From assembly GCA_902620455.1 (NCBI GenBank), contig CACNIG010000006.1, positions 1-64,000 on the forward strand: a stretch of DNA of 64,000 nt, given 5' to 3'. The notes under the pieces are model-generated. The model saw only the letters and a program-made list of their open reading frames with translations. It made no database searches and was not told the origin of the DNA. The stretch is from an uncultured Bacteroidota bacterium (GTDB lineage: Bacteria; Bacteroidota; Bacteroidia; Flavobacteriales; Flavobacteriaceae). This document shows, one piece after another, positions 1 to 64,000 of the stretch (positions are counted from its first letter, which is position 1; each line of letters opens with the position of its first letter). Both the position numbers and the translations under genes were made by a program.

Positions 1-1
1 G

Positions 2-544
2 GCTGTAGCTTACATAACAAATTCAGATAATGAAATTTTACCTTATGAAATTGAACAATTTCCTGGTAAAAACTTTTATAGAAATGTAGGGTCAACACTT
101 AGAAAAGGAGTTGAGCTTAGCTCTACCCTTTCATTTGATCGAGGTTTTTTTAGCCTAAACTATACTTTGAGTAAAAATAGATTTAAAGACTTTGTTCTTA
201 ATGGAACTGACCTTTCAGATAACCTAATACCAGGAATTCCGAGTCAAATGCTTGACTTGGAACTCTTATTAAAACTATCTAAAAAAAATACATTAATATT
301 AACTAATCGCCTAATAGGAGAAAGATATGCTGATAACCTTAACGAGACTCTTATTGGTTCATACAATATCTTTAATGTTAAATATTCAAAAGGGATTTTA
401 AAAAATAGTGAATTTTCCATTGGAGTAAATAATCTTTTTAATCAAGAGTTTTATGATAACATAAGGATAAATGCTTTTGGAAAAAGATACTATGAGCCAG
501 CTCCAAAAAGAAATTTTTATTTTGGTCTTAACTTTTCATTTTGA
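2..544 (+). CDS. TonB-dependent receptor, C-terminal part (5' end outside window)
   Basis: The frame is open from the first bases, so this is the 3' end of a longer gene; the TTG at 167 is only an internal codon. The visible 180 residues alternate hydrophobic and polar positions as expected for outer-membrane beta strands. They include the late-barrel motif GVNNLFNQEFYDN and finish in YFGLNFSF, the C-terminal Phe signature of outer-membrane barrels. TonB receptors import substrates too large or scarce for porins, using energy from TonB-ExbBD. The substrate cannot be read from this fragment. Its stop codon overlaps the start of the PqqB-like gene that follows, so the two are probably co-transcribed and may act on the same compound. 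Confidence 0.88.
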   Translation, partial: AVAYITNSDNEILPYEIEQFPGKNFYRNVGSTLRKGVELSSTLSFDRGFFSLNYTLSKNRFKDFVLNGTDLSDNLIPGIPSQMLDLELLLKLSKKNTLILTNRLIGERYADNLNETLIGSYNIFNVKYSKGILKNSEFSIGVNNLFNQEFYDNIRINAFGKRYYEPAPKRNFYFGLNFSF

Positions 545-1455
545 TTAGATTTTTAAAATTTTTCTTCATTCTATTTATTAATATTCCTATTTATGCTCAA
601 TCAGAGTATATATATATCCTCGGTAACACTCAAGATGCTGGTATGCCACACATTGGATGTAAGCACAAGTTTTGCCTAGATAATTTTAGTAAATATGAGG
701 AGTTCTATGTAACCTCAATTGCAGTTATTAATTCAGATCTTAACAAGTATATTTTATTTGAAGCAACACCAGATATTACATATCAGTTAAATCACATTAA
801 GAATAATGTTTTTCAAGAATTTTTACTCCCTGAAGCTATATATATTACTCATGCCCATATTGGACATTATACTGGATTAATGTATTTTGGAAGAGAAGCA
901 TTGGGCTCAAAAAACCTGTTGGTTAAAGTTCTTCCTAAAATGAGTAAATTTTTGAAAACAAATGGTCCATGGAGCCAATTAGTAACTTTAAACAACATTC
1001 AAATTCAAAATACAAAGTTTGATAAAAGCAATTCTGAACTAAACTATATAGAAGTAACCCCAATTAAAGTTCCCCATAGAGATGAGTATTCTGAGACTGC
1101 AGGCTACATAATAGCTGGAAAAAATAAAAAAGCTTTATTTATACCTGATATAGACAAATGGGAAAAATGGGATAAAAAATTGGTCCATTTAGTTGAGGAT
1201 TTTGATTATTTATTATTGGATGCTACTTTTTATGATTCAGACGAAATAAATAGAGATATCAGTGAAATTCCACATCCATTAGTATCTGAAACCATTAATC
1301 TTCTAGATAGTTTAAGTAAAGAAAATAAGGGTAAGGTCTATTTTATTCATATGAACCATACAAATCCTATGTTAGATCCAAACAGCGAGTTATCTAAATC
1401 AATTATTATGAAAGGCTTTAATATTGCAAGACTTGGCCAAAAGCTTTATCTATAA
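541..1455 (+). CDS. PqqB-like metallo-beta-lactamase-fold protein, exported
   Basis: A 304-residue protein with an N-terminal signal peptide (hydrophobic residues 3-17, ending IYAQ) followed by a PqqB-like start, YILGNTQDAGMPHIGCKHKFC. The metal motif is THAHIGHYTG, so the usual HxHxDH of the superfamily is altered: Asp is replaced by Gly. Later motifs PHRDEYSETAGY, LFIPDIDKWE, LLLDATFY and HMNHTNP fit the MBL fold. PqqB relatives act around PQQ or on small lactone/ester-like substrates; export to the periplasm and coupling to a TonB receptor point to processing of an imported compound rather than PQQ synthesis. The start is a TTG overlapping the receptor stop; no in-frame ATG upstream of the signal peptide is available. 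Confidence 0.8.
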   Translation: MIRFLKFFFILFINIPIYAQSEYIYILGNTQDAGMPHIGCKHKFCLDNFSKYEEFYVTSIAVINSDLNKYILFEATPDITYQLNHIKNNVFQEFLLPEAIYITHAHIGHYTGLMYFGREALGSKNLLVKVLPKMSKFLKTNGPWSQLVTLNNIQIQNTKFDKSNSELNYIEVTPIKVPHRDEYSETAGYIIAGKNKKALFIPDIDKWEKWDKKLVHLVEDFDYLLLDATFYDSDEINRDISEIPHPLVSETINLLDSLSKENKGKVYFIHMNHTNPMLDPNSELSKSIIMKGFNIARLGQKLYL

Positions 1456-1458
1456 ACA

Positions 1459-2523
1459 TTAAGATTGAAGCTTAGCTGCTATTTCTTGAACCTCATCAAG
1501 AACTCTCAGTAAGTTCCCACCCCATAATTTTGCAATTTCTGATTCACTGTAACCTCTTTCTCTTAAAGCATTAGTAACATTCATGGTCTCTGAAGCGTCT
1601 TCCCAACCTACAATTCCTCCGCCTCCATCAAAGTCAGAGCTTATTCCGACATGATCTATTCCAATCTTTTCAACCATATGGTCTATGTGATCCATAAAGT
1701 CATCCATATTTGCAGGTGGATCTTCACGATCAGTTAAAAAGAAACCAAGAGCTGTAGTTTGAATTACACCTCCATTTTCCTTTATCCAGTTAAGCTGCTC
1801 GTCATCAACATTTCTTGGGTGGTCTCTTAGAGCTCGAGCAGAAGAATGAGATGCAATTATAGGCGCTTTACTTAATTCAGTCATTTGTCGTATAGCTTCT
1901 TTTGATGGGTGAGATATGTCAATCATTATTCCGTAGTAGTTCAGAAGTTCAATAACTTCTTTGCCTAAATCACTTAAACCATTGTGTAAGGCAGTATCAT
2001 CAAATTCTCCAGTATTTGAATCTGAGAATTGATTATGACCATTGTGTGTAAGGGATACATATCTAGCTCCTTTTTTCCAAAATTCTTCAACATTTGAAGT
2101 GTCAAGACCCATAGAATATGCATTTTCTACTCCTATCATTATTACTTTTTTACCCTCAGCAAGTATTCTACTTACATCTTGTGAAGAAAGAGCGAGTTCA
2201 ACTTGATCGGGAGCATATACGTTTACTAAACGATCAATTGCATCAAACTTTGAGATAGCATTCTCATAAGCAGCTTTATAGCCTTCTTCGTTTAGCTCAC
2301 CTTGAGCAGTATATACAACTAGCCAAGCTACATCTAGTTCACCCTCCATCATGTTTGGTAAATTAAATTGAGTATCTGTATTCATTGTGTAGTTGAGAGA
2401 ATCTGTGAAATTCTCTACGTTTATATCTATATGAGTATCTATCGTTATTATTGGATCTGCAGCATTATCACATCCAATAATTGATATTGATAGGATTAAT
2501 GCTAAAAGTGTATTTTTTTTCAT
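1459..2523 (-). CDS. Membrane dipeptidase (peptidase family M19), lipoprotein
   Basis: 354 residues beginning with a lipoprotein signal (MKKNTLLALILSISIIGCDN, lipobox Cys at 18). Family M19 zinc peptidase features follow in order: IDTHIDIN (metal-binding HxD), SLTHNGHNQFSDS, IDISHPS, IIASHSSARALRDHPRN and HVGISSDFDGGGG. Renal-dipeptidase-type enzymes hydrolyse dipeptides, including those with D-residues, through a binuclear zinc site. Here it would be anchored in an envelope membrane and serve peptide scavenging or cell-wall peptide turnover. It converges on the PqqB-like gene with only 3 bases between stops, and diverges from the big lipoprotein gene. Confidence 0.9.
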   Translation of the reverse strand: MKKNTLLALILSISIIGCDNAADPIITIDTHIDINVENFTDSLNYTMNTDTQFNLPNMMEGELDVAWLVVYTAQGELNEEGYKAAYENAISKFDAIDRLVNVYAPDQVELALSSQDVSRILAEGKKVIMIGVENAYSMGLDTSNVEEFWKKGARYVSLTHNGHNQFSDSNTGEFDDTALHNGLSDLGKEVIELLNYYGIMIDISHPSKEAIRQMTELSKAPIIASHSSARALRDHPRNVDDEQLNWIKENGGVIQTTALGFFLTDREDPPANMDDFMDHIDHMVEKIGIDHVGISSDFDGGGGIVGWEDASETMNVTNALRERGYSESEIAKLWGGNLLRVLDEVQEIAAKLQS

Positions 2524-2589
2524 TTTTTAAGTTTTTATTAACTTTTTATTTAATTGATTATCAATTCGTTATGCTTTTTATTTGTTTTT

Positions 2590-2605
2590 TGGCACAGTAT
2601 TTGCT
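2590..2605 (+). promoter_or_regulatory. Sigma-54 (RpoN) -24/-12 promoter
   Basis: TGGCACAGTATTTGCT matches the sigma-54 consensus TGGCACRNNNNTTGCW at every defined base, including the GG and GC dinucleotides with correct spacing. Transcription would start about 12 bases after the GC, near 2615, giving a leader of about 75 bases before the lipoprotein ATG at 2689. No match to the usual TTG/TAnnTTTG promoter was found in the interval. An enhancer site for the activator was not recognised. Confidence 0.65.
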
Positions 2606-2688
2606 TATGTGTGTGTGTACATTTAATATGTAACATGAACGTTCATATGAAAAATACAAAACTTAAATATAAATTAAATTTTAAAACA

Positions 2689-5652
2689 ATGAAAAAAGGA
2701 TTATTAACCCTTTTGGCTGCCTCACTTGTATTTGTGGGTTGTCAAAATTACGATGATCAATTCGATGATTTAAATGCACAAATTAGTGCTCTTAAGTCTC
2801 AAGTTGACGGTTTATCCGCTTTATCAGGACAAGTTTCTGCTCTTTCTGGGAGTATTAGTGGTCTGCAATCAGGTATTGCAGCATCTGCTAGTTCAGCTCA
2901 GATGACAGCACTTTCTGCTTCTCTTTCTGCTCTACAGGCTGAAGTTGATGCAATCGAAGCTGCAATAGCTACTACAGCTACTGCTGCTGAGGTAACTGCA
3001 CTTCAGACTAGTTTGACTGCAGTTGAGGCTGATTTAGCTGATTTATTAGTATCCAACAACGTTTATTCGACTGCGATTGCTATTACTGATGCTGCCTCTA
3101 TGGCTTCTGCATTAGCTCTTGGTAACAAAGTTGCATTAATGAACGCTTCTGTAACTATTACAGATGCTGCAACTGTTGCGGATGCTGATATCCAAACTTT
3201 TGTTAACAGAATTAAAACTATGAATGAAGCGTTTACGTATAATTCAGGTTCTGCTACAGGATTTACTCCAACTTTTAATGAAATGGTGTCTGCAAAGGCT
3301 ATCATATTAACAACAGCTGGTGACATATCTTTTAATTCGTTAGCTAGTGCTACAACAATTACTATTAATGATGATTATGAAACAAAGATTACTTCTGTAG
3401 ACTTTGGTGCATTAACTTCATTAACTGATTTTGTGGATGATGCTACTGCTAAGAAGATTAATTTAACTTCTGCTACTAACATCGATCTTGCGTCTCTAGG
3501 TAGACTAACAAGTACTTCAGCTGACCCTTTTGAAATTACAATGAAAAAAGGTGGTACACTTGACATTTCATCTCTTGATGATGTAAGTACAGCTGGAGCT
3601 CAAGAAGATCTTTACTTAGACATTGACGGTCCTTCTAGTGTTACTTTCTCTAACATTTACGATGGTGATCTTGGTTTTACTAATGTTGCCACTGTTTCTG
3701 TTTCTAATTTCATCGGAACTATAGATATAGATGCTGGTGTTAATACATTAACTGTTGTTGATGGTGTTAACGTAGATATGGCTGGTTCAAGTGACTTAGT
3801 AACTGCAACTTTAGATTTTGCGTATGATTCAGATACGGCTTTAACAACTGCTCAAGCGGCAATAGCTGCGGCTGGTTATTCTAGCACATATACTGAAGAT
3901 CTTGATGATGGTACAATTGACTTTTCTGACTTAGAATCATTAACGGTTACAGGTAAATTATTAGACCTTTACGTTGATGGTACTCAGCTTGAAACACTTT
4001 CAATTGATGCAACTATGCATGATCTAACTATTACTGGTGCAACGGACTTAACTTCTTTAACAGTAGCTTCAGGTTCAAGTATTGGTAATATTAGTTTAAC
4101 AGGTACTACAAACCTAGCTGTTGCTGATTTTAATCACACATCTAACTTAACAGATACTGATTCTTCGGCTCAAAAGTCTGTTACTTTTAGTGCTACTAAT
4201 AACACTGGATTAACTAAACTTCACTCTACTGGTGATGATGTTGATACTTTAACTATTACAGGAAACACTGCATTAGCTGAATTAGACTTTACTGGTCTTG
4301 CTGATGATGGTGCGGAGACTACTCCTACACCAGCTGTAACTATTTGGGGTAATGCATTAGTTGCTGTTTCAGCTTCTAATACTTCTGATGGTGAAACTGA
4401 TAAAGCTGATGGTTTAGCTACTGACTTAGGAACATTTGATGACGGTACATCAGGTATGGATACTTTAAAAACATATTTAACGCACATGGCCGCTACTGCT
4501 GGAACAACTGCGTTTGTTACGTTTGATACTGTACAAACAGAAACTGATACTGAAACTACTGGTACTACAACTACATCATTAAATATAACTGATGCTGGTG
4601 ATGGTTCAACTACTAATGAGGCTACAGTCCTTAAAATGTCACCTGCAGTTGCAGCTGTAAGTAATGCAACTCCTGCTACAGCAGGTAAAGAAGCATTTGC
4701 ATTTACAACACTGGGAACTTTACAGTTCGCAGTTAATGGTGTAAATATTCCAGCTTCTCCTTTAGCATTAACAGGAAATTCAGCTGTAGATGCAGCTAAT
4801 CTTGCAACAACAGCTAACCTTAACCTTGCTACTGCTGCTGGAGTTACTATGACTGCTGCTGATACTTATGGTTCATTTATTGAAGTAGCATTGATTGATT
4901 ATGCAAATAATTATTCAGGTGCTCCAACAGGAGAAAGATATACTGCAGCTCAGCTTACTGCTGCTGTGACTGATACTGGAGATATATTTGAAACAGGTCA
5001 TTCTGATGAATTTACATTAACAATAACTGATACTTCAGGTGTTACAAACACTGTTACGGCATCTTTAGGAGGTCAATCAGTAACTGGTTCAGCTATCGCA
5101 GATATTGAAGAGGCTATAGTAAAAGCTTGGGAAGCTAAATATGGTGCTGCTGGTACGGCATCTTGGACGGCTATCGCAACTATGATTGATACTGGTACAG
5201 GTACACTAGATATTAGGATGCTTCAGGAAGACTCAGGTGGTCACGGTGCAGCTGTTAGTTTCTCAGTTACTGACAAGGCTCAAGTTGCAGGTTTAGCAAC
5301 ACAAACATCTGCTAATATTGATTATAAGATTGGTGCTACATTATCAACAGCTGATAACACTACTAAATCAACTGATACTGCTAATGCTGGTTTAATTGTA
5401 ACATTTGAAAGCTCGCTATTGGGAGTTACAGACACAGTGCTTACTGGTATTACATCACAAGTTGCTAACACTTCTGCAGTTTTAGCATCTAGTACTGATA
5501 TAAGAACTTCATATTCTACTGCAACTGGTATAACTTCTTATGCAGCTACAGGATATCCAAGAACTGATGTTAGAAATGTCGAAGCTGCTGTAGCTAGTAC
5601 TGCTACAGGTACAGCACAAACTTTATTTAATAGAGTTGCTTGGTTAGGATAA
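2689..5652 (+). CDS. Giant Ala/Thr/Ser-rich surface lipoprotein with coiled-coil N-terminus, S-layer-like
   Basis: I do not recognise a named family. Starting at ATG 2689 gives a lipoprotein signal (MKKGLLTLLAASLVFVGCQN), whereas the upstream in-frame codons encode no signal. Residues about 25-125 form a Lpp-like heptad coiled coil (Leu/Ile/Val every 3-4 residues). Residues 130-560 contain repeated short LxSLxV or DLTSLTV-type strands suggestive of a beta-solenoid. The rest is Thr/Ala-rich and acidic, ending FNRVAWLG. Only one cysteine, the lipobox, was seen in 987 residues, and lysine is scarce. Single gene, own promoter and terminator and cheap residues suggest a very abundant envelope protein. 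An S-layer or adhesin role is inference. Confidence 0.8.
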   Translation: MKKGLLTLLAASLVFVGCQNYDDQFDDLNAQISALKSQVDGLSALSGQVSALSGSISGLQSGIAASASSAQMTALSASLSALQAEVDAIEAAIATTATAAEVTALQTSLTAVEADLADLLVSNNVYSTAIAITDAASMASALALGNKVALMNASVTITDAATVADADIQTFVNRIKTMNEAFTYNSGSATGFTPTFNEMVSAKAIILTTAGDISFNSLASATTITINDDYETKITSVDFGALTSLTDFVDDATAKKINLTSATNIDLASLGRLTSTSADPFEITMKKGGTLDISSLDDVSTAGAQEDLYLDIDGPSSVTFSNIYDGDLGFTNVATVSVSNFIGTIDIDAGVNTLTVVDGVNVDMAGSSDLVTATLDFAYDSDTALTTAQAAIAAAGYSSTYTEDLDDGTIDFSDLESLTVTGKLLDLYVDGTQLETLSIDATMHDLTITGATDLTSLTVASGSSIGNISLTGTTNLAVADFNHTSNLTDTDSSAQKSVTFSATNNTGLTKLHSTGDDVDTLTITGNTALAELDFTGLADDGAETTPTPAVTIWGNALVAVSASNTSDGETDKADGLATDLGTFDDGTSGMDTLKTYLTHMAATAGTTAFVTFDTVQTETDTETTGTTTTSLNITDAGDGSTTNEATVLKMSPAVAAVSNATPATAGKEAFAFTTLGTLQFAVNGVNIPASPLALTGNSAVDAANLATTANLNLATAAGVTMTAADTYGSFIEVALIDYANNYSGAPTGERYTAAQLTAAVTDTGDIFETGHSDEFTLTITDTSGVTNTVTASLGGQSVTGSAIADIEEAIVKAWEAKYGAAGTASWTAIATMIDTGTGTLDIRMLQEDSGGHGAAVSFSVTDKAQVAGLATQTSANIDYKIGATLSTADNTTKSTDTANAGLIVTFESSLLGVTDTVLTGITSQVANTSAVLASSTDIRTSYSTATGITSYAATGYPRTDVRNVEAAVASTATGTAQTLFNRVAWLG

Positions 5653-5684
5653 TATTTATAACCTAACTTAATTTTTATAAAATT

Positions 5685-5712
5685 AAACCCTCCTTTTGGA
5701 GGGTTTTTTTTT
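5685..5712 (+). terminator. Rho-independent terminator after the giant lipoprotein gene
   Basis: Stem AAACCCTCC (5685-5693), loop TTTT and the perfect complement GGAGGGTTT (5698-5706), running into an uninterrupted T tract. It lies 32 bases after the lipoprotein stop and just before the next gene, so it separates the lipoprotein from the glycan genes. Confidence 0.93.
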
Positions 5713-5723
5713 ACTTTTATATT

Positions 5724-7010
5724 ATGGAGAAGAATAAAAGTCTGTTGTTTTTAGCATTGTACTATTTTTCTTTTACTATTCCACAATATATACAAGGATT
5801 ATTTATTGTCTATGATCGAGTATCTGTTCAGATTGTCTTTATTTCTTTATTAAATTTAATTGTTTTTCTATCTTTTAGGAAAGATTTTGATCTAGATATT
5901 TTTATAAGAAAATTCAGATATAAAAAGCATTTACTCGCTTATTTTTTAGTTATTTTATTATCATCTATTTCATTATTTGTTGCAGATAATTTAACTGAAG
6001 GAATAATAACATTAACCAAGTTAATTAGCTTATTTATAGCATTTATTTTAATTGTTTTAGTAGTATTCAATTCAGAGATAAATTTCATAAAATACTTTTT
6101 TTATTTATGTATCGTGTCTATAGCAATTGAAACTTTTGTTATTAATTATGTAACAATTGATTCTACCATCAATGATGGAAATTTATTAGATAAAGCAACA
6201 AGGGAAAGTGGTCTAAGTGGAAATATAAATATTTCATCATTTTCAATCGCAATCAAGCTACCTGTTATATTATATCTTATTTATATGATAAAGAGTAATT
6301 ATAAGCTTATATTAATTCTAATAGTCTTAAGTTCTTCAATTTTGTCTATTCTATTACTTTCATCAAGAGCTGCTATAATTGCAGTAATATTGGTTTTAGT
6401 TTCTTCATTAATTTATTTTTCAATTAAAGAAAAGACAAAGTCTGTTATTAAATCCTTCTTTATTATTCTTTCAATTACAATAAGTTCTTTTTGTTACAAC
6501 TTAATAAATGAGAAAAACAATTTTAATATTTTGGAAGATAGATTTTCATCATTTAATGATCCTGTTCAAGATGATTCAATCTCAGAGAGAATGGGATTCT
6601 ATAAAATTGCAGTAGATGATATAAAAAGCTCTCCTTTTTTTGGAGTGGGTATTGGTAATTGGAAAATTACCTCTATTTTAAGAGCAAATGAATTTCTTTT
6701 TGGATATAGAATACCATATTTTGTTCACAATGATTTTTTAGAGGTAACCGCCGAATCTGGCATAATTAGCGGATTATCATATCTGTACTTTTTAACTTTT
6801 CCAGTTTTAATTTTATTTATCAGAATAATAAATAAAAAAAACAACAATTTAAGTTATATTCCATTTATTTGTTTAGCTGTATTTATTATTGATTCATTAC
6901 TGAATTTCCCAATGAATAGAGTTATTTCAATGATAAATCTCTTCTTTACAATTACTTTGTTTTACATCGTCGAGAAAAATAAAAATTATAAGAGTGAAAA
7001 GTTTTTTTAA
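5724..7010 (+). CDS. O-antigen ligase / Wzy polymerase-like membrane protein
   Basis: 428 residues with about ten hydrophobic membrane segments spread along the chain and one large soluble loop at about residues 275-345. That loop carries FFGVGIGNWK and VHNDFLEVTAESG, the conserved region of the Wzy_C/O-antigen ligase family, where polymerases and ligases recognise undecaprenyl-linked glycan. It probably polymerises or transfers surface polysaccharide in the inner membrane. It precedes a TPR protein whose start overlaps its end, a common pairing for this family. Polymerase versus ligase cannot be settled by eye. Confidence 0.85.
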   Translation: MEKNKSLLFLALYYFSFTIPQYIQGLFIVYDRVSVQIVFISLLNLIVFLSFRKDFDLDIFIRKFRYKKHLLAYFLVILLSSISLFVADNLTEGIITLTKLISLFIAFILIVLVVFNSEINFIKYFFYLCIVSIAIETFVINYVTIDSTINDGNLLDKATRESGLSGNINISSFSIAIKLPVILYLIYMIKSNYKLILILIVLSSSILSILLLSSRAAIIAVILVLVSSLIYFSIKEKTKSVIKSFFIILSITISSFCYNLINEKNNFNILEDRFSSFNDPVQDDSISERMGFYKIAVDDIKSSPFFGVGIGNWKITSILRANEFLFGYRIPYFVHNDFLEVTAESGIISGLSYLYFLTFPVLILFIRIINKKNNNLSYIPFICLAVFIIDSLLNFPMNRVISMINLFFTITLFYIVEKNKNYKSEKFF

Positions 7011-8022
7011 AATAATATTTTCTTTAATACTTATATCTTTTATAATTGTAAACATAAAAGTTGCCTTTTCATCTCATTGGCAATTTTTTTTAATTTATGA
7101 TTATAATGATCAGGGCTTCTCTCTCCCTTATAACGATGTTGGAGACAAAATAAGTGATGATTTTCCAAATATTTCCCAGACTGCTCTTCCAATGAAATAT
7201 CTTAAAGCTAGATATCTAATAAATATGGACTCAATAAATAAAGCAAAAAATATGCTTTATAAAGCTTTAGAGTTACACCCAGATCATATGGCACCAGTTC
7301 AATTACTTGCATCAATCTATCTAAAAGAAGAGAATATAGATAGTGCATACATTTTATCTAAAGAAGCATTTAATAAGATGCCAAATCATAATATACATAG
7401 AGCTACTTATTTTGAAGTTTTGAGAAAATTAAAAAAAGTTGATGAGATTGATGTAGCATTTGATTTGGTAAAAAATAACTTAGAACCAAAATTCCATTGG
7501 TATGATTATATTTTTTCTAAAATTAAATTACAAAATAATAAAGAGGAAATAAAAATACTTATTAATGAATTTAGGGAAAAGTTTCCCAATGACGACCTAG
7601 ATGCTATCGAACAATTAGAAAATATGACAAATGTTGGTTCAGAATCATATAATATATTTGCTTATTTTTCTGGTATTGGAGACGCTCATTTTAGGGAAGA
7701 GAATTATAATAAAGCTGTTGAGTTTTATGAATTAGCCCTGAATTTTAATAAAGAAAGTTATTTACTATATGAAAACTTAGCAATTGCATATGATTTATCT
7801 GAAAACTACCCTAAGGCTTTAGATATTTACAATTTAGTAATAGATAAATTTAAACCATTAGATGGAAGAGTGGAGTTTTATAAAGGGTTAATGTTGATTA
7901 AAACTGGAAAAGCAAATGATGGATGTATGGCATTAAGTCAGGCGGTAAATAAAAATTTTATTTTAGAAACCCCAAGGATAGCAGCATCTAGTGCCTATAT
8001 TTCATTTTGCTCTAATAATTAA
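6994..8022 (+). CDS. Membrane-anchored TPR-repeat protein
   Basis: 342 residues. A signal anchor (FFKIIFSLILISFIIVNIKV) is followed by helical repeats with TPR spacing and residues, for example LYKALELHPDHMAPVQLLAS at about 90-110 and YNKAVEFYELALNFNKESYL at about 235-255. TPR domains mediate protein contacts, so this is a likely partner of the overlapping Wzy/ligase-like protein in the periplasm, similar to the TPR domains fused to or paired with O-antigen ligases elsewhere. It starts at a GTG inside the upstream gene (17-base overlap), indicating translational coupling. Confidence 0.82.
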   Translation: MKSFFKIIFSLILISFIIVNIKVAFSSHWQFFLIYDYNDQGFSLPYNDVGDKISDDFPNISQTALPMKYLKARYLINMDSINKAKNMLYKALELHPDHMAPVQLLASIYLKEENIDSAYILSKEAFNKMPNHNIHRATYFEVLRKLKKVDEIDVAFDLVKNNLEPKFHWYDYIFSKIKLQNNKEEIKILINEFREKFPNDDLDAIEQLENMTNVGSESYNIFAYFSGIGDAHFREENYNKAVEFYELALNFNKESYLLYENLAIAYDLSENYPKALDIYNLVIDKFKPLDGRVEFYKGLMLIKTGKANDGCMALSQAVNKNFILETPRIAASSAYISFCSNN

Positions 8023-8410
8023 TTTCCTCCACAACCCTTCCAATTGAATCATAAACAGACCATTTTCCAACTCTCTCTCCATTACTGTATTTCGAAATTT
8101 GTTTCAATTCTCCATTTTTATAATAATATTTCCATTTTCCACTTCTTTGTCCAAATTCATTAAATTTCCCTTTTGTTTCAACTCTACCATTAGAATGATA
8201 AAAAGTCCACTTGCCATAATCTTTACCATTTAAATATTGCTGTATGCTGGATATTTTACCATCTATATATATCACACATCTCCCCGTATATGGTAAATTA
8301 TTATCACCATATGTCATTTTATTCAACTCATTATAAATTAAGACCGGGCAATTTTGTGGACTACAGGAAAAAATAGATATTATAAAAATTATAAATATTG
8401 TTTTTTTCAT
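8012..8410 (-). CDS. MORN-repeat (YwqK-like) lipoprotein
   Basis: 132 residues with a lipoprotein signal (MKKTIFIIFIISIFSCSPQ). It contains four MORN-type repeats of the form GKW.fYxxNGRVExKGKF: around YTGRCVIYIDGK, YGKWTFYHSNGRVE, SGKWKYYYKNGELK and VGKWSVYDSIGRVV. These short beta repeats are common in Bacteroidota lipoproteins of unknown role. Its 3' end overlaps the TPR gene by 11 bases in a convergent arrangement and its start overlaps the stop of the sugar-phosphate transferase gene, with which it probably forms an operon. Confidence 0.82.
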   Translation of the reverse strand: MKKTIFIIFIISIFSCSPQNCPVLIYNELNKMTYGDNNLPYTGRCVIYIDGKISSIQQYLNGKDYGKWTFYHSNGRVETKGKFNEFGQRSGKWKYYYKNGELKQISKYSNGERVGKWSVYDSIGRVVEEINY

Positions 8411-9348
8411 ATTAATAAATTAACTGTTTGGATTAAAAATATAACTAGTAAATTTATAAAAACTATAATCAAAGTAGTAGATATATGACTTTTTGTCTTG
8501 GAGAAAATCAGATGGTGTATATGGTTTTTGTCAGCCACAAAAGGTGATTTTCTCTCTAATATTCTTTTAAAAACAATTCTAATCATATCAATTATTGGAT
8601 AGAATAAAATTGAGATGACAAAAATTAACTTATGAACATCATACTGTTCTTTTATTATATAATCTTGTGATAAAATAAAAATAACATATATACTAACTAT
8701 CCCTCCAATAAATAATGAGCCAGAGTCTCCGAGGAAAACCTTAGATTCTTTTTTAAAATTAAAATAAAATAAAGGTAAAAGTGAAGCTGTAATAATATAG
8801 GAGAGATTTGTTAAAGGTGAAGTAGTTGCTGAGAAAAACTCAAACATTAGAATAAATAATGTTACAATTGACAAAGCAAGACCATCAATACCATCAATGA
8901 AATTAATAGAATTAACTATAGCAACAATTATAAATATTGTTAAAGCTTGAGCCGTAATTCTATTTAATTCAAATATTCCAAAAACACCATGTAAATTGTC
9001 AATTAATAAGCCATTGTCAATAAAAATTTTAGCTGCAATAATTTGAAAAATAAATTTTAATTTAAAATCTACATTATATATATCATCGTAAAGACCAACT
9101 AAAACAAGGAGACCTATTGGAATCAAAAAAGAATAATCAAAAATTGTAACTCCAATAAAATAATTAAAAATACTAATTAGAAATATAGTACTAAAAATTG
9201 CTAAACCACCTGATCTAGTAGCAATTGTTTTATGAGATGATCTGTTCTTTATGTCATCAATTATTGATTTTTTTAAAAAAAAATTTTGAAATATTAGAAT
9301 CATTAGAAAAGATAATGATAAGGCAGAAATTGCAAGTCTAAAATCCAT
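8407..9348 (-). CDS. Undecaprenyl-phosphate sugar-1-phosphate transferase (WecA/TagO/MraY family)
   Basis: 313 residues with about ten membrane segments. Family motifs are present in order: SHKTIATRSGGLAIF near the N-terminus, LVGLYDDIYN (metal/catalytic Asp pair), NSINFIDGIDGLA (catalytic loop), VFLGDSGSLFIGG and the cytoplasmic KNHIHHLIF. These enzymes start O-antigen or teichoic-type glycan synthesis by moving HexNAc-1-phosphate from UDP-sugar to undecaprenyl phosphate. It lies divergent from the large glycan operon and probably primes the glycan built there. MraY itself is less likely given this neighbourhood. Confidence 0.92.
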   Translation of the reverse strand: MDFRLAISALSLSFLMILIFQNFFLKKSIIDDIKNRSSHKTIATRSGGLAIFSTIFLISIFNYFIGVTIFDYSFLIPIGLLVLVGLYDDIYNVDFKLKFIFQIIAAKIFIDNGLLIDNLHGVFGIFELNRITAQALTIFIIVAIVNSINFIDGIDGLALSIVTLFILMFEFFSATTSPLTNLSYIITASLLPLFYFNFKKESKVFLGDSGSLFIGGIVSIYVIFILSQDYIIKEQYDVHKLIFVISILFYPIIDMIRIVFKRILERKSPFVADKNHIHHLIFSKTKSHISTTLIIVFINLLVIFLIQTVNLLI

Positions 9349-9397
9349 ACATAAATTTAAAGTTTTAATTATTATTTAAATAAAAAAATAAAATAAG

Positions 9398-9428
9398 TTG
9401 TAAAATTGATATATATCAAGTACTTTTG
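9398..9428 (+). promoter_or_regulatory. Bacteroidota housekeeping promoter of the glycan operon
   Basis: A -33 TTG (9398-9400) lies 20 bases before TACTTTTG (9421-9428), a full match to the -7 element TAnnTTTG. Start of transcription would be near 9435, about 17 bases before the regulator ATG. No other convincing promoter was found before about 20.3 kb. Confidence 0.6.
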
Positions 9429-9451
9429 TTACTTAAAATATATATTACTCT

Positions 9452-9964
9452 ATGTTAAACAAAATAATTACCTCAAAAACTCGATTGAGATTATTAATTA
9501 AATTTTTTATCTCTCAAACAAATAGAGGATATCTAAATGGTTTAGCAGCAGAGATGGGGGAATCAACTAATTCCATAAGAAAAGAACTTAACCATTTATT
9601 CGATGCGGGTTATCTTAATAAGGTAAAAAAAGACAATAAAGTAGAATACCTTGTAAATTCTAATCACCCTTTATACGAGACTTTAAGAAAAGTTGTGCTA
9701 AAACATCTTGGTCTAGAAGATATAGTCGAAAATGTATTAGATAGAATAGGAAATGTAAAAAAAATTATACTGATTGGAGATTATGCTGAAGGTAAAGACA
9801 CAGGGAGCATTGAGATTATTTTAGTTGGTAATAATCTTAACATGGATTATGTAAATAATTTAGAATTAAAAATTGAAAAAATAATTGATAGAAAGGTAAC
9901 TTTTTATCTTTCTTCAAAATTTCTCTCTAATAAAAAAAATATAATACTATATGAGCAGGTTTAA
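9452..9964 (+). CDS. Winged-helix regulator with C-terminal nucleotidyltransferase-like domain
   Basis: 170 residues. Residues 1-70 form a winged helix (helix-turn-helix GLAAEMGESTNSIRKELNHL, wing VKKDNKVEYLVNSNHPL). Residues 95-170 (IILIGDYAEGKDTGSIEIILVG and NLELKIEKIIDRKVTFYLSS) resemble a degenerate MNT/nucleotidyltransferase fold without an obvious GSxxxGxxxxxSDxD active site. Genes of this shape often stand first in Bacteroidota and Leptospira polysaccharide loci. It is the first gene of the operon behind a good promoter and overlaps the next gene by 14 bases, so a role in controlling the glycan locus is likely but inferred. Confidence 0.8.
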   Translation: MLNKIITSKTRLRLLIKFFISQTNRGYLNGLAAEMGESTNSIRKELNHLFDAGYLNKVKKDNKVEYLVNSNHPLYETLRKVVLKHLGLEDIVENVLDRIGNVKKIILIGDYAEGKDTGSIEIILVGNNLNMDYVNNLELKIEKIIDRKVTFYLSSKFLSNKKNIILYEQV

Positions 9965-10310
9965 TTATTTAGAATCTGAAGTACGTCCCTGGGGAAGATA
10001 TTTTGTACTTCATGATGAAGCTAATTATAAGATTAAAAGAATTGAAGTCGAAACGGGAAAGAGATTATCCTATCAATATCATTATAAAAGATCAGAGATG
10101 TGGACTATTATTGAAGGAAATGCTAAAATTACTTTAGATGATAAAACACATATTCTTAAACCAGGAGAATCTATTAAAATACCTAGAAAGTCTAAACATA
10201 GGGTAGAAAATGTAGGCCAGTCTTCTCTTGTTTTTATAGAAATACAAACTGGAGATTATTTTGGTGAAGATGATATAGTTAGGATAGAGGATGATTTTAA
10301 CAGAAAATAA
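9951..10310 (+). CDS. Stand-alone cupin, mannose-6-phosphate isomerase type II C-terminal domain
   Basis: 119 residues matching the ManC/AlgA C-terminal cupin: RPWGRYFVLHDEANYKIKRI, then LSYQYHYKRSEMWTIIEGNA and PGESIKIPRKSKHRVENVG, with metal ligands His/Glu/His. In fused enzymes this domain isomerises mannose-6-phosphate/fructose-6-phosphate. No GDP-mannose pyrophosphorylase domain is attached. It may isomerise another sugar phosphate for the adjacent nucleotidyltransferase. It overlaps both neighbours by one to fourteen bases. Confidence 0.87.
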   Translation: MSRFNYLESEVRPWGRYFVLHDEANYKIKRIEVETGKRLSYQYHYKRSEMWTIIEGNAKITLDDKTHILKPGESIKIPRKSKHRVENVGQSSLVFIEIQTGDYFGEDDIVRIEDDFNRK

Positions 10311-10735
10311 TGAAAAAAAAAGCAATTATTGTATCGGGATATTTCAATCCTATTCATAAGGGACATATCGAATATTTCAATTTAGCAAAACAACTAGCTG
10401 ATAATTTGTTTGTTATAGTTAACAACGATTTTCAGAGAGAGTTAAAGGGATCAAAACTATTTATGTTGGAAGATGAAAGAAAAATTATTGTTGAGCAAAT
10501 TAGAGTTGTTGATAAAGTTTTTTTGTCTGTAGACAAAGATAAATCTGTATCAGAAACTTTGAAAAAAATTTACTCTTTCTATTCAAAAGACTATCAACTA
10601 ATGTTTGCTAATGGAGGTGATCAATCTAATAAAAGTATACCTGAGGCTGAAATATGTAAAATCCTTGGAATAAATCTTGTAGATGGATTAGGAGATAAAA
10701 TTCAGTCATCTTCCTGGCTACTAAAAAAAAAATAA
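10310..10735 (+). CDS. Cytidylyltransferase-like (TagD/RfaE type) nucleotidyltransferase
   Basis: 141 residues with the HxGH signature GYFNPIHKGHIEYF at residues 10-23, which binds the nucleotide phosphates in glycerol-3-phosphate and heptose-phosphate nucleotidyltransferases. Conserved later regions are VIVNNDFQRELKG and FANGGDQSNKSIPEAEIC; the C-terminal ISSTxI/R motif is replaced by IQSSSWLL. It should activate a small phosphorylated alcohol or sugar as a CDP or ADP derivative for the surface glycan. The exact substrate is unknown. Confidence 0.85.
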   Translation: MKKKAIIVSGYFNPIHKGHIEYFNLAKQLADNLFVIVNNDFQRELKGSKLFMLEDERKIIVEQIRVVDKVFLSVDKDKSVSETLKKIYSFYSKDYQLMFANGGDQSNKSIPEAEICKILGINLVDGLGDKIQSSSWLLKKK

Positions 10736-10736
10736 A

Positions 10737-12110
10737 ATGAAATCAAAAGAAATTTGCTGCATTGGTGCTGGTTATGTTGGAGGTCCAACAATGGCAGTCA
10801 TTGCATACAATTGTCCTAAATATAATATTACAGTTGTTGACTCAAATAAATCAAGGATAAACCAATGGAATGGTCCTGTTGAAAACCTACCCATTTATGA
10901 ACCTGGGTTAAAAGAGATTATTAGTGATGTAAGAGATAAAAATTTAGTATTTAGTGATAAAATTGAAGAATCAATTAAAAAAGCAGATATTATTTTTATT
11001 GCAGTAAACACACCAACAAAAACTGATGGTAAGGGAAGGGGTATGGCTGCAGATTTGACAAATGTTAAAAAATGTGCTGAGTTAATAGCAAAATCATCAT
11101 CGTCAGATAAAATAATTGTTGAAAAATCAACAGCTCCTGTAGGAACAGGAGAAAAAATAAAAACAGTTTTAAAATCTATAAATTCCAAAAATAAATTTCA
11201 AGTTGTATCAAATCCAGAATTTCTTGCGGAGGGAACAGCGATAAATGATTTGATGAATCCAGATAGAGTATTAATAGGGGGAGAAGAATCTAGAGAAGGC
11301 TTTGAGGCAGTTAATACCATTGCTAATATTTATAAACAGTGGCTCCCTAATAATAAAATTATTTTAACAAACCTGTGGTCATCAGAACTCTCTAAGCTTG
11401 CCTCGAATGCTTTTTTAGCTCAACGAATATCATCTATTAATAGTCTTTCTGCTTTGTGTGAAAAAACTGGAGCAAAAATTAATGAAGTTTCTAAGTCTGT
11501 TGGAATGGACTCAAGAATTGGATCAAAGTTTTTGCAATCATCCGTAGGATTTGGAGGATCATGTTTTAAAAAAGATATTCTAAACCTAGTTTATTTGTGT
11601 CAATACTTTAATCTTCCGGAAGTCGCTGAATATTGGCATAATGTTTTAAAAATTAATGAATATCAAAAAGAACGATTCTTCGATAAAATACATAAATCCC
11701 TTAAGGATATAAAACAACCAACTGTATCACTTCTAGGGTGGGCATTTAAAAAAAACACTAATGACAGTAGAGAGTCAGCTTCAATAGACATAGCAAAGAA
11801 ACTATTAGAAAATAATTATTCAGTAAATGTATATGACCCTATGGTTAATGATAAAACTATTATTGATGACTTAAATAACCTATCAGTTTTGAACTTAGAA
11901 AAATTAAATATTTTCTCAACTGTTGAGGAAGCTGTTCAAAATTCACATGCTATTTGCATACTTACTGAGTGGGATGAATTTCAGTCACTTGATTATACTT
12001 TTTTATCAAAGTTAATGCAGGAAGCAATTTTATTTTTAGATGGAAGAAACATTATCCAAAAGGATAGAGTAGCTAAAATATTTGAAAACACACAGTCGAT
12101 TGACACATAA
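10737..12110 (+). CDS. ugd: UDP-glucose 6-dehydrogenase, animal/plant-like type
   Basis: 457 residues. NAD-binding motif GAGYVGGPTMAVIA is at residues 8-21, NPEFLAEGTA near 160, and catalytic cysteine Cys276 lies in GFGGSCFKKD. The C-terminal UDP-binding domain holds LGWAFKKNTNDSRESA. Cys276 has the same number as the catalytic Cys of human UGDH, and the chain resembles the long eukaryote-like branch (MKSKEICCIGAGYVGGPT) rather than the short enterobacterial Ugd. It oxidises UDP-glucose to UDP-glucuronate, which the UXS-like enzyme two genes downstream can decarboxylate to UDP-xylose. Confidence 0.93.
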   Translation: MKSKEICCIGAGYVGGPTMAVIAYNCPKYNITVVDSNKSRINQWNGPVENLPIYEPGLKEIISDVRDKNLVFSDKIEESIKKADIIFIAVNTPTKTDGKGRGMAADLTNVKKCAELIAKSSSSDKIIVEKSTAPVGTGEKIKTVLKSINSKNKFQVVSNPEFLAEGTAINDLMNPDRVLIGGEESREGFEAVNTIANIYKQWLPNNKIILTNLWSSELSKLASNAFLAQRISSINSLSALCEKTGAKINEVSKSVGMDSRIGSKFLQSSVGFGGSCFKKDILNLVYLCQYFNLPEVAEYWHNVLKINEYQKERFFDKIHKSLKDIKQPTVSLLGWAFKKNTNDSRESASIDIAKKLLENNYSVNVYDPMVNDKTIIDDLNNLSVLNLEKLNIFSTVEEAVQNSHAICILTEWDEFQSLDYTFLSKLMQEAILFLDGRNIIQKDRVAKIFENTQSIDT

Positions 12111-12118
12111 TTACAAAA

Positions 12119-13819
12119 ATGATTTTATCAAAAATTAGAACTTTTTTTGGGCTTTCTAAAACACTGTTTAAGGTGTTAAACAGAAACGAAAAGAATAATT
12201 TTTTCAGCTATTTAGTGCTTTCTGTACTTAATACTTTTTTAGAGTTAGTATCAATATCAGTAATTATATTAATGTTATTTATGATATCTGGTCAAAACAT
12301 TTCAGACTCTAGCTTTAATGTTTTATTTGAATTAATTCCATTTTCAAAGACCATACAAAGTTTGGCTTTATTAATGATCTCTATAGTTATATTTAAAACT
12401 TTTTATCAAGTTATTTTTAATTATAATCAAGAAAAAATCTCATACAATATAACAAGAAGAGTAAATATCTCTCTCTTTAAAAAATTTATCAACTCAAAAT
12501 ACATTGACTATACAGATAAAAGTTCAGCAGATATTATAAGGCTGCTTAATAATGAATCTATTAGGCTTGGAAATCAAATTATATCTCCATTTATTACTGT
12601 AATTAATGAATCATTTTTATTATTATTTATTATTTCATATATATTCTTTTATGATCTATTTCTTGGTTTGATGTTTACAATAATTTCTGTAATACTTTTG
12701 ATATCATTTAATCTTTCAATAAATAAGATAATTAAAAGGTTAGGTTACGATCTTACAAAGTCAAACACAGCAAGAATTAAGCTTGTTAATGAGAGTTATA
12801 AAGGATTTGACACAATTAAACTATTAAATAAACAGAGCAGTTTTATTGAAAAGTTTGAAGAGGTTACTAAAAATCTAACTGATGTAGCATTTAAAAATTT
12901 ATTCTATTTAAAACTTCCAAAAAGTATTTTTGAGTTAATAATATTTGTTTTAGTTTTTATTCTCATTATTATTTTAAATATGAGTAATAATCAAGATCTA
13001 CTTATTTCATATTTAAGTGTATCTGCAGTAACAATTTATAAAATTATACCATCTTTAAATAAACTTACAAATGCATTTCAAGGGATTCAATACTTCTCAG
13101 TTCCATTTAAAGAAATAAATAATTATTTAAAAATCAAGGAAGAAGATGACAGACCATCAGCATCAAAAAATTTTAACACAATTTATTTAAAAGGTGTCTA
13201 TTTTAAATATAAAAAAGAGGGAATAATTAATAATATTAATTTTTTAATAAAAAAGAACGACTTTATAGGAATATATGGGCCAAGTGGATCAGGAAAATCA
13301 ACTTTAATTAAAATTATTTTAGGTCTTTTAGACCCTGTCCATGGTGAAATCTTATTTAATAATAATTTAGCTCAAACAAAAGATTTGAGGGGTCTTTGTT
13401 CATATGTTCCTCAAGATTCAATTATTTTGGATGAAGATATATACACTAATATTTCCTTAGAATTTGATAAATCAAAAATTGATAAAGATAGAGTCTTGAA
13501 TGTTCTTGAAAAAGTTGATTTAATACAAAAATTTAATAAAAGTTTAAATGATCCTCTTGGAGATAGCGGTATTAAGATTTCTGGTGGTCAGAAACAAAGA
13601 ATTGCTATTGCAAGAGCTCTATACAATAATAGAAGTCTTTTAATCTTGGATGAATCTACAAGTAATCTAGATGGAAAAGTTGAAGACAAAATAATTTCAT
13701 TATTAGAAAAACTCAGTAATGAAATAACAATTATTATTATATCTCATAAAACGTCATCTTTAAAAAAGTGTAAATCGTTATATGAAATGAAAAAAGGAAA
13801 AATAAGTCAAATTAAATGA
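12119..13819 (+). CDS. ABC transporter, fused membrane and ATPase domains (MsbA/flippase-like)
   Basis: 566 residues with six membrane helices in residues 25-320, then an ATPase domain. It shows Walker A GPSGSGKSTL (about 386-395), Q-loop YVPQDSIILDEDIYTNI, signature ISGGQKQRIAIARAL and Walker B LLILDESTSNLD, followed by the H-loop IIISHKT. All catalytic motifs are intact. Given its place between UDP-sugar enzymes and glycosyltransferases, it probably flips or exports a lipid-linked glycan, as PglK/WlaB-type transporters do. Its stop overlaps the next gene by 4 bases. Confidence 0.93.
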   Translation: MILSKIRTFFGLSKTLFKVLNRNEKNNFFSYLVLSVLNTFLELVSISVIILMLFMISGQNISDSSFNVLFELIPFSKTIQSLALLMISIVIFKTFYQVIFNYNQEKISYNITRRVNISLFKKFINSKYIDYTDKSSADIIRLLNNESIRLGNQIISPFITVINESFLLLFIISYIFFYDLFLGLMFTIISVILLISFNLSINKIIKRLGYDLTKSNTARIKLVNESYKGFDTIKLLNKQSSFIEKFEEVTKNLTDVAFKNLFYLKLPKSIFELIIFVLVFILIIILNMSNNQDLLISYLSVSAVTIYKIIPSLNKLTNAFQGIQYFSVPFKEINNYLKIKEEDDRPSASKNFNTIYLKGVYFKYKKEGIINNINFLIKKNDFIGIYGPSGSGKSTLIKIILGLLDPVHGEILFNNNLAQTKDLRGLCSYVPQDSIILDEDIYTNISLEFDKSKIDKDRVLNVLEKVDLIQKFNKSLNDPLGDSGIKISGGQKQRIAIARALYNNRSLLILDESTSNLDGKVEDKIISLLEKLSNEITIIIISHKTSSLKKCKSLYEMKKGKISQIK

Positions 13820-14751
13820 AAACTATTTTAATATCAGGTTGTGCAGGATTTATTGGTCAGAATCTCATTGCTAGGTTAATTGATAAAAATAAAATTATAG
13901 GGATAGATAATCTTTACTCAAGTAATTTTGCTTCGCTTGATAATTTTAAAAAAATTAAAAATTTTGAGTTTATAAAAAAATCAATAATAGATATACCTGA
14001 GATAGATTCAGAAATTGATATTATTATCAACCTAGCGTGCCCTGCAAGCCCTCCATTATATCAAAAAGACCCCATATTTACTTTGGATACGAATTATATT
14101 GGAACAAAAACACTGTTAGAATTAGCAAGAAAAAAATCAGCGATTTTTATTCAAGCAAGTACTAGTGAAATATATGGAGACCCCTTAGTTCATCCACAAA
14201 GTGAAAATTATTTTGGAAATGTTAATACAACAGGTGTCAGGTCATGTTATGATGAGGGAAAAAGAATTGCCGAAACTTTATGTTATGAATACAGAAAAAT
14301 CTATGATGTAAAAACAAGAATAGTTAGAATTTTTAATACTTACGGGCCTGGAATGATGCCTAATGATGGAAGAGTAATTAGCAACTTTTTAGTAAATAGT
14401 ATTAGAGGTATTCCCCTAAAAATATATGGGGACGGAAACAAAACAAGAAGCTTCTGTTATATAGGTGATATGATTGACGCTTTTTTAAAAGTAATCGAAA
14501 TCGATTTTGACTTCCCTATTAATCTTGGAAACAACTCTGAAATCTCTTTAAATCAATTAGCAAATTTAATTATCACTAATTATGGAGATAATGGAATTGA
14601 AATTTTAGAGGCAACACAAGATGACCCTAAAACTAGAAAACCAGACATAACAAAAGCAGAAAAAATTCTTGGCTGGACCCCTAGTGTACCAATTGAGGAT
14701 GGAATCCATGACACATATAATTATTTTAAAAAATATTTAGATGAGTTTTAA
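13816..14751 (+). CDS. UDP-glucuronate decarboxylase (UDP-xylose synthase-like)
   Basis: 311 residues, an extended short-chain dehydrogenase. Key motifs are GCAGFIGQNL (NAD binding), NLACPASPPLYQKDPI, the STSEIYGDPLVHPQ stretch and GVRSCYDEGKRIAET with catalytic Tyr-x3-Lys, then NTYGPGM and GDGNKTRSFCY. These are distinctive of UXS rather than galactose epimerases. It converts UDP-glucuronate to UDP-xylose with NAD retained, and pairs functionally with the UDP-glucose dehydrogenase upstream. Confidence 0.92.
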   Translation: MKTILISGCAGFIGQNLIARLIDKNKIIGIDNLYSSNFASLDNFKKIKNFEFIKKSIIDIPEIDSEIDIIINLACPASPPLYQKDPIFTLDTNYIGTKTLLELARKKSAIFIQASTSEIYGDPLVHPQSENYFGNVNTTGVRSCYDEGKRIAETLCYEYRKIYDVKTRIVRIFNTYGPGMMPNDGRVISNFLVNSIRGIPLKIYGDGNKTRSFCYIGDMIDAFLKVIEIDFDFPINLGNNSEISLNQLANLIITNYGDNGIEILEATQDDPKTRKPDITKAEKILGWTPSVPIEDGIHDTYNYFKKYLDEF

Positions 14752-16237
14752 AAAAGAAAAAATAAATATTTCATACTTAAATTTAGCTGCTCAAAGTCCT
14801 TCACTTGAGCTAAACCTATCTTTAAGTGAAAAAATCCACAGAAAAGATTCACGAAATAAACATATTGTATTTATGTGTAACAAAGCATTAAAAAGTTGCT
14901 CTGTAAATATCTTACATAAAAAGAGTGTATGTAATTTATGTGTTTATAAAGCAAAAGAAGGATTTAGATTATTTAAAGAAAGAAACCCAAATTCACAATT
15001 AGTTAATATATCAAGAAAAAATTTGAGTGATCTAGAAAATGAAGAAATTTCTAATGAGGTTAAAAAAGAAATTCTTTTTGGAGTTCATTCAACAATAGGC
15101 TCACAATTAAGACTTGATGATATGGGCCTTTTAGATAGAAGATGGAAAAAAATTGAAAAAAAAATGTTGGAATCATCAAAATCGCTCTATAGCTACTTTA
15201 ATTTATTTATGCAGAATAAAAATATACTGAATTTTGTAATTTTTAATGGTAGATTAAGTTGCGCAAGACCCTTAATACAGGCATCTAAACAGAATAAAAT
15301 TAACTATTATTTGTTCGATGCTGCTATTAATGGTAAAGTGCCAATGTATTCCAAAAATGAAATGTTCCATTCAATTAGTTTTGAAAAAAGAAATGCTTTG
15401 AAGACTTATTTAAAGTTCTTTAAAGAATCAAAAAAATTGGCGGAAGATTACATGAACTACAAACTTAACAAAATTGCTGTCAGTGATTTTTCATACACAA
15501 AGAATCAGAGAGAAAGTTATCTAGAAGATTCTATTTTAACGAAGAAGAAACCTCTAATATCTGTATTTACATCGAGTGACGACGAATACAGATTTATAGG
15601 GTCTGATTGGGCCAAATATGGTATTGTTGATCAGGTTAATTCAATATATACACTAATTAATTCAGGATTACAAAAAGATTATGATTTTATAATTAAAATG
15701 CATCCAAATCAAAATAATATTCATAAATCAATAAAAAAGAAGTATTCTGAACTTTCAGAAAATATTACCGTTATATATCCTGAAAGCAAATCTGACACAT
15801 ATGAATTAATAAGAAAGTCTGAAATCATTATTAATTTCTGTTCAAGTGTTGGAATTGAATCTAATTATCTCAGAAAGACTGTTATTCAAATTGGACCAAG
15901 TAGGTTTAGAGAATTTCCTGCTGCTAATTATGTTAGAGATGCAAAAGATGCTGTTAAATTAATTAAATCTAAAAAATTTAAAATTATGCCATTAAGAGCA
16001 TCAATTCTCTGGTTTACATATCAGATGAAGTCTTCCTTTGAACTTCCTGCATATAAATATCATGAAGATGGTGTGTTCAGTTTTGGAGATAAATTTATTA
16101 AAGCTCCATTTAAATATAGGATAATGAGTGTGTATGATAAGTTATACTATAATATATCAAAAGGTGATTTTTCTTTTATTAAAAATTTTAAACTTTACTT
16201 TAATAATTTAATCTATGGAACAACAAAAGTTAATTAA
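14741..16237 (+). CDS. Capsule-type GT-B glycosyltransferase-like protein with N-terminal Cys cluster
   Basis: 498 residues, no named family recognised with certainty. Near the N-terminus lies a four-cysteine cluster, C46-x6-C53-x10-C64-x2-C67. The C-terminal half looks like a GT-B donor domain: KPLISVFTSSDDEYR, DFIIKMHPNQNN and INFCSSVGIESNYLRKTVI resemble capsule synthesis and CDP-glycerol/Kdo transferase-like folds where His and the CSSVGxE loop bind the sugar nucleotide. No membrane helix is evident. Position in the middle of the glycan operon (11-base overlap with the upstream gene) supports a glycan assembly role. Confidence 0.65.
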   Translation: MSFKKEKINISYLNLAAQSPSLELNLSLSEKIHRKDSRNKHIVFMCNKALKSCSVNILHKKSVCNLCVYKAKEGFRLFKERNPNSQLVNISRKNLSDLENEEISNEVKKEILFGVHSTIGSQLRLDDMGLLDRRWKKIEKKMLESSKSLYSYFNLFMQNKNILNFVIFNGRLSCARPLIQASKQNKINYYLFDAAINGKVPMYSKNEMFHSISFEKRNALKTYLKFFKESKKLAEDYMNYKLNKIAVSDFSYTKNQRESYLEDSILTKKKPLISVFTSSDDEYRFIGSDWAKYGIVDQVNSIYTLINSGLQKDYDFIIKMHPNQNNIHKSIKKKYSELSENITVIYPESKSDTYELIRKSEIIINFCSSVGIESNYLRKTVIQIGPSRFREFPAANYVRDAKDAVKLIKSKKFKIMPLRASILWFTYQMKSSFELPAYKYHEDGVFSFGDKFIKAPFKYRIMSVYDKLYYNISKGDFSFIKNFKLYFNNLIYGTTKVN

Positions 16238-16238
16238 A

Positions 16239-16529
16239 ATGAATATATACGTTGATATTGATAATACAATTTGTGAAACAATCGGGGTTGAGTATGAAAA
16301 AGCTACACCGATTAAGCACAACATTAAAAAAATTAACCTGCTTTATGATAAGGGGAATAATATTACATATTGGACTGCCAGAGGAACAGTTTCAAAAAAA
16401 AATTACTACGACCTTACTCACGGGCAATTATCATCTTGGGGGTGTAAGTTCCACAAACTAATAGTTGGAGAAAAGCCTGCATATGATTTATTGATCTGTG
16501 ATAAAACCAAAAGAATAGAAGAAATTTAA
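16239..16529 (+). CDS. Small HAD-superfamily phosphatase-like protein
   Basis: 96 residues from ATG 16239, which sits one base after the upstream stop and directly precedes the conserved start MNIYVDIDNTIC; an alternative ATG at 16215 would add eight residues. Motif I is DIDNTI (nucleophile and acid Asp), motif II is YWTAR, and the domain ends DLLICDKTKR (motif IV-like acid). No cap domain is present, as in KdsC-type C0 phosphatases. Directly followed by NeuB-like and CMP-transferase genes, it may dephosphorylate the 9- or 8-phosphate product of the NeuB-like enzyme; that is inference. Confidence 0.72.
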   Translation: MNIYVDIDNTICETIGVEYEKATPIKHNIKKINLLYDKGNNITYWTARGTVSKKNYYDLTHGQLSSWGCKFHKLIVGEKPAYDLLICDKTKRIEEI

Positions 16530-16550
16530 ATAATATAACTAGTTTTGAAT

Positions 16551-17417
16551 ATGAAATACAGGAAACCTATTTTAGTAGCTGAGATTGGCTGTAATCACAT
16601 GGGAAGTATAGAAATTGCACTAGATCTTATAAAAATTGCAAAAGATTGTGGAGCAGATTATGCCAAGTTTCAAAAAAGAACAAATAAAGAGTTGTTATCA
16701 AAGGATCAGTACAATGCTCCTCATCCTAATCCTGTTAATTCTTATGGAGACACATATGGAGAGCATAGAGAAAAATTAGAATTTGATTTAAAAACTCATA
16801 TTAAGCTTAAAGATTTCTGTGAAAGTATAAATATTGGCTATTCTACCTCAGTTTGGGATATGACAAGTGCAAAAGAAATCGCAAGTATATCGCCTGATTA
16901 TATTAAAATACCATCTGCCATGAATAATCATATTGATCTTCTAGAATATTTAATTGAAAAATATTCTGGAGATATTCATATATCATCTGGTATGACATAC
17001 GACGAAGAGATATTAAAAATCCATTCTATGTTTGAAGCTAAAAAAGCTTTATCTAGACTAGTTGTTTATTCATGTACATCTGGTTATCCTGTGCCATCAG
17101 AAGATGTATGTCTTTTAGAGATAAATAAACTAAAAACAGTTTTTGGAGATAAAATTAATCAATATGGTTTTTCTGGTCATCATAAGGGAGTGGCTATAGA
17201 TATAGCAGCATATACATTAGGTGCAGTTTGGATTGAAAGACATTTTACTAAAGATAGAACTTGGAAGGGGACTGACCATGCAGCATCATTAGAGCCTCAA
17301 GGTCTTCAGAAATTAAGTAGAGATTTAGTAAATACACATAAAGCATTAAGTTATAAAAGCTCAGAGATACTTCAAATTGAAAAGGTACAAAGAGATAAAT
17401 TAAAATTCAATGGATAA
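16551..17417 (+). CDS. NeuB-family nonulosonate synthase lacking the SAF domain
   Basis: 288 residues from ATG 16551; a TTG six bases earlier is less likely. NeuB barrel motifs appear in order: VAEIGCNHMG, ADYAKFQKR (substrate Lys), DYIKIPSAMNNHIDLL, ISSGMTYDEEI, SCTSGYPVPSEDV, GFSGHHKG, WIERHFTKDR and TDHAASLEP. The enzyme condenses PEP with a sugar or sugar phosphate to a nine- or eight-carbon keto acid. The chain stops just after the barrel; the C-terminal antifreeze-like SAF domain of typical 340-350-residue NeuB is absent, and the usual SDHT has become SGHH. The substrate may differ from ManNAc. Confidence 0.85.
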   Translation: MKYRKPILVAEIGCNHMGSIEIALDLIKIAKDCGADYAKFQKRTNKELLSKDQYNAPHPNPVNSYGDTYGEHREKLEFDLKTHIKLKDFCESINIGYSTSVWDMTSAKEIASISPDYIKIPSAMNNHIDLLEYLIEKYSGDIHISSGMTYDEEILKIHSMFEAKKALSRLVVYSCTSGYPVPSEDVCLLEINKLKTVFGDKINQYGFSGHHKGVAIDIAAYTLGAVWIERHFTKDRTWKGTDHAASLEPQGLQKLSRDLVNTHKALSYKSSEILQIEKVQRDKLKFNG

Positions 17418-18076
17418 TGGTAAGTGTATTTATGCCCTTAAGATCAGGTTCAAAATCAATTACCAATAAAAATATTAAATTATTTAATGGAAAACCTCTT
17501 TGTTATTGGGCTTTAAAAGCTTGTCAGGATAGTAATTTAATTAATGAAATAATTGTTGCAATTGATTCCAAAAAATACAAAAATATCATATCTAATTTTA
17601 AGTTTGATAAAATAAATTTCTATAATAGGAAACCAGTTAATTCCAAAGATATATCTTCTACTGAAAGTGTAATTTTAGAATATCTTTCTACTAATACTCT
17701 TCCATTTGATTCAATTTTTATATTAGTTCAAGCTACATCACCTCATATAAAATCAATTGAACTTGATGAAATGATTTTAAAATCTCAATCGAAGAACAAA
17801 GACATTGTAAGTTGTGTTAGGTTAAAAAGATTTATTTGGGGTGAAAATGGTGTTCCTATAAATTATAACATTAATAAAAGACCAAGGCGGCAAGATTTTG
17901 AAGGATTATTAGTTGAGAACGGTGCAGTCTATATCTCAAGAGTAAAAAAAATCATTGAAAGTAATTGTAGGGTAAGTGGAAGAATAAGTTTATACGAAAT
18001 GAATGAAAATTCTTTTTTTGAAATCGATGAAGATCAAGATTTTTTGATTTCAGAATTATTAATGAAAAGATTTTAA
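17417..18076 (+). CDS. CMP-nonulosonate (acylneuraminate) cytidylyltransferase
   Basis: 219 residues. The N-terminal nucleotide-binding signature RSGSKSITNKNIKLFNGKPL matches NeuA-type enzymes (RxGSKGIxxKNIxxxxGKPL), followed by KDISSTESVILEYL and FILVQATSPH, where the Asp/Gln/Thr-Ser-Pro segment binds CTP-Mg. Later IEIDEDQD-like residues (FFEIDEDQDF) form the metal site. It activates a nonulosonic acid as its CMP derivative. The start codon overlaps the NeuB-like stop, so synthase and activator are translationally coupled. Confidence 0.9.
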   Translation: MVSVFMPLRSGSKSITNKNIKLFNGKPLCYWALKACQDSNLINEIIVAIDSKKYKNIISNFKFDKINFYNRKPVNSKDISSTESVILEYLSTNTLPFDSIFILVQATSPHIKSIELDEMILKSQSKNKDIVSCVRLKRFIWGENGVPINYNINKRPRRQDFEGLLVENGAVYISRVKKIIESNCRVSGRISLYEMNENSFFEIDEDQDFLISELLMKRF

Positions 18077-18091
18077 TCGAATAATAATTTG

Positions 18092-19135
18092 ATGAATCAA
18101 AATAAAATCATTTTTTTGTATGCTGAATTAACTCCTTATTTAATTGGTTGTCTTCAATCATTTATTGAAGAAAATTCTAATTTAAGTATAAGAGTATATT
18201 ACCATAATGTATTTAATAAATTGGATTTAAATATTACTTCAATTGAGTTTATTGATAGAAAAATTTTTAAAAATGAATTAGAGCTATACTATGATGTAAA
18301 AAAAAACAGACCGAAAGTATTGTTAATTTCTGGAAGAATGGACAAAGGATATTTATTTGTAGCTAAAAAATTTAAAAATACTATACAAAGAGTATGTCTA
18401 TTCGATACTATTTACAGAAATGATATTCTAAACTTGATTAAAAAGTTGTTTTCAAAATATTTATACAAACAATATTTTGATGTTATGTGGGGAGTTGGAA
18501 AGTTACAAGAAAAATTTGCATTAGAAATAGGTTATAAATCTGAAAATATCCGTAATGGTTTTTATGTAGCTGATAAAAAGTTTTCTGATAATAATTTTAC
18601 TCCAAATTTTCATAGAAAAAATTATAATTTTTTATTTATTGGTAGACTAGTTAAAGAAAAAAATATTCTAAATTTTGCACAAGCAATTGAAAATCTAAAT
18701 AATAAAACTAATTCAAATCACAAGCTTGGAGTCATTGGAGACGGATATCTTAAGCAAAGTATAATTAATTTCTCATGTACTAATTATTTAGGATCCAAGA
18801 CTCAAGATGAGATTATTTCAATTTCACATAACTATCAAGCCTTTTGCTTGCCAAGTATTTATGAGCCCTGGGGAGTTGTTCTCCACGAAATGGCTTCAAT
18901 TGGTATGCCAATTCTTTCATCTGACCAATGTGGCTCTGCATATGATCTAATAGAAGATGGAAAAAATGGTTTTAAATTTAATCCACACAGTATAAAATCT
19001 ATTGAAAACTCTTTAATTAAATTTATTAGCCTAACATTGCATGAAAAAATTAAATTTAGTGAGAGATCAAAGGAAATCTCAAAAAAAATCAATCATATTC
19101 AATGGAATAATAATCTTTTAGGTCTTTTAAAATAA
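18092..19135 (+). CDS. Glycosyltransferase, GT-B fold family 4-like
   Basis: 347 residues from ATG 18092 (the preceding in-frame TTG is disregarded). The C-terminal donor domain carries NFLFIGRLVKEKNI, GVIGDGYLK and the E-x7-E type segment FCLPSIYEPWGVVLHEMASIGMPIL with conserved glutamates, followed by GKNGFKFNPHS. This is the pattern of retaining GT4 enzymes. It should add one sugar to the lipid-linked glycan on the cytoplasmic side; donor and acceptor unknown. Confidence 0.88.
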   Translation: MNQNKIIFLYAELTPYLIGCLQSFIEENSNLSIRVYYHNVFNKLDLNITSIEFIDRKIFKNELELYYDVKKNRPKVLLISGRMDKGYLFVAKKFKNTIQRVCLFDTIYRNDILNLIKKLFSKYLYKQYFDVMWGVGKLQEKFALEIGYKSENIRNGFYVADKKFSDNNFTPNFHRKNYNFLFIGRLVKEKNILNFAQAIENLNNKTNSNHKLGVIGDGYLKQSIINFSCTNYLGSKTQDEIISISHNYQAFCLPSIYEPWGVVLHEMASIGMPILSSDQCGSAYDLIEDGKNGFKFNPHSIKSIENSLIKFISLTLHEKIKFSERSKEISKKINHIQWNNNLLGLLK

Positions 19136-19139
19136 TAAA

Positions 19140-20237
19140 ATGATAATTGGTATTGATGCGTCAAATATTCGGACTGGAGGAGGTAAAAAGCACCTTATCA
19201 ATTTTATAAACTATTCATTAGAGAATAATTCAAATCTTAAGTTTGTACTGATCTCGAATTACTATATAATTAAATTATTCTCAAAAAACAATAGAGTTCA
19301 ATGTCATACTAACTTATTACTAAATAGCTTTAATTTTTTATCATTTCTCTCACAGATAATTTTTTCATCATACTACTTGAAAAAAAATAATTGTGAGATG
19401 GTATTTGTTCCTGGAGGGATTTTTCTTGGAAATTTTAAACCAATATTTTCAATGAGTCAAAACATGCTGCCTTTTGAGCCTGCACAATTAAAAGATTTTA
19501 AGTTTATTAAAAAACTAAAATTTAATTTAATGAGGGCCTTGCAACTCTATACATTTAAAAAATCTAAAGGGGTAATTTTTCTTACGGACTATGCTAAAGC
19601 TAAGATTAATGAATATATAGATTTAAAAAATAATTCTATTGTTATACCTCATGGAGTTGATAAACAAAGTATTAATCATTATAATTTTAATAAAGAGAAA
19701 TTCAATATCTTGTATGTTTCAGATTTTTTACCCTATAAGCATAATTATAATGTTGTAAAGGCTGTATCAGAGTTAATTTTAGAAGGCTATAGTTTAGACC
19801 TAACTTTAATAGGAAAAAAAGATGTATATCAATATGGAAAGATTTATAATATCATAAATAACCATAGTAAATTAAAAAATAGAATTAATATAATGGGTCA
19901 ATTAGATAATACAGTTGTTCAATCATACTACAAGAATTCCTCAATGTTCTTATTTGCATCAACTTGCGAAAACTTACCTTTTATTTTACTTGAAGCAATG
20001 TCATTTGGCCTACCTATCATTTCATCTGACAAAAGACCAATGCGTGATATGCTTAGTGGTAAAAATATTTTTTTTGACAGCACTAACATTGAATCTATAA
20101 AAAAAGTGATTATAAAAAACTTATCAGAAGATAAATGTGTCAAAATGTCATCTTTTAATTTCAAATTATCAAATCTTTACTTATTTGAGACAAATGCTCA
20201 AGACACTCTTAATTTTTTTAAAAAAATGACTTCCTAA
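19140..20237 (+). CDS. Glycosyltransferase, GT-B fold family 4-like
   Basis: 365 residues. The N-terminal acceptor domain begins MIIGIDASNIRTGGGKKHL; the central MSQNMLPFEP and IVIPHGVDK and the C-terminal FLFASTCENLPFILLEAMSFGLPIISS with its two glutamates identify a GT4-type transferase. It lies four bases after the previous transferase gene and is the last gene before a 113-base gap that precedes the FucNAc cassette. Confidence 0.88.
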   Translation: MIIGIDASNIRTGGGKKHLINFINYSLENNSNLKFVLISNYYIIKLFSKNNRVQCHTNLLLNSFNFLSFLSQIIFSSYYLKKNNCEMVFVPGGIFLGNFKPIFSMSQNMLPFEPAQLKDFKFIKKLKFNLMRALQLYTFKKSKGVIFLTDYAKAKINEYIDLKNNSIVIPHGVDKQSINHYNFNKEKFNILYVSDFLPYKHNYNVVKAVSELILEGYSLDLTLIGKKDVYQYGKIYNIINNHSKLKNRINIMGQLDNTVVQSYYKNSSMFLFASTCENLPFILLEAMSFGLPIISSDKRPMRDMLSGKNIFFDSTNIESIKKVIIKNLSEDKCVKMSSFNFKLSNLYLFETNAQDTLNFFKKMTS

Positions 20238-20326
20238 AAGTAAAAATTTAAAATTTTATTTAAAGAGTTAAATATTTAGGTACTTATTGATAAAGGGATA
20301 CCACAAGTATTTATAAATATTATCAA

Positions 20327-20334
20327 TATATTTG
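20327..20334 (+). promoter_or_regulatory. Possible -7 promoter element before the FucNAc cassette
   Basis: TATATTTG matches TAnnTTTG, 16 bases before the fnlA-like ATG, in a 113-base intergenic gap within an otherwise tightly packed operon. No TTG is present at the proper -33 distance, so this is a weak internal promoter candidate at most. Confidence 0.3.
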
Positions 20335-20350
20335 TTTTTATACGATAAAA

Positions 20351-21355
20351 ATGAGCACTTTACTAATAACAGGAGGTACAGGTTCTTTTGGGAAATCAGT
20401 TCTTAAAAAATACATTAACAATAAGAAATTTAATGAAATTAGAATCTTTTCAAGAGATGAAAAAAAACAGGATGACCTCAGAAATTCAATTAATTCTTCA
20501 AAATTAAAATTCTACATAGGAGACATAAGAGATAAAGATTCAGTCAACAAAGTTGTAGATGGAGTAGACTTTATTTTTCATGCAGCAGCATTAAAGCAAG
20601 TACCATCTTGTGAATTCTTTCCAATACAAGCAGTAAAAACAAACATCCTTGGAACTAATAATCTGTTATCAATTGCAAAGGCTAAAAATGTAAAAAAAGT
20701 TGTGGTCTTAAGTACAGATAAAGCTGCATATCCAATTAATGCTATGGGTATGTCTAAAGCACTTATGGAGAAAGTAATGATAGCTAACTCTAGAGATCTC
20801 AAAAATTCAAAAAATATTTTTTGCGGAACTAGATATGGTAATGTTATGGCTTCTAGAGGTTCAGTAATTCCCCTATTTATTGAACAAGCTAAGAATAATT
20901 CTCAAATTACTATAACTAATCCTAATATGACAAGGTTTATGATGAATCTATCTGATGCTGTTAACTTAGTTATGTATGCATTTGAAAATGGTAAAAACGG
21001 AGAAATATATGTTCAGAAATCTCCTGCAACTACCATAGAAAACTTAGCTAAGGCAATAATTGATATCTATAACTCAAAGTCAAAAATAAAATTTATAGGA
21101 ATTAGACATGGTGAGAAGATGTATGAGACTTTAGTAACAAAAGAGGAAATGTCAATGTCAATTGATTTAAAAAAATATTTTAAAATAGTACCTGATGTAC
21201 GGGACTTAAATTATAATAAGTATTTTAAAGAAGGTAATAATAATAATTCTGTATCTGAGTATAATTCTAATAATACAGAAATTCTAAATATTAATCAAAT
21301 GAAAAAAATGTTATTACAGCTACCTGAAATCAAAAAAGATTTAAATTTAATCTAA
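20351..21355 (+). CDS. fnlA: UDP-GlcNAc 4,6-dehydratase/5-epimerase (CapE/FnlA-like)
   Basis: 334 residues. NAD motif TGGTGSFGKSVLKKY, then SRDEKKQDDLR, HAAALKQVPSCEFFP and LSTDKAAYPINAMGMSKALM. The usual SDR catalytic Tyr is Met here (GMSKALMEK), a hallmark of the CapE/FlaA1/PseB branch. The enzyme starts conversion of UDP-GlcNAc toward UDP-N-acetyl-L-fucosamine. The next two genes encode the remaining two steps, which settles the assignment over other FlaA1-like dehydratases. Confidence 0.88.
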   Translation: MSTLLITGGTGSFGKSVLKKYINNKKFNEIRIFSRDEKKQDDLRNSINSSKLKFYIGDIRDKDSVNKVVDGVDFIFHAAALKQVPSCEFFPIQAVKTNILGTNNLLSIAKAKNVKKVVVLSTDKAAYPINAMGMSKALMEKVMIANSRDLKNSKNIFCGTRYGNVMASRGSVIPLFIEQAKNNSQITITNPNMTRFMMNLSDAVNLVMYAFENGKNGEIYVQKSPATTIENLAKAIIDIYNSKSKIKFIGIRHGEKMYETLVTKEEMSMSIDLKKYFKIVPDVRDLNYNKYFKEGNNNNSVSEYNSNNTEILNINQMKKMLLQLPEIKKDLNLI

Positions 21356-21361
21356 TCTCAT

Positions 21362-22468
21362 TTGAGAATTTTAATTTCAGGACATACAGGATTTTTAGGT
21401 AAACACTTGTTAAGAGTGTTAAAGACATCTAATCTAGATTTAAAAACTAATTTTTTAGAAAAAAATGATTTTAAAGATCCAGCCGTTTTAGGCTCAAAGA
21501 TTTTAAAAAATGATATTATTTTTCATTTTGCTGGTGTAAATAGGGACATTAATGAGAAAGAAGTATTTGATAAAAATAATTTAATAAATGAATCTCTTTT
21601 AAAAGCTTTAAGGGACAGTTCATTTAATGGTAAACTTATTTTTTCATCATCAATCCAAGAAAAAAGCGGCACATTATATGGAGAAGCAAAGAGAGATGCA
21701 AGAATAAAATTTTTAAATCTTTCAAAAGAATTAAATTTTAAATTCTACGGATTATTACTTCCAAATATTTTTGGACCCTTTTGTAAGCCTTTCTATAATT
21801 CTTTTATATCAACTTTTTCATTTGAAATTATATCAAATAAAATACCTAAAATTAAAGATGATAAAGAAATATCTTTAATGTATGTTGGTGATTTAATGGA
21901 TAACCTGATAAAAATTATATCAGATTCAGAAATAAACTTTAAAGAGAATATATATATTAAAAAAGTATCAACAGTTCTATCGAAACTTAGCAACTTTAAT
22001 GATGAATATATTAAAAAAGGAATTATGCCAGATATTAATTCACATTTTGACTTATGTCTTTTTAATACTTTTCGATCCTATATTAATTATCAAGAATTCT
22101 TTCCAAGAAAATATAATAACTTTACAGATGATAGAGGGTCATTTACTGAACTAATAAGGTTTAGTTCTAGAGGCCAATCATCTTTTTCAATAACTAATAA
22201 GAATATCATAAGAGGTAATCATTTTCATACAAGAAAAATTGAAAGATTTTCTGTTATAAAAGGTAAGGCAATAATTAAACTTAGGGAAGTTCTATCAAAT
22301 GATGTAATAGAACTTTATTTTGATGGAGAAACCCCTTCATATATTGACATTCCTATTTGGTATACTCATAGTTTAAGCAATATTGGAAAAGAAGAATTAA
22401 TTACTTGTTTTTGGATTAATGAACATTATGATGATGAAACCTCTGATACCTACATTGAAAATGTTTAA
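21362..22468 (+). CDS. fnlB: Bifunctional epimerase/reductase with C-terminal cupin (CapF/FnlB-like)
   Basis: 368 residues from a TTG start, six bases after the fnlA stop; no ATG fits before the NAD motif SGHTGFLGKHLL. Residues 1-240 form a short SDR domain with YGEAKRDA (Tyr-x3-Lys) and GLLLPNIFGPFCKPF. Residues 255-368 form a cupin with GNHFHTRKIERFSVIKGKA and IPIWYTHSL, the zinc-binding layout known from Staphylococcus CapF. It performs C3 epimerisation and C4 reduction in UDP-L-FucNAc synthesis. Confidence 0.9.
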   Translation: MRILISGHTGFLGKHLLRVLKTSNLDLKTNFLEKNDFKDPAVLGSKILKNDIIFHFAGVNRDINEKEVFDKNNLINESLLKALRDSSFNGKLIFSSSIQEKSGTLYGEAKRDARIKFLNLSKELNFKFYGLLLPNIFGPFCKPFYNSFISTFSFEIISNKIPKIKDDKEISLMYVGDLMDNLIKIISDSEINFKENIYIKKVSTVLSKLSNFNDEYIKKGIMPDINSHFDLCLFNTFRSYINYQEFFPRKYNNFTDDRGSFTELIRFSSRGQSSFSITNKNIIRGNHFHTRKIERFSVIKGKAIIKLREVLSNDVIELYFDGETPSYIDIPIWYTHSLSNIGKEELITCFWINEHYDDETSDTYIENV

Positions 22469-22483
22469 CTTAGTTATGTCAAT

Positions 22484-23629
22484 ATGAGTTTAGTTAAAAT
22501 TAAATTAGTTACAATTATTGGAACGAGGCCTGAAATTATAAGGTTATCTTCTATCATCAAAAGACTTAATAAATCAAAGATTTTTGACCACTATTTAATC
22601 CATACTGGACAGAACTATGACTTTGAATTGAATGAAATCTTTTTTAAAGATCTTGATATACCTAAGCCAAATAAATTTTTAAACCTTGCAAAAGATTCTC
22701 CATCTAAAACAATTGGCAATATCCTTATTAATATTGATGATGCGCTTGACGAGATTAAGCCTGACGCAGTTCTTGTTTTAGGTGACACAAACAGTTGCTT
22801 GTCTGTAATTTCTGCAAAAAAGAAAAAAATTCCAATTTTTCATTTTGAAGCTGGTAATAGGTGCTTTGACCAACGTGTACCAGAAGAAACTAATAGGGTA
22901 ATTGTTGACCACATATCAGATATTAATATGACATATAGCTCAATAGCTCGGGACTACCTAATACGTGAAGGATTAAACCCTGATAGAATAATTAAAATAG
23001 GCTCACCAATGCTCGAAGTTATTGAAGACAACATTTTAAAAATTAATAACTCTAAAATTCTAAATAAATTAAATTTACAAAAAGATAAATTCTTCCTAGT
23101 TTCATGCCACAGAGAAGAAAATGTGGATATTGTTAAACACCTAAAAACTTTACTCCAATCTTTAAACTCTTTGTCAAAAGAATATAAATATCCAATTATA
23201 TTCCCAATCCATCCAAGAACTAAAAAGCAAATTGAAAGCAATAAAATAAAGCTAGACAGTAAAATTCAATTAATTAAACCCTTAAGCTTCTCCGATTATT
23301 GTAGCCTTCAAAAAGACTCATTTGTAGTCCTTTCTGATAGTGGGACGATATTTGAGGAATCCTCTATCCTTAATTTTAGAGCCTTAAATCTAAGAGAATC
23401 TCATGAGAGACCAGAGGCTGTTGAAGAAACAACAGTTGTTATCTCAGGTCTAAAGAAAGAAAGAATTCTACAAGGGATAGAAATTCTACAAAATCAATTT
23501 ACTGGTTTAAAAAGAAACATAAATATTGTAAATGATTATAATGTTAAAAATGTTTCTTTTAAAGTAGAAAGATTAATTGCATCTTATATAGATTACGTAA
23601 ATAGAGTAGTTTGGCAAAAAGAATTTTAA
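22484..23629 (+). CDS. fnlC: UDP-HexNAc 2-epimerase (CapG/FnlC-like, WecB family)
   Basis: 381 residues. WecB-family motifs: IIGTRPEIIRLSSI, HTGQNYD, VLVLGDTNSCL, FHFEAGNRCFDQRVPEE, SCHREENV, IHPRTKKQI and VLSDSGTIFEESSI. It is the third enzyme of the FucNAc cassette, giving UDP-L-FucNAc from its talo isomer. The HREEN and FEAGNRCFDQRVPEE details fit the FnlC subgroup. Its 3' end overlaps the following transferase by 19 bases. Confidence 0.9.
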   Translation: MSLVKIKLVTIIGTRPEIIRLSSIIKRLNKSKIFDHYLIHTGQNYDFELNEIFFKDLDIPKPNKFLNLAKDSPSKTIGNILINIDDALDEIKPDAVLVLGDTNSCLSVISAKKKKIPIFHFEAGNRCFDQRVPEETNRVIVDHISDINMTYSSIARDYLIREGLNPDRIIKIGSPMLEVIEDNILKINNSKILNKLNLQKDKFFLVSCHREENVDIVKHLKTLLQSLNSLSKEYKYPIIFPIHPRTKKQIESNKIKLDSKIQLIKPLSFSDYCSLQKDSFVVLSDSGTIFEESSILNFRALNLRESHERPEAVEETTVVISGLKKERILQGIEILQNQFTGLKRNINIVNDYNVKNVSFKVERLIASYIDYVNRVVWQKEF

Positions 23630-24822
23630 TTTACACCAATCACTTTTATCCAGAACAATTTAAAATAAATGAAATTGTTGATTGGCTTTCTAATGAGCCT
23701 TATCATGTTAGAGTCATTACATGTATTCCAAATTATCCAGGGGGAAAGTTTTATAAAGGGTATAATATTAACTCCTTATTTAGAAAACATATTAATGATA
23801 ACATTATAATCAATAGGTTACCCTTGATCCCAAGAGGAAATGGCAACTATTTTATTCGAATTCTTAGCTATTTAAGCTATTTTATATCAGCATTCTTTTT
23901 TAATTTTTATATAATTTTTTTTAAAAAAAAATATGATTATGTATTTGTACACCATACTAGCCCTTTTTTAATTGCAATACATCCAATTATGTATGGTTTC
24001 TTCCATAAAACAACTAAGATTTTATGGGATCTAGATTTATGGCCAGACACACTAAAAGTGTTAAATATTATTCGCTCAAAATTGGTACTCAACACTCTTG
24101 AGCTTTCTGTAAAGTTTATTTACAGTTTCTATGATAAAATATTAATTGGTTCTAAAGGTTTTGAAGGATTATTAAAAAAAAGATTTGATGGAGAAATTAT
24201 TTATTTTCCAAATTGGTCTGAGTCTGTCATTGAGGATAATAAAAACTTAAAAGCTGTAAATCTTGATATTCCTGATAATCATTTTACAATAATGTACACT
24301 GGTAACATAGGTAAAGCTCAAGGCTTTGATGTTTTAGTTGATGTAATTAAACAGCTTAAGGATAAAAATATTTTTTGGATTTTTATTGGGGAAGGAAGTT
24401 TAAAAAAAAATTTAATTATTGATCTTGATAATTTGAATTTATTAAATAAATGTAAATTTATAAATCAGATAGATATAGTTGATGTTCCCAGCTATTCTAA
24501 ACTGGCTGATGCAATGTTTTTTTCATTAAAAGATAATTATCTCTTTTCCAGAACTGTTCCTGCAAAAATGCAATCATATATGGCATTAGGAAAACCTATT
24601 ATTGCACTTATTAAAGGAGAAGGGGCTAAAATAATAAGGGACTCTAATTCAGGAATTGTAATATCAAATTCTGACACCAAAAAAATTGCCTCATCAATTA
24701 TCAATTTTTCAGAAACGAAAGAAACTGAATTAAATGAAATGGGAGAAAATGGTAGAAAGTTTTATCTAAATAACTTTAGTATTAGATTAAGGAAGAAACA
24801 ACTACTGAGTCTTTTTAAATAA
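23611..24822 (+). CDS. Glycosyltransferase family 4, probable FucNAc transferase (WbuB/WcaI-like)
   Basis: 403 residues from a TTG start within fnlC. It begins RILIYTNHFYPEQFKINEIV and contains VHHTSPFLIAIHPIM with a following hydrophobic stretch, ILWDLDLWPDTLKVLN, IMYTGNIGKAQGFDVLVDVI and FSRTVPAKMQSYMALGKPII. These match the WbuB/WcaI group that use UDP-L-FucNAc or related donors and sit beside fnlABC in other O-antigen clusters. Donor is inferred from location. Confidence 0.85.
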   Translation: MAKRILIYTNHFYPEQFKINEIVDWLSNEPYHVRVITCIPNYPGGKFYKGYNINSLFRKHINDNIIINRLPLIPRGNGNYFIRILSYLSYFISAFFFNFYIIFFKKKYDYVFVHHTSPFLIAIHPIMYGFFHKTTKILWDLDLWPDTLKVLNIIRSKLVLNTLELSVKFIYSFYDKILIGSKGFEGLLKKRFDGEIIYFPNWSESVIEDNKNLKAVNLDIPDNHFTIMYTGNIGKAQGFDVLVDVIKQLKDKNIFWIFIGEGSLKKNLIIDLDNLNLLNKCKFINQIDIVDVPSYSKLADAMFFSLKDNYLFSRTVPAKMQSYMALGKPIIALIKGEGAKIIRDSNSGIVISNSDTKKIASSIINFSETKETELNEMGENGRKFYLNNFSIRLRKKQLLSLFK

Positions 24823-25746
24823 AAAAATCATTTTACCGTTAGGAGACTTATGGTATTTTGGCTTATAATCAAGACTAAATAATTTAATATTATTCCACTT
24901 TTTTATATATAGGTAATTTAAAATAATTTGAAAATGAGTTGTTACATTAATACCTTTTTTAAATATTTTTTTTAACCAAAAGGGAATAAACAAACCATAA
25001 CATGCTTTTATAAAATTTTTCAAATTTTTTTTATGAAAAATAAAAACTTCACAACTAAAATTATATTTATTACCTGTATTTATCCAATTTTTTAACAGAG
25101 GCTCATGCTCACCATTCATCCTTCTCGTAAATTTTTTATTAATATCCATATTATTTTCGATTTTATATTTTTTTGAATATTCTATATCAAGCATAGCTTC
25201 AATTTGACTATTAGATATATAATTTGGCTGTCCTCTATCAAAACATAATAAGATTCCATTTGGTTTTAGGATTCTGCTAATTTCTTTAAAAGTTAAATCA
25301 AAGTTTTCTGAATGATGTATGGAATCAAAACCAACTACAAAATCAACAGAATTATTCTGAAATTTAGTTCTATTAAAGTCACCAATTATACAGTTTAACT
25401 TAGGTGAAGTTCCATTATAATCTGCAACTTTTTTCATCAAACCAAATGTCTCAGGAACCATTTCAAGAAGATATATATTTTCAATATTATCAAATATTTT
25501 CACTAAACTATTTGACAGAATTCCTGGACCAGAGCCAATTTCTAAACCAACACCACTTAGTTTTACATTAATTTTTTTACAAATTTCACTTATAAATTTT
25601 TTATGTTCATTTAAAGTAAAGTATGAGTATTCAAGTGAAATTTTATCAGGTGTTTCTTTTATCCAGTTTTTACAAGCATTATTATACTTCTTAACCCAAT
25701 CAATTTTGTTAATTTCTTTTATATCTAACCAGATTTGCTTTTTCAT
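24802..25746 (-). CDS. Class I SAM-dependent methyltransferase
   Basis: 314 residues. The Rossmann methyltransferase core lies at residues 60-170: VGLEIGSGPGILSNSL (motif I), IYLLEMVP (motif II acidic), DFVVGFDSIHHSENF (motif IV/post I) and FKEISRILKPNGILLCFDRG. The C-terminal part is basic and aromatic with no known domain seen. It runs against the glycan operon, overlapping the last transferase gene by 21 bases at the 3' ends. Methylation of a glycan, lipid or small metabolite is possible; no target can be named. Confidence 0.82.
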   Translation of the reverse strand: MKKQIWLDIKEINKIDWVKKYNNACKNWIKETPDKISLEYSYFTLNEHKKFISEICKKINVKLSGVGLEIGSGPGILSNSLVKIFDNIENIYLLEMVPETFGLMKKVADYNGTSPKLNCIIGDFNRTKFQNNSVDFVVGFDSIHHSENFDLTFKEISRILKPNGILLCFDRGQPNYISNSQIEAMLDIEYSKKYKIENNMDINKKFTRRMNGEHEPLLKNWINTGNKYNFSCEVFIFHKKNLKNFIKACYGLFIPFWLKKIFKKGINVTTHFQIILNYLYIKKWNNIKLFSLDYKPKYHKSPNGKMIFLFKKTQ

Positions 25747-25780
25747 AAATTTTGATTTAAAAATTGTTCAGATAATTAAG

Positions 25781-25811
25781 TTGTATATTGATTTCTAATA
25801 TAATAATTTTA
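25781..25811 (+). promoter_or_regulatory. Probable promoter of the DUF4956-CotH-VTC operon
   Basis: TTG at 25781-25783, 20-base spacer and TAATTTTA at 25804-25811, one mismatch from TAnnTTTG at the last base. Transcription would start about 10 bases before the first ATG. It lies in the only upstream gap for a seven-gene string. Confidence 0.42.
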
Positions 25812-25825
25812 TAAAAAATGAAATT

Positions 25826-26500
25826 ATGAATGATCTACTTGGTTTGAGTAATCTTGAGCTATCCTCAACAAGCTTATCTCAATTTATAATTGGATTCACA
25901 TTAACAGTGATATTATCCCTTATACTTAAGTGGGTTTATATTAAATACTCAAATTCTGTGTCAAATAAATCTATAATTGGAAATATTTTTCCACTTTTTG
26001 GTATTTCAATTTTTCTCATTGTAATCACAATTAAATCTAGTATAGTATTGTCACTTGGTCTTGTTGGAGCTCTATCTATAATAAGATTCAGAACAGCTAT
26101 AAAAGAGGCTGAGCAAATAGTTTATTTTTTAATCTTGACAGGAATGTCAATAGCAACTGCAGCTGGTTCATATTTCTTTCCATTTATACTCTTGTTATTT
26201 GTATATATTTACAATTATTACATCTATAACAATAAAAAAAGTGTTATACATTCTGTTAATGATCAACTTGTAATAACCCTCAAAACCATTTCAAATAATA
26301 AAATTGATGAGTTAGCAAATAAGCTAAATGAGAATGGAGTTAACGTTGAGATACAAAGTATAAACAAACAAGACGACTATGTAGTCTTGGTTTTTAAATT
26401 ATCAGATTTTGATCTTCATGCTTTAACAGTTGTTGAAGAATTTTTAAAAAAATCAAAGATACCTACAAAAGAGATTCAATTTTTTTCATCAACTGAATGA
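25826..26500 (+). CDS. DUF4956 membrane protein
   Basis: 224 residues. Membrane helices are at about 17-38, 50-70, 72-90 and 97-130, with the conserved family segment LGLVGALSIIRFRTAIKEAEQIVYF between helices, then a cytoplasmic ferredoxin-like C-terminal domain (VITLKTISNNKIDELANKL). DUF4956 has no established biochemical role but is repeatedly found next to VTC polyphosphate-polymerase and CotH genes, as here. A channel or exporter function for the polymer or a regulator of it is speculation. Its stop overlaps the CotH-like gene by four bases. Confidence 0.88.
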   Translation: MNDLLGLSNLELSSTSLSQFIIGFTLTVILSLILKWVYIKYSNSVSNKSIIGNIFPLFGISIFLIVITIKSSIVLSLGLVGALSIIRFRTAIKEAEQIVYFLILTGMSIATAAGSYFFPFILLLFVYIYNYYIYNNKKSVIHSVNDQLVITLKTISNNKIDELANKLNENGVNVEIQSINKQDDYVVLVFKLSDFDLHALTVVEEFLKKSKIPTKEIQFFSSTE

Positions 26501-28578
26501 AATATATTAAAAAATCAAAAAAAGCATTTCCTAATGCATTAGTTCTATTATTTATAATCTTTTTCGTCTGTGTTGGCTTCTTCCAAAAGGATATAATTAG
26601 TAGATCCATATTAACAATCAATCTGGGTAGTATCTATGTTGACTATTTAAATGAAAAAGCAGAGATCATTAACTATATAGAAAATAATAATATTGAGACA
26701 TTATCTTTATCGATGTCTCCAAACAATTATGTTAGACTACAAAAAGAAAGATCTAGTATGGTTAATAATTTTGTATTAACCGGTAAGCAGTGGTCTGGAG
26801 TTAATAATTATTTTAAGACCTCTGTTCTTGATAGAAATAATAATTCAATAAAAGCTGAAATAAAACTATTTGGTTTAAACCCAGATCACTTTAGAGATGT
26901 CAACGGGCATAGTTTTAGAATTAAGTTTGACGGAGGGAAAGGGTATGGTAACAAAAAAGTTAATTTTTTAAATCCTAGATCAAGAGATTTTATCACAGAC
27001 CCCTTATTAAATATAGTGTATTCAAAACTATATAACGGAATCGGAATTCAATATTTTCCGTACAGAATTATATTAAATAAAGCTGATTATGGAATTCTTT
27101 ATAGAGAGGATTTTTTTGATAAGTATTTGATAGAGGAAAATCAAAAAAGAGAAAGTGTGATTTTTGAGTTAGTAAATGACTCTATTAAGTTTAACTATAA
27201 AGGTGAAGATGATTCTTTAGAGAGTTTAGCTTTTGAGATTGAACAGTTATTTAAATATAATTATAGCGAATTCTTAAAAAGGATTGATATAAATAAAGTT
27301 AAAGGGGTAATGAAACTGGGCTTGTTGATAAATGACGAACATCCATTTAGTGATATAAATATGCATTGGTACTATAATCCAGTAACTGATTTAATTGAGC
27401 CTACTATCAGAGAAGGGTTTTTAAAAAGCATTGAGGAAATAAACCTTGATGCAATTGCTTCAAACAATAAAATAATAAATGATATTTATAACGAAGAAAT
27501 AAAGTTAGAAATATTATCTGAGCTTAAATCTGAAATTAATCTAATTGAAGATATAATAATTAAAGATCCGAAATATATTGAACTAAAAGAGGCTATGGTT
27601 GGATTTAAAGATATAATTGAAAAAAAAGAAGAAACTTTAATTTCTAATATTAATTATATCAAAAAATTAACATCAAGAGAGAATAGAAAAAATGAAGAAG
27701 AGGTTGAATATATATATTTTACAAATAATATTACATTATATAAAGATCTAACAATAAAAGAGAATCAAAAATTAGTTATCCTACCAGGAGTAGATCTAAA
27801 TCTTAATAATTCATATCTTAAAGTTCTAGGAGGATTTGAGGCTGTAGGAGAAAAAAATAGTAAAATTAAAATCTTTGGTTCTGGAAAATCTGGCTCCATT
27901 TTTTTCAACTCTAATAAAAAAATAAAAATTGATAATGTCCTTTTTTTTAATCTAACAAATGAAGTTTCTAAATTTAATCAGCCTTCATCAATAACATTTT
28001 ATGAGTGTGAATTAGTGGATATATCAAATTCTGAGTTTTCAAATAATCTTAGAGGGGATGACTTTTTAAATTTCTTTAGATCAAAAGGTGTATATATATC
28101 AAATTCTAGTTTCCATAATATTTTAAATGATGCAATTGACTCAGATTTTTCTAAATTAATCATAGAAAACTCTAAATTCTATGACATAGGTAACGATGCA
28201 GTTGATGGGTCTGGAAGTTATGTTAAAATTATCAATTCTTCGTTTAAAGATGTAAAGGACAAGGCTATTAGCGCAGGAGAGAATAGCACTTTTGAGATTA
28301 ACAATAATTTTTTTCAAAATAATGAAATAGCTTTGGTATCAAAAGATGCATCCAAACTTTATGTTGATAATGCAATACTGTCAAATAATGAACTTGATTT
28401 TACATCATTTATTAAGAAAAAGTTTTTTGGACCGAGTGAATCTTATTTTAGTAATACAAATATTAGTAATTATTTAATTGAGAATCTTTCAATTATAAAA
28501 GGTATTGATTCAATTAATTATTCAACAAACGTTGAAACTAAATTATATGGGAATATTTATGGAAGAGCATCAAATTAA
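26497..28578 (+). CDS. CotH-like protein fused to a right-handed beta-helix
   Basis: 693 residues. A signal anchor (ALVLLFIIFFVCVGFF) is followed by a CotH-like region at about 50-310: AEIKLFGLNPDHF, HSFRIKFDGGKGYGNKKVNF, GILYREDFFDKYLIEE and INDEHPFSDINMHWYYNPV. CotH proteins are atypical secreted protein kinases. The usual final WDxD-type metal motif reads EPTIREG, so catalysis may be lost. Residues about 400-640 form a parallel beta-helix with recurring ISNSSFHN, IENSKFYDIGNDAVDGSG and IINSSFKDV rungs, common in glycan-binding or lyase-like proteins. It probably acts outside the cytoplasmic membrane. Confidence 0.75.
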   Translation: MKYIKKSKKAFPNALVLLFIIFFVCVGFFQKDIISRSILTINLGSIYVDYLNEKAEIINYIENNNIETLSLSMSPNNYVRLQKERSSMVNNFVLTGKQWSGVNNYFKTSVLDRNNNSIKAEIKLFGLNPDHFRDVNGHSFRIKFDGGKGYGNKKVNFLNPRSRDFITDPLLNIVYSKLYNGIGIQYFPYRIILNKADYGILYREDFFDKYLIEENQKRESVIFELVNDSIKFNYKGEDDSLESLAFEIEQLFKYNYSEFLKRIDINKVKGVMKLGLLINDEHPFSDINMHWYYNPVTDLIEPTIREGFLKSIEEINLDAIASNNKIINDIYNEEIKLEILSELKSEINLIEDIIIKDPKYIELKEAMVGFKDIIEKKEETLISNINYIKKLTSRENRKNEEEVEYIYFTNNITLYKDLTIKENQKLVILPGVDLNLNNSYLKVLGGFEAVGEKNSKIKIFGSGKSGSIFFNSNKKIKIDNVLFFNLTNEVSKFNQPSSITFYECELVDISNSEFSNNLRGDDFLNFFRSKGVYISNSSFHNILNDAIDSDFSKLIIENSKFYDIGNDAVDGSGSYVKIINSSFKDVKDKAISAGENSTFEINNNFFQNNEIALVSKDASKLYVDNAILSNNELDFTSFIKKKFFGPSESYFSNTNISNYLIENLSIIKGIDSINYSTNVETKLYGNIYGRASN

Positions 28579-29233
28579 TAAATATAGATACGAGAGAAAA
28601 TATAAAATTCAAAATACTTATTTAAGTAAGTTTTTAAGTGATGTTTATTCTAAGGATTTTATTATTTTATTTCCAAAAAGAAGAGTTAATAATATATATT
28701 TAGATGATCATAATTTCTCTTCACTTCATCATAACTTCGACGGTTTGTCTAATAGAGAAAAATACAGAATTAGATGGTATGGAAAGCAATTTGAAGAATC
28801 CAATAAAAACTTTGAGATAAAAATAAAAAGTGAATTTCTTAACACAAAAGAAAATTTTGACTTGGGTTTGCTTAAACTAAATAGTTTCAAACATATAAAT
28901 GAGTTTTATTCAATGGTTAAAAGTGAACTAGCTAGTTCAAATAAAATAAATTTTATTACTAAGATATATAATAAGTTTCCAACATTGTTTAACTCATATG
29001 AAAGGATGTATTTTGAAAATAAACTAAAGCAAATTAGACTCACAATAGACAATAATTTAATTTATTACTCACCGTTAACTAATATAAATTACATTGAAAA
29101 ATATATTATTGTTGAATTAAAATATAATAATAAAATAGAACTTGACAATAATTTAAAAAATCTATCTTATACTAGATACTCAAAATATGTTAAAGGTACA
29201 TCTCAAACTTCTTTTTCTAGTATTATTTATTAA
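28559..29233 (+). CDS. VTC domain, polyphosphate polymerase-like protein
   Basis: 224 residues from ATG 28559 (ATG 28547 is also possible; a longer ATT-encoded start is unlikely), overlapping the CotH gene. The tunnel-type VTC fold shows its conserved basic and acidic residues: YRYERKY, REKYRIRWYG, FEIKIKSE, SYERMYFEN, IRLTIDNNL and VELKYNN. These correspond to the Lys/Arg ring and the metal-binding Glu of yeast Vtc4, so the active site seems complete. The family polymerises phosphate from ATP. No SPX or membrane domain is attached; the DUF4956 partner may supply the membrane part. Confidence 0.88.
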   Translation: MEEHQINKYRYERKYKIQNTYLSKFLSDVYSKDFIILFPKRRVNNIYLDDHNFSSLHHNFDGLSNREKYRIRWYGKQFEESNKNFEIKIKSEFLNTKENFDLGLLKLNSFKHINEFYSMVKSELASSNKINFITKIYNKFPTLFNSYERMYFENKLKQIRLTIDNNLIYYSPLTNINYIEKYIIVELKYNNKIELDNNLKNLSYTRYSKYVKGTSQTSFSSIIY

Positions 29234-30119
29234 TAATATTTTTTCTCAAGTTCAAAATGAAAAAATACTTTTTGTTGGACATGCCTTTGGGTCTCATTCT
29301 GATAATGACTCATCTTTAGACCCGATTTTATTGGAATTTACAAGCTCTGAGAAAAACTACAGTAAAATTATTCTTGGGGGTGATTTTATATATGATTGTA
29401 ATGACAAGATTGAGGTTGAAAATTTTAAAAGTTTTATAAATAATAATAATATAAATTTTGTTCTTGGTAACCATGAAAATTGTGAAGAAATTAAATCTAT
29501 TGCCAAATTAAATTTTGGGGGAATTAACTATTATGAGATTATAAATCAAAACCTATTAGTATATCTAAATACTACAATTGAATCTGAGGATCAATATATG
29601 GATACAATTTCATTTTTAGAGGGTATATTAGACGCATATAATTATAATAATTTATTAATATTTTCCCATCAAGTAATTTTCTCTAAATCAGACTGGTATT
29701 TGAGAACCAATTCAAGGACTCACTATGAATATGGAAATAGAGTTTTCAATTTTATTTACAAAAAGTTTTATGAGAAATCATTAATGGTTTATTTCTTTAC
29801 TGGTGATATTGGTGCATATAGCTATACACCCTACTCTTTTTATCATAAAGACAAAAACATGAATTATGTTGCATCTGGAATTGGAAATAAAGATCATTAT
29901 AAGGGAGTAAATATTAATATTAGTGATGAAGTTGATTTTAATTTTATCGATTTAAAAACTAGCTTGTCAGAACAAAAGGATACATATTCAAAAAAATGGA
30001 ATCAACTATATCAATTACCAAAACTTATATTACATAAGATAAAGAAAAACTACAAGTTTTTTTTAACATTATTTCTGCTTTTTATATCCTTATATTTGTA
30101 CAATAGAAAAAAAGTATAA
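29187..30119 (+). CDS. Exported, membrane-tethered metallophosphoesterase-like protein
   Basis: 310 residues. Signal peptide LKLLFLVLFINNIFSQ, C-terminal helix FFLTLFLLFISLYLY before a basic tail, so the domain is on the far side of the membrane. Calcineurin-like elements are ILGGDFIYD (GDxxxD-like), NFVLGNHENC (GNHE), LIFSHQVIF and VYFFTGDIGAY. The first DxH motif and the final GHxH are not intact (GHAFGSH and TGDIG), so metal binding may be altered. Start ATG 29187 overlaps the VTC gene by 47 bases, an unusually long overlap suggesting coupling. Phosphate ester hydrolysis related to the VTC product is plausible. Confidence 0.72.
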   Translation: MLKVHLKLLFLVLFINNIFSQVQNEKILFVGHAFGSHSDNDSSLDPILLEFTSSEKNYSKIILGGDFIYDCNDKIEVENFKSFINNNNINFVLGNHENCEEIKSIAKLNFGGINYYEIINQNLLVYLNTTIESEDQYMDTISFLEGILDAYNYNNLLIFSHQVIFSKSDWYLRTNSRTHYEYGNRVFNFIYKKFYEKSLMVYFFTGDIGAYSYTPYSFYHKDKNMNYVASGIGNKDHYKGVNINISDEVDFNFIDLKTSLSEQKDTYSKKWNQLYQLPKLILHKIKKNYKFFLTLFLLFISLYLYNRKKV

Positions 30120-31537
30120 TGAATTTTTTTAAAAAATACTATAAGCAATTTATTGGAATATCTGTTATAATTATATTTCTAAGTATTGCTACACCATACA
30201 TATCATATTCATTGAAAGATAAAATTCCTGAGACAATTTATTTAAGATTAAGCTGGCTAAAAAGCATAATTTTCAGACAGGACTTTGGTTTTTATAAATA
30301 TGAGATTAAGCTAGGAGACCAGTTTGAATATATTTCAAAATATATTAATGAAGAAAATTTTGAGTTTTCTGTTAGAGAAAGAAAGTTTAACGATAAAATT
30401 AAATATTATAAGTTAATGCCTATTTTCCCGGCTGTTGGATATGATGAAATTAATACAGCATACATAGATTTTCATGATGATAATTTAATCTACCTAACAA
30501 AGAATGGGATTGTTTTTAAAACCAATTTTCAAGATCAGAAAATTACTTTTTCCCCAATTAAATCTAATATTTATAATTTTTTAGAAAAAAGAATTGAAGA
30601 AAAAAATGCAAGTATAAATTATTTTAATCCATATACAATTTCTAAGTTTGGTATTAAAGATCTTCATATTGATAAAAATGAAATATACATATCATATGTC
30701 AAAAGGTTTAATAATAATGAGTATAACACTTCAATAATAAAAGGCGAAATAAAAGATTCAATAATTTTTAAAGAATTCTTCTCGCCAAATAACTTCATTT
30801 CAAGTAAAATAAGAGAGTTCTCACCAATTCAGGCTGGAGGTAAAATAAGAAATTATAAGAAAGATTCTATTATTCTATCTGTAGGTGAATTTAGAGACAG
30901 ATTAAAGTCTCAAGATCTATCTTCAGTTAATGGAAAAATCATAGCAATCAGCAAAAAAAATGCAGGTTACAGAATAGTCTCTCGTGGACATAGAAATCCT
31001 CTTGGTCTTGATTATAATAAGAATTATGATCAAATTATTTCTACAGATATGGGTCCATATGGTGGAGATGAGATTAATCTACAAAATAATACAAACAAAA
31101 CTGAAAATTTTGGATGGCCCATTTCTAACTATGGGGTTCATTATGCAATTGAAGCCTCGAAAAATGATTCTCACACACCGGACATAAAGAGAGTTCTTAA
31201 AGATGCTCCTTTATATAAGTCTCATAAAGATTATGGTTTTATTGAACCAATTAAATACTATGAATTAAATCCTGCTGTTGCTGAAGTGAGATTTATAAAG
31301 AATGAAAATAATCAAGTTGAATTTATCCTCTCAACACTTGGTCTAGACACTATTGAAAGACCACTTGCTAATCATTTAATTCACTATAAATATTACATTG
31401 ATAAAGAAAAAATAGAACTATTAAATAAGTATAATGTTGCTGAAAGAGTTAGAGATATTGCTTTCGATGAGAAAAAACGCAAATTATATTATGTGGGGGA
31501 GACTAGTGGTGTATTAGGAATTCTTAATTTAAATTAA
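30119..31537 (+). CDS. PQQ-dependent glucose/sorbosone dehydrogenase-like beta-propeller, membrane anchored
   Basis: 472 residues. N-terminal anchor FIGISVIIIFLSIATPYISY, then a six-bladed propeller of the GSDH/soluble glucose dehydrogenase family: IRNYKKDSIILSVGEFRDR, GHRNPLGLDYNKNYDQIIST, GGDEINLQNNTNKTENFGWP and VAERVRDIAFDEKKRKLYYV. The RGHRNPLGL loop and GGDEIN are hallmark PQQ and calcium-binding neighbourhoods, but no dehydrogenase activity can be inferred with certainty. Its ATG overlaps the upstream stop. Its role beside VTC/CotH is unknown. Confidence 0.82.
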   Translation: MNFFKKYYKQFIGISVIIIFLSIATPYISYSLKDKIPETIYLRLSWLKSIIFRQDFGFYKYEIKLGDQFEYISKYINEENFEFSVRERKFNDKIKYYKLMPIFPAVGYDEINTAYIDFHDDNLIYLTKNGIVFKTNFQDQKITFSPIKSNIYNFLEKRIEEKNASINYFNPYTISKFGIKDLHIDKNEIYISYVKRFNNNEYNTSIIKGEIKDSIIFKEFFSPNNFISSKIREFSPIQAGGKIRNYKKDSIILSVGEFRDRLKSQDLSSVNGKIIAISKKNAGYRIVSRGHRNPLGLDYNKNYDQIISTDMGPYGGDEINLQNNTNKTENFGWPISNYGVHYAIEASKNDSHTPDIKRVLKDAPLYKSHKDYGFIEPIKYYELNPAVAEVRFIKNENNQVEFILSTLGLDTIERPLANHLIHYKYYIDKEKIELLNKYNVAERVRDIAFDEKKRKLYYVGETSGVLGILNLN

Positions 31538-31544
31538 TAAATAA

Positions 31545-32399
31545 ATGATCAAGACTCTTGTTACTGGTGGCGCCGGATTTATCGGGTCTAATCTAATTAG
31601 TGAACTAAAAAAAAATAATTTTCAAATAACATCTTTGGATAATTACTCGACTGGTTCAAAATTAAATGAAATAGATGGTGTAAAATATATAAATGATGAT
31701 ATTTTAAATATTAAATCATTAGATATTGACGTAGAATTATGTTTTCATCTCGCAGCTCAATCTAGGGTCCAACCATCTTTTGAAAGACCTGAAGAAAGCC
31801 TTAAAGTTAACGTCGTAGGAACTTCAAGAATAATGGAGTGGGCAAAGAAAAATAAAATTAGAGTTATTTATGCTGGCTCTTCATCAAAACATCATGATCC
31901 TTCAGATTCACCGTATGCAATGTATAAGTTTCTTGGAGAAGAAGTTTGCAAGTTATATAAGAAATCTTACAATGTTAATGTTGATATAGCAAGATTTTAT
32001 AATGTTTATGGACCAGGAGAGAATACAGATGAAAAGTATGGTAATGTTATTGGAATATGGAAAACAAAGCTACTTAAGGGAGAATCAATACCAATTGTCG
32101 GTGATGGAGAACAAAAAAGAGATTTTATACATGTAAAAGATGTTGTTGATGGGTTAATAAAGATATCTCAAGCTGACATAAATCAAAGTGATGCTTGGGA
32201 ATTAGGGTCTGGTATAAATTATAGCATTAATCAACTTTATGAAATATTTAAAAGAAAATTTAATGTAGATTCAATTAGTATACCTGATCAACCTGGTAAT
32301 TACAGAGAAACACTCAGAAAAAATGATGATACTTTAAAATTATTAAATTGGCACCCAAAAGATAGACTGAAATCTCACATTGAAAATCTTAAATTATGA
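31545..32399 (+). CDS. NAD-dependent epimerase/dehydratase, UDP-sugar 4-epimerase-like
   Basis: 284 residues. GGAGFIGSNLI at the N-terminus, HLAAQSRVQPSFERPEESL, SSSKHHDPSDSPYAMYKFLG (Tyr-x3-Lys), ARFYNVYGPGEN, GDGEQKRDFIHVKDVVDGL and a short C-terminal domain. These match the UDP-GlcNAc/UDP-Glc 4-epimerase group. Seven bases separate it from the propeller gene and the next gene overlaps it by four bases, so it belongs to the VTC operon. Confidence 0.85.
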   Translation: MIKTLVTGGAGFIGSNLISELKKNNFQITSLDNYSTGSKLNEIDGVKYINDDILNIKSLDIDVELCFHLAAQSRVQPSFERPEESLKVNVVGTSRIMEWAKKNKIRVIYAGSSSKHHDPSDSPYAMYKFLGEEVCKLYKKSYNVNVDIARFYNVYGPGENTDEKYGNVIGIWKTKLLKGESIPIVGDGEQKRDFIHVKDVVDGLIKISQADINQSDAWELGSGINYSINQLYEIFKRKFNVDSISIPDQPGNYRETLRKNDDTLKLLNWHPKDRLKSHIENLKL

Positions 32400-33427
32400 A
32401 AAATGTTCTAATTACAGGTGGTGCCGGATTTATAGCTCACCATTTAATATTTTATTTGCTAAATAAAACTGACTGGAATATTATTTCAATAGATAGATTA
32501 GACTATAGTGGAAACTTAAATAGATTAGATAGAATACTAAAAGAGCTTAAACCAAATGTAAGATCAAGAGTTAAAGTAATTTACCATGATTTAAAATCTG
32601 CAATTAATCCATGGATAAAAAAAGATTTAGGGGATATAGATATTATCCTCCACTTAGCAGCTGGCTCTCATGTAGATAGAAGTATTGATTATCCTATGGA
32701 ATTTGTTTTAGATAATGTTGTAGGAACAGCAAATATATTAGATTATGCAAGATATATTAATGAAAAGAAGGGATTAGAGAGGTTTATATACTTTAGTACA
32801 GATGAAGTATTTGGTCCAGCACCTAAAGGAGTTGATTATACTGAAAATGATAGATATAACTCAACAAATCCATATAGCGCAACAAAAGCTGGAGGAGAAG
32901 AACTTGCAGTAGCTTACGAGAATACTTATAGACTTCCTGTCTATATTACACATACCATGAATGTTTTTGGTGAAAGACAACACCCTGAAAAATTTATACC
33001 GATGTGTATTAAAAAAATAAGAGATGGAGAGATTGTAACTATTCATTCAGATAAAACAAAACAAAATCCAGGTTCGCGACACTATATTCATGCTGAGGAT
33101 GTAGCTGAAGCTATACATTTCCTTCTAACAAAGAAAATTCACTATGAATCCGACTTTGGGGGAGCTAAATGCCCTAAGTTTAACATTGTCGGTTCAGAGG
33201 AGATTAATAACCTGGAACTTGCAAAAATAATTGCAGATTCTCAGGGAAAAGAATTAAAATATGAAATGGTAGATTTTCATTCCTCAAGACCTGGCCATGA
33301 TCTAAGGTATTCCCTATCAGGTGAGAAAATGAAAAAATTAGGATGGCAACCATCAATTAAGCTTACTGAAAGGATAAAACAAGTTGTTGAATGGTCTCTC
33401 AAAAACGATAATTGGATAGAACTATAA
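32396..33427 (+). CDS. NAD-dependent sugar-nucleotide dehydratase (RmlB-like)
   Basis: 343 residues. GGAGFIAHHLI NAD site, DRLDYSGNLNRL, HLAAGSHVDRSIDYPMEF and FSTDEVFGPAPKG, where the Thr-Asp-Glu triad matches dTDP-glucose 4,6-dehydratases, then YSATKAGGEELA (Tyr-x3-Lys) and MNVFGERQHPEKFIP. The C-terminal HSSRPGHDLRYSLSGEKMKKLGW also fits RmlB. The substrate could be dTDP-glucose or another NDP-hexose; no rmlA, rmlC or rmlD lies in the window. Last gene of the operon. Confidence 0.85.
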   Translation: MKNVLITGGAGFIAHHLIFYLLNKTDWNIISIDRLDYSGNLNRLDRILKELKPNVRSRVKVIYHDLKSAINPWIKKDLGDIDIILHLAAGSHVDRSIDYPMEFVLDNVVGTANILDYARYINEKKGLERFIYFSTDEVFGPAPKGVDYTENDRYNSTNPYSATKAGGEELAVAYENTYRLPVYITHTMNVFGERQHPEKFIPMCIKKIRDGEIVTIHSDKTKQNPGSRHYIHAEDVAEAIHFLLTKKIHYESDFGGAKCPKFNIVGSEEINNLELAKIIADSQGKELKYEMVDFHSSRPGHDLRYSLSGEKMKKLGWQPSIKLTERIKQVVEWSLKNDNWIEL

Positions 33428-33440
33428 ACCTAAATATCAC

Positions 33441-33470
33441 TTGTATATTATAATAAATAGTTTAATTTTG
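33441..33470 (+). promoter_or_regulatory. Promoter of rplU-rpmA
   Basis: TTG at 33441-33443, spacer of 19 bases, and TAATTTTG at 33463-33470, a full match to TAnnTTTG. The expected transcript would begin about 10 bases before the rplU ATG, leaving a very short leader. Confidence 0.68.
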
Positions 33471-33486
33471 CAATTCAAAAATAATA

Positions 33487-33912
33487 ATGTACGCAGTAGT
33501 CGAAATACAAGGCAGCCAATTTAAAGTTGAAAAAAATCAGAAACTTTTTGTAAACAGAATTGATGCAAAAGAAGGCTCAAAAGTTTCCTTTGATAATGTC
33601 TTGCTTGTTGATGATGGGAAAAAAGTACAGGTTGGTAAGCCAAATCTGTCAGGTACATCTGTTGAAGCAAAAGTAGTTGCTCACAAGAAGGATGATAAGG
33701 TGATTGTCTTTAAAAAGAAAAGGCGTAAAGGTTATAAAGTTAAAAATGGTCATAGACAAGCTATAACTGAAATTATAATTCAAGATATAAGTGAGAAAAA
33801 GGCTTCACCAAAAAAAGAAGTAGAAATTACAAAGAAGACAACAGCTGCAAAGAAGACAACAGCTGCAAAGAAGACAACAGCTGCAAAGAAGACAACAGCT
33901 GCAAAAAAATAA
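33487..33912 (+). CDS. rplU: 50S ribosomal protein L21 with Lys-rich repeat tail
   Basis: 141 residues. The first ~103 match L21: MYAVVEIQGSQFKVEKNQKL, VLLVDDGKKVQVGKP and VFKKKRRKGYKVKNGHRQ. Residues 104-141 form an extra basic tail with four TTAAKK units encoded by 18-base tandem repeats. L21 binds 23S rRNA in the large subunit. It is followed six bases later by rpmA, the usual pairing. Confidence 0.96.
   Translation: MYAVVEIQGSQFKVEKNQKLFVNRIDAKEGSKVSFDNVLLVDDGKKVQVGKPNLSGTSVEAKVVAHKKDDKVIVFKKKRRKGYKVKNGHRQAITEIIIQDISEKKASPKKEVEITKKTTAAKKTTAAKKTTAAKKTTAAKK
33831..33902 (+). repeat. Four tandem 18-base repeats inside the 3' end of rplU
   Basis: The unit AAAGAAGACAACAGCTGC is repeated four times without mismatch, encoding KKTTAA in frame. 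Exact DNA identity, beyond what protein sequence requires, indicates recent copying by slippage, so tail length may vary among strains. Confidence 0.95.
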
Positions 33913-33918
33913 TCAATT

Positions 33919-34179
33919 ATGGCACACAAAAAAGGAGTTGGTAGTTCAAAAAATGGTAGAGAATCAGAGTCGAAACGACTTGGGGTTAAGATATTCGGGG
34001 GACAATTTGCTCAAGCTGGTAATATAATTGTAAGGCAAAGAGGTACAGTTCATAACCCAGGAGAAAATGTTTACCTTGGAAAGGATCATACACTTCACGC
34101 TAAAATAGATGGTATTGTAACTTTCAAAAAGAAATCAAACAATAAATCTTTTGTTTCAGTAGAGCCAGTTAAGGCTTAA
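33919..34179 (+). CDS. rpmA: 50S ribosomal protein L27
   Basis: 86 residues beginning [20 protein letters not shown], the conserved N-terminus that reaches the peptidyl-transferase centre, without the cleaved leader found in Firmicutes. [20 protein letters not shown] follows. It ends convergent with ahcY, overlapping by four bases. Confidence 0.97.
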
Positions 34180-35498
34180 TATCTATAATATTCTGGTTTA
34201 TATGGTCCATTAACCTGAACACCAATATATTTAGCTTGATCTTCTGATAAGTCTTCAAGTTCGACACCAAGTTTATCCAAATGAAGTTTAGCTACCATTT
34301 CATCTAAGTTCTTAGGAAGCATGTATACTTTATTCTCGTAGTTTTTTGAGTTATGCCATAACTCAATTTGAGCAAGTACTTGATTTGTAAATGAGTTACT
34401 CATTACAAAACTTGGGTGGCCTGTAGCACATCCTAAATTCACTAGCCTACCCTCAGCTAATATTATTATTTCTTTTTCTTTATTAATTCTGTAAGAATCA
34501 ACTTGAGGTTTAATTGTTGTTTTCTGGCTTCCAAAGTTAGACTCAAGCCAATCTATATCTATTTCATTATCAAAATGCCCAATATTACATACTATCGTCT
34601 TATCCTTCATCATCATAAATGAACCTTGATTTACAATATCTTTATTACCAGTAGCTGTAACAACAATATCTGCTTTTGAAACTACATTTTCTAGTTTTTT
34701 AACCTCATACCCGTCCATTGATGCCTGAAGTGCACAAATTGGATCTATCTCAGTTACAGTGACAATTGAGCCAGCTCCTCTGAAGGATGCCGCTGTACCT
34801 TTACCTACATCTCCATATCCACAAACAACAACCCTTTTACCTGCAAGCATGATATCAGTTGCTCTTCTAACAGCATCAACAGCACTTTCTTTACATCCAT
34901 ACTTGTTATCAAATTTAGATTTTGTTACAGAATCATTTACATTTATAGCAGGCATAGGAAGTGTACCATTTTTCATCCTATCATATAATCTATGGACACC
35001 GGTAGTAGTTTCTTCTGAAAGACCTTTTATGCCTGAAACTAATTCTGGATAATCATCTAAAACCATATTTGTTAAGTCACCACCATCATCTAATATCATG
35101 TTAAGTGGTTTTTTTTCTTCTCCAAAAAATAATGTTTGTTCTATACACCAATTAAACTCTTTTTCATTCATTCCTTTCCATGCATATACTGGAATTCCTT
35201 TAGCTGCAACAGCAGCAGCAGCATGGTCTTGAGTTGAGAAAATATTACAGGAACTCCATGTTACTTCGGCTCCTAATTCAACAAGCGTCTCAATTAGAAC
35301 AGCAGTTTGAATTGTCATGTGAAGACATCCCGCGATTCTTGCATCTTTAAGTGGTTTATCTTTTTTGAATTTTTCTCTCAAAGCCATTAGACCAGGCATT
35401 TCAGCTTCAGCAAGTTTAATCTCTTTTCTACCCCATTCTGCGAGTGAAATATCTTTAACTTTATAAGCTATATATTTATTATCAGTCTTATTTTTCAT
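34176..35498 (-). CDS. ahcY: Adenosylhomocysteinase
   Basis: 440 residues. Substrate region [20 protein letters not shown], then [27 protein letters not shown], the NAD-binding [18 protein letters not shown] and C-terminal [20 protein letters not shown], ending PYKPEYYRY. It hydrolyses S-adenosylhomocysteine to adenosine and homocysteine, regenerating methionine and relieving methyltransferase inhibition. Upstream, TTG and TACTTTTA at fitting spacing may form its promoter, one base off consensus. Confidence 0.97.
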
Positions 35499-35545
35499 GT
35501 GTATATTTATAGTGTAAAAGTAAGCTTATTAATCAATTTAATCAA

Positions 35546-36160
35546 ATGCCATTTCTTAAAGAATTCATAATAAATCCAAACACAAAAATTAAGCTGTGGA
35601 AACTTAATTTAGGTGAACTTGATTATTATGAATTAGATGAGTATGATAATAATCTTTTAAAAGTAAAGAAAAATGAACTAGTTAGAGAACAATTTTTAGC
35701 GGTTAGAAAAATATTACAACTAGAGGACCCTAGTTACAAAATTAGATACGATGAGTCAGGTAAACCATACATCAATTCAGATTTAAATATATCTATATCA
35801 CATTCAAAATGTATGGCAGCAATAGTTTTTTCAGAGCATAATTTAGCAGGAATTGATATTGAACATAAACAAAACAAAATAATTAGGATTAAAAATAAGT
35901 TTTTAAACGATTCTGAAAAACTGGAAAATGAATATCAATACAATGTTGACAATTTAACAATGATGTGGACAGCCAAAGAATCAATCTATAAAGCACTCGG
36001 AATCAAAGGTGTTTCTTTATCTGATAATATTATAATAAAAAACATAAATAAAAGTAAAGGTCATGGATATTATATCAAAGGAAAAGAAAAATATAAATTC
36101 GATTTAAAGTTTTTTTCAATCGAAGAATATATACTTTGTTATGCTCAATCTAATAATTAA
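35546..36160 (+). CDS. 4'-phosphopantetheinyl transferase superfamily protein
   Basis: 204 residues. Sfp/AcpS-type motifs: ISISHSKCMAAIVFSEHNLAGIDIE (the GIDIE metal site after the SHS stretch) and MMWTAKESIYKALG (WxxKEAxxK). It transfers the 4'-phosphopantetheine arm of CoA to carrier proteins. It lacks a linked carrier protein or synthase in this window. It lies three bases before the PnuC-type gene, so it may be co-transcribed with the vitamin genes, an arrangement with no obvious mechanistic reason. Confidence 0.88.
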   Translation: MPFLKEFIINPNTKIKLWKLNLGELDYYELDEYDNNLLKVKKNELVREQFLAVRKILQLEDPSYKIRYDESGKPYINSDLNISISHSKCMAAIVFSEHNLAGIDIEHKQNKIIRIKNKFLNDSEKLENEYQYNVDNLTMMWTAKESIYKALGIKGVSLSDNIIIKNINKSKGHGYYIKGKEKYKFDLKFFSIEEYILCYAQSNN

Positions 36161-36162
36161 TC

Positions 36163-36792
36163 ATGAATGAAATAATTGATTTCCTTTTTTCTCAATACTC
36201 ATCATATTCTGAATCATTTATTTTTCTTGAAAGTTTTGCAGTTGGAATGAATATTCTTAGTGTTATTTATGCAAAACAAAATAATATTTTAGTATATCCA
36301 ACAGGTCTTATTGGAACTGGAATATTCGTCTTTATACTTTTTAATTTCTCTCTTTTAGGAGATATGATAATAAATGGATACTTTTTTTTCATGTCAATTT
36401 ATGGGTGGTATTATTGGTCAAGAAAAAAAGATGAAGTATTTATAAATAATGTTTCTAGACTTGAAAAAAAAGAATATTTACAATTAATCTATTTGGCTCT
36501 AGGAAGCCTCATCTTCATTTATTTTGTCTATGTACAATTTGATAAATGGAACAGTTGGACAGCATATATTGATAATATAACTACTGCAATTTTTTTTGTT
36601 GCAATGTGGTTAATGGCTAGAAGAAAAATTGAAAGTTGGATATTTTGGATTATTGGAGATTTGATTACAGTTCCACTTTATTTCTATAAAGGATTAACTA
36701 TTTCCTCACTCCAGTATATTATTTTTACAGTTTTAGCGATATTAGGCTACATATCATGGAAAAAGATATTACTCAAAACGAATCATCAATAA
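36163..36792 (+). CDS. PnuC-family vitamin precursor transporter, probably thiamine (PnuT)
   Basis: 209 residues with seven likely membrane segments. Family landmarks: ESFAVGMNILSVIYAKQNN, YPTGLIGTGIFVFILFNF, YFFFMSIYGWYYW and DNITTAIFFVAMWLMARRK then WIFWIIGDLITVPLYFYKG. PnuC transporters move nicotinamide riboside, and the PnuT branch moves thiamine, by facilitated diffusion trapped by a kinase. A NadR-like kinase overlaps its end and a TPP riboswitch with a TonB receptor follows, favouring thiamine. Confidence 0.88.
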   Translation: MNEIIDFLFSQYSSYSESFIFLESFAVGMNILSVIYAKQNNILVYPTGLIGTGIFVFILFNFSLLGDMIINGYFFFMSIYGWYYWSRKKDEVFINNVSRLEKKEYLQLIYLALGSLIFIYFVYVQFDKWNSWTAYIDNITTAIFFVAMWLMARRKIESWIFWIIGDLITVPLYFYKGLTISSLQYIIFTVLAILGYISWKKILLKTNHQ

Positions 36793-37316
36793 AGAAGGTT
36801 GTTATTTGTGGTCCTGAATCAACGGGCAAATCAACATTGACCCAAGAACTTGCTTCTTATTTTAAGACTAATTATGTAAGTGAATATGCAAGAGACTATC
36901 TTCAAAATAAATGGGATGATAAAAAAGAAGTATGTAATAAAGATGATCTAATAAAGATAGCATGGGGGCAAGTTGAAAGTGAAAATGCTAACATTTTTAA
37001 TTCCAACAAATTAATATTTTGTGATACGAATATTTTAACGACTATTGCATGGTCAAAAACTCATTATGATGGATTCTGTGATCCATGGCTTGTAAGACAA
37101 TCAAAATTATTAAAGTATGATTATTATTTAATTTTAAATGTTGATACTCCTTGGATAAAAGATGACCTTAGGGATAGACCACATGATAGATTAGAAATGT
37201 TTAAAGCGCATAAATTAGAGCTTGACATATTAAATGTTAGGTTTGATATAATAACTGGCCAAAACTTTAACAAAAGATTTAATACTGCTATTGATTTAAT
37301 AAATAAAAATCTTTAA
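36756..37316 (+). CDS. NadR-like P-loop kinase, probable vitamin-trapping kinase
   Basis: 186 residues. Walker A GPESTGKSTLTQEL at residues 19-32, YVSEYARDYLQNKW, FCDTNILTTIAWSKTHYDG and LRDRPHDRLEMFKAH. It resembles the ribosylnicotinamide kinase domain of NadR with no nucleotidyltransferase or HTH domain. It overlaps the PnuC-type gene by 37 bases, consistent with transport coupled to phosphorylation. Substrate could be nicotinamide riboside or thiamine; context favours thiamine, motif family favours nicotinamide riboside. Confidence 0.83.
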   Translation: MEKDITQNESSIKKVVICGPESTGKSTLTQELASYFKTNYVSEYARDYLQNKWDDKKEVCNKDDLIKIAWGQVESENANIFNSNKLIFCDTNILTTIAWSKTHYDGFCDPWLVRQSKLLKYDYYLILNVDTPWIKDDLRDRPHDRLEMFKAHKLELDILNVRFDIITGQNFNKRFNTAIDLINKNL

Positions 37317-37325
37317 TTTTGAAAT

Positions 37326-37397
37326 GAATTGGGGTGCTTATACTAAGCTGAGATCAAACCCATAGAACTTAGACAGGTAATACTGTGAAAGGAATTT
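37326..37397 (+). promoter_or_regulatory. TPP riboswitch (THI element)
   Basis: Conserved elements in order: GGGGTGC (37331-37337), GCTGAGA (37347-37353), an ACCC then AGAACTT (37364-37370), an ACAG/CTGT hairpin around GTAATA, and GTGAAAGGAA. P1 can form between GAATT (37326-37330) and AATTT (37393-37397), three bases before the receptor ATG at 37401. No terminator-like hairpin lies between aptamer and gene, so control is likely at translation initiation, closing the start region when thiamine pyrophosphate binds. Confidence 0.93.
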
Positions 37398-37400
37398 ATT

Positions 37401-39560
37401 ATGAAAAAATATATACTATTTGTACTTCTTGTTAGTACACCCATCTTAGCTCAAGATGTTAATAATTCAAAAAACCTTGACTCTCTTACTAGTACTTTTA
37501 ACTTAGAAGAAGTCACTGTTAGTGCAATAAAAGCAAAAAATGATACTCCTGTATCATTTGTAAACTTGTCCAAGGAAAATATTGAAAAAACTAATTTAGC
37601 TCAAGATATTCCAATTCTGCTCAAGAATACCCCCTCAGTTGTTACTCATTCAGACGCTGGTGCAGGGATTGGCTACTCATCTATTAGAATAAGAGGATCC
37701 GACCAAACTAGAGTTAATGTTACTATCAATGGAATCCCATATAATGACTCTGAATCGATGCAAGTTTATTGGGTTGACTTACCTGACTTTGCCTCGTCTA
37801 TTGAAAATATTCAAATTCAAAGAGGTGTTGGTACCTCAACTAATGGACCAGGTGCATTTGGTGGAAGTATAAATATTCAGACTAATTCAGCATCAGAAAA
37901 CCCTTTTTTTGAGATAAATAATACATTAGGAAGTTTTGGAACTGTAAAAAATTCGGTAGGATTCTCAACAGGTTTTATTGATAATTTTGAATTATCTGGG
38001 AGAGTTTCTAGAATTAAATCTGATGGTTACATTGATCGATCTGGCTCAAACCTACGCTCTTACTTTCTTCAAGGAGTGTACAGAGATGAAAATACTTTAA
38101 TAAAAGTCTTGAATTTTGCAGGTCATGAAATTACTGACCAGGCCTGGTATGGAGTTGATTCATCAACATTAGAAACAAATAGAAAATATAATATGGCTGG
38201 TGAATACTATGATGAGTTTGGCAATACATTATATTACGAAGACCAAGTAGATAATTACAAACAGAATCATCTTCAAATTCATTGGAATCAGATTTATCAA
38301 AATGGTTGGAATTCAAACTTTGGGATTCATTTCACAAATGGAAAAGGTTTTTTTGAGAACTATAACCTTGGATATGGATCATCAGATTACATTGACAGAA
38401 GATGGTTAGACAATGATTTTTATGGCATTTTATACAGTCTAAATAAAAAAACAGAGGACTTTAATGCAAATATTGGAGGCTCATTAAATAAATATAACGG
38501 TCTACACTATGGAGAGTATTTATGGTATGATCAAATAAATTCTAACGTTAATCAATATGATTTTAAAGAAAAGTTTTATGATGATTTTGGTGACAAAGGA
38601 GAGTTTAACATTTATGCAAAAATAGATTATTACATTACAGACAAACTAACACTTTATGGAGACTTACAATTTAGAAATATTAAATATGAGGCTGGTATTT
38701 CTGCTAATTCAACTTTAACTGGTTACATAGAAGATGGATTTGAAAATCTTGATAAGTCTTTTAATTTTTTCAATCCAAAATTTGGGCTATTCTATAATTT
38801 AAATGATAATAATAATCTTTTTTTCTCATTTGCTAGAGCTCATAGAGAGCCAACACGAACAGATTATGCAAATGGGAATCCAAATGAAGAAAAATTGGAT
38901 GATTTCGAATTAGGCTGGAAGTTAAATTCAAATAATTTGGCTTTATCTCTAAATGCATTTTATATGATTTATGAAGATCAGCTTGTATTAACTGGTCAAC
39001 GTGATATAAATGGGTATGAAATTAGAAGAAATATTGGTGAGTCATATAGAGTTGGAATAGAGTTTGATAGTAGTATCAAGCTAAATAACAAATTAAATAT
39101 TGAAACAAATTTCTCTCTTAGTGAAAATAGGAATAAGGATTTTTATTCAACATTTGATGGAAATCTGAAAAATTTTGGGAACACGGATTTAGCTTACTCA
39201 CCTAATTTAATTTTAAACAACATTCTAAACTTCAACCCAAATAAAAAAGTGTTAATTTCATTGCGATCAAAATATGTAAGTGAACAATTTTTTGCTCAAA
39301 CCAACTCACCAATCTCTAAACTAGAATCATTTTTTATAAATGATATAAATTTTGTTCATGATATAGATTTACCAAATATATCAGATGATATAAAGTTTAA
39401 AGTTTTGGTCAACAATTTATTTGATTATAAATACTCTGCATATGGTGGTTATTATTCATATGATATTCAAGAGGATAATCAAGTAAAAACCTATGAAGGG
39501 ACCTATTATTATCCACAATCTGGGATAAATATCCTTGTAGGCTTAGACGTTAAGTTTTAA
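37401..39560 (+). CDS. TonB-dependent receptor, thiamine uptake
   Basis: 719 residues. Signal peptide ending ILAQ; TonB box region LEEVTVSAIKAKND; plug domain with SIRIRGSDQTRVNVTINGIP, IENIQIQRGVGTST and GAFGGSINIQTN; then a 22-strand-type barrel with NNLFFSFARAHREPTR and NNLFDYKYSAYGGYYS, ending GINILVGLDVKF. The TPP riboswitch directly upstream and the PnuC/kinase pair before it indicate thiamine or its phosphates as substrate. A terminator follows 27 bases after the stop. Confidence 0.92.
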   Translation: MKKYILFVLLVSTPILAQDVNNSKNLDSLTSTFNLEEVTVSAIKAKNDTPVSFVNLSKENIEKTNLAQDIPILLKNTPSVVTHSDAGAGIGYSSIRIRGSDQTRVNVTINGIPYNDSESMQVYWVDLPDFASSIENIQIQRGVGTSTNGPGAFGGSINIQTNSASENPFFEINNTLGSFGTVKNSVGFSTGFIDNFELSGRVSRIKSDGYIDRSGSNLRSYFLQGVYRDENTLIKVLNFAGHEITDQAWYGVDSSTLETNRKYNMAGEYYDEFGNTLYYEDQVDNYKQNHLQIHWNQIYQNGWNSNFGIHFTNGKGFFENYNLGYGSSDYIDRRWLDNDFYGILYSLNKKTEDFNANIGGSLNKYNGLHYGEYLWYDQINSNVNQYDFKEKFYDDFGDKGEFNIYAKIDYYITDKLTLYGDLQFRNIKYEAGISANSTLTGYIEDGFENLDKSFNFFNPKFGLFYNLNDNNNLFFSFARAHREPTRTDYANGNPNEEKLDDFELGWKLNSNNLALSLNAFYMIYEDQLVLTGQRDINGYEIRRNIGESYRVGIEFDSSIKLNNKLNIETNFSLSENRNKDFYSTFDGNLKNFGNTDLAYSPNLILNNILNFNPNKKVLISLRSKYVSEQFFAQTNSPISKLESFFINDINFVHDIDLPNISDDIKFKVLVNNLFDYKYSAYGGYYSYDIQEDNQVKTYEGTYYYPQSGINILVGLDVKF

Positions 39561-39587
39561 TAAAATATTTTGTAAATTAGTTATAAT

Positions 39588-39613
39588 AATCCCCTAACAA
39601 AGGGGATTTTTTT
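39588..39613 (+). terminator. Rho-independent terminator after the thiamine receptor
   Basis: Perfect 8-base stem AATCCCCT/AGGGGATT around loop AACAA, followed by seven T. It ends the riboswitch-controlled transcript before greA. Confidence 0.93.
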
Positions 39614-39622
39614 GCATTGAAT

Positions 39623-40096
39623 ATGGGGAATATTTCATATTATACTGAAAAAGGCTTGAAGGAGCTAAGAGATAAATTAGCACAGCTTAAAGATGTGGAG
39701 AGACCTCGAGCATCCCAAGCAATTGCTGAGGCAAGAGATAAGGGAGATTTAAGTGAAAATGCAGAATATGATGCTGCAAAAGAGGCTCAAGGCATGCTTG
39801 AATTAGAGATTTCAAAACTTGAAGAAACGCTCTCAAATGCTAGAATTATTGACGAGTCTAAATTAGACTCTTCAAAAGTACTCGTTCATTCAATAGTAAA
39901 GATTAAAAACCTAACAAATTCAGCTGTTATGGAATATAAGCTCGTTGCACAAAGCGAGGCAAACCTTGCTCAAGGAAAAATATCTGTTGATTCTCCAATT
40001 GGTAAAGGACTTTTAGGTAAAAAGACAGGTGATTCTGTAGAGATAGAAATACCTAGCGGGAATGTTAAGTTTGAGATTCTAGAAATTTCAAGATAA
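39623..40096 (+). CDS. greA: Transcription elongation factor GreA
   Basis: 157 residues from ATG 39623, preferred over an in-frame TTG six bases before since homologues begin near YYTEKGLKELRDKL. The coiled-coil tip region SENAEYDAAKEAQGMLELEI carries the acidic residues that enter the RNA polymerase secondary channel. The C-terminal FKBP-like domain ends ISVDSPIGKGLLGKKTGDSV. It rescues backtracked polymerase by promoting transcript cleavage. The HIT gene starts at its stop. Confidence 0.95.
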   Translation: MGNISYYTEKGLKELRDKLAQLKDVERPRASQAIAEARDKGDLSENAEYDAAKEAQGMLELEISKLEETLSNARIIDESKLDSSKVLVHSIVKIKNLTNSAVMEYKLVAQSEANLAQGKISVDSPIGKGLLGKKTGDSVEIEIPSGNVKFEILEISR

Positions 40097-40485
40097 TGGC
40101 ATCAATTTTTTCAAAAATAATATCGGGTGAGATACCATCATTTAAAATCTACGAAGATGAAAACTTTCTTGCGTTTTTGGATATAAACCCAAACACTATA
40201 GGTCATACATTGTGTATACCCAAAAAAGAGGTAGATCAGATATTTGATTTGGATGATAAAACTTTGTCTGAACTTATTATTTTCTCCAAAAAAATTGCTA
40301 ACGCAATAAAAAAAGCTGTAGTTTGCGAAAGAGTTGGAATGAGTGTTATTGGACTAGAGGTTCCTCATGTACATGTTCATCTTATCCCAATTAATAATAT
40401 GAATGATATGTCTTTTGATTCTAAAATTAACATGACAGAGAATCAATTTATTGAAACTATGAACAAAATAAAATCTTATATATAA
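40096..40485 (+). CDS. HIT-family nucleotide hydrolase (HinT-like)
   Basis: 129 residues. It opens ASIFSKIISGEIPSFKIYED, has FLDINPNTIGHTLCIPKKEV and the histidine triad HVHVHLIPI near residue 93. HinT-type proteins hydrolyse AMP-lysine or nucleoside phosphoramidates. The gene overlaps greA and the DUF3127 gene by one base each, a conserved Bacteroidota triplet. Confidence 0.94.
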   Translation: MASIFSKIISGEIPSFKIYEDENFLAFLDINPNTIGHTLCIPKKEVDQIFDLDDKTLSELIIFSKKIANAIKKAVVCERVGMSVIGLEVPHVHVHLIPINNMNDMSFDSKINMTENQFIETMNKIKSYI

Positions 40486-40853
40486 TGGAATTACTTGGAA
40501 AAATAAAACTTATTGGAGATATAAAAACATATGGAGACAACGGTTTCCGAAAAAGAGAATTAGTCCTAACAACTGAGGATCAATACCCTCAACATATATT
40601 GATTGAATTTGTTCAAAATAATTGTGAACTTCTAGATAACTTCAATATAGGTCAAACTGTTAGAATAGGAATTAACATAAGAGGGAGAGAATGGGAAAGT
40701 CCTGATCAAGGAATAAAATATTTCAATTCCATTCAAGGATGGAGAATAGAGTCACTAGATGATCAAGTTATGGATTCAGCCCCTGCTGATCTGCCTATGG
40801 AACCTGATACAGATTCACCAAGTGATTTGACAGAGGATGATCTACCTTTTTAA
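40485..40853 (+). CDS. DUF3127 OB-fold protein with SSB-type acidic C-terminus
   Basis: 122 residues. The DUF3127 core occupies residues 1-95: ELLGKIKLIGDIKTYGDNGF, KRELVLTTEDQYPQHILIEF, GQTVRIGINIRGREWESPDQ and YFNSIQGWRIE, consistent with an SSB-like OB fold. A flexible acidic tail ends EDDLPF, identical in type to the C-terminal tip of single-stranded DNA-binding proteins. The family has no proven role. The tip suggests it docks proteins that bind SSB tails. Confidence 0.9.
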   Translation: MELLGKIKLIGDIKTYGDNGFRKRELVLTTEDQYPQHILIEFVQNNCELLDNFNIGQTVRIGINIRGREWESPDQGIKYFNSIQGWRIESLDDQVMDSAPADLPMEPDTDSPSDLTEDDLPF

Positions 40854-42683
40854 TTAATCAAGATTCACTAAACAGTCATTACAAGTTAATAATGCTTTTG
40901 GTTCTTGAATTCCTATTAAGGTTTCATATAGTTTTGCTATACCGTTGAGTGCTGAAAATACTTTAGTATCTCTAATAGACACATCAAAATTTTCAATTAA
41001 TTCTTCGAGAATTAATGCCTCAGGTGATGGTGATTCACTATAATACTTTATTTTATAATCTTCTAACTCTGATATTTTGGCTGCATACGTAATGGCATCA
41101 TTAATTCCACCAATCTCATCCACTAAACCAATTTCTTTAGCACTTTTTGCAATCCAGACTCTACCACCTGCAATATTTATTATGTCCTCATATGATTTAG
41201 ATCTTGACTCAGCTACAAAGTTGACAAATCGATCGTATACATCAGCACCCCAGCTTTCAAAAATTTTATCTAAATTATCATCAATGGCTTGAGTAGGATC
41301 CCATCCTGCGTACTTTGAGGTAAACACTCCATCAAAATTTACTCCAATGTAATCCATAGCATTTTCAAATGTTGGAATGGCAATTGCAACTCCAATGGAG
41401 CCAGTAATTGTTGTGGGTTCAGCAAAAATATAATCAGCTGGAGTTGAGATGTACACTCCTCCAGATGCTGCATAGTCCCCCATAGATACAATCACGTTTA
41501 TTCCTTTTCTTTTAGCAGCGATTAACTCATCTCTCATCATTTCACTGGCAATTACAGATCCACCAGGACTATTTACCCTGAAGACAATAGCTTTTGTATT
41601 TTCATCTTCATGAGCTGATCTTATTTGATTCACTATCCCATTAGCTCCAGCAACTCCTTGCATGATTTCTCCTTCCATGATTACTCCTTCAACAGTTATT
41701 ACAGCTATTTGATTATCACTATTAGAATAATCTTTACTTATTTGCTTTTTATAGTCATTATAAGAAATAGTTTTATAAGTTTCCGTTTCAGCTTCTTCAT
41801 CTAAACCAAATTCTTCAATCATATACTGACGAAATTCAGGAAATGATTTTGTACCATCAATAATATTTTTTTCTAAAGCATAGGCAATATTTCCAATTTC
41901 AGCCTCTCCAAAAAATCCGATGTATTCATCTGCAAAAGATTGCAAATCATTTATTTCAATACCACGCCCCTGCGCCATAAGGAATTTCATTTCATCCCAA
42001 ATTGGATTGAGCAGATCTTCTCTTTGCATCTTGTCATTTTCTGACATGTTAGTTCTTGTATTTGACTCAACTGCAGATTTGAAATCACCTTGGGAATAAT
42101 TGTGAAAATTGATTTTTAAATTTTCATAAAGCTCTTTTTGGTAGGCACGAACTCCTCCTATGCCTCTAATGCTTATACTCCCAACAGGATGTAGCCAGAT
42201 CTCAGATGCTTGAGAGGCCATGAGATAAGAAGTAGTAGACAAACGATCATTGAAAGCAATTACCCTTTTACCTGAATCACGAAGTGACTTCAACTCTTTT
42301 GCAATATTTATTGCTGTAGTTGGTCCAGCAAAGCTTGTGGATGAGAAATCAACAAGCACAGCAGGAACATCTTCATCTTGGCCTGCAGCTCTTATTAATT
42401 GAATAAGATCTCTTGTTTGAATTTGTTCAGTTGAGGATCCTGTAGCAATTTCAAGCAGAAAATCTGAACTAAACACTTCTTGGTCAACTACAGTTCCCAC
42501 AGGATCAATGAATAGTACTCTGCCACTTGGATCTTTAACTTCTGATTCTATAGATGTTATTGGCCCAAAAATTAATATTATAAAAAAAATCAAAACGATG
42601 GCTGTAGCTATATTAAGCATTATGATTCTAGCTTTTTCCAGAAAACTATTAAGCCAAGAGAAAATAGATTTAATTTGATTCAT
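40854..42683 (-). CDS. sppA: Signal peptide peptidase SppA, 67K type
   Basis: 609 residues with an N-terminal membrane anchor (IMLNIATAIVLIFFIILIF) and two tandem ClpP-like S49 domains, at about 50-300 and 320-560. The nucleophile Ser is in DYAASGGVYISTPADYIF of the second domain; the general-base Lys is expected in the first (DRLSTTSYLMASQASEI region). It degrades cleaved signal peptides in the membrane. Its stop abuts the DUF3127 stop in convergent orientation. Confidence 0.95.
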   Translation of the reverse strand: MNQIKSIFSWLNSFLEKARIIMLNIATAIVLIFFIILIFGPITSIESEVKDPSGRVLFIDPVGTVVDQEVFSSDFLLEIATGSSTEQIQTRDLIQLIRAAGQDEDVPAVLVDFSSTSFAGPTTAINIAKELKSLRDSGKRVIAFNDRLSTTSYLMASQASEIWLHPVGSISIRGIGGVRAYQKELYENLKINFHNYSQGDFKSAVESNTRTNMSENDKMQREDLLNPIWDEMKFLMAQGRGIEINDLQSFADEYIGFFGEAEIGNIAYALEKNIIDGTKSFPEFRQYMIEEFGLDEEAETETYKTISYNDYKKQISKDYSNSDNQIAVITVEGVIMEGEIMQGVAGANGIVNQIRSAHEDENTKAIVFRVNSPGGSVIASEMMRDELIAAKRKGINVIVSMGDYAASGGVYISTPADYIFAEPTTITGSIGVAIAIPTFENAMDYIGVNFDGVFTSKYAGWDPTQAIDDNLDKIFESWGADVYDRFVNFVAESRSKSYEDIINIAGGRVWIAKSAKEIGLVDEIGGINDAITYAAKISELEDYKIKYYSESPSPEALILEELIENFDVSIRDTKVFSALNGIAKLYETLIGIQEPKALLTCNDCLVNLD

Positions 42684-42742
42684 TATTTTTCAATAAAATT
42701 AGGAGAGTAGCATCATAAATGCAAGCTTCTATTAACAAACAA

Positions 42743-43561
42743 TTATATTCCCACTCTAGAAAAATCAGTTACTTCAACTGATTCAGAGAAACCTTTAATA
42801 TATTGTGAAATGCTTATTTTGCTGTCCTTTATGAATTGCTGATTAATAAGAGTGTTTTCTTTGAAAAACTTTTTAAGCTTGCCCTTAGCAATATTATCTA
42901 ACATTTCCTCAGGCTTACCCTCTTGTCTAAGCTGATCTTTAGCAATTTCAATTTCTTTAGCAATGATTTCCTGGCTAACTCCATTCTCATCTATAGCAAC
43001 TGGATTCATAGCAGCTATTTGCATAGATAAATCTTTACCAACATCACCAGCATTATCAAAGTTTTCTGAAAAACCAACAATTGATGCAATTTTGTTCCCG
43101 GCATGGATGTATGATCCTACAAAGCTTGCAGATATATGCTCAAAAGAACCTATTTCAATTTTTTCACCAATAATACCTGTTTGTTCTAACAGTTTTTCTG
43201 AAACCTTCATACCTTCAAAATCAGAGTCTAAGAAAGATTCTTTATCAGTAAAACCCAGGGCATGATCAGATAATCTTTGAGCCAATTGAACATAATCATC
43301 ATTTTTTGCAACAAAATCAGTTTCACAATTAAGAGAAATTATAATCCCAGATGTATTATCTGAATTAACTTTAGCTAACACAACACCTTCAGATGATTCT
43401 CTATCTGCCCTGTTCGCAGCAACTTTTTGCCCTTTCTTTCGAAGTACTTCTATTGCTTTGTCAAAGTCTCCACCGGATTCTTCAAGAGCTTTTTTACAGT
43501 CCATCATACCAGCTCCTGTAGCTTGTCTTAACTTATTTACATCAGATGCAGTTATTTTCAA
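42743..43561 (-). CDS. tsf: Elongation factor Ts
   Basis: 272 residues. N-terminal UBA-like domain KLRQATGAGMMDCKKALEES, then NCETDFVAKNDDYVQLA, AGNKIASIVGF and MQIAAMNPVAI. It recycles EF-Tu by exchanging GDP for GTP. Follows rpsB after 18 bases, the universal arrangement. Confidence 0.97.
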   Translation of the reverse strand: MKITASDVNKLRQATGAGMMDCKKALEESGGDFDKAIEVLRKKGQKVAANRADRESSEGVVLAKVNSDNTSGIIISLNCETDFVAKNDDYVQLAQRLSDHALGFTDKESFLDSDFEGMKVSEKLLEQTGIIGEKIEIGSFEHISASFVGSYIHAGNKIASIVGFSENFDNAGDVGKDLSMQIAAMNPVAIDENGVSQEIIAKEIEIAKDQLRQEGKPEEMLDNIAKGKLKKFFKENTLINQQFIKDSKISISQYIKGFSESVEVTDFSRVGI

Positions 43562-43579
43562 TTTGGTAAAATTTAGAGG

Positions 43580-44356
43580 TTATTCTTCTTCAGAAGCATC
43601 AGTATCATCGGCATTAGATATAGCCTCAGCTTCTTCTAGTTTCTTTTGTTCATCAATTTCTTTTTCCTTCTTTCTTTCTTCCAATGACTCTTTAATTGCA
43701 CTACATACTATGTCTAAGATTTTCTCTATGGATTTTGATGCGTCATCATTTGAAGGAATAATGAAGTCAACTTCATTAGGATCAGAATTTGTATCAACCA
43801 TAGCAAAAATTGGAATATTTAATTTTTGTGCTTCTTGAACAGATATTTTTTCATTTAATGTGTCTACAACAAAGATAGCACCTGGTAATCTTGTCATATC
43901 AGAGATTGAGCCAAGATTTTTCTCAAGCTTAGCTCTTTGTCTGTCAACTTGAAGTTTCTCTTTTTTGGATAAGGTCTCAAAAGTACCATCTGCTTTCATT
44001 CTGTCAATTGCATTCATTTTTTTGACAGCTTTCCTTATAGTAACAAAATTAGTAAGCATTCCACCAGGCCATCTTTCTGTTATGTATGGCATATTTACTG
44101 AATCAGCTTTTTCAGCTACAATATCTTTAGCTTGTTTTTTTGTAGCAACAAAAAGAATTTTTCTACCAGAAAGTACTATTTTTTTTATTGCGTTTACAGA
44201 TTCTTCGAGTTTTGCAGCAGTTTTGTATAAATTGATTATATGAATACCATTTCTCTCCATATAAATATAAGGTGCCATATTTGGGTTCCACTTTCTTGTT
44301 AAGTGACCAAAATGTACACCTGCGTCCAATAATTCTTTAACGTCTGTCTTAGCCAT
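43580..44356 (-). CDS. rpsB: 30S ribosomal protein S2
   Basis: 258 residues. LLDAGVHFGHLTRKWNPNMA, YIYMERNGIHIINLYKT, ATKKQAKDIV and ERWPGGMLTNF are S2 hallmarks; residues 220-258 form an acidic, Glu-rich tail common in this phylum. Third gene of rplM-rpsI-rpsB-tsf. Confidence 0.97.
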   Translation of the reverse strand: MAKTDVKELLDAGVHFGHLTRKWNPNMAPYIYMERNGIHIINLYKTAAKLEESVNAIKKIVLSGRKILFVATKKQAKDIVAEKADSVNMPYITERWPGGMLTNFVTIRKAVKKMNAIDRMKADGTFETLSKKEKLQVDRQRAKLEKNLGSISDMTRLPGAIFVVDTLNEKISVQEAQKLNIPIFAMVDTNSDPNEVDFIIPSNDDASKSIEKILDIVCSAIKESLEERKKEKEIDEQKKLEEAEAISNADDTDASEEE

Positions 44357-44359
44357 AAT

Positions 44360-44746
44360 TTATCTTTTTGAGAATTGGAATTTCTTTCTTGCTTTCTTTT
44401 GACCAAATTTCTTTCTCTCAACCATTCTAGGATCTCTAGTCATTAGGCCTTCTGATTTTAATATAGATTTAAATTCTTCATTGAATTCAACTAATGCTCT
44501 AGATATAGCAAGTCTTATTGCTTCAGCTTGTCCATTTATACCACCACCCTTTACACTAACTGATAAATCAAATTTATCTTTAGTTTCCGTTAAATTGAAT
44601 GGCTGAAGAATTTTATATTGTAATGCAGCTGTACTAAAAAAATCTGAGTAGTCTTTTTTGTTAACAGAGATATTACCCTTACCTTCTGACATATATACTC
44701 TAGCTACAGAGGTTTTTCTTCTTCCAATTTTGTGAATTACTTCCAT
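44360..44746 (-). CDS. rpsI: 30S ribosomal protein S9
   Basis: 128 residues: IGRRKTSVARVYM at the start, VSVKGGGINGQAEAIRLAIS in the middle, and a basic end KKFGQKKARKKFQFSKR whose terminal Lys-Arg reaches the P-site tRNA. Starts at the last base of the rplM stop. Confidence 0.97.
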   Translation of the reverse strand: MEVIHKIGRRKTSVARVYMSEGKGNISVNKKDYSDFFSTAALQYKILQPFNLTETKDKFDLSVSVKGGGINGQAEAIRLAISRALVEFNEEFKSILKSEGLMTRDPRMVERKKFGQKKARKKFQFSKR

Positions 44747-45201
44747 TATATTTTACTATTAACGTCAATTAATTTTGGTTTCTGTGCTTCATGACTATGT
44801 TCTGCACCTGGAAAAACTTTAAGGTTTCTGTATAAATCAGCACCAAGCTTATTTTTGGGCAACATACCTTTAACAGCCTTCTCAACAAGCTTAATATTAT
44901 TTTTTTTATGAAGTTTATCAGCAGTAATAATTCTTTGCCCGCCAGGATACCCAGTATGACTAATATACTGTTTTTGACTCCATTTATCACCAGATAGCTC
45001 AACCTTCTCAGCATTTATAACAATTACATTATCACCGCAATCAACATGAGGTGTAAAGTTAGTCTTATGCTTTCCTCTTAAAAGAGTCGCAACTATTGAA
45101 GCAGTCCTACCCAATGGTAATTTAGCAGCATCAACAAGTACCCATTCTTTGTTCACTGTTTTACTATTAGCAGATATAGTTTTATAACTTGTTTTAGTCA
45201 T
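44746..45201 (-). CDS. rplM: 50S ribosomal protein L13
   Basis: 151 residues: EWVLVDAAKLPLGRTASIVA, LLRGKHKTNFTPHVDCGDNV, HTGYPGG and AVKGMLPKNKLG are typical of L13. First gene of the ribosomal operon on this strand; a -7 element lies about 22 bases upstream. Confidence 0.97.
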   Translation of the reverse strand: MTKTSYKTISANSKTVNKEWVLVDAAKLPLGRTASIVATLLRGKHKTNFTPHVDCGDNVIVINAEKVELSGDKWSQKQYISHTGYPGGQRIITADKLHKKNNIKLVEKAVKGMLPKNKLGADLYRNLKVFPGAEHSHEAQKPKLIDVNSKI

Positions 45202-45222
45202 AATAGATTAAATCTAGGCGTG

Positions 45223-45230
45223 CAAATGTA
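45223..45230 (-). promoter_or_regulatory. -7 promoter element of rplM operon
   Basis: On the minus strand TACATTTG matches TAnnTTTG and lies 21 bases before the rplM ATG. No TTG occurs at the best -33 spacing; the upstream stretch is instead a long A/T run that may compensate as an UP-like element. Confidence 0.45.
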
Positions 45231-45265
45231 CAATTATAAAAAATTTTAAAAAAACTTTTTTTTAA

Positions 45266-48037
45266 TTAATGTGCCTCTAACCAGTTTTTTCCAAATTCTA
45301 AGTCAATTTTAAGGGGAACATCAAGTTGTACAGCAGATTCCATAGTATCTTGGACTATTTTCTTAACCATATCTTTTTCTGATTTATGTACATCAAAAAC
45401 AAGCTCATCATGAACCTGAAGTAACATTTTTGATTTTAAGGACTGCTCTTTGAACTTTTCATGAATTCTTATCATTGCAATTTTGATAATATCAGCAGCG
45501 CTTCCTTGAATGGGTGCATTGATAGCATTTCTTTCAGCACCACTCCTCAACATATTGTTTTGTGAGTTAATATTCTGTAAATATCGTCTTCTTCCCATTA
45601 TAGTCTCTACATAACCTTTATTTCTTGCAAAATCAATCTGACTGGACATATAATCTTTTAGTCCAGGATAATTTTCAAAATAATTATCAATCATAATCTT
45701 TGATTCAGATCTTGATAAGTTTGTCTGTTGGCTTAGTCCAAATGCAGAAACACCATATATTATTCCAAAATTTACGGTTTTAGCGTTGCCTCTTTGTTCT
45801 CTTGTGATATTTTCTGGATCTGCATTATAAATTTTTGAGGCAGTTATGGTATGAATATCTTGATTTTTAACGAATGCATCAATCATACTCTTATCCTTAC
45901 TTATTGATGCTATTACTCTTAATTCAATCTGAGAATAATCAGCAGCTAGAAGCTCAAAATCTTGATTTTTTGGAATAAACGCTTCTCTAATTTTTTGACC
46001 ATTTTCTGTCCTGATCGGTATATTCTGTAGATTAGGATTATTACTACTTAAACGACCAGTAGTTGTAACAGTCTGATTAAATTTTGTATGAATCCTACCT
46101 GTTCTAGAACTTACTTCATTAGGCAAAGATCTAACATAAGTATTTTGAAGTTTATCTAATGATCTCCATTCTAATATGCTCCTTATAATTTCATGTTCAT
46201 TAGCTAGACTAGATAAAACCTCTTCTGAAGTAGAGTATTGTCCAGTTTTAGTTTTTTTTGGTTTTGATACTAATTTCAACTTATCAAATAAAATATCCCC
46301 AAGTTGCTTTGGAGAATTAAGATTAAACTCTTCACCAGATTTTTCAAAAATTCCACTTTTTAATTTATCAAGCTCAGATTCAAATACTTTGTCTAAATTA
46401 TATAAGTATCTACTATCTATGCTTATTCCCTCTTTTTCCATATCTGCAAGAACACGGATCATTGGAACCTCAATATCCCAAAATATTTCCTCAACCTTGT
46501 TTGTTTTCATCTCTTCATCAAAAATTTGTTTTAATTGAAGAGTAAGATCAGCATCTTCAGCTGCATAATCAGTTAGTTTTTTAATAGAAACATCTCTCAT
46601 AGACCCTTGGTTTTTCCCCCTTTTGCCGATAAGGCTCTCAATTGATATTGGAGAGTAGTTTAAGTAAGATTCAGATAAGGTATCAAGATTATGTCTCATG
46701 TCGGGGTTGATTAGGTAATGAGCTACCATAGTATCATATAATGGTCCTGAGACTTCAATATTATATTTAAATAATACCTTTATATCAAACTTAAGATTAT
46801 GGCCAACTTTAGTTATCTCTTTATTTTCAAAAAAAGGCCTCATAATTTCAAAATATTCTTTTTGAAGAGACTTACTGTTTTCAATTGGAACATAGAACCC
46901 CTTTTTTTCTATCCATGAAAATGAAATTCCGACAATTTCAGTATCTAGTGAGTCTAACCCTTCTGTTTCAGTATCAAATGCAACAATTTTTTGCATTAAT
47001 AGTTTATTAACCAAATACTCTAACTCTTGACTTGAATCAATTCTTTGATAGTAAGAATCACTCTTGCTGAAGTTTGATTTATCATGAGTTTGATTATTTT
47101 CACCAAATAAATTCCCCTGAACTAATTCTTGAACATCACCATTGGAATTTTCAAATCCAAAAATTTTATAAAAAGTCTCTTTCATTCTTCTAAATTCAAG
47201 CTCATCAAAAATTTTCATGACACTTTTATTATCAGGATCAGATAATTCAAAGTCATTTAACTCATATTTTACAGGGACATCAAGAATTATTTTTGCAAGT
47301 TTTTTTGATAAAATTCCAAGCTCCTTATTATCTGCAATTTTTTCCCCAAGTTTACCTGTGATTTCATGTGAATTTTCAAGTAGTGTTTCTAAATTGCCAT
47401 ATTCTTTTATAAATTTTTTTGCAGTTTTATCCCCAACCCCTGGTAGTCCAGGAATATTATCAACCGAATCTCCCATCATTCCTAAATAATCAATTACTTG
47501 CTCTGGTGAGTCTACTTCAAACCTTTCCTTAACCTCGTCAACTCCCCATATTTCCATACTATTACCCATTCTGGCTGGCTTACAGAGGAAAATGTTATCT
47601 GATACAAGTTGGGCAAAGTCTTTATCTGGTGTTACCATATATACTTTAAAATTATTTTTCTCTGCATCTTTAGCAACAGTTCCAATTATATCATCTGCTT
47701 CATATCCTTCTTTTTCAAGAATAGATATATTCATAGAATTTAGTATCTCTTTAATATATGGTATAGCAACCAATATAGGTTCTGGAGTTTTATCTCTATT
47801 ACTTTTATATTCAGTAAACATTTCAGATCTTGTAATTGACCCACCTTTATCAAAAGCTACAGCAATGTAATCTGGATTTTGAGTTCTAATTATTTCCAAA
47901 AGAGAGTTCATAAATCCTAATATTGCAGAAGTATCAGTCCCTTTTGAATTGATCCTAGGATTTTTAATAAATGCATAATAACCCCTGTATATTAGTGCAT
48001 AAGCATCAAGTAAAAAAAGCTTTTTTGAACTTTCCAT
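45266..48037 (-). CDS. polA: DNA polymerase I
   Basis: 923 residues in three domains. The 5'-3' exonuclease is at 1-290 (FLLDAYALIYRGYYAF, EGYEADDIIGTVA, GMMGDSVDNIPGLPGVGDKT); the 3'-5' exonuclease at about 330-520 retains acidic DTETEGLDS, so proofreading looks intact; the polymerase at 540-923 has LLAADYSQIELR, RGNAKTVNFGIIYGVS and LLQVHDELVFDV. It fills repair gaps and removes Okazaki primers. Confidence 0.97.
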   Translation of the reverse strand: MESSKKLFLLDAYALIYRGYYAFIKNPRINSKGTDTSAILGFMNSLLEIIRTQNPDYIAVAFDKGGSITRSEMFTEYKSNRDKTPEPILVAIPYIKEILNSMNISILEKEGYEADDIIGTVAKDAEKNNFKVYMVTPDKDFAQLVSDNIFLCKPARMGNSMEIWGVDEVKERFEVDSPEQVIDYLGMMGDSVDNIPGLPGVGDKTAKKFIKEYGNLETLLENSHEITGKLGEKIADNKELGILSKKLAKIILDVPVKYELNDFELSDPDNKSVMKIFDELEFRRMKETFYKIFGFENSNGDVQELVQGNLFGENNQTHDKSNFSKSDSYYQRIDSSQELEYLVNKLLMQKIVAFDTETEGLDSLDTEIVGISFSWIEKKGFYVPIENSKSLQKEYFEIMRPFFENKEITKVGHNLKFDIKVLFKYNIEVSGPLYDTMVAHYLINPDMRHNLDTLSESYLNYSPISIESLIGKRGKNQGSMRDVSIKKLTDYAAEDADLTLQLKQIFDEEMKTNKVEEIFWDIEVPMIRVLADMEKEGISIDSRYLYNLDKVFESELDKLKSGIFEKSGEEFNLNSPKQLGDILFDKLKLVSKPKKTKTGQYSTSEEVLSSLANEHEIIRSILEWRSLDKLQNTYVRSLPNEVSSRTGRIHTKFNQTVTTTGRLSSNNPNLQNIPIRTENGQKIREAFIPKNQDFELLAADYSQIELRVIASISKDKSMIDAFVKNQDIHTITASKIYNADPENITREQRGNAKTVNFGIIYGVSAFGLSQQTNLSRSESKIMIDNYFENYPGLKDYMSSQIDFARNKGYVETIMGRRRYLQNINSQNNMLRSGAERNAINAPIQGSAADIIKIAMIRIHEKFKEQSLKSKMLLQVHDELVFDVHKSEKDMVKKIVQDTMESAVQLDVPLKIDLEFGKNWLEAH

Positions 48038-48118
48038 TAAAACTGTGAAAAAAATTTATGTCAATATACAAAGATATATATTCGAAAAATCAATACACCT
48101 ATTTTGTAAATTAGCAAT

Positions 48119-48556
48119 ATGAAAAAAGATCATAATTATTTTATGAAAAAAGCATTTGAAGAAGCAAACTACGCCTTTTATAAAGATGAGGTTCCGGTTG
48201 GTTGTGTTATTGTATATGAGAGTGAAATCATTTCTAAATCATCAAATATGGTTGAGCTACTAAATGATTCAACTGCACATGCTGAACTTATTGCAATTAC
48301 ATCTGCACAAAACTTTTTAAACACTAAGAATTTAAATAAATGTATTCTTTATTGCACCCTAGAGCCATGCTTAATGTGTTATGGTGCAATATATTGGTCT
48401 AAAATTGACACTATAGTTTATGCAGCTTCAGATAAAAAAAGAGGTTTTTCAAGCTATAATTTAGAAATAGACAGGGAAATTAAAACTATTTCTGGTATTA
48501 TGGAAAGTGAATCTAAAGATTTACTAGATAAGTTTTTCAAAAAGATTAGAGATTAA
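48119..48556 (+). CDS. tadA: tRNA-specific adenosine deaminase
   Basis: 145 residues. Zinc-dependent deaminase motifs THAELIAI (HAE with catalytic Glu) and CTLEPCLMCYGAIYWSKI (PCxxC), and VPVGCVIV near the start. It converts A34 to inosine in tRNA-Arg. Divergent from polA. Confidence 0.93.
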   Translation: MKKDHNYFMKKAFEEANYAFYKDEVPVGCVIVYESEIISKSSNMVELLNDSTAHAELIAITSAQNFLNTKNLNKCILYCTLEPCLMCYGAIYWSKIDTIVYAASDKKRGFSSYNLEIDREIKTISGIMESESKDLLDKFFKKIRD

Positions 48557-48795
48557 AATTCATCAGCTTTTTCTCTCATTTTTCTAATATTTTCCTCACT
48601 TAGTGTATAATCTTTTAATTTTTTCCCCTTCCATCTTAAGGCAAGAAATAAGGGCATAAATATAAAGGTTCCAGTAAGGACTGAAACACCAATTATAATA
48701 TCTCCGATTTGTTCTCCTAAAATTTCTTTAGAGAATATTCCAATAAATACTCCAATAAAGACTATATATGATAATATTTTAACTAAAAATTTCAA
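48553..48795 (-). CDS. Small two-helix membrane protein, unknown function
   Basis: 80 residues. Hydrophobic segments are at about 5-20 (VKILSYIVFIGVFIGIF) and 32-52 (IIIGVSVLTGTFIFMPLFLA), followed by a charged cytoplasmic tail (KKLKDYTLSEENIRKMREKA). No family recognised. It lies five bases after aspS and overlaps the 3' end of tadA by four bases. Confidence 0.75.
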   Translation of the reverse strand: MKFLVKILSYIVFIGVFIGIFSKEILGEQIGDIIIGVSVLTGTFIFMPLFLALRWKGKKLKDYTLSEENIRKMREKADEF

Positions 48796-48800
48796 GTGGT

Positions 48801-50537
48801 TTAATTTGATAAATCTTTTAATTGTTCTTTAGTTAACCTTGATGGAGCATCAATCATAAGGTCTTTACCAGAATTATTTTTTGGGAAGGCTATAAAATCT
48901 CTGATTACATCTTTTCCTTTAAGAACTGCTGCAAGTCTATCAAGCCCAAATGCAATACCTCCGTGAGGTGGTGCTCCATATTTTAATGCATCAATTAAAA
49001 ACCCAAATTGACTTGTATATTCTTCTTTGCTCATACCTAATAGTTCAAATATTTTCATTTGGGTATCAAAATCATGAATTCTTATTGATCCACCGCCTAT
49101 TTCATTTCCATTTAGAACTAAATCATATGCATTTGCAATAACTTTTTCAGGCTCTGTGTCTAACAATTTTATATGTTCAGGTTTAGCTGATGTAAAAGGA
49201 TGATGCATGGAAAAAAATCTTTTTTCATCCTCATCCCATTCAAAAAGAGGAAAATCGGTAACCCAAATTGGGCAAATTTTTTCATAATTAATCAATTCAA
49301 ATCTTTTTGCAAGTTCTATCCTTAATGAGCCAATTTGAGTCAAAGATTCCGTCTTGTTACCAGATAAAATAAATATTATATCTCCAGGCTTAGAAGATAC
49401 TTTTTCTATAACTATTTTTAAATCTTCTTCTGAAAAAAACTTATCAAATGAGGATTTTACTGAAGAATCTACATTATGTTTAATCCACAATAGTCCAGTA
49501 GCTCCAATTTGTGGTCTTTTAATCCATTCAGTTAAGCTATCAATCTCTTTTCTTGTAAGTTCAGATTTATTTTCAACTTTAATACAACATGAAAATTCAT
49601 TGGTATCTAGAACTTGGAAACCTTTACCTTTTACTTCATTTGTTATATCAGTGATTTTCATATCATATCGAAGGTCAGGTTTGTCAATCCCATAATTTTC
49701 TATGGCATCTTTATAGGTCATTCTTTCAAACTTAACATTATCTTGTTTTAAAAATCTAGAAAATAATCTGGACATTAATCCTTCAAATTGCTTAAAAATA
49801 TCTTCTTGATTTACAAAAGACATTTCACAGTCAATTTGGGTAAACTCGGGTTGTCTATCAGCTCTTAAATCCTCATCTCTAAAACATTTTACAATTTGAT
49901 AATATTTATCAAGTCCACCTATCATCAACAACTGTTTGAAAATTTGAGGTGATTGAGGTAATGCATAATAATGTTCAGGGTTAAGTCTACTTGGAACAAT
50001 AAAGTCTCTTGCACCTTCTGGGGTGGACTTAATCAAACATGGAGTCTCAATATCAATGAATCCATTATCCGAAAGATAATTTCTCACTTCAAGTGATAAC
50101 TCGTGCCTAAAAATTAAATTTTCCTTTACTGGTTCTCTTCTGATGTCAAGATACCTGTATTTCATTCTTAATTCTTCACCGCCATCTGATTCATCTTCAA
50201 GAGTAAATGGTGGAACTAGAGATTTGTTTAGAACTTTGAGATTTGATACAAGAATTTCTATTTCTCCTGTACTTATTTTTTCATTAATATTTTTTCTTTC
50301 TATAACAGTTCCTTCAATTTCAATTACAAACTCTCTACCAATTTTACTGGCTGCATCAAATAGCTCTTCACTTGATCTCTCTTTATCAAATACTAATTGT
50401 GTAACGCCATACCTATCTCTTATGTCGATCCAAATAATAAAGCCTTTTTCTCTAACCTTATTTACCCAACCAGAAAGTTTTACATTTTGATTAATGTTAG
50501 CTTTAGATAGTTCCCCACAATTGTTAGTTCGATTCAT
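48801..50537 (-). CDS. aspS: Aspartate-tRNA ligase
   Basis: 578 residues. N-terminal OB anticodon-binding domain (VKLSGWVNKVREKGFIIWID), class II motif 2 CFRDEDLRADRQPEFTQID, bacterial GAD insertion around 285-400, and motif 3 GAPPHGGIAFGLDRLAAVL. It charges tRNA-Asp; the GAD insertion indicates the bacterial form. It lies 21 bases downstream of the RND gene and may share its transcript. Confidence 0.97.
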   Translation of the reverse strand: MNRTNNCGELSKANINQNVKLSGWVNKVREKGFIIWIDIRDRYGVTQLVFDKERSSEELFDAASKIGREFVIEIEGTVIERKNINEKISTGEIEILVSNLKVLNKSLVPPFTLEDESDGGEELRMKYRYLDIRREPVKENLIFRHELSLEVRNYLSDNGFIDIETPCLIKSTPEGARDFIVPSRLNPEHYYALPQSPQIFKQLLMIGGLDKYYQIVKCFRDEDLRADRQPEFTQIDCEMSFVNQEDIFKQFEGLMSRLFSRFLKQDNVKFERMTYKDAIENYGIDKPDLRYDMKITDITNEVKGKGFQVLDTNEFSCCIKVENKSELTRKEIDSLTEWIKRPQIGATGLLWIKHNVDSSVKSSFDKFFSEEDLKIVIEKVSSKPGDIIFILSGNKTESLTQIGSLRIELAKRFELINYEKICPIWVTDFPLFEWDEDEKRFFSMHHPFTSAKPEHIKLLDTEPEKVIANAYDLVLNGNEIGGGSIRIHDFDTQMKIFELLGMSKEEYTSQFGFLIDALKYGAPPHGGIAFGLDRLAAVLKGKDVIRDFIAFPKNNSGKDLMIDAPSRLTKEQLKDLSN

Positions 50538-50558
50538 AAAAATTATATGTAAATATAA

Positions 50559-53500
50559 CTAGATATTTTTTAGTTTGATTCGACCAAGATGTATTAAAAA
50601 GTACATTGTTGGAACAATAACTAAGGTTAGAAAAGTTGCAAAAGTGATTCCAAAAATAACAGTCCAAGCAAGAGGTCCCCAAAAAATTACGTTATCACCT
50701 CCAAAATAGATATTTGGATTAAAATCTGATAGTAAAGTGAAGAAATCAATATTAAGACCAACAGCAAGAGGAACTAAACCAAAAATTGTTGTAATGGCAG
50801 TTAATAAAACTGGTTTGAGTCTGGCCTTTCCCGCTATTTTAACTAGTTCAAGAGCTGAATCTTTGTCAATTAATTCCTTTTTTGATAGATTCAAATCAAT
50901 TTTTTTTCTTTTGAATAATAGGTCTGTGTAGTCTATTAATACAACAGCGTTATTTACTACTATTCCAGCTAATGATATGATACCAAGCATTGTCATCAAA
51001 ATACTAAACGTTAAATTAAAAATAACTATCCCAAGAAAAACACCTGTAAAACTTAATATGATTGAAATTAGAACAATCAATGGTTTCGAAACAGAATTAA
51101 ATTGAAAGACTAACAATAAAATTATAAGAGAAATAGCAGTTAAAAGAGCTGAAGATAAAAATTCTTGATTTTCTTCTTGTTCCTTAATTTCTCCAGTGAA
51201 CTTGAAACTTACATTTTCAGGTGTCTCAAATCCACTTAAAGCTATTTCTGCTGTGTTAACAATTTGATTTGCATTAGAACCTGCTAAAATTGAAGAGTAT
51301 AAGGTAACAACTCTTTGTAAATCTATATGTTTAATTGCATTAAATGCTGCAGTATTTTTTTCTTGAACAACAGATGCTACTGGAACTTCTTTAATAACTC
51401 CTGAAGATTGGTCTCTAAATATTATATTTTGATTTAGTATTGAACTTAAATCATTTTTAAACTCATTTTCAAATCTAACATTAATCTCATAATCCTCGCC
51501 ATCGAGTTTAAAGACTCCAGCTTTGGTACCAATTATTGAATTTCTAATAGTTTGACCTACAAGGCCAGCAGGAATACCTAATTCTCCAGCCTTCTTTTTA
51601 TCAACCAAGAATTCTAAGCCAGGTTTACTCTTGGTTACATCTATTTTTAATTGTTCAATACCTTCTATATTTTCCTGATTTAAGAAATTTTTCATCGAAA
51701 TAGCAGTCTCAATAAGCTGCTCATAGTCGTCACCGTATATCTCAATATTAACAGGATAACTAGAGGGTGGACCTTGAGAGTCTTTCTCAACTAAAATTGC
51801 AATTCCAGGAAATTTTTCAATCAAATTTAGTTGTATCTCTTTTCTAAGATCTTCACTTGATAAACCTCTTCTATATTTGAATTCCCTCATTGTCATGGTT
51901 ATTAGAGATTTATGAGGAGTTCCCCCTGATCCCAAGGAGGAATCTGATGCTCCATCTCCAACATTTGTAATTGATGATTCAACTAAAAAATTATAGTTCG
52001 TATCTAAATACTTTGGGTTATTGATAACGCTGTATATTTCGTTTTCAACAAGTCTTGATGTCTCATTTGTTTTTAATATGTCCGTTCCTTCTGGGTATTC
52101 AACAGAAACTAAAATTTGTTGGGGCTCATTATCTGGAAAAAACTCGATTTTAGGAGGGAAAATACCCATTAAAAAAATAGAGAAGATAAATATTCCAAAA
52201 GTACCTGAAATAAATAGATATGGCTTAATACCAGATAATGCATATGCTAAAAATTTTGAATAGTTATTTTCTAATACTGGTAAAATTTTATCCTTGAATT
52301 TATCAATCTGCTTTTTTAAGAATATTTTATAAAGCCAAAGAAAAATAGTTATCAATAGAAATAGTGAGCCAAAGATCCTAGTTGAACTAAAAATCAGAAA
52401 AATAATTCCAATACTTCCTAAAAAATATGTGGCCCTGTAAAGGTTTTTATTATTTAACCCATTTTCTTCAACCGTCATGAAATTTGACACAAGCATTGAA
52501 TTGAAAAAGATTGCTACAATTAGAGATGAACCAAGAATTGCAGAAAGTGTAATTGGAAAATAAATCATAAACTCTCCTATAATTCCTGGCCATGTTCCAA
52601 GTGGTATAAAAGCAGCAATTGTTGTTGCTGTAGAAACAATTATAGGAAGCGCTACTTCACCAATTCCAAGTTTTGCAGCTTGAATTCTTGAAAGCCCCTC
52701 TTCTTTCATGAGTCTGTAAATATTATCCACTACAACTATTCCATTATCAACTAAAAGTCCTAGCCCCATTACCAATCCAAATAGTACCATTCTGTTAAGG
52801 GTAAATCCAAATAAGGACAGAAAAAATAATGATAGGAACATTGACATTGGTATTGCAAAACCAACAAATAGAGCATTTCTAATTCCCAAAAAGAATGTGA
52901 TAACAGAAACGACTAAGATTATCCCAAATATTAGGTTATTCATTAAGTCATTAACTGAATTTATGGTATAGTCAGATTGATCGTTAATCACATTAACTTC
53001 TAGATTTGAAGGAAGAAAATTTACTTTAGCCTTATCAATTATTTCTCTAATTGAATTAGATGCAAAAATTGCATTTTCTCCACCTCTTTTAATAACTTCT
53101 AGACCTACAGTTTTTTTCTCAAAGTACCTTACATATGATGTTGCCTCTTTCTCCTTAAATGAAACAGAAGCAACGTCTTTTAGGTAAACTGGACCTTTGT
53201 TTGTATTAACAATAATATTTTCTAACTCATCAGGAGACGAAATTTCTCCAACAATCTTAACATTTCTTCTTTGACCGTCTGAAACAATGTTTCCAGCTGA
53301 AATTGTAACATTTTCTTGAGATATTGATGATATTATATCTGTAAAACTTGTTTTGGTCGAATTCATCATAAAAGGATCCACAGCAATCTCTACCTCAAAA
53401 TCTTGAAGCCCTCTAATTTCTACAGATTTGATTTCAGGTAACCTCTCAATTCTGAGTTCAAGATATTCAGCATATTTTTTTAACTCTTCAACAGTATAAT

Positions 53501-53975
53501 CTCCTAATAAAGTTATATTGAGTACTGGGTATCTCTCAGCAAAGTCGAACTCTGTAACACTTGGATCAATTTTTGAATTGTTAAAAGTAGGCCAGTCATC
53601 CCTTACAGTTACATTGTCAACTAAATCCTTTACTCGCTGCCTCGCCACTTCAATTAATACCTCATCATCAAACTCAACATTTATTACTGATATACCTTCA
53701 TATGAGCTCGATTCAAGTTCAACAAGACCTTTAACTCCCTTTATTTCCTCTTCTAATGGGTTAGTGACTAGTTTCTCAATCTCTTCAGCACTGTTTCCTG
53801 GAAAAACTGTTGCGACAAAAACATTTGTAGTATTTATTTCAGGAAATGGTTCTCTTGGCATTGTATTGTATGCAGTAATTCCTGAGATAAGAAAAATAAC
53901 CATTAAAATATATATAATGGTTTTATTCTCTATTGCCCAACTTGAGAGAAAAAACTCTCTGTTTTTTTTATTCAT
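50559..53975 (-). CDS. RND efflux pump, inner-membrane permease
   Basis: 1138 residues, longer than the ~1050 of AcrB. Twelve membrane helices and two large periplasmic loops are evident: FPGNSAEEIEKLVTNPLEEE near residue 55, TM4 LGLLVDNGIVVVDNIYRLM, and TM10-11 SLAGIVVNNAVVLIDYTDLL. The AcrB proton-relay Asp pair is reduced to Asp-Asn here, and the TM10 Lys is Val. The extra length is a hydrophobic block at about 500-560 between the halves. Forms an operon with adaptor, TolC and TetR genes. Confidence 0.94.
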   Translation of the reverse strand: MNKKNREFFLSSWAIENKTIIYILMVIFLISGITAYNTMPREPFPEINTTNVFVATVFPGNSAEEIEKLVTNPLEEEIKGVKGLVELESSSYEGISVINVEFDDEVLIEVARQRVKDLVDNVTVRDDWPTFNNSKIDPSVTEFDFAERYPVLNITLLGDYTVEELKKYAEYLELRIERLPEIKSVEIRGLQDFEVEIAVDPFMMNSTKTSFTDIISSISQENVTISAGNIVSDGQRRNVKIVGEISSPDELENIIVNTNKGPVYLKDVASVSFKEKEATSYVRYFEKKTVGLEVIKRGGENAIFASNSIREIIDKAKVNFLPSNLEVNVINDQSDYTINSVNDLMNNLIFGIILVVSVITFFLGIRNALFVGFAIPMSMFLSLFFLSLFGFTLNRMVLFGLVMGLGLLVDNGIVVVDNIYRLMKEEGLSRIQAAKLGIGEVALPIIVSTATTIAAFIPLGTWPGIIGEFMIYFPITLSAILGSSLIVAIFFNSMLVSNFMTVEENGLNNKNLYRATYFLGSIGIIFLIFSSTRIFGSLFLLITIFLWLYKIFLKKQIDKFKDKILPVLENNYSKFLAYALSGIKPYLFISGTFGIFIFSIFLMGIFPPKIEFFPDNEPQQILVSVEYPEGTDILKTNETSRLVENEIYSVINNPKYLDTNYNFLVESSITNVGDGASDSSLGSGGTPHKSLITMTMREFKYRRGLSSEDLRKEIQLNLIEKFPGIAILVEKDSQGPPSSYPVNIEIYGDDYEQLIETAISMKNFLNQENIEGIEQLKIDVTKSKPGLEFLVDKKKAGELGIPAGLVGQTIRNSIIGTKAGVFKLDGEDYEINVRFENEFKNDLSSILNQNIIFRDQSSGVIKEVPVASVVQEKNTAAFNAIKHIDLQRVVTLYSSILAGSNANQIVNTAEIALSGFETPENVSFKFTGEIKEQEENQEFLSSALLTAISLIILLLVFQFNSVSKPLIVLISIILSFTGVFLGIVIFNLTFSILMTMLGIISLAGIVVNNAVVLIDYTDLLFKRKKIDLNLSKKELIDKDSALELVKIAGKARLKPVLLTAITTIFGLVPLAVGLNIDFFTLLSDFNPNIYFGGDNVIFWGPLAWTVIFGITFATFLTLVIVPTMYFLIHLGRIKLKNI

Positions 53976-53976
53976 T

Positions 53977-55140
53977 CTATTTGATTAGTTTAACTCTTTG
54001 AGAGTCCTCTACAATATTAGCTCCTTCAAGAACAATTAAATCACCTACATTTAGCCCGTCAACCACTTCAGCATCTTTATTGCTTTTATTACCAAGTTTT
54101 ACATATGTTTTTTTAGTAATATATACCCCCTCTTTTACATCTTCATTCATTACATACAAATAATTCTCTCCAGAGGCATCTTCTCTGATTATTCTTAACG
54201 GTACTACCAATGCATCATCTTTTTTGTAGATGTTTATTCTAATCTTGGCGTCTAAGTTTTGCTTTATTTTTTTATCGGGATTTTCAACAGGCACTTCAAT
54301 GCGGAATGTCCTGTTATTTGGGTTTATAAAGCTACCAGTTTGAGTAATAACTGATTTTATTTCTTTACCTAAAAGAGGAATTCTAACTAATGCCTCCGTT
54401 TTGGTATTAACATTAGATATATACTTCTCAGACACAAAAGCCTCTGCATAAACTTTTTCAAGGTTTACTAATCTAAGTATTTGACTAATTCCAGGTATTA
54501 AATTAGATCCTGGGTTTGATATAATCTCATCTATTGTTCCATCAAATGGTGCATAAATTTTTGTTTTTGAGAGCATGTCTCTCATTTGTTCAACTCCCTT
54601 TTGACTTGTTTCATAATCTGCTTTACTTTTTAGGTATTGCATTTCAGATCCAATATTGTTATCCCAAAGCCTTTGAACCCTTTCAAAATTTTCTTTTGCA
54701 AAATTTGTCTGAATTACCAACTGCTCTAATTGTTCTTGAAGACCAGAGTCATTAATTTGAGCTAATAAAGCACCTTTCCTTACTTCTTGACCTTCTTCTA
54801 CAAAAACTCGTTCTAATGTACCTTGAAACTCAGAAAGAATTAGAATATTTTTTCTGGTTTTAAGATTTGCTTGAGTCTCAATGTAACTGTTAAACTCTTG
54901 CTGTTTAATCTCATAATCTGATACAAGAGTAAGTCTTTCGTTTTCATCTAAAAAGGAAATACCATTGTTTATCTCGTTTAGTTCAACTTTCATTATGTTC
55001 ATTTGATCTACATATTCTTTTTTCCTTTTTTTTAATTCATCCAAATCTTTGTTTTCTATAAGACTTTCTATAGATAAATTTCTTGACGAGTCACATCCAA
55101 TTATTATTGTAACTATAAATAATGCGTAGAGTTTATTCAT
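53977..55140 (-). CDS. RND efflux periplasmic adaptor, lipoprotein
   Basis: 387 residues. Lipoprotein signal ALFIVTIIIGCDS; coiled-coil helical hairpin at about 30-180 flanked by lipoyl halves (LERVFVEEGQEVRKGALLAQ and KIYAPFDGTIDEIISNPGS), then a beta-barrel with LVNLEKVYAEAFVSEKYI and a membrane-proximal domain. It links the permease to TolC. Two bases separate it from the permease gene. Confidence 0.92.
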   Translation of the reverse strand: MNKLYALFIVTIIIGCDSSRNLSIESLIENKDLDELKKRKKEYVDQMNIMKVELNEINNGISFLDENERLTLVSDYEIKQQEFNSYIETQANLKTRKNILILSEFQGTLERVFVEEGQEVRKGALLAQINDSGLQEQLEQLVIQTNFAKENFERVQRLWDNNIGSEMQYLKSKADYETSQKGVEQMRDMLSKTKIYAPFDGTIDEIISNPGSNLIPGISQILRLVNLEKVYAEAFVSEKYISNVNTKTEALVRIPLLGKEIKSVITQTGSFINPNNRTFRIEVPVENPDKKIKQNLDAKIRINIYKKDDALVVPLRIIREDASGENYLYVMNEDVKEGVYITKKTYVKLGNKSNKDAEVVDGLNVGDLIVLEGANIVEDSQRVKLIK

Positions 55141-55142
55141 GA

Positions 55143-56468
55143 TTAATTGTTGTATAAAGTTTCTAATTCGGTTTTAATTGAAATCAATTCTATCACAGAA
55201 TTCAAATATTTTTGTTGTGAATCTAACAATTGAATTTGCGCTTGTCTAAGTTCAAATGATGAAACTAAGCCTTCAAAAAATTTTATTGAATTCTTATCTT
55301 CAATTGAGATGGCTAGATTCATGTTTTGTTCATTAACACTAAGAGATTTGTTAGCCAATTGATAGTCATTAAGCTTTTGTATAACTTCAGCCTGAGTCTT
55401 TTCTTCTTGCTCCTCAAGGTTTGCTCTAGCTTGTTCCATAGCAATCTTGGCCTTTTGAGATGATACGTTCATCCTATTTGCATTAAATAATGGAATTTCT
55501 AAATTAACACCTACCACTGAGGAGCCAAACCAACTTTGTGATTTATCAGTGAAGTTAAATTCATTATTGTATCCAGTATATGTTCCACTGACGAAACCAG
55601 AAATCTTTGGTAGCTGTTTTGATTTTTCCAATTTGTATTCAATTCTTTTTGTATCAAACATATTTTGTGAAATTTTTATATCAACATTTTTATCTGTGTC
55701 AAAATCTTCAAATGAATTTCCAAAAACTACATTATTTCCTATAAAGTCATCTAGTGATGTTACAAGAACCAATTCATCATTAATATTTATGCCTAAAACT
55801 AATTTTAAAAGATTTATTTGGTTGTCTCTAGTTTTAATTGCCTGAAGTAAAGAAAGCTCTGCTTGTGCAAGTGTTATCCTTATTTGTTCTACATTCTCTT
55901 CCTCTTGAAACCCATTTTTGTATAGTTCATTTACCTCATTAAGATCTTTTTTGAAGTTTTCAAGGTTGTTTTCTAAAAGAGAGATTCCTTCATTGAGGGT
56001 GGCAACAAGACTATACAGTTTAACAATGCCTTCTCTTACTTCCAGCAATGTTTTTTCATAAAAATTCTCAGAAGTTGCAAGAAAGATTTTACTATATTCC
56101 AAACCAACTAACCATGAACCATCAAATAATAATTGCTCCATTCTAACAGATCCAATCGCAGTCTGTTCTGTGCCAAACTGAATCTCAGAAAAATCTCCTT
56201 TGTTTCCACCAAAAAATTCAGCAGGAATTAATGAAGTTGGGAGTTCTAAGTTATTTAAATAGTTTAAATCTAGTGATACATTAGGCAGTCCGATTGCGAT
56301 AGTTTTCCACCTTTCCTGATATGCCATTTGTATTTCTCTCTCCGCATTCTTTAAATTTCTGTTATTTTCAATTCCATATTTTACAGCATCTTCTATGCTT
56401 AAGCTAACCACCTCTGATTGAGAATAACATATGTTTGATATAAATAGTACTAATAAAAGTTTTCTCAT
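55143..56468 (-). CDS. TolC-family outer-membrane efflux protein
   Basis: 441 residues from ATG 56468, which starts the signal peptide MRKLLLVLFISNICYSQ; an ATG eight codons earlier is less likely. Two repeats with YGIENNRNLKNAEREIQMAY, long coiled-coil helices, and FFEGLVSSFELRQAQIQLLD fit TolC/OEP. It forms the outer-membrane channel of the pump. Overlaps the tetR stop by four bases. Confidence 0.9.
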   Translation of the reverse strand: MRKLLLVLFISNICYSQSEVVSLSIEDAVKYGIENNRNLKNAEREIQMAYQERWKTIAIGLPNVSLDLNYLNNLELPTSLIPAEFFGGNKGDFSEIQFGTEQTAIGSVRMEQLLFDGSWLVGLEYSKIFLATSENFYEKTLLEVREGIVKLYSLVATLNEGISLLENNLENFKKDLNEVNELYKNGFQEEENVEQIRITLAQAELSLLQAIKTRDNQINLLKLVLGININDELVLVTSLDDFIGNNVVFGNSFEDFDTDKNVDIKISQNMFDTKRIEYKLEKSKQLPKISGFVSGTYTGYNNEFNFTDKSQSWFGSSVVGVNLEIPLFNANRMNVSSQKAKIAMEQARANLEEQEEKTQAEVIQKLNDYQLANKSLSVNEQNMNLAISIEDKNSIKFFEGLVSSFELRQAQIQLLDSQQKYLNSVIELISIKTELETLYNN

Positions 56469-57073
56469 TTTTTTATCATTTTGATTATCCATTTAGGGAT
56501 TGATTTTTTTCTCTCAAGCATAAGTGTATTGAACTCCTTTGTATTAAGCTTCTCCATCTTCTTTAATATTGGGCTACACATAAATGGGAAAACTATTAAG
56601 CTCATGATATTTGTTACAAAATGGATTGGCTCTACTTTAGTATATATTCCTTTTTTTACCCCTTCTTGATATTGTGCAACAAGCCTTGACTTCATGATCA
56701 TTTTAGTTGATGGCATTTTTAAAAAGGAAGTAGGATTGTTTTTTAGTTCATTTAATACAAAAGTTGGAAGTAGGGGTTCAGCTATTGTCATGTCTATGTA
56801 TTTCTCACAGGTGAGTTTAATTTTTTCTTCTAATGAAGTTTTTTCATCATTATAGACCTCTACCATTTTACTTAAGAAATCGAAAAGAGTCTCGAACATT
56901 ATTATTTCAAATAATTTCCATTTACTTGTGAAATAATAATTTAACAGTGCTAGGTTAATGTCAGATTCCTTTGCAATCTCTCTGGTAGTTGTAGCACTAT
57001 AACCCTTTTTTAAAAAAAGAGATTTAGCCGCAGTTTTAATTTTTATTTCAGTTTCAGAATATTCTTTCTTCAT
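56465..57073 (-). CDS. TetR/AcrR-family regulator of the efflux operon
   Basis: 202 residues. HTH at 9-55: IKTAAKSLFLKKGYSATTTR, then EIAKESDINLALLNYYFTSK. The C-terminal ligand domain is helical and unlike named subfamilies. Being first in the pump operon it probably represses it and itself, released by a pump substrate. The intergenic space to the polyprenyl synthase is AT-rich and contains several short inverted repeats, none clear enough to call an operator. Confidence 0.92.
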   Translation of the reverse strand: MKKEYSETEIKIKTAAKSLFLKKGYSATTTREIAKESDINLALLNYYFTSKWKLFEIIMFETLFDFLSKMVEVYNDEKTSLEEKIKLTCEKYIDMTIAEPLLPTFVLNELKNNPTSFLKMPSTKMIMKSRLVAQYQEGVKKGIYTKVEPIHFVTNIMSLIVFPFMCSPILKKMEKLNTKEFNTLMLERKKSIPKWIIKMIKK

Positions 57074-57181
57074 GATTAAAATGACTGCAAATTAAATTTA
57101 AACAATTGAATTAAACAAATGATTAATAAAAAATTAACAATAAATTAAAAAGTATATTTATTTTTGAATCAATTAATAAGA

Positions 57182-58147
57182 ATGACTGAATACATTAAAA
57201 TTTTTGAGGATTACCTAAAAAAAGAACTAAAATATACTAAACCAGAAAACCTATACAATCCTGTAAAATATCTTTTAGAATCAGGGGGTAAAAGATTAAG
57301 ACCAATAATAGCATTAAATGTATCTGAACTTTTGGGGGGTAAAATATCTGACACACTTCCAGCAGCAGCAGCGTTAGAAATTTTTCACAATTTCACTTTG
57401 GCACATGATGATATCATGGATAATTCTATGTTGCGAAGAGGTAAAAAGACTATAAATTCAAAATGGGATAATAATACTGGGATTTTATCTGGAGACGTAA
57501 TGCTTATAATCTCTTACGAGGTTTTAAACCAATATCAAGACTCAAAATATATACATTTATCAAAAAAACTTACTGAAATATCAAGACTAGTTTGTGAAGG
57601 CCAACAAGCAGATATGGATTTTGCATCTAAAAATGACATTACGGAGAATGAATATTTTGAGATGATTAAAAATAAAACAGCAGTTCTCATAGGCTGTTCA
57701 TTTATGTTTGGAGGTATTGTTGCAGAGGCTAATGATTTAAATACTAATCTATTATATGAAATAGGATTGAATCTTGGGATAGCTTTTCAATTAGAAGATG
57801 ATTTACTCGATTGCTTCGGAGATCAGGAAAAGTTTGGAAAAAAAATAGGGGGGGATATTATAGAAAAGAAGAAAACTTTATTATATCTTTTCACAAACTT
57901 AAAATTAGAGTCAGAAAAGAAATTAGAATTTGAAAATATTTTTAATTCTAATGAAATAGCCGAATCGGAAAAAATTAATTCTATCAAATTATTTTATGAA
58001 ACTTCGGGTGCATTGAAATATGTAAAAAATAAAGTTAAAGTTTATTTTGACAAAGCAGATCAACTAATTAACAAGCTAGAATTAGATAACGATACCAAGA
58101 GAAAGTTGAATCAATTTTCTAAAACTCTATTAAATAGAGAGATTTGA
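57182..58147 (+). CDS. Polyprenyl diphosphate synthase (IspB/GGPP-type)
   Basis: 321 residues from ATG 57182; the earlier TTG is not preferred. First Asp-rich motif DDIMDNSMLRRGKKT (DDxxD), second EDDLLDCFGD (DDxxD-like, EDDLLD), GGKRLRPIIALN and FHNFTLAHDD. It elongates allylic diphosphates with IPP for quinones or carotenoids. A TATTTTTG -7 element is at 57159-57166. It overlaps the lycopene cyclase tail-to-tail by 18 bases. Confidence 0.93.
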   Translation: MTEYIKIFEDYLKKELKYTKPENLYNPVKYLLESGGKRLRPIIALNVSELLGGKISDTLPAAAALEIFHNFTLAHDDIMDNSMLRRGKKTINSKWDNNTGILSGDVMLIISYEVLNQYQDSKYIHLSKKLTEISRLVCEGQQADMDFASKNDITENEYFEMIKNKTAVLIGCSFMFGGIVAEANDLNTNLLYEIGLNLGIAFQLEDDLLDCFGDQEKFGKKIGGDIIEKKKTLLYLFTNLKLESEKKLEFENIFNSNEIAESEKINSIKLFYETSGALKYVKNKVKVYFDKADQLINKLELDNDTKRKLNQFSKTLLNREI

Positions 58148-59266
58148 AATTCTTTTAAATAAAGACCTAACAAAAGTCTTAATATCAACCGAGAGAAATA
58201 TAGAAAGCTCTTCTAGAACTGATGTTTTTTCATCTAAAAATTTAAATATTTTTATTGGATCGTTATTTTTAAATAGGTCAGAAAAAACTTTAGATCCTTT
58301 ACCCTTTGAAGCAATTAAAACATCCAAAAATAAAAGGTCATAATACCAAAATCTATTTTTAAATCTAATTTTTGATAAAGGTTTCTTTTGTTTCAAGGAC
58401 GAAACTATAATATCGATTTTTTTTATTGAATTTTTAATGGTGTAACCTGTGCTTGGTTTAGACCATCCACCAGCAGTTCCAATTTGAAAATAATTATCCG
58501 TATTATTCTCAAAGAAAGGGTAACATGTCATGGGGATCATACCCTTTTCTTTATCTTTAACGGAATAATTTATAATATTATTTTTTTTAAGATAACTTTT
58601 AATTTCTTTTTCATATTCATTATCACTTATTAACTCTTTTGAGAATAGAGTATATTCAACCAAGGCTTTGTTTTTTGAAAATGGTAATATGTACATAAAT
58701 CTAATTTCATCTTTTTGATCAACACTAAAATCCATAAAAGTTATTTTGTTGTCATCAAAACTCTTGCTTTTAGTCTCAATAGTCCATCCGATAAAATGTT
58801 GTTTTAACAAGGGATATTTTTTGAAATCAACTTCATTATAAATACTTGAAAAAATAATTGAAGAACTAAATTCACCATCATCCGTTTTAACTATTCTATT
58901 TTTTTCATCAATTTCATTAATATTAGAATTTAAATATTTAAAATTTGAAGCTTTTAAAATTTTGTTTCTAATGTGTAAATAAAATTGATCTGATTTTATC
59001 ATTTTATACTTATATGGTTTAAGTAAAAATGTATTGTAAGAACTTGAATCTTTAAACTCTGCGAACTCCCACTCTTTAAAAACCATATCATCAAGTACAG
59101 ATTCTTTATCATTCCAAAAACCAAATGTTTTGTCATTTAAAGTTTTACTATCTCTTTCAATAATTAGTATTTTTTTATCATTGAAGAATTCATCTTTAAT
59201 AAATGCATTTGAAAGTAATAAACCTGACGCACCACCACCACAAATTATATAGTCATATTTCTCCAA
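58130..59266 (-). CDS. crtY: Lycopene beta-cyclase
   Basis: 378 residues. FAD/NAD Rossmann start YDYIICGGGASGLLLSNAF, FGFWNDKE, FIGWTIETKSKSFD with FMDFSVDQ and YILPFSKNKALVEYTLFS, then GTAGGWSKPSTGYTIKNS. These are CrtY/CrtL-type lycopene cyclase features. It cyclises lycopene ends to beta-carotene, the precursor of zeaxanthin and retinal in marine flavobacteria. Other crt genes are not in the window. Confidence 0.93.
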   Translation of the reverse strand: MEKYDYIICGGGASGLLLSNAFIKDEFFNDKKILIIERDSKTLNDKTFGFWNDKESVLDDMVFKEWEFAEFKDSSSYNTFLLKPYKYKMIKSDQFYLHIRNKILKASNFKYLNSNINEIDEKNRIVKTDDGEFSSSIIFSSIYNEVDFKKYPLLKQHFIGWTIETKSKSFDDNKITFMDFSVDQKDEIRFMYILPFSKNKALVEYTLFSKELISDNEYEKEIKSYLKKNNIINYSVKDKEKGMIPMTCYPFFENNTDNYFQIGTAGGWSKPSTGYTIKNSIKKIDIIVSSLKQKKPLSKIRFKNRFWYYDLLFLDVLIASKGKGSKVFSDLFKNNDPIKIFKFLDEKTSVLEELSIFLSVDIKTFVRSLFKRISNLSI

Positions 59267-59314
59267 GCTGTTTAAATTTTATAGTTTTGCAGAATTGATT
59301 TCTAATATACAAAG

Positions 59315-60130
59315 ATGGACCAAATAATTGAATACTTTTCAAGTTTAAACCCTGTTGTTGGAGCTTTATATGCGACACTTTTTACCTGGGGAGTTACTGC
59401 GCTAGGAGCTTCAACTGTTTTCTTATTTAAGACAATGAGTAGGATGGCTTTAGATGGTATGCTTGGATTTACTGGAGGCGTTATGGTTGCAGCTAGCTTC
59501 TGGAGCCTATTATTTCCTGCTATTGAAATGAGTGCTGGTGATGGTTTTATTAAAGTTATGCCTGCAGCTATTGGTTTTGGATTAGGTGCATTATTTATAT
59601 TTGGAGTTGATAAGGTTCTTCCTCATATTCATATAAATTTTAAAGAACCAGAAGGGATAAAGACTCCATGGAGGCGAACAACTCTTCTTACACTTGCAGT
59701 TACTCTTCACAATATTCCTGAGGGTCTTGCAGTAGGAGTATTATTTGGTGGAGTAGCAGCTGGTATTCCTGAAGCATCAATTGCAGGAGCTGTTGTATTA
59801 GCGTTTGGTATTGGTCTTCAGAATTTTCCAGAGGGCATTGCCGTTGCAATGCCACTTAGAAGGTCAGGATTAAGTAAACGAAAAAGTTTTTGGTATGGGC
59901 AACTATCTGCAATCGTTGAACCAGTTGCTGGAGTTATAGGCGCACTTGCTGTTACATTCTTTACACCTATACTTCCATATGCCCTAGCATTTGCTGCAGG
60001 TGCAATGATATTTGTTGTAGTAGAAGAGGTAATCCCAGAGACTCAATTAGATAAATATACTGATATTGCTACTCTTGGTTTTATAGGCGGCTTTATAATA
60101 ATGATGACACTTGACGTAGCTCTTGGTTAA
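59315..60130 (+). CDS. ZIP-family divalent metal transporter (GufA-like)
   Basis: 271 residues with eight helices. Metal-site motifs TLHNIPEGLAVGVLF in helix 4 and LQNFPEGIAVAMPL in helix 5 identify the GufA branch; VEEVIPE in helix 7 also matches. It imports zinc or another divalent metal. A TAGTTTTG element (59282-59289) could serve as -7 promoter. Converges with thiL, overlapping by four bases. Confidence 0.93.
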   Translation: MDQIIEYFSSLNPVVGALYATLFTWGVTALGASTVFLFKTMSRMALDGMLGFTGGVMVAASFWSLLFPAIEMSAGDGFIKVMPAAIGFGLGALFIFGVDKVLPHIHINFKEPEGIKTPWRRTTLLTLAVTLHNIPEGLAVGVLFGGVAAGIPEASIAGAVVLAFGIGLQNFPEGIAVAMPLRRSGLSKRKSFWYGQLSAIVEPVAGVIGALAVTFFTPILPYALAFAAGAMIFVVVEEVIPETQLDKYTDIATLGFIGGFIIMMTLDVALG

Positions 60131-61179
60131 TTATTGACACTAAAAGAATCCCAACCAGAACTATTAATATTAATTTTCTGACCTAAACTAGTAATCATAC
60201 AATTATCGTTCTTTTTATTTATACAAGTCCCAATAACTGATAGGTAGTTAGATTGTTGAATTTTTTTTAGATTTTTTTTTGAAGTAGTAAATAAAAGCTC
60301 ATAATCTTCACCTCCGTTTAGAGATGCTATAGAGGTGTCAATTTTAAATTCTTCACATATGGTTTTTGTATTATCAGATATTGGAATTTGATCCTCAACT
60401 ATATGAAATGATAATCCTGAAGCCGAAGATAAATGATTAATTTCTGTTGATAGGCCATCACTAATATCTATCATTGAAGTTGGAATAATTTTTAACTCTT
60501 CTAGATAATTAATAACATCTAATCTAGCCTCAGGCTTTAATTGTCTTTGTATACAGTATGTATATCGACTAAGATCAGGTTGAGAATTTGGGTTAACTTC
60601 AAAAACATTCTTCTCTCTTTCTAAAACTTGAAGACCCATGTAAGCTGCACCTAAGTCACCTGATACTACTAATAAATCATCAACTTTAGCACCACCTCTT
60701 TCAATAATTTTTCTAGTTGTTGTATTACCTATACATGTGACCGAAATCATTAAACCTTTATTTGAAGATGTAGTGTCTCCTCCTATTAAATCAATATTAT
60801 AATTTTTACAAGCCAAATTAATTCCTTCATATAATTCTTCAAGAGCATTTATCTTAAATCTATTTGAAACTGCAATTGATACCAAAATATGTGAAGGTTT
60901 TACGTTCATTGATATAATATCTGAAATATTAACAATAACGCTTTTATAACCTAGATGTTTAAGAGGCATGTAGGATAAGTCAAAGTGTACACCTTCTACT
61001 AATATATCTTGTGAGATTGTAACATTGGTTTTATCAAACTTTAATAATGCAGCATCATCCCCAATATCAATAATTGTTGATTTATTAGTATTCCTGAAAG
61101 ACTTAGTAATCTTTTTTATTAGTTCAACTTCACTAATTTTAGAAAGATCATTTTCCTCTTGATTATTTTTATCATCCAT
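60127..61179 (-). CDS. thiL: Thiamine-monophosphate kinase
   Basis: 350 residues. IDIGDDAALLKF (Mg-ATP site), DILVEGVHFDLSYMPLKHLG, LIGGDTTSSNKGLMISVT, ERGGAKVDDLLVVSGDLGAAY, MIDISDGLSTEINHL and LNGGEDYELLFT match ThiL in order. It phosphorylates TMP to TPP, completing synthesis or salvage; consistent with the TPP-riboswitch receptor elsewhere in this window. Confidence 0.95.
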   Translation of the reverse strand: MDDKNNQEENDLSKISEVELIKKITKSFRNTNKSTIIDIGDDAALLKFDKTNVTISQDILVEGVHFDLSYMPLKHLGYKSVIVNISDIISMNVKPSHILVSIAVSNRFKINALEELYEGINLACKNYNIDLIGGDTTSSNKGLMISVTCIGNTTTRKIIERGGAKVDDLLVVSGDLGAAYMGLQVLEREKNVFEVNPNSQPDLSRYTYCIQRQLKPEARLDVINYLEELKIIPTSMIDISDGLSTEINHLSSASGLSFHIVEDQIPISDNTKTICEEFKIDTSIASLNGGEDYELLFTTSKKNLKKIQQSNYLSVIGTCINKKNDNCMITSLGQKININSSGWDSFSVNN

Positions 61180-61215
61180 TTTTCAAATTTAAGCTAAATG
61201 ATCTGTTAAAGATGG

Positions 61216-61239
61216 CTATAATTTCTAAGATAATTATAG
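61216..61239. repeat. Inverted repeat between divergent thiL and sufB
   Basis: Arms CTATAATT and AATTATAG are perfect 8-base complements separated by eight bases. It lies 37 bases upstream of thiL and 73 before sufB, with no T tract immediately after that would make it a terminator. It could be a regulator-binding site for either gene. Confidence 0.45.
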
Positions 61240-61283
61240 ATTTATTAACACTTAAAAATATTTAATAAACCTTGATTAAATTG

Positions 61284-61291
61284 TATATTTG
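61284..61291 (+). promoter_or_regulatory. -7 promoter element of the suf operon
   Basis: TATATTTG matches TAnnTTTG, about 21 bases before sufB ATG; the nearest TTG lies only nine bases upstream, so the -33 element is unclear. Confidence 0.4.
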
Positions 61292-61311
61292 CGAATGTTT
61301 AAAGGTTATTT

Positions 61312-62757
61312 ATGGCTTACACTGAAGAAGAATTAAAGAAACAACTTGAAACTAAAGAATACGAGTATGGTTTTTACACAGATATAGACTCTGAAACCTT
61401 TCCTGTGGGACTCAGTGAAGAAATTGTTGTTGCTATTTCAAAGAAAAAGAATGAACCAAAATGGATGACAGAATGGAGACTGGATGCATTTAATATATGG
61501 AAAGGTATGAAAAAACCTTCTTGGTCGAACCTCAAATATAAAGAGCCTGATTATCAAGGAATCTCTTATTATTCCGCTCCTAAGAAAAAGCCAGATCTCA
61601 AGTCTTTAGACGAAGTCGACCCAGAGCTTCTCAAAACATTTAACAAGCTAGGGATATCAATTGACGAACAAAAAAGATTAAGTGGAGTTGCAATGGATGT
61701 TGTTGTTGATTCTGTCTCAGTTGCTACTTCTTTTAAAGATACATTAGAAGAAAAAGGGATTATTTTTTGCTCAATTTCAGATGCTATAAAGAACCATCCT
61801 AAGCTTGTAAGAAAGTACATTGGTACTGTTATTCCCAAAAGAGATAATTATTTCGCAGCACTTAACTCTGCTGTTTTTTCCGATGGATCATTCTGTTACA
61901 TACCAAAAGGAGTTAAGTGTCCAATGGAATTATCTACTTATTTTAGAATTAATCAAGCTGGAACGGGACAATTTGAAAGAACTTTGTTAATCGCAGATGA
62001 ATCAAGTTATGTTAGTTACCTTGAGGGATGCACAGCCCCTTCTAGAGATGAAAATCAACTACATGCTGCAGTTGTAGAATTAATTGCGTTAGATGATGCC
62101 GAAATAAAGTATTCAACTGTTCAAAATTGGTTTCCCGGTGATAAAGATGGAAACGGTGGAGTATTTAATTTTGTTACGAAAAGAGGAATTTGTCATGATA
62201 GATCAAAAATTTCTTGGACTCAGGTAGAGACTGGCTCAGCTGTTACTTGGAAATACCCTTCATGTGTTCTTAAAGGAAATGATTCGATTGGTGAATTTTA
62301 TTCTATTGCTGTTACAAATAATTTTCAACAGGCTGATACTGGAACTAAAATGATACACATTGGCAAGAACACAAAAAGCACAATTATTTCAAAAGGAGTT
62401 TCAGCAGGAAAGTCTCAAAATAGTTACAGGGGACTAGTAAAAATTTCACCTATGGCAGAAAATGCTAGAAACTTTTCTCAATGTGATTCACTTTTGATGG
62501 GAAACGATTGTGGTGCTCATACATTCCCATATATTGAAGCTCAAAATAAATCGGCGCAGATTGAGCATGAAGCCTCTACTAGTAAAATTGGTGAGGATCA
62601 AATTTTTTACTGTAATCAAAGAGGTATTGACACAGAGAAGGCTATTGCACTAATTGTTAATGGATTTAGCAAAGAAGTTCTAAACAAGCTTCCGATGGAG
62701 TTTGCTGTTGAGGCTCAGAAATTATTAGAAATATCATTAGAAGGGTCTGTTGGTTAA
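61312..62757 (+). CDS. sufB: Fe-S cluster assembly scaffold SufB
   Basis: 481 residues. Conserved SufB stretches: [60 protein letters not shown] and GMISQ-like [20 protein letters not shown]. Cys in YLEGCTAP and [18 protein letters not shown], with Glu/His, provide cluster-binding positions. SufB forms the SufBC2D complex that builds [Fe-S] clusters. Confidence 0.97.
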
Positions 62758-62766
62758 AAAAAATAT

Positions 62767-63513
62767 ATGTTAGAAATAGATAATTTACATTGTAAGATAG
62801 ACGGAAAGTCAATTCTAAAAGGAGTAAATTTAAAAATTAAGAAAGGTGAGATTCATGCCATCATGGGTCCTAATGGTTCTGGTAAAAGCACCCTAGCAAA
62901 TGTAATTTCTGGGCATGAAGATTATGAGGTTACAAAAGGGTCAATTTATTTTGATAACAAAGAAATAAATGATCTTGGTGTTGATGAAAGAGCTCATGAA
63001 GGTATCTTCATGTCATTTCAATATCCAGTTGAAATTCCTGGTGTTACAGTAACAAACTTCATTAAGACTGCAATCAATGAAACTAGAAAATCGCAAGGAC
63101 TTGAAGATATGTCATCTAGTCAAATGTTAAAAAAGATTAGAGAGAAAGCAAACTTACTTGATATGGATTCAAATTTTTTATCTAGGTCATTAAATGAAGG
63201 CTTTTCTGGTGGAGAGAAAAAAAGAAATGAAATCTTTCAAATGGCAATGATGGAGCCCAAATTGGCAGTTCTTGATGAGACTGATTCTGGACTAGATATT
63301 GATGCCTTAAAAATAGTTGCCAATGGTGTTGTAAAGTGTAGTAATGATGATAACTCTGTCCTTGTAATTACGCATTATCAAAGACTTTTAGATTATATAG
63401 TTCCAGATAAAGTACATGTTATCATGGATGGTAAAGTAGTTAAAACAGGGAATAAAGATCTTGCAAAAAAAATTGAAGTTGTTGGATATGATTGGTTGAA
63501 AAAGGGTAATTAA
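62767..63513 (+). CDS. sufC: Fe-S cluster assembly ATPase SufC
   Basis: 248 residues. Walker A GPNGSGKSTLANVISGHEDY, Q-loop FMSFQYPVEIPGV, signature GFSGGEKKRNEIFQMAM, and Walker B AVLDETDSGLDID with the SufC-specific spacing. It provides ATP hydrolysis that opens the SufB-SufD interface. Nine bases after sufB and two before sufD. Confidence 0.97.
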   Translation: MLEIDNLHCKIDGKSILKGVNLKIKKGEIHAIMGPNGSGKSTLANVISGHEDYEVTKGSIYFDNKEINDLGVDERAHEGIFMSFQYPVEIPGVTVTNFIKTAINETRKSQGLEDMSSSQMLKKIREKANLLDMDSNFLSRSLNEGFSGGEKKRNEIFQMAMMEPKLAVLDETDSGLDIDALKIVANGVVKCSNDDNSVLVITHYQRLLDYIVPDKVHVIMDGKVVKTGNKDLAKKIEVVGYDWLKKGN

Positions 63514-63515
63514 AT

Positions 63516-64000
63516 ATGAGCTTTCAAGATAAATTATTGGATTCTTTTATTGCTTTTGAACAAGTAATCGATCTTGATAACCCTGTACACACTGTTAGAA
63601 AAAACGCCCTAAAAAGATTCGAGAGTAATGGCTTCCCAACAAAAAAAGATGAACTGTGGAAGTATACTTCTCTTAATTCAATAATACAAAAAGACTATAG
63701 CTTATCTGTCAAAAGCAATCCAAATGTTGGACTAAAGGATATAGAAAAATATTCAATCAATGATATTGATTCATATAAAATAGTTTTTGTTGATGGTGTT
63801 TTCAATCCATTCTTGTCAAATACAACGCATGATGGCGTGGATATATGCGTATTGTCTGCTGCTTTGTCAAAAACAAAGTATAAAAAAACAATCACTAAAT
63901 ACTTTAATAAAATAGTTCCAGACGACCAGAGTTTAGCTTCATTAAATACCTCATATACTAAGGAAGGAGCTTACATCCATATACCAAAATCTGTTTTGCC
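63516..64000 (+). CDS. sufD: Fe-S cluster assembly protein SufD, N-terminal part (runs off window)
   Basis: At least 161 residues from ATG 63516 with no stop before the window end. It begins MSFQDKLLDSFIAFEQVIDL and has FESNGFPTKKDELWKYTSLN, the conserved SufD N-terminal motif (G.P...dE.WrYT.l), and VFVDGVFNPFLSN. Downstream position to sufC fits sufBCD. The remainder of the beta-helical core is outside. Confidence 0.92.
   Translation, partial: MSFQDKLLDSFIAFEQVIDLDNPVHTVRKNALKRFESNGFPTKKDELWKYTSLNSIIQKDYSLSVKSNPNVGLKDIEKYSINDIDSYKIVFVDGVFNPFLSNTTHDGVDICVLSAALSKTKYKKTITKYFNKIVPDDQSLASLNTSYTKEGAYIHIPKSVL

Follow-up and report, generated by a model that had tools for sequence, protein, structure and literature searches.

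The window analysed here, 64,000 nucleotides of contig CACNIG010000006.1 from an uncultured marine member of the Flavobacteriaceae, contains a run of seven closely packed genes. As read from gene neighbourhoods, the conserved unit within this run is a cassette of four genes encoding a DUF4956 membrane protein, a CotH-like/beta-helix protein, a VTC domain protein and a metallophosphoesterase, and this cassette is inserted into an exopolysaccharide operon. Tentatively, and with somewhat less than even confidence, the cassette may link the making of polyphosphate in the cytosol by the VTC protein, by way of DUF4956, with reactions of phosphate on a glycan at the cell surface.

All seven open reading frames lie on the forward strand between positions 25826 and 33427. 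The six junctions were re-read from the sequence and agree exactly with those of the initial annotation. The DUF4956 and CotH-like reading frames overlap by 4 bases (26497–26500), the CotH-like and VTC frames by 20 bases (28559–28578), the VTC and metallophosphoesterase frames by 47 bases (29187–29233), and the metallophosphoesterase and propeller frames by a single base at 30119. A gap of 7 bases (31538–31544) separates the propeller from the first of two epimerases, which themselves overlap by 4 bases (32396–32399). The initial annotation had taken all seven genes to be one module; this is contradicted by the gene neighbourhoods: the last three, a propeller and a pair of epimerases, stand next to the cassette without belonging to it.

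A profile of the CotH/beta-helix protein was scanned against approximately 85,000 species genomes, from which 305 relatives were identified and 80 loci were kept. The DUF4956, CotH-like and VTC genes occurred as a trio at 54 loci, or 52 once duplicates were removed, in genomes whose record titles name Bacteroidota, KSB1, Myxococcales, Phycisphaerae, one gammaproteobacterium and the archaeon Methanogenium. Cultured marine strains such as Dokdonia pacifica (L103) and Aquimarina (L104 and L143) are among the carriers. The earlier remark that these three families recur together with no agreed function is borne out by this number. The trio genes were on one strand at every non-redundant locus (52/52), 116 of 120 internal gaps were no longer than 60 bases, and eight gene orders were represented. 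A constant strand and tight spacing, combined with so many gene orders, indicate that the trio is a unit which has been reshuffled many times, and its repeated assembly argues for a function. A search for DUF4956 in plasmids gave no match. Radical-SAM, amine-oxidase and methyltransferase genes were also seen near trio loci and looked incidental.

The fourth gene of the cassette encodes an exported metallophosphoesterase (29187–30119, 310 aa) with a signal peptide, which like the other signal sequences was read directly from the translation of the reading frame, and a carboxy terminal membrane helix. It scored 19.9 bits against PF00149, just under the cut-off of 21.5, and was assigned by alignment to a module-specific subfamily in which H32, G65-D66, GNH94–96, H161 and G206-D207 are invariant in 20 members. 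The calcineurin-like GD and GNH motifs and the following His are retained. The first motif (DxH) has kept its His and lost its Asp, and the last (GHxH) has lost both His residues to become GD, mostly followed by (I/V/L)G. Members of the subfamily lie within three genes of the trio at 24 of 52 loci, which upholds the earlier view that the exported enzyme belongs with the trio. One profile, made from the trio-linked copies, detected the subfamily in 22 of 40 trio genomes with E ≤ 1e-25, and the single full-length match among 298 Flavobacteriales was this genome's own, the rest being partial with E-values of 4e-22 or worse; the number of candidates scored per genome was lower for the Flavobacteriales than for the trio genomes. 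The metallophosphoesterase that stands beside one further trio (L068) belongs to another subfamily, and the profile finds no subfamily member in that genome.

Other partners of the trio are also related to phosphate. An inorganic pyrophosphatase with a lipoprotein-type amino terminus is present at ten trio loci, at eight of them within three genes, and one was confirmed with PF00719. In one case (L107) the pyrophosphatase also adjoins sulfate-activation-type genes, so that part of the link between the pyrophosphatase and the trio may be independent. Pfam-confirmed genes for PPK1 (684 aa, L084) and Ppx/GppA (L087) were located upstream of the trio, and at two loci (L084 and L097) genes of both kinds are recognised from their sequences. 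The 637-aa product of another gene preceding the trio in L087, labelled at first as a PPK, proved to be an acetyl-CoA synthetase. Judged from their predicted families, the phosphoesterase, pyrophosphatase, PPK1 and Ppx/GppA partners tie the trio to polyphosphate and phosphate chemistry.

In the mechanism proposed here, the VTC protein, a cytosolic enzyme, would use ATP to build polyphosphate on its membrane partner DUF4956. The latter would serve as an anchor, regulate through its ACT domain and perhaps pass the polyphosphate chain through the membrane; we infer this export. On the outside, the anchored CotH-like/beta-helix protein would transfer phosphate or polyphosphate to a surface glycan, or bind it there, and the exported phosphoesterase, joined in some relatives by the lipoprotein pyrophosphatase, would trim or recycle the phosphate released. 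A surface glycan is suggested because the host operon is an exopolysaccharide operon, the second protein has a beta-helix fold, mutants of Streptococcus intermedius are affected, and polysaccharide genes are enriched near the trio. As counted with a limited probe set, at least two polysaccharide genes were nearby at 19 of 49 trio loci versus 2 of 32 VTC loci that lack CotH. By the same limited set, 30 of the 49 trio loci had fewer than two, so the glycan link would not be universal. In S. intermedius, deletion of the DUF4956 or the CotH gene alters Pel levels and lowers aggregation (PMC12345266). Against the proposed mechanism, no Pel phenotype for the polyphosphate-polymerase gene was found in the available part of that report.

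The same observations could be explained if the cassette were a regulator of polysaccharide output, with the ACT domain of DUF4956 sensing a ligand, VTC and CotH relaying a phosphate-based control of the synthase, and the polymer itself receiving no phosphate. This is a possibility of lower standing, though one to be taken seriously. An ACT-like domain is indeed predicted for DUF4956, and accessory genes of these families adjoin Pel operons, with Pel altered in the mutants (PMC7112168, PMC12345266). However, 39 of the 40 trio genomes are without PelG, polysaccharide genes are often not nearby, and surface chemistry is a better fit for exported phosphatases.

The assignment of the second gene (26497–28578, 693 aa) was made from its fold. 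The protein has an amino terminal signal anchor and is predicted to be extracytoplasmic. It falls below Pfam detection, matching no Pfam family, while its homologs L078 and L079 are above the PF08757 cut-off. Profile and single-sequence searches against the sequences of the PDB returned nothing, and a fold search was therefore used. The AlphaFold2 model, calculated from 30 homologs, had a mean pLDDT of 87, and Foldseek matched it to the Bacillus cereus CotH kinase (PDB: 5jd9, E 7.8e-11; 5jd9 and 5jda both about 1e-10), followed by beta-helix polysaccharide lyases and the alginate epimerase AlgG. The CotH/beta-helix call of the initial annotation was therefore correct.

The description of CotH proteins as atypical secretory kinases holds for this protein in part: the kinase fold is present, but the catalytic Asp is not. 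In a profile alignment, the trio motif GxxH ... PIGFD is placed onto the canonical Bacteroidota CotH motif, WD ... P(Y/W)DxD. Where the catalytic Asp would stand, 79 of 83 trio homologs have His (H282 in this protein); at the metal-binding position, 58 of 86 homologs keep Asp and 22 have Glu (E306 in this protein). These positions were equated with D228 and D251 of Bacillus subtilis CotH by the 23-residue spacing in a canonical CotH (L195) from the genome analysed here, a putative mapping. Mutants of either residue in B. subtilis, such as D228Q, are described as catalytically inactive (PMC7821199). Because His sits at the catalytic position, a plain ATP-dependent kinase role is doubtful for the CotH-like protein. 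It is accordingly unlikely that the protein is an active secretory kinase of surface proteins, with VTC and DUF4956 supplying or balancing phosphate, even though the fold and the D or E at the metal-binding position (80 of 86) would allow for one; ATP is also unexpected beyond the inner membrane. The protein may instead carry out another phosphotransfer reaction or have a non-catalytic role. A more specific form of the proposed mechanism can be imagined in which polyphosphate delivered from VTC through DUF4956 is the phosphate donor in an ATP-free outside space, and the CotH-like enzyme, whose catalytic Asp is replaced by His, moves phosphate to a glycan held by the beta-helix, perhaps via phosphohistidine. 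This form is decidedly speculative and improbable.

The VTC protein (28559–29233, 224 aa) has no membrane segments, is expected to be soluble and cytosolic, and is a confident member of PF09359 (74.5 bits, cut-off 23), whose fold is the triphosphate tunnel of polyphosphate polymerases. Its profile aligns to structures of yeast Vtc4, and the nearest solved relatives are Vtc4 and Vtc2. The tunnel residues RxExK, KxRxRWY, ExKxK, YxRxY, RxTxD, ExK and SK are conserved across 34 aligned sequences, this copy included, and all 22 positions that are invariant in the alignment are present here. The catalytic residues are intact, and synthesis of polyphosphate from ATP is predicted. That the domain is instead a phosphatase or some other triphosphate-tunnel enzyme, in a cassette that scavenges phosphate, is quite unlikely. 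The superfamily is diverse in function (PMC4641920), and two of the partners are phosphatase-like, but the closest solved relatives are Vtc4 and Vtc2 and the residues that are invariant across the family are kept.

The predicted membrane partner, DUF4956 (25826–26500, 224 aa), scored 52.1 bits against PF16316 (cut-off 30.6). Its AlphaFold2 model (pLDDT = 80) is composed of five amino terminal helices and an ACT-like carboxy terminal domain, which in a fold search resembled ACT domains and the carboxy terminal domain of MgtC (PDB: 2lqj), all of them weak matches. The ACT-like part alone was matched in this search, and nothing channel-like was found, which counts against passage of polyphosphate through the protein. 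The VTC gene adjoins DUF4956 even where CotH is missing, at 33 of 38 Flavobacteriales VTC loci.

The remaining three genes are explained by the site of insertion. The propeller (30119–31537, 472 aa) is a GSDH-type beta-propeller with an amino terminal anchor and a strong match to PF07995 (86.6 bits, cut-off 25); PQQ is a putative ligand. Its only ortholog is in one congener (G310, 57% identity). None of the remaining trio loci has this propeller, and it is absent from the congener locus L081 as well, all of which argues against its earlier inclusion in the module. The last two reading frames are SDR epimerase/dehydratases above the Pfam cut-off. The first, an SDR epimerase (31545–32399), is by congener gene order the penultimate gene of the host exopolysaccharide operon, and the second, an RmlB-like 4,6-dehydratase (32396–33427), is by congener survey its last gene and is followed by rplU. 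The upstream part of the operon (20351–24822, forward strand), identified by Pfam and NCBIfam matches and congener gene order, encodes FnlA-, CapF- and WecB-like enzymes and a WcaI-type glycosyltransferase, and is split from the epimerases by the cassette.

Comparison with congeners supports this arrangement. The order glycosyltransferase, epimerase, RmlB-like gene, rplU, rpmA, ahcY is found with no cassette at three loci (L174, L176 and L178) and nearly so at a fourth (L179); at L174 the epimerase directly follows the glycosyltransferase. Among 25 congeneric genomes, 12 have the RmlB-like gene and 3 the CotH-like gene. In this genome and in G310, the cassette and propeller separate the glycosyltransferase from the epimerase. 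The G318 genome (L081/L181) has the four-gene cassette, without the propeller, between rpmA and ahcY, and its exopolysaccharide operon is unbroken. Since the operon exists without the cassette in congeners and the cassette is elsewhere in one of them, the cassette is an insertion. By this gene order the propeller was added locally, and the epimerases form the severed tail of an exopolysaccharide operon that is common across the genus. Of the last four genes, then, the phosphoesterase recurs with the trio, and the propeller and both epimerases, which had been counted in the module, are chance neighbours. The initial view of one extended seven-gene pathway to a phosphate-containing or sugar-modified polymer, favored by the overlapping gene ends and by the identical seven-gene order in G310, is very improbable given the L081 cassette, which lies elsewhere with no propeller while the epimerases stay in the polysaccharide operon, and given that no trio locus beyond G310 has this propeller.

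The yeast VTC complex (Vtc4/Vtc1) likewise has a triphosphate-tunnel catalytic domain, with residues that match those here, and pairs it with a membrane protein. In the cassette, unlike yeast VTC, the membrane partner is a separate MgtC/ACT-like polypeptide. Closer to home, Flavobacteriales loci composed of VTC, DUF4956 and an outer-membrane protein share the adjoining VTC and DUF4956 genes, but have an outer-membrane-like protein of about 213 aa and neither a CotH-like protein nor the phosphoesterase subfamily. The Bacillus CotH spore-coat kinase has its fold in common with the first half of the second gene, from which it differs by the catalytic Asp that is His here, the carboxy terminal beta-helix added here, and the position of the present protein below Pfam detection.

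The nearest known counterparts are the accessory genes of Gram-positive Pel loci, in which cotH, a polyphosphate polymerase and DUF4956 (together with DUF4832) are located beside pelDEADAFG (PMC7112168). The same three families are contiguous there, with a link to a surface polysaccharide and again no agreed function. In S. intermedius the counterparts are SIR_1592–1594, and a 2025 report noted no comparable gene arrangement beyond Pel loci (PMC12345266). Membership of the cassette in a Pel system was rejected since a search for PelG found none in this genome and one among the 40 trio genomes. The two sets also differ in composition: the accessory CotH, SIR_1594, carries an FN3 domain, in contrast to the beta-helix fused to CotH here, and the cassette has an added metallophosphoesterase. 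As far as was searched, the Pel-independent spread, the dedicated phosphoesterase, the predicted exported pyrophosphatases and the apparent Asp-to-His change in CotH are new. Set against the Pel accessory genes, the trio may be considered as a separable module that is widespread without Pel, so that an ill-defined accessory cluster becomes a phosphate-chemistry system open to experiment, and its spread provides cultured marine hosts for such tests.

Upstream of the cassette, NeuB and cytidylyltransferase genes (window positions 16545-18076) suggest that a nonulosonic acid is a constituent of the host polysaccharide. A methyltransferase gene (24802-25746) is located between a glycosyltransferase gene and the cassette on the strand opposite to the latter, and has no equivalent at the corresponding site of the congener loci L080 and L081.

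Among the loci of other genomes that encode the DUF4956, CotH-like and VTC trio, L107 carries sulfate-activation-type genes, a PAPS-reductase-domain protein and an EF-Tu-type GTPase (5859-8055), immediately before the pyrophosphatase and the trio. Compared by size and place, L116 and L126 have equal-sized genes at the matching position. In these two loci and in L124, L129, L130, L144 and L154, two CotH-like genes flank VTC and DUF4956 (order CotH-VTC-DUF4956-CotH). Among the aligned copies, the active-site region is degenerate in the upstream CotH-like protein of several of these loci (L116, L129, L144 and L154). The window genome (G000) also encodes a canonical CotH protein (PF08757, 220 bits; G000:C15:14342-15454, L195) which retains the usual catalytic Asp motif.

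A second DUF4956 gene of the window genome is followed by a gene for a 224-aa outer-membrane-like protein (G000:C1:54725-55018; L001:618-1893). The pair resembles the common Flavobacteriales locus of VTC, DUF4956 and an outer-membrane-like protein; however, unlike in those loci, the sole VTC gene of the genome is not beside this second DUF4956 gene but is the copy in the window.
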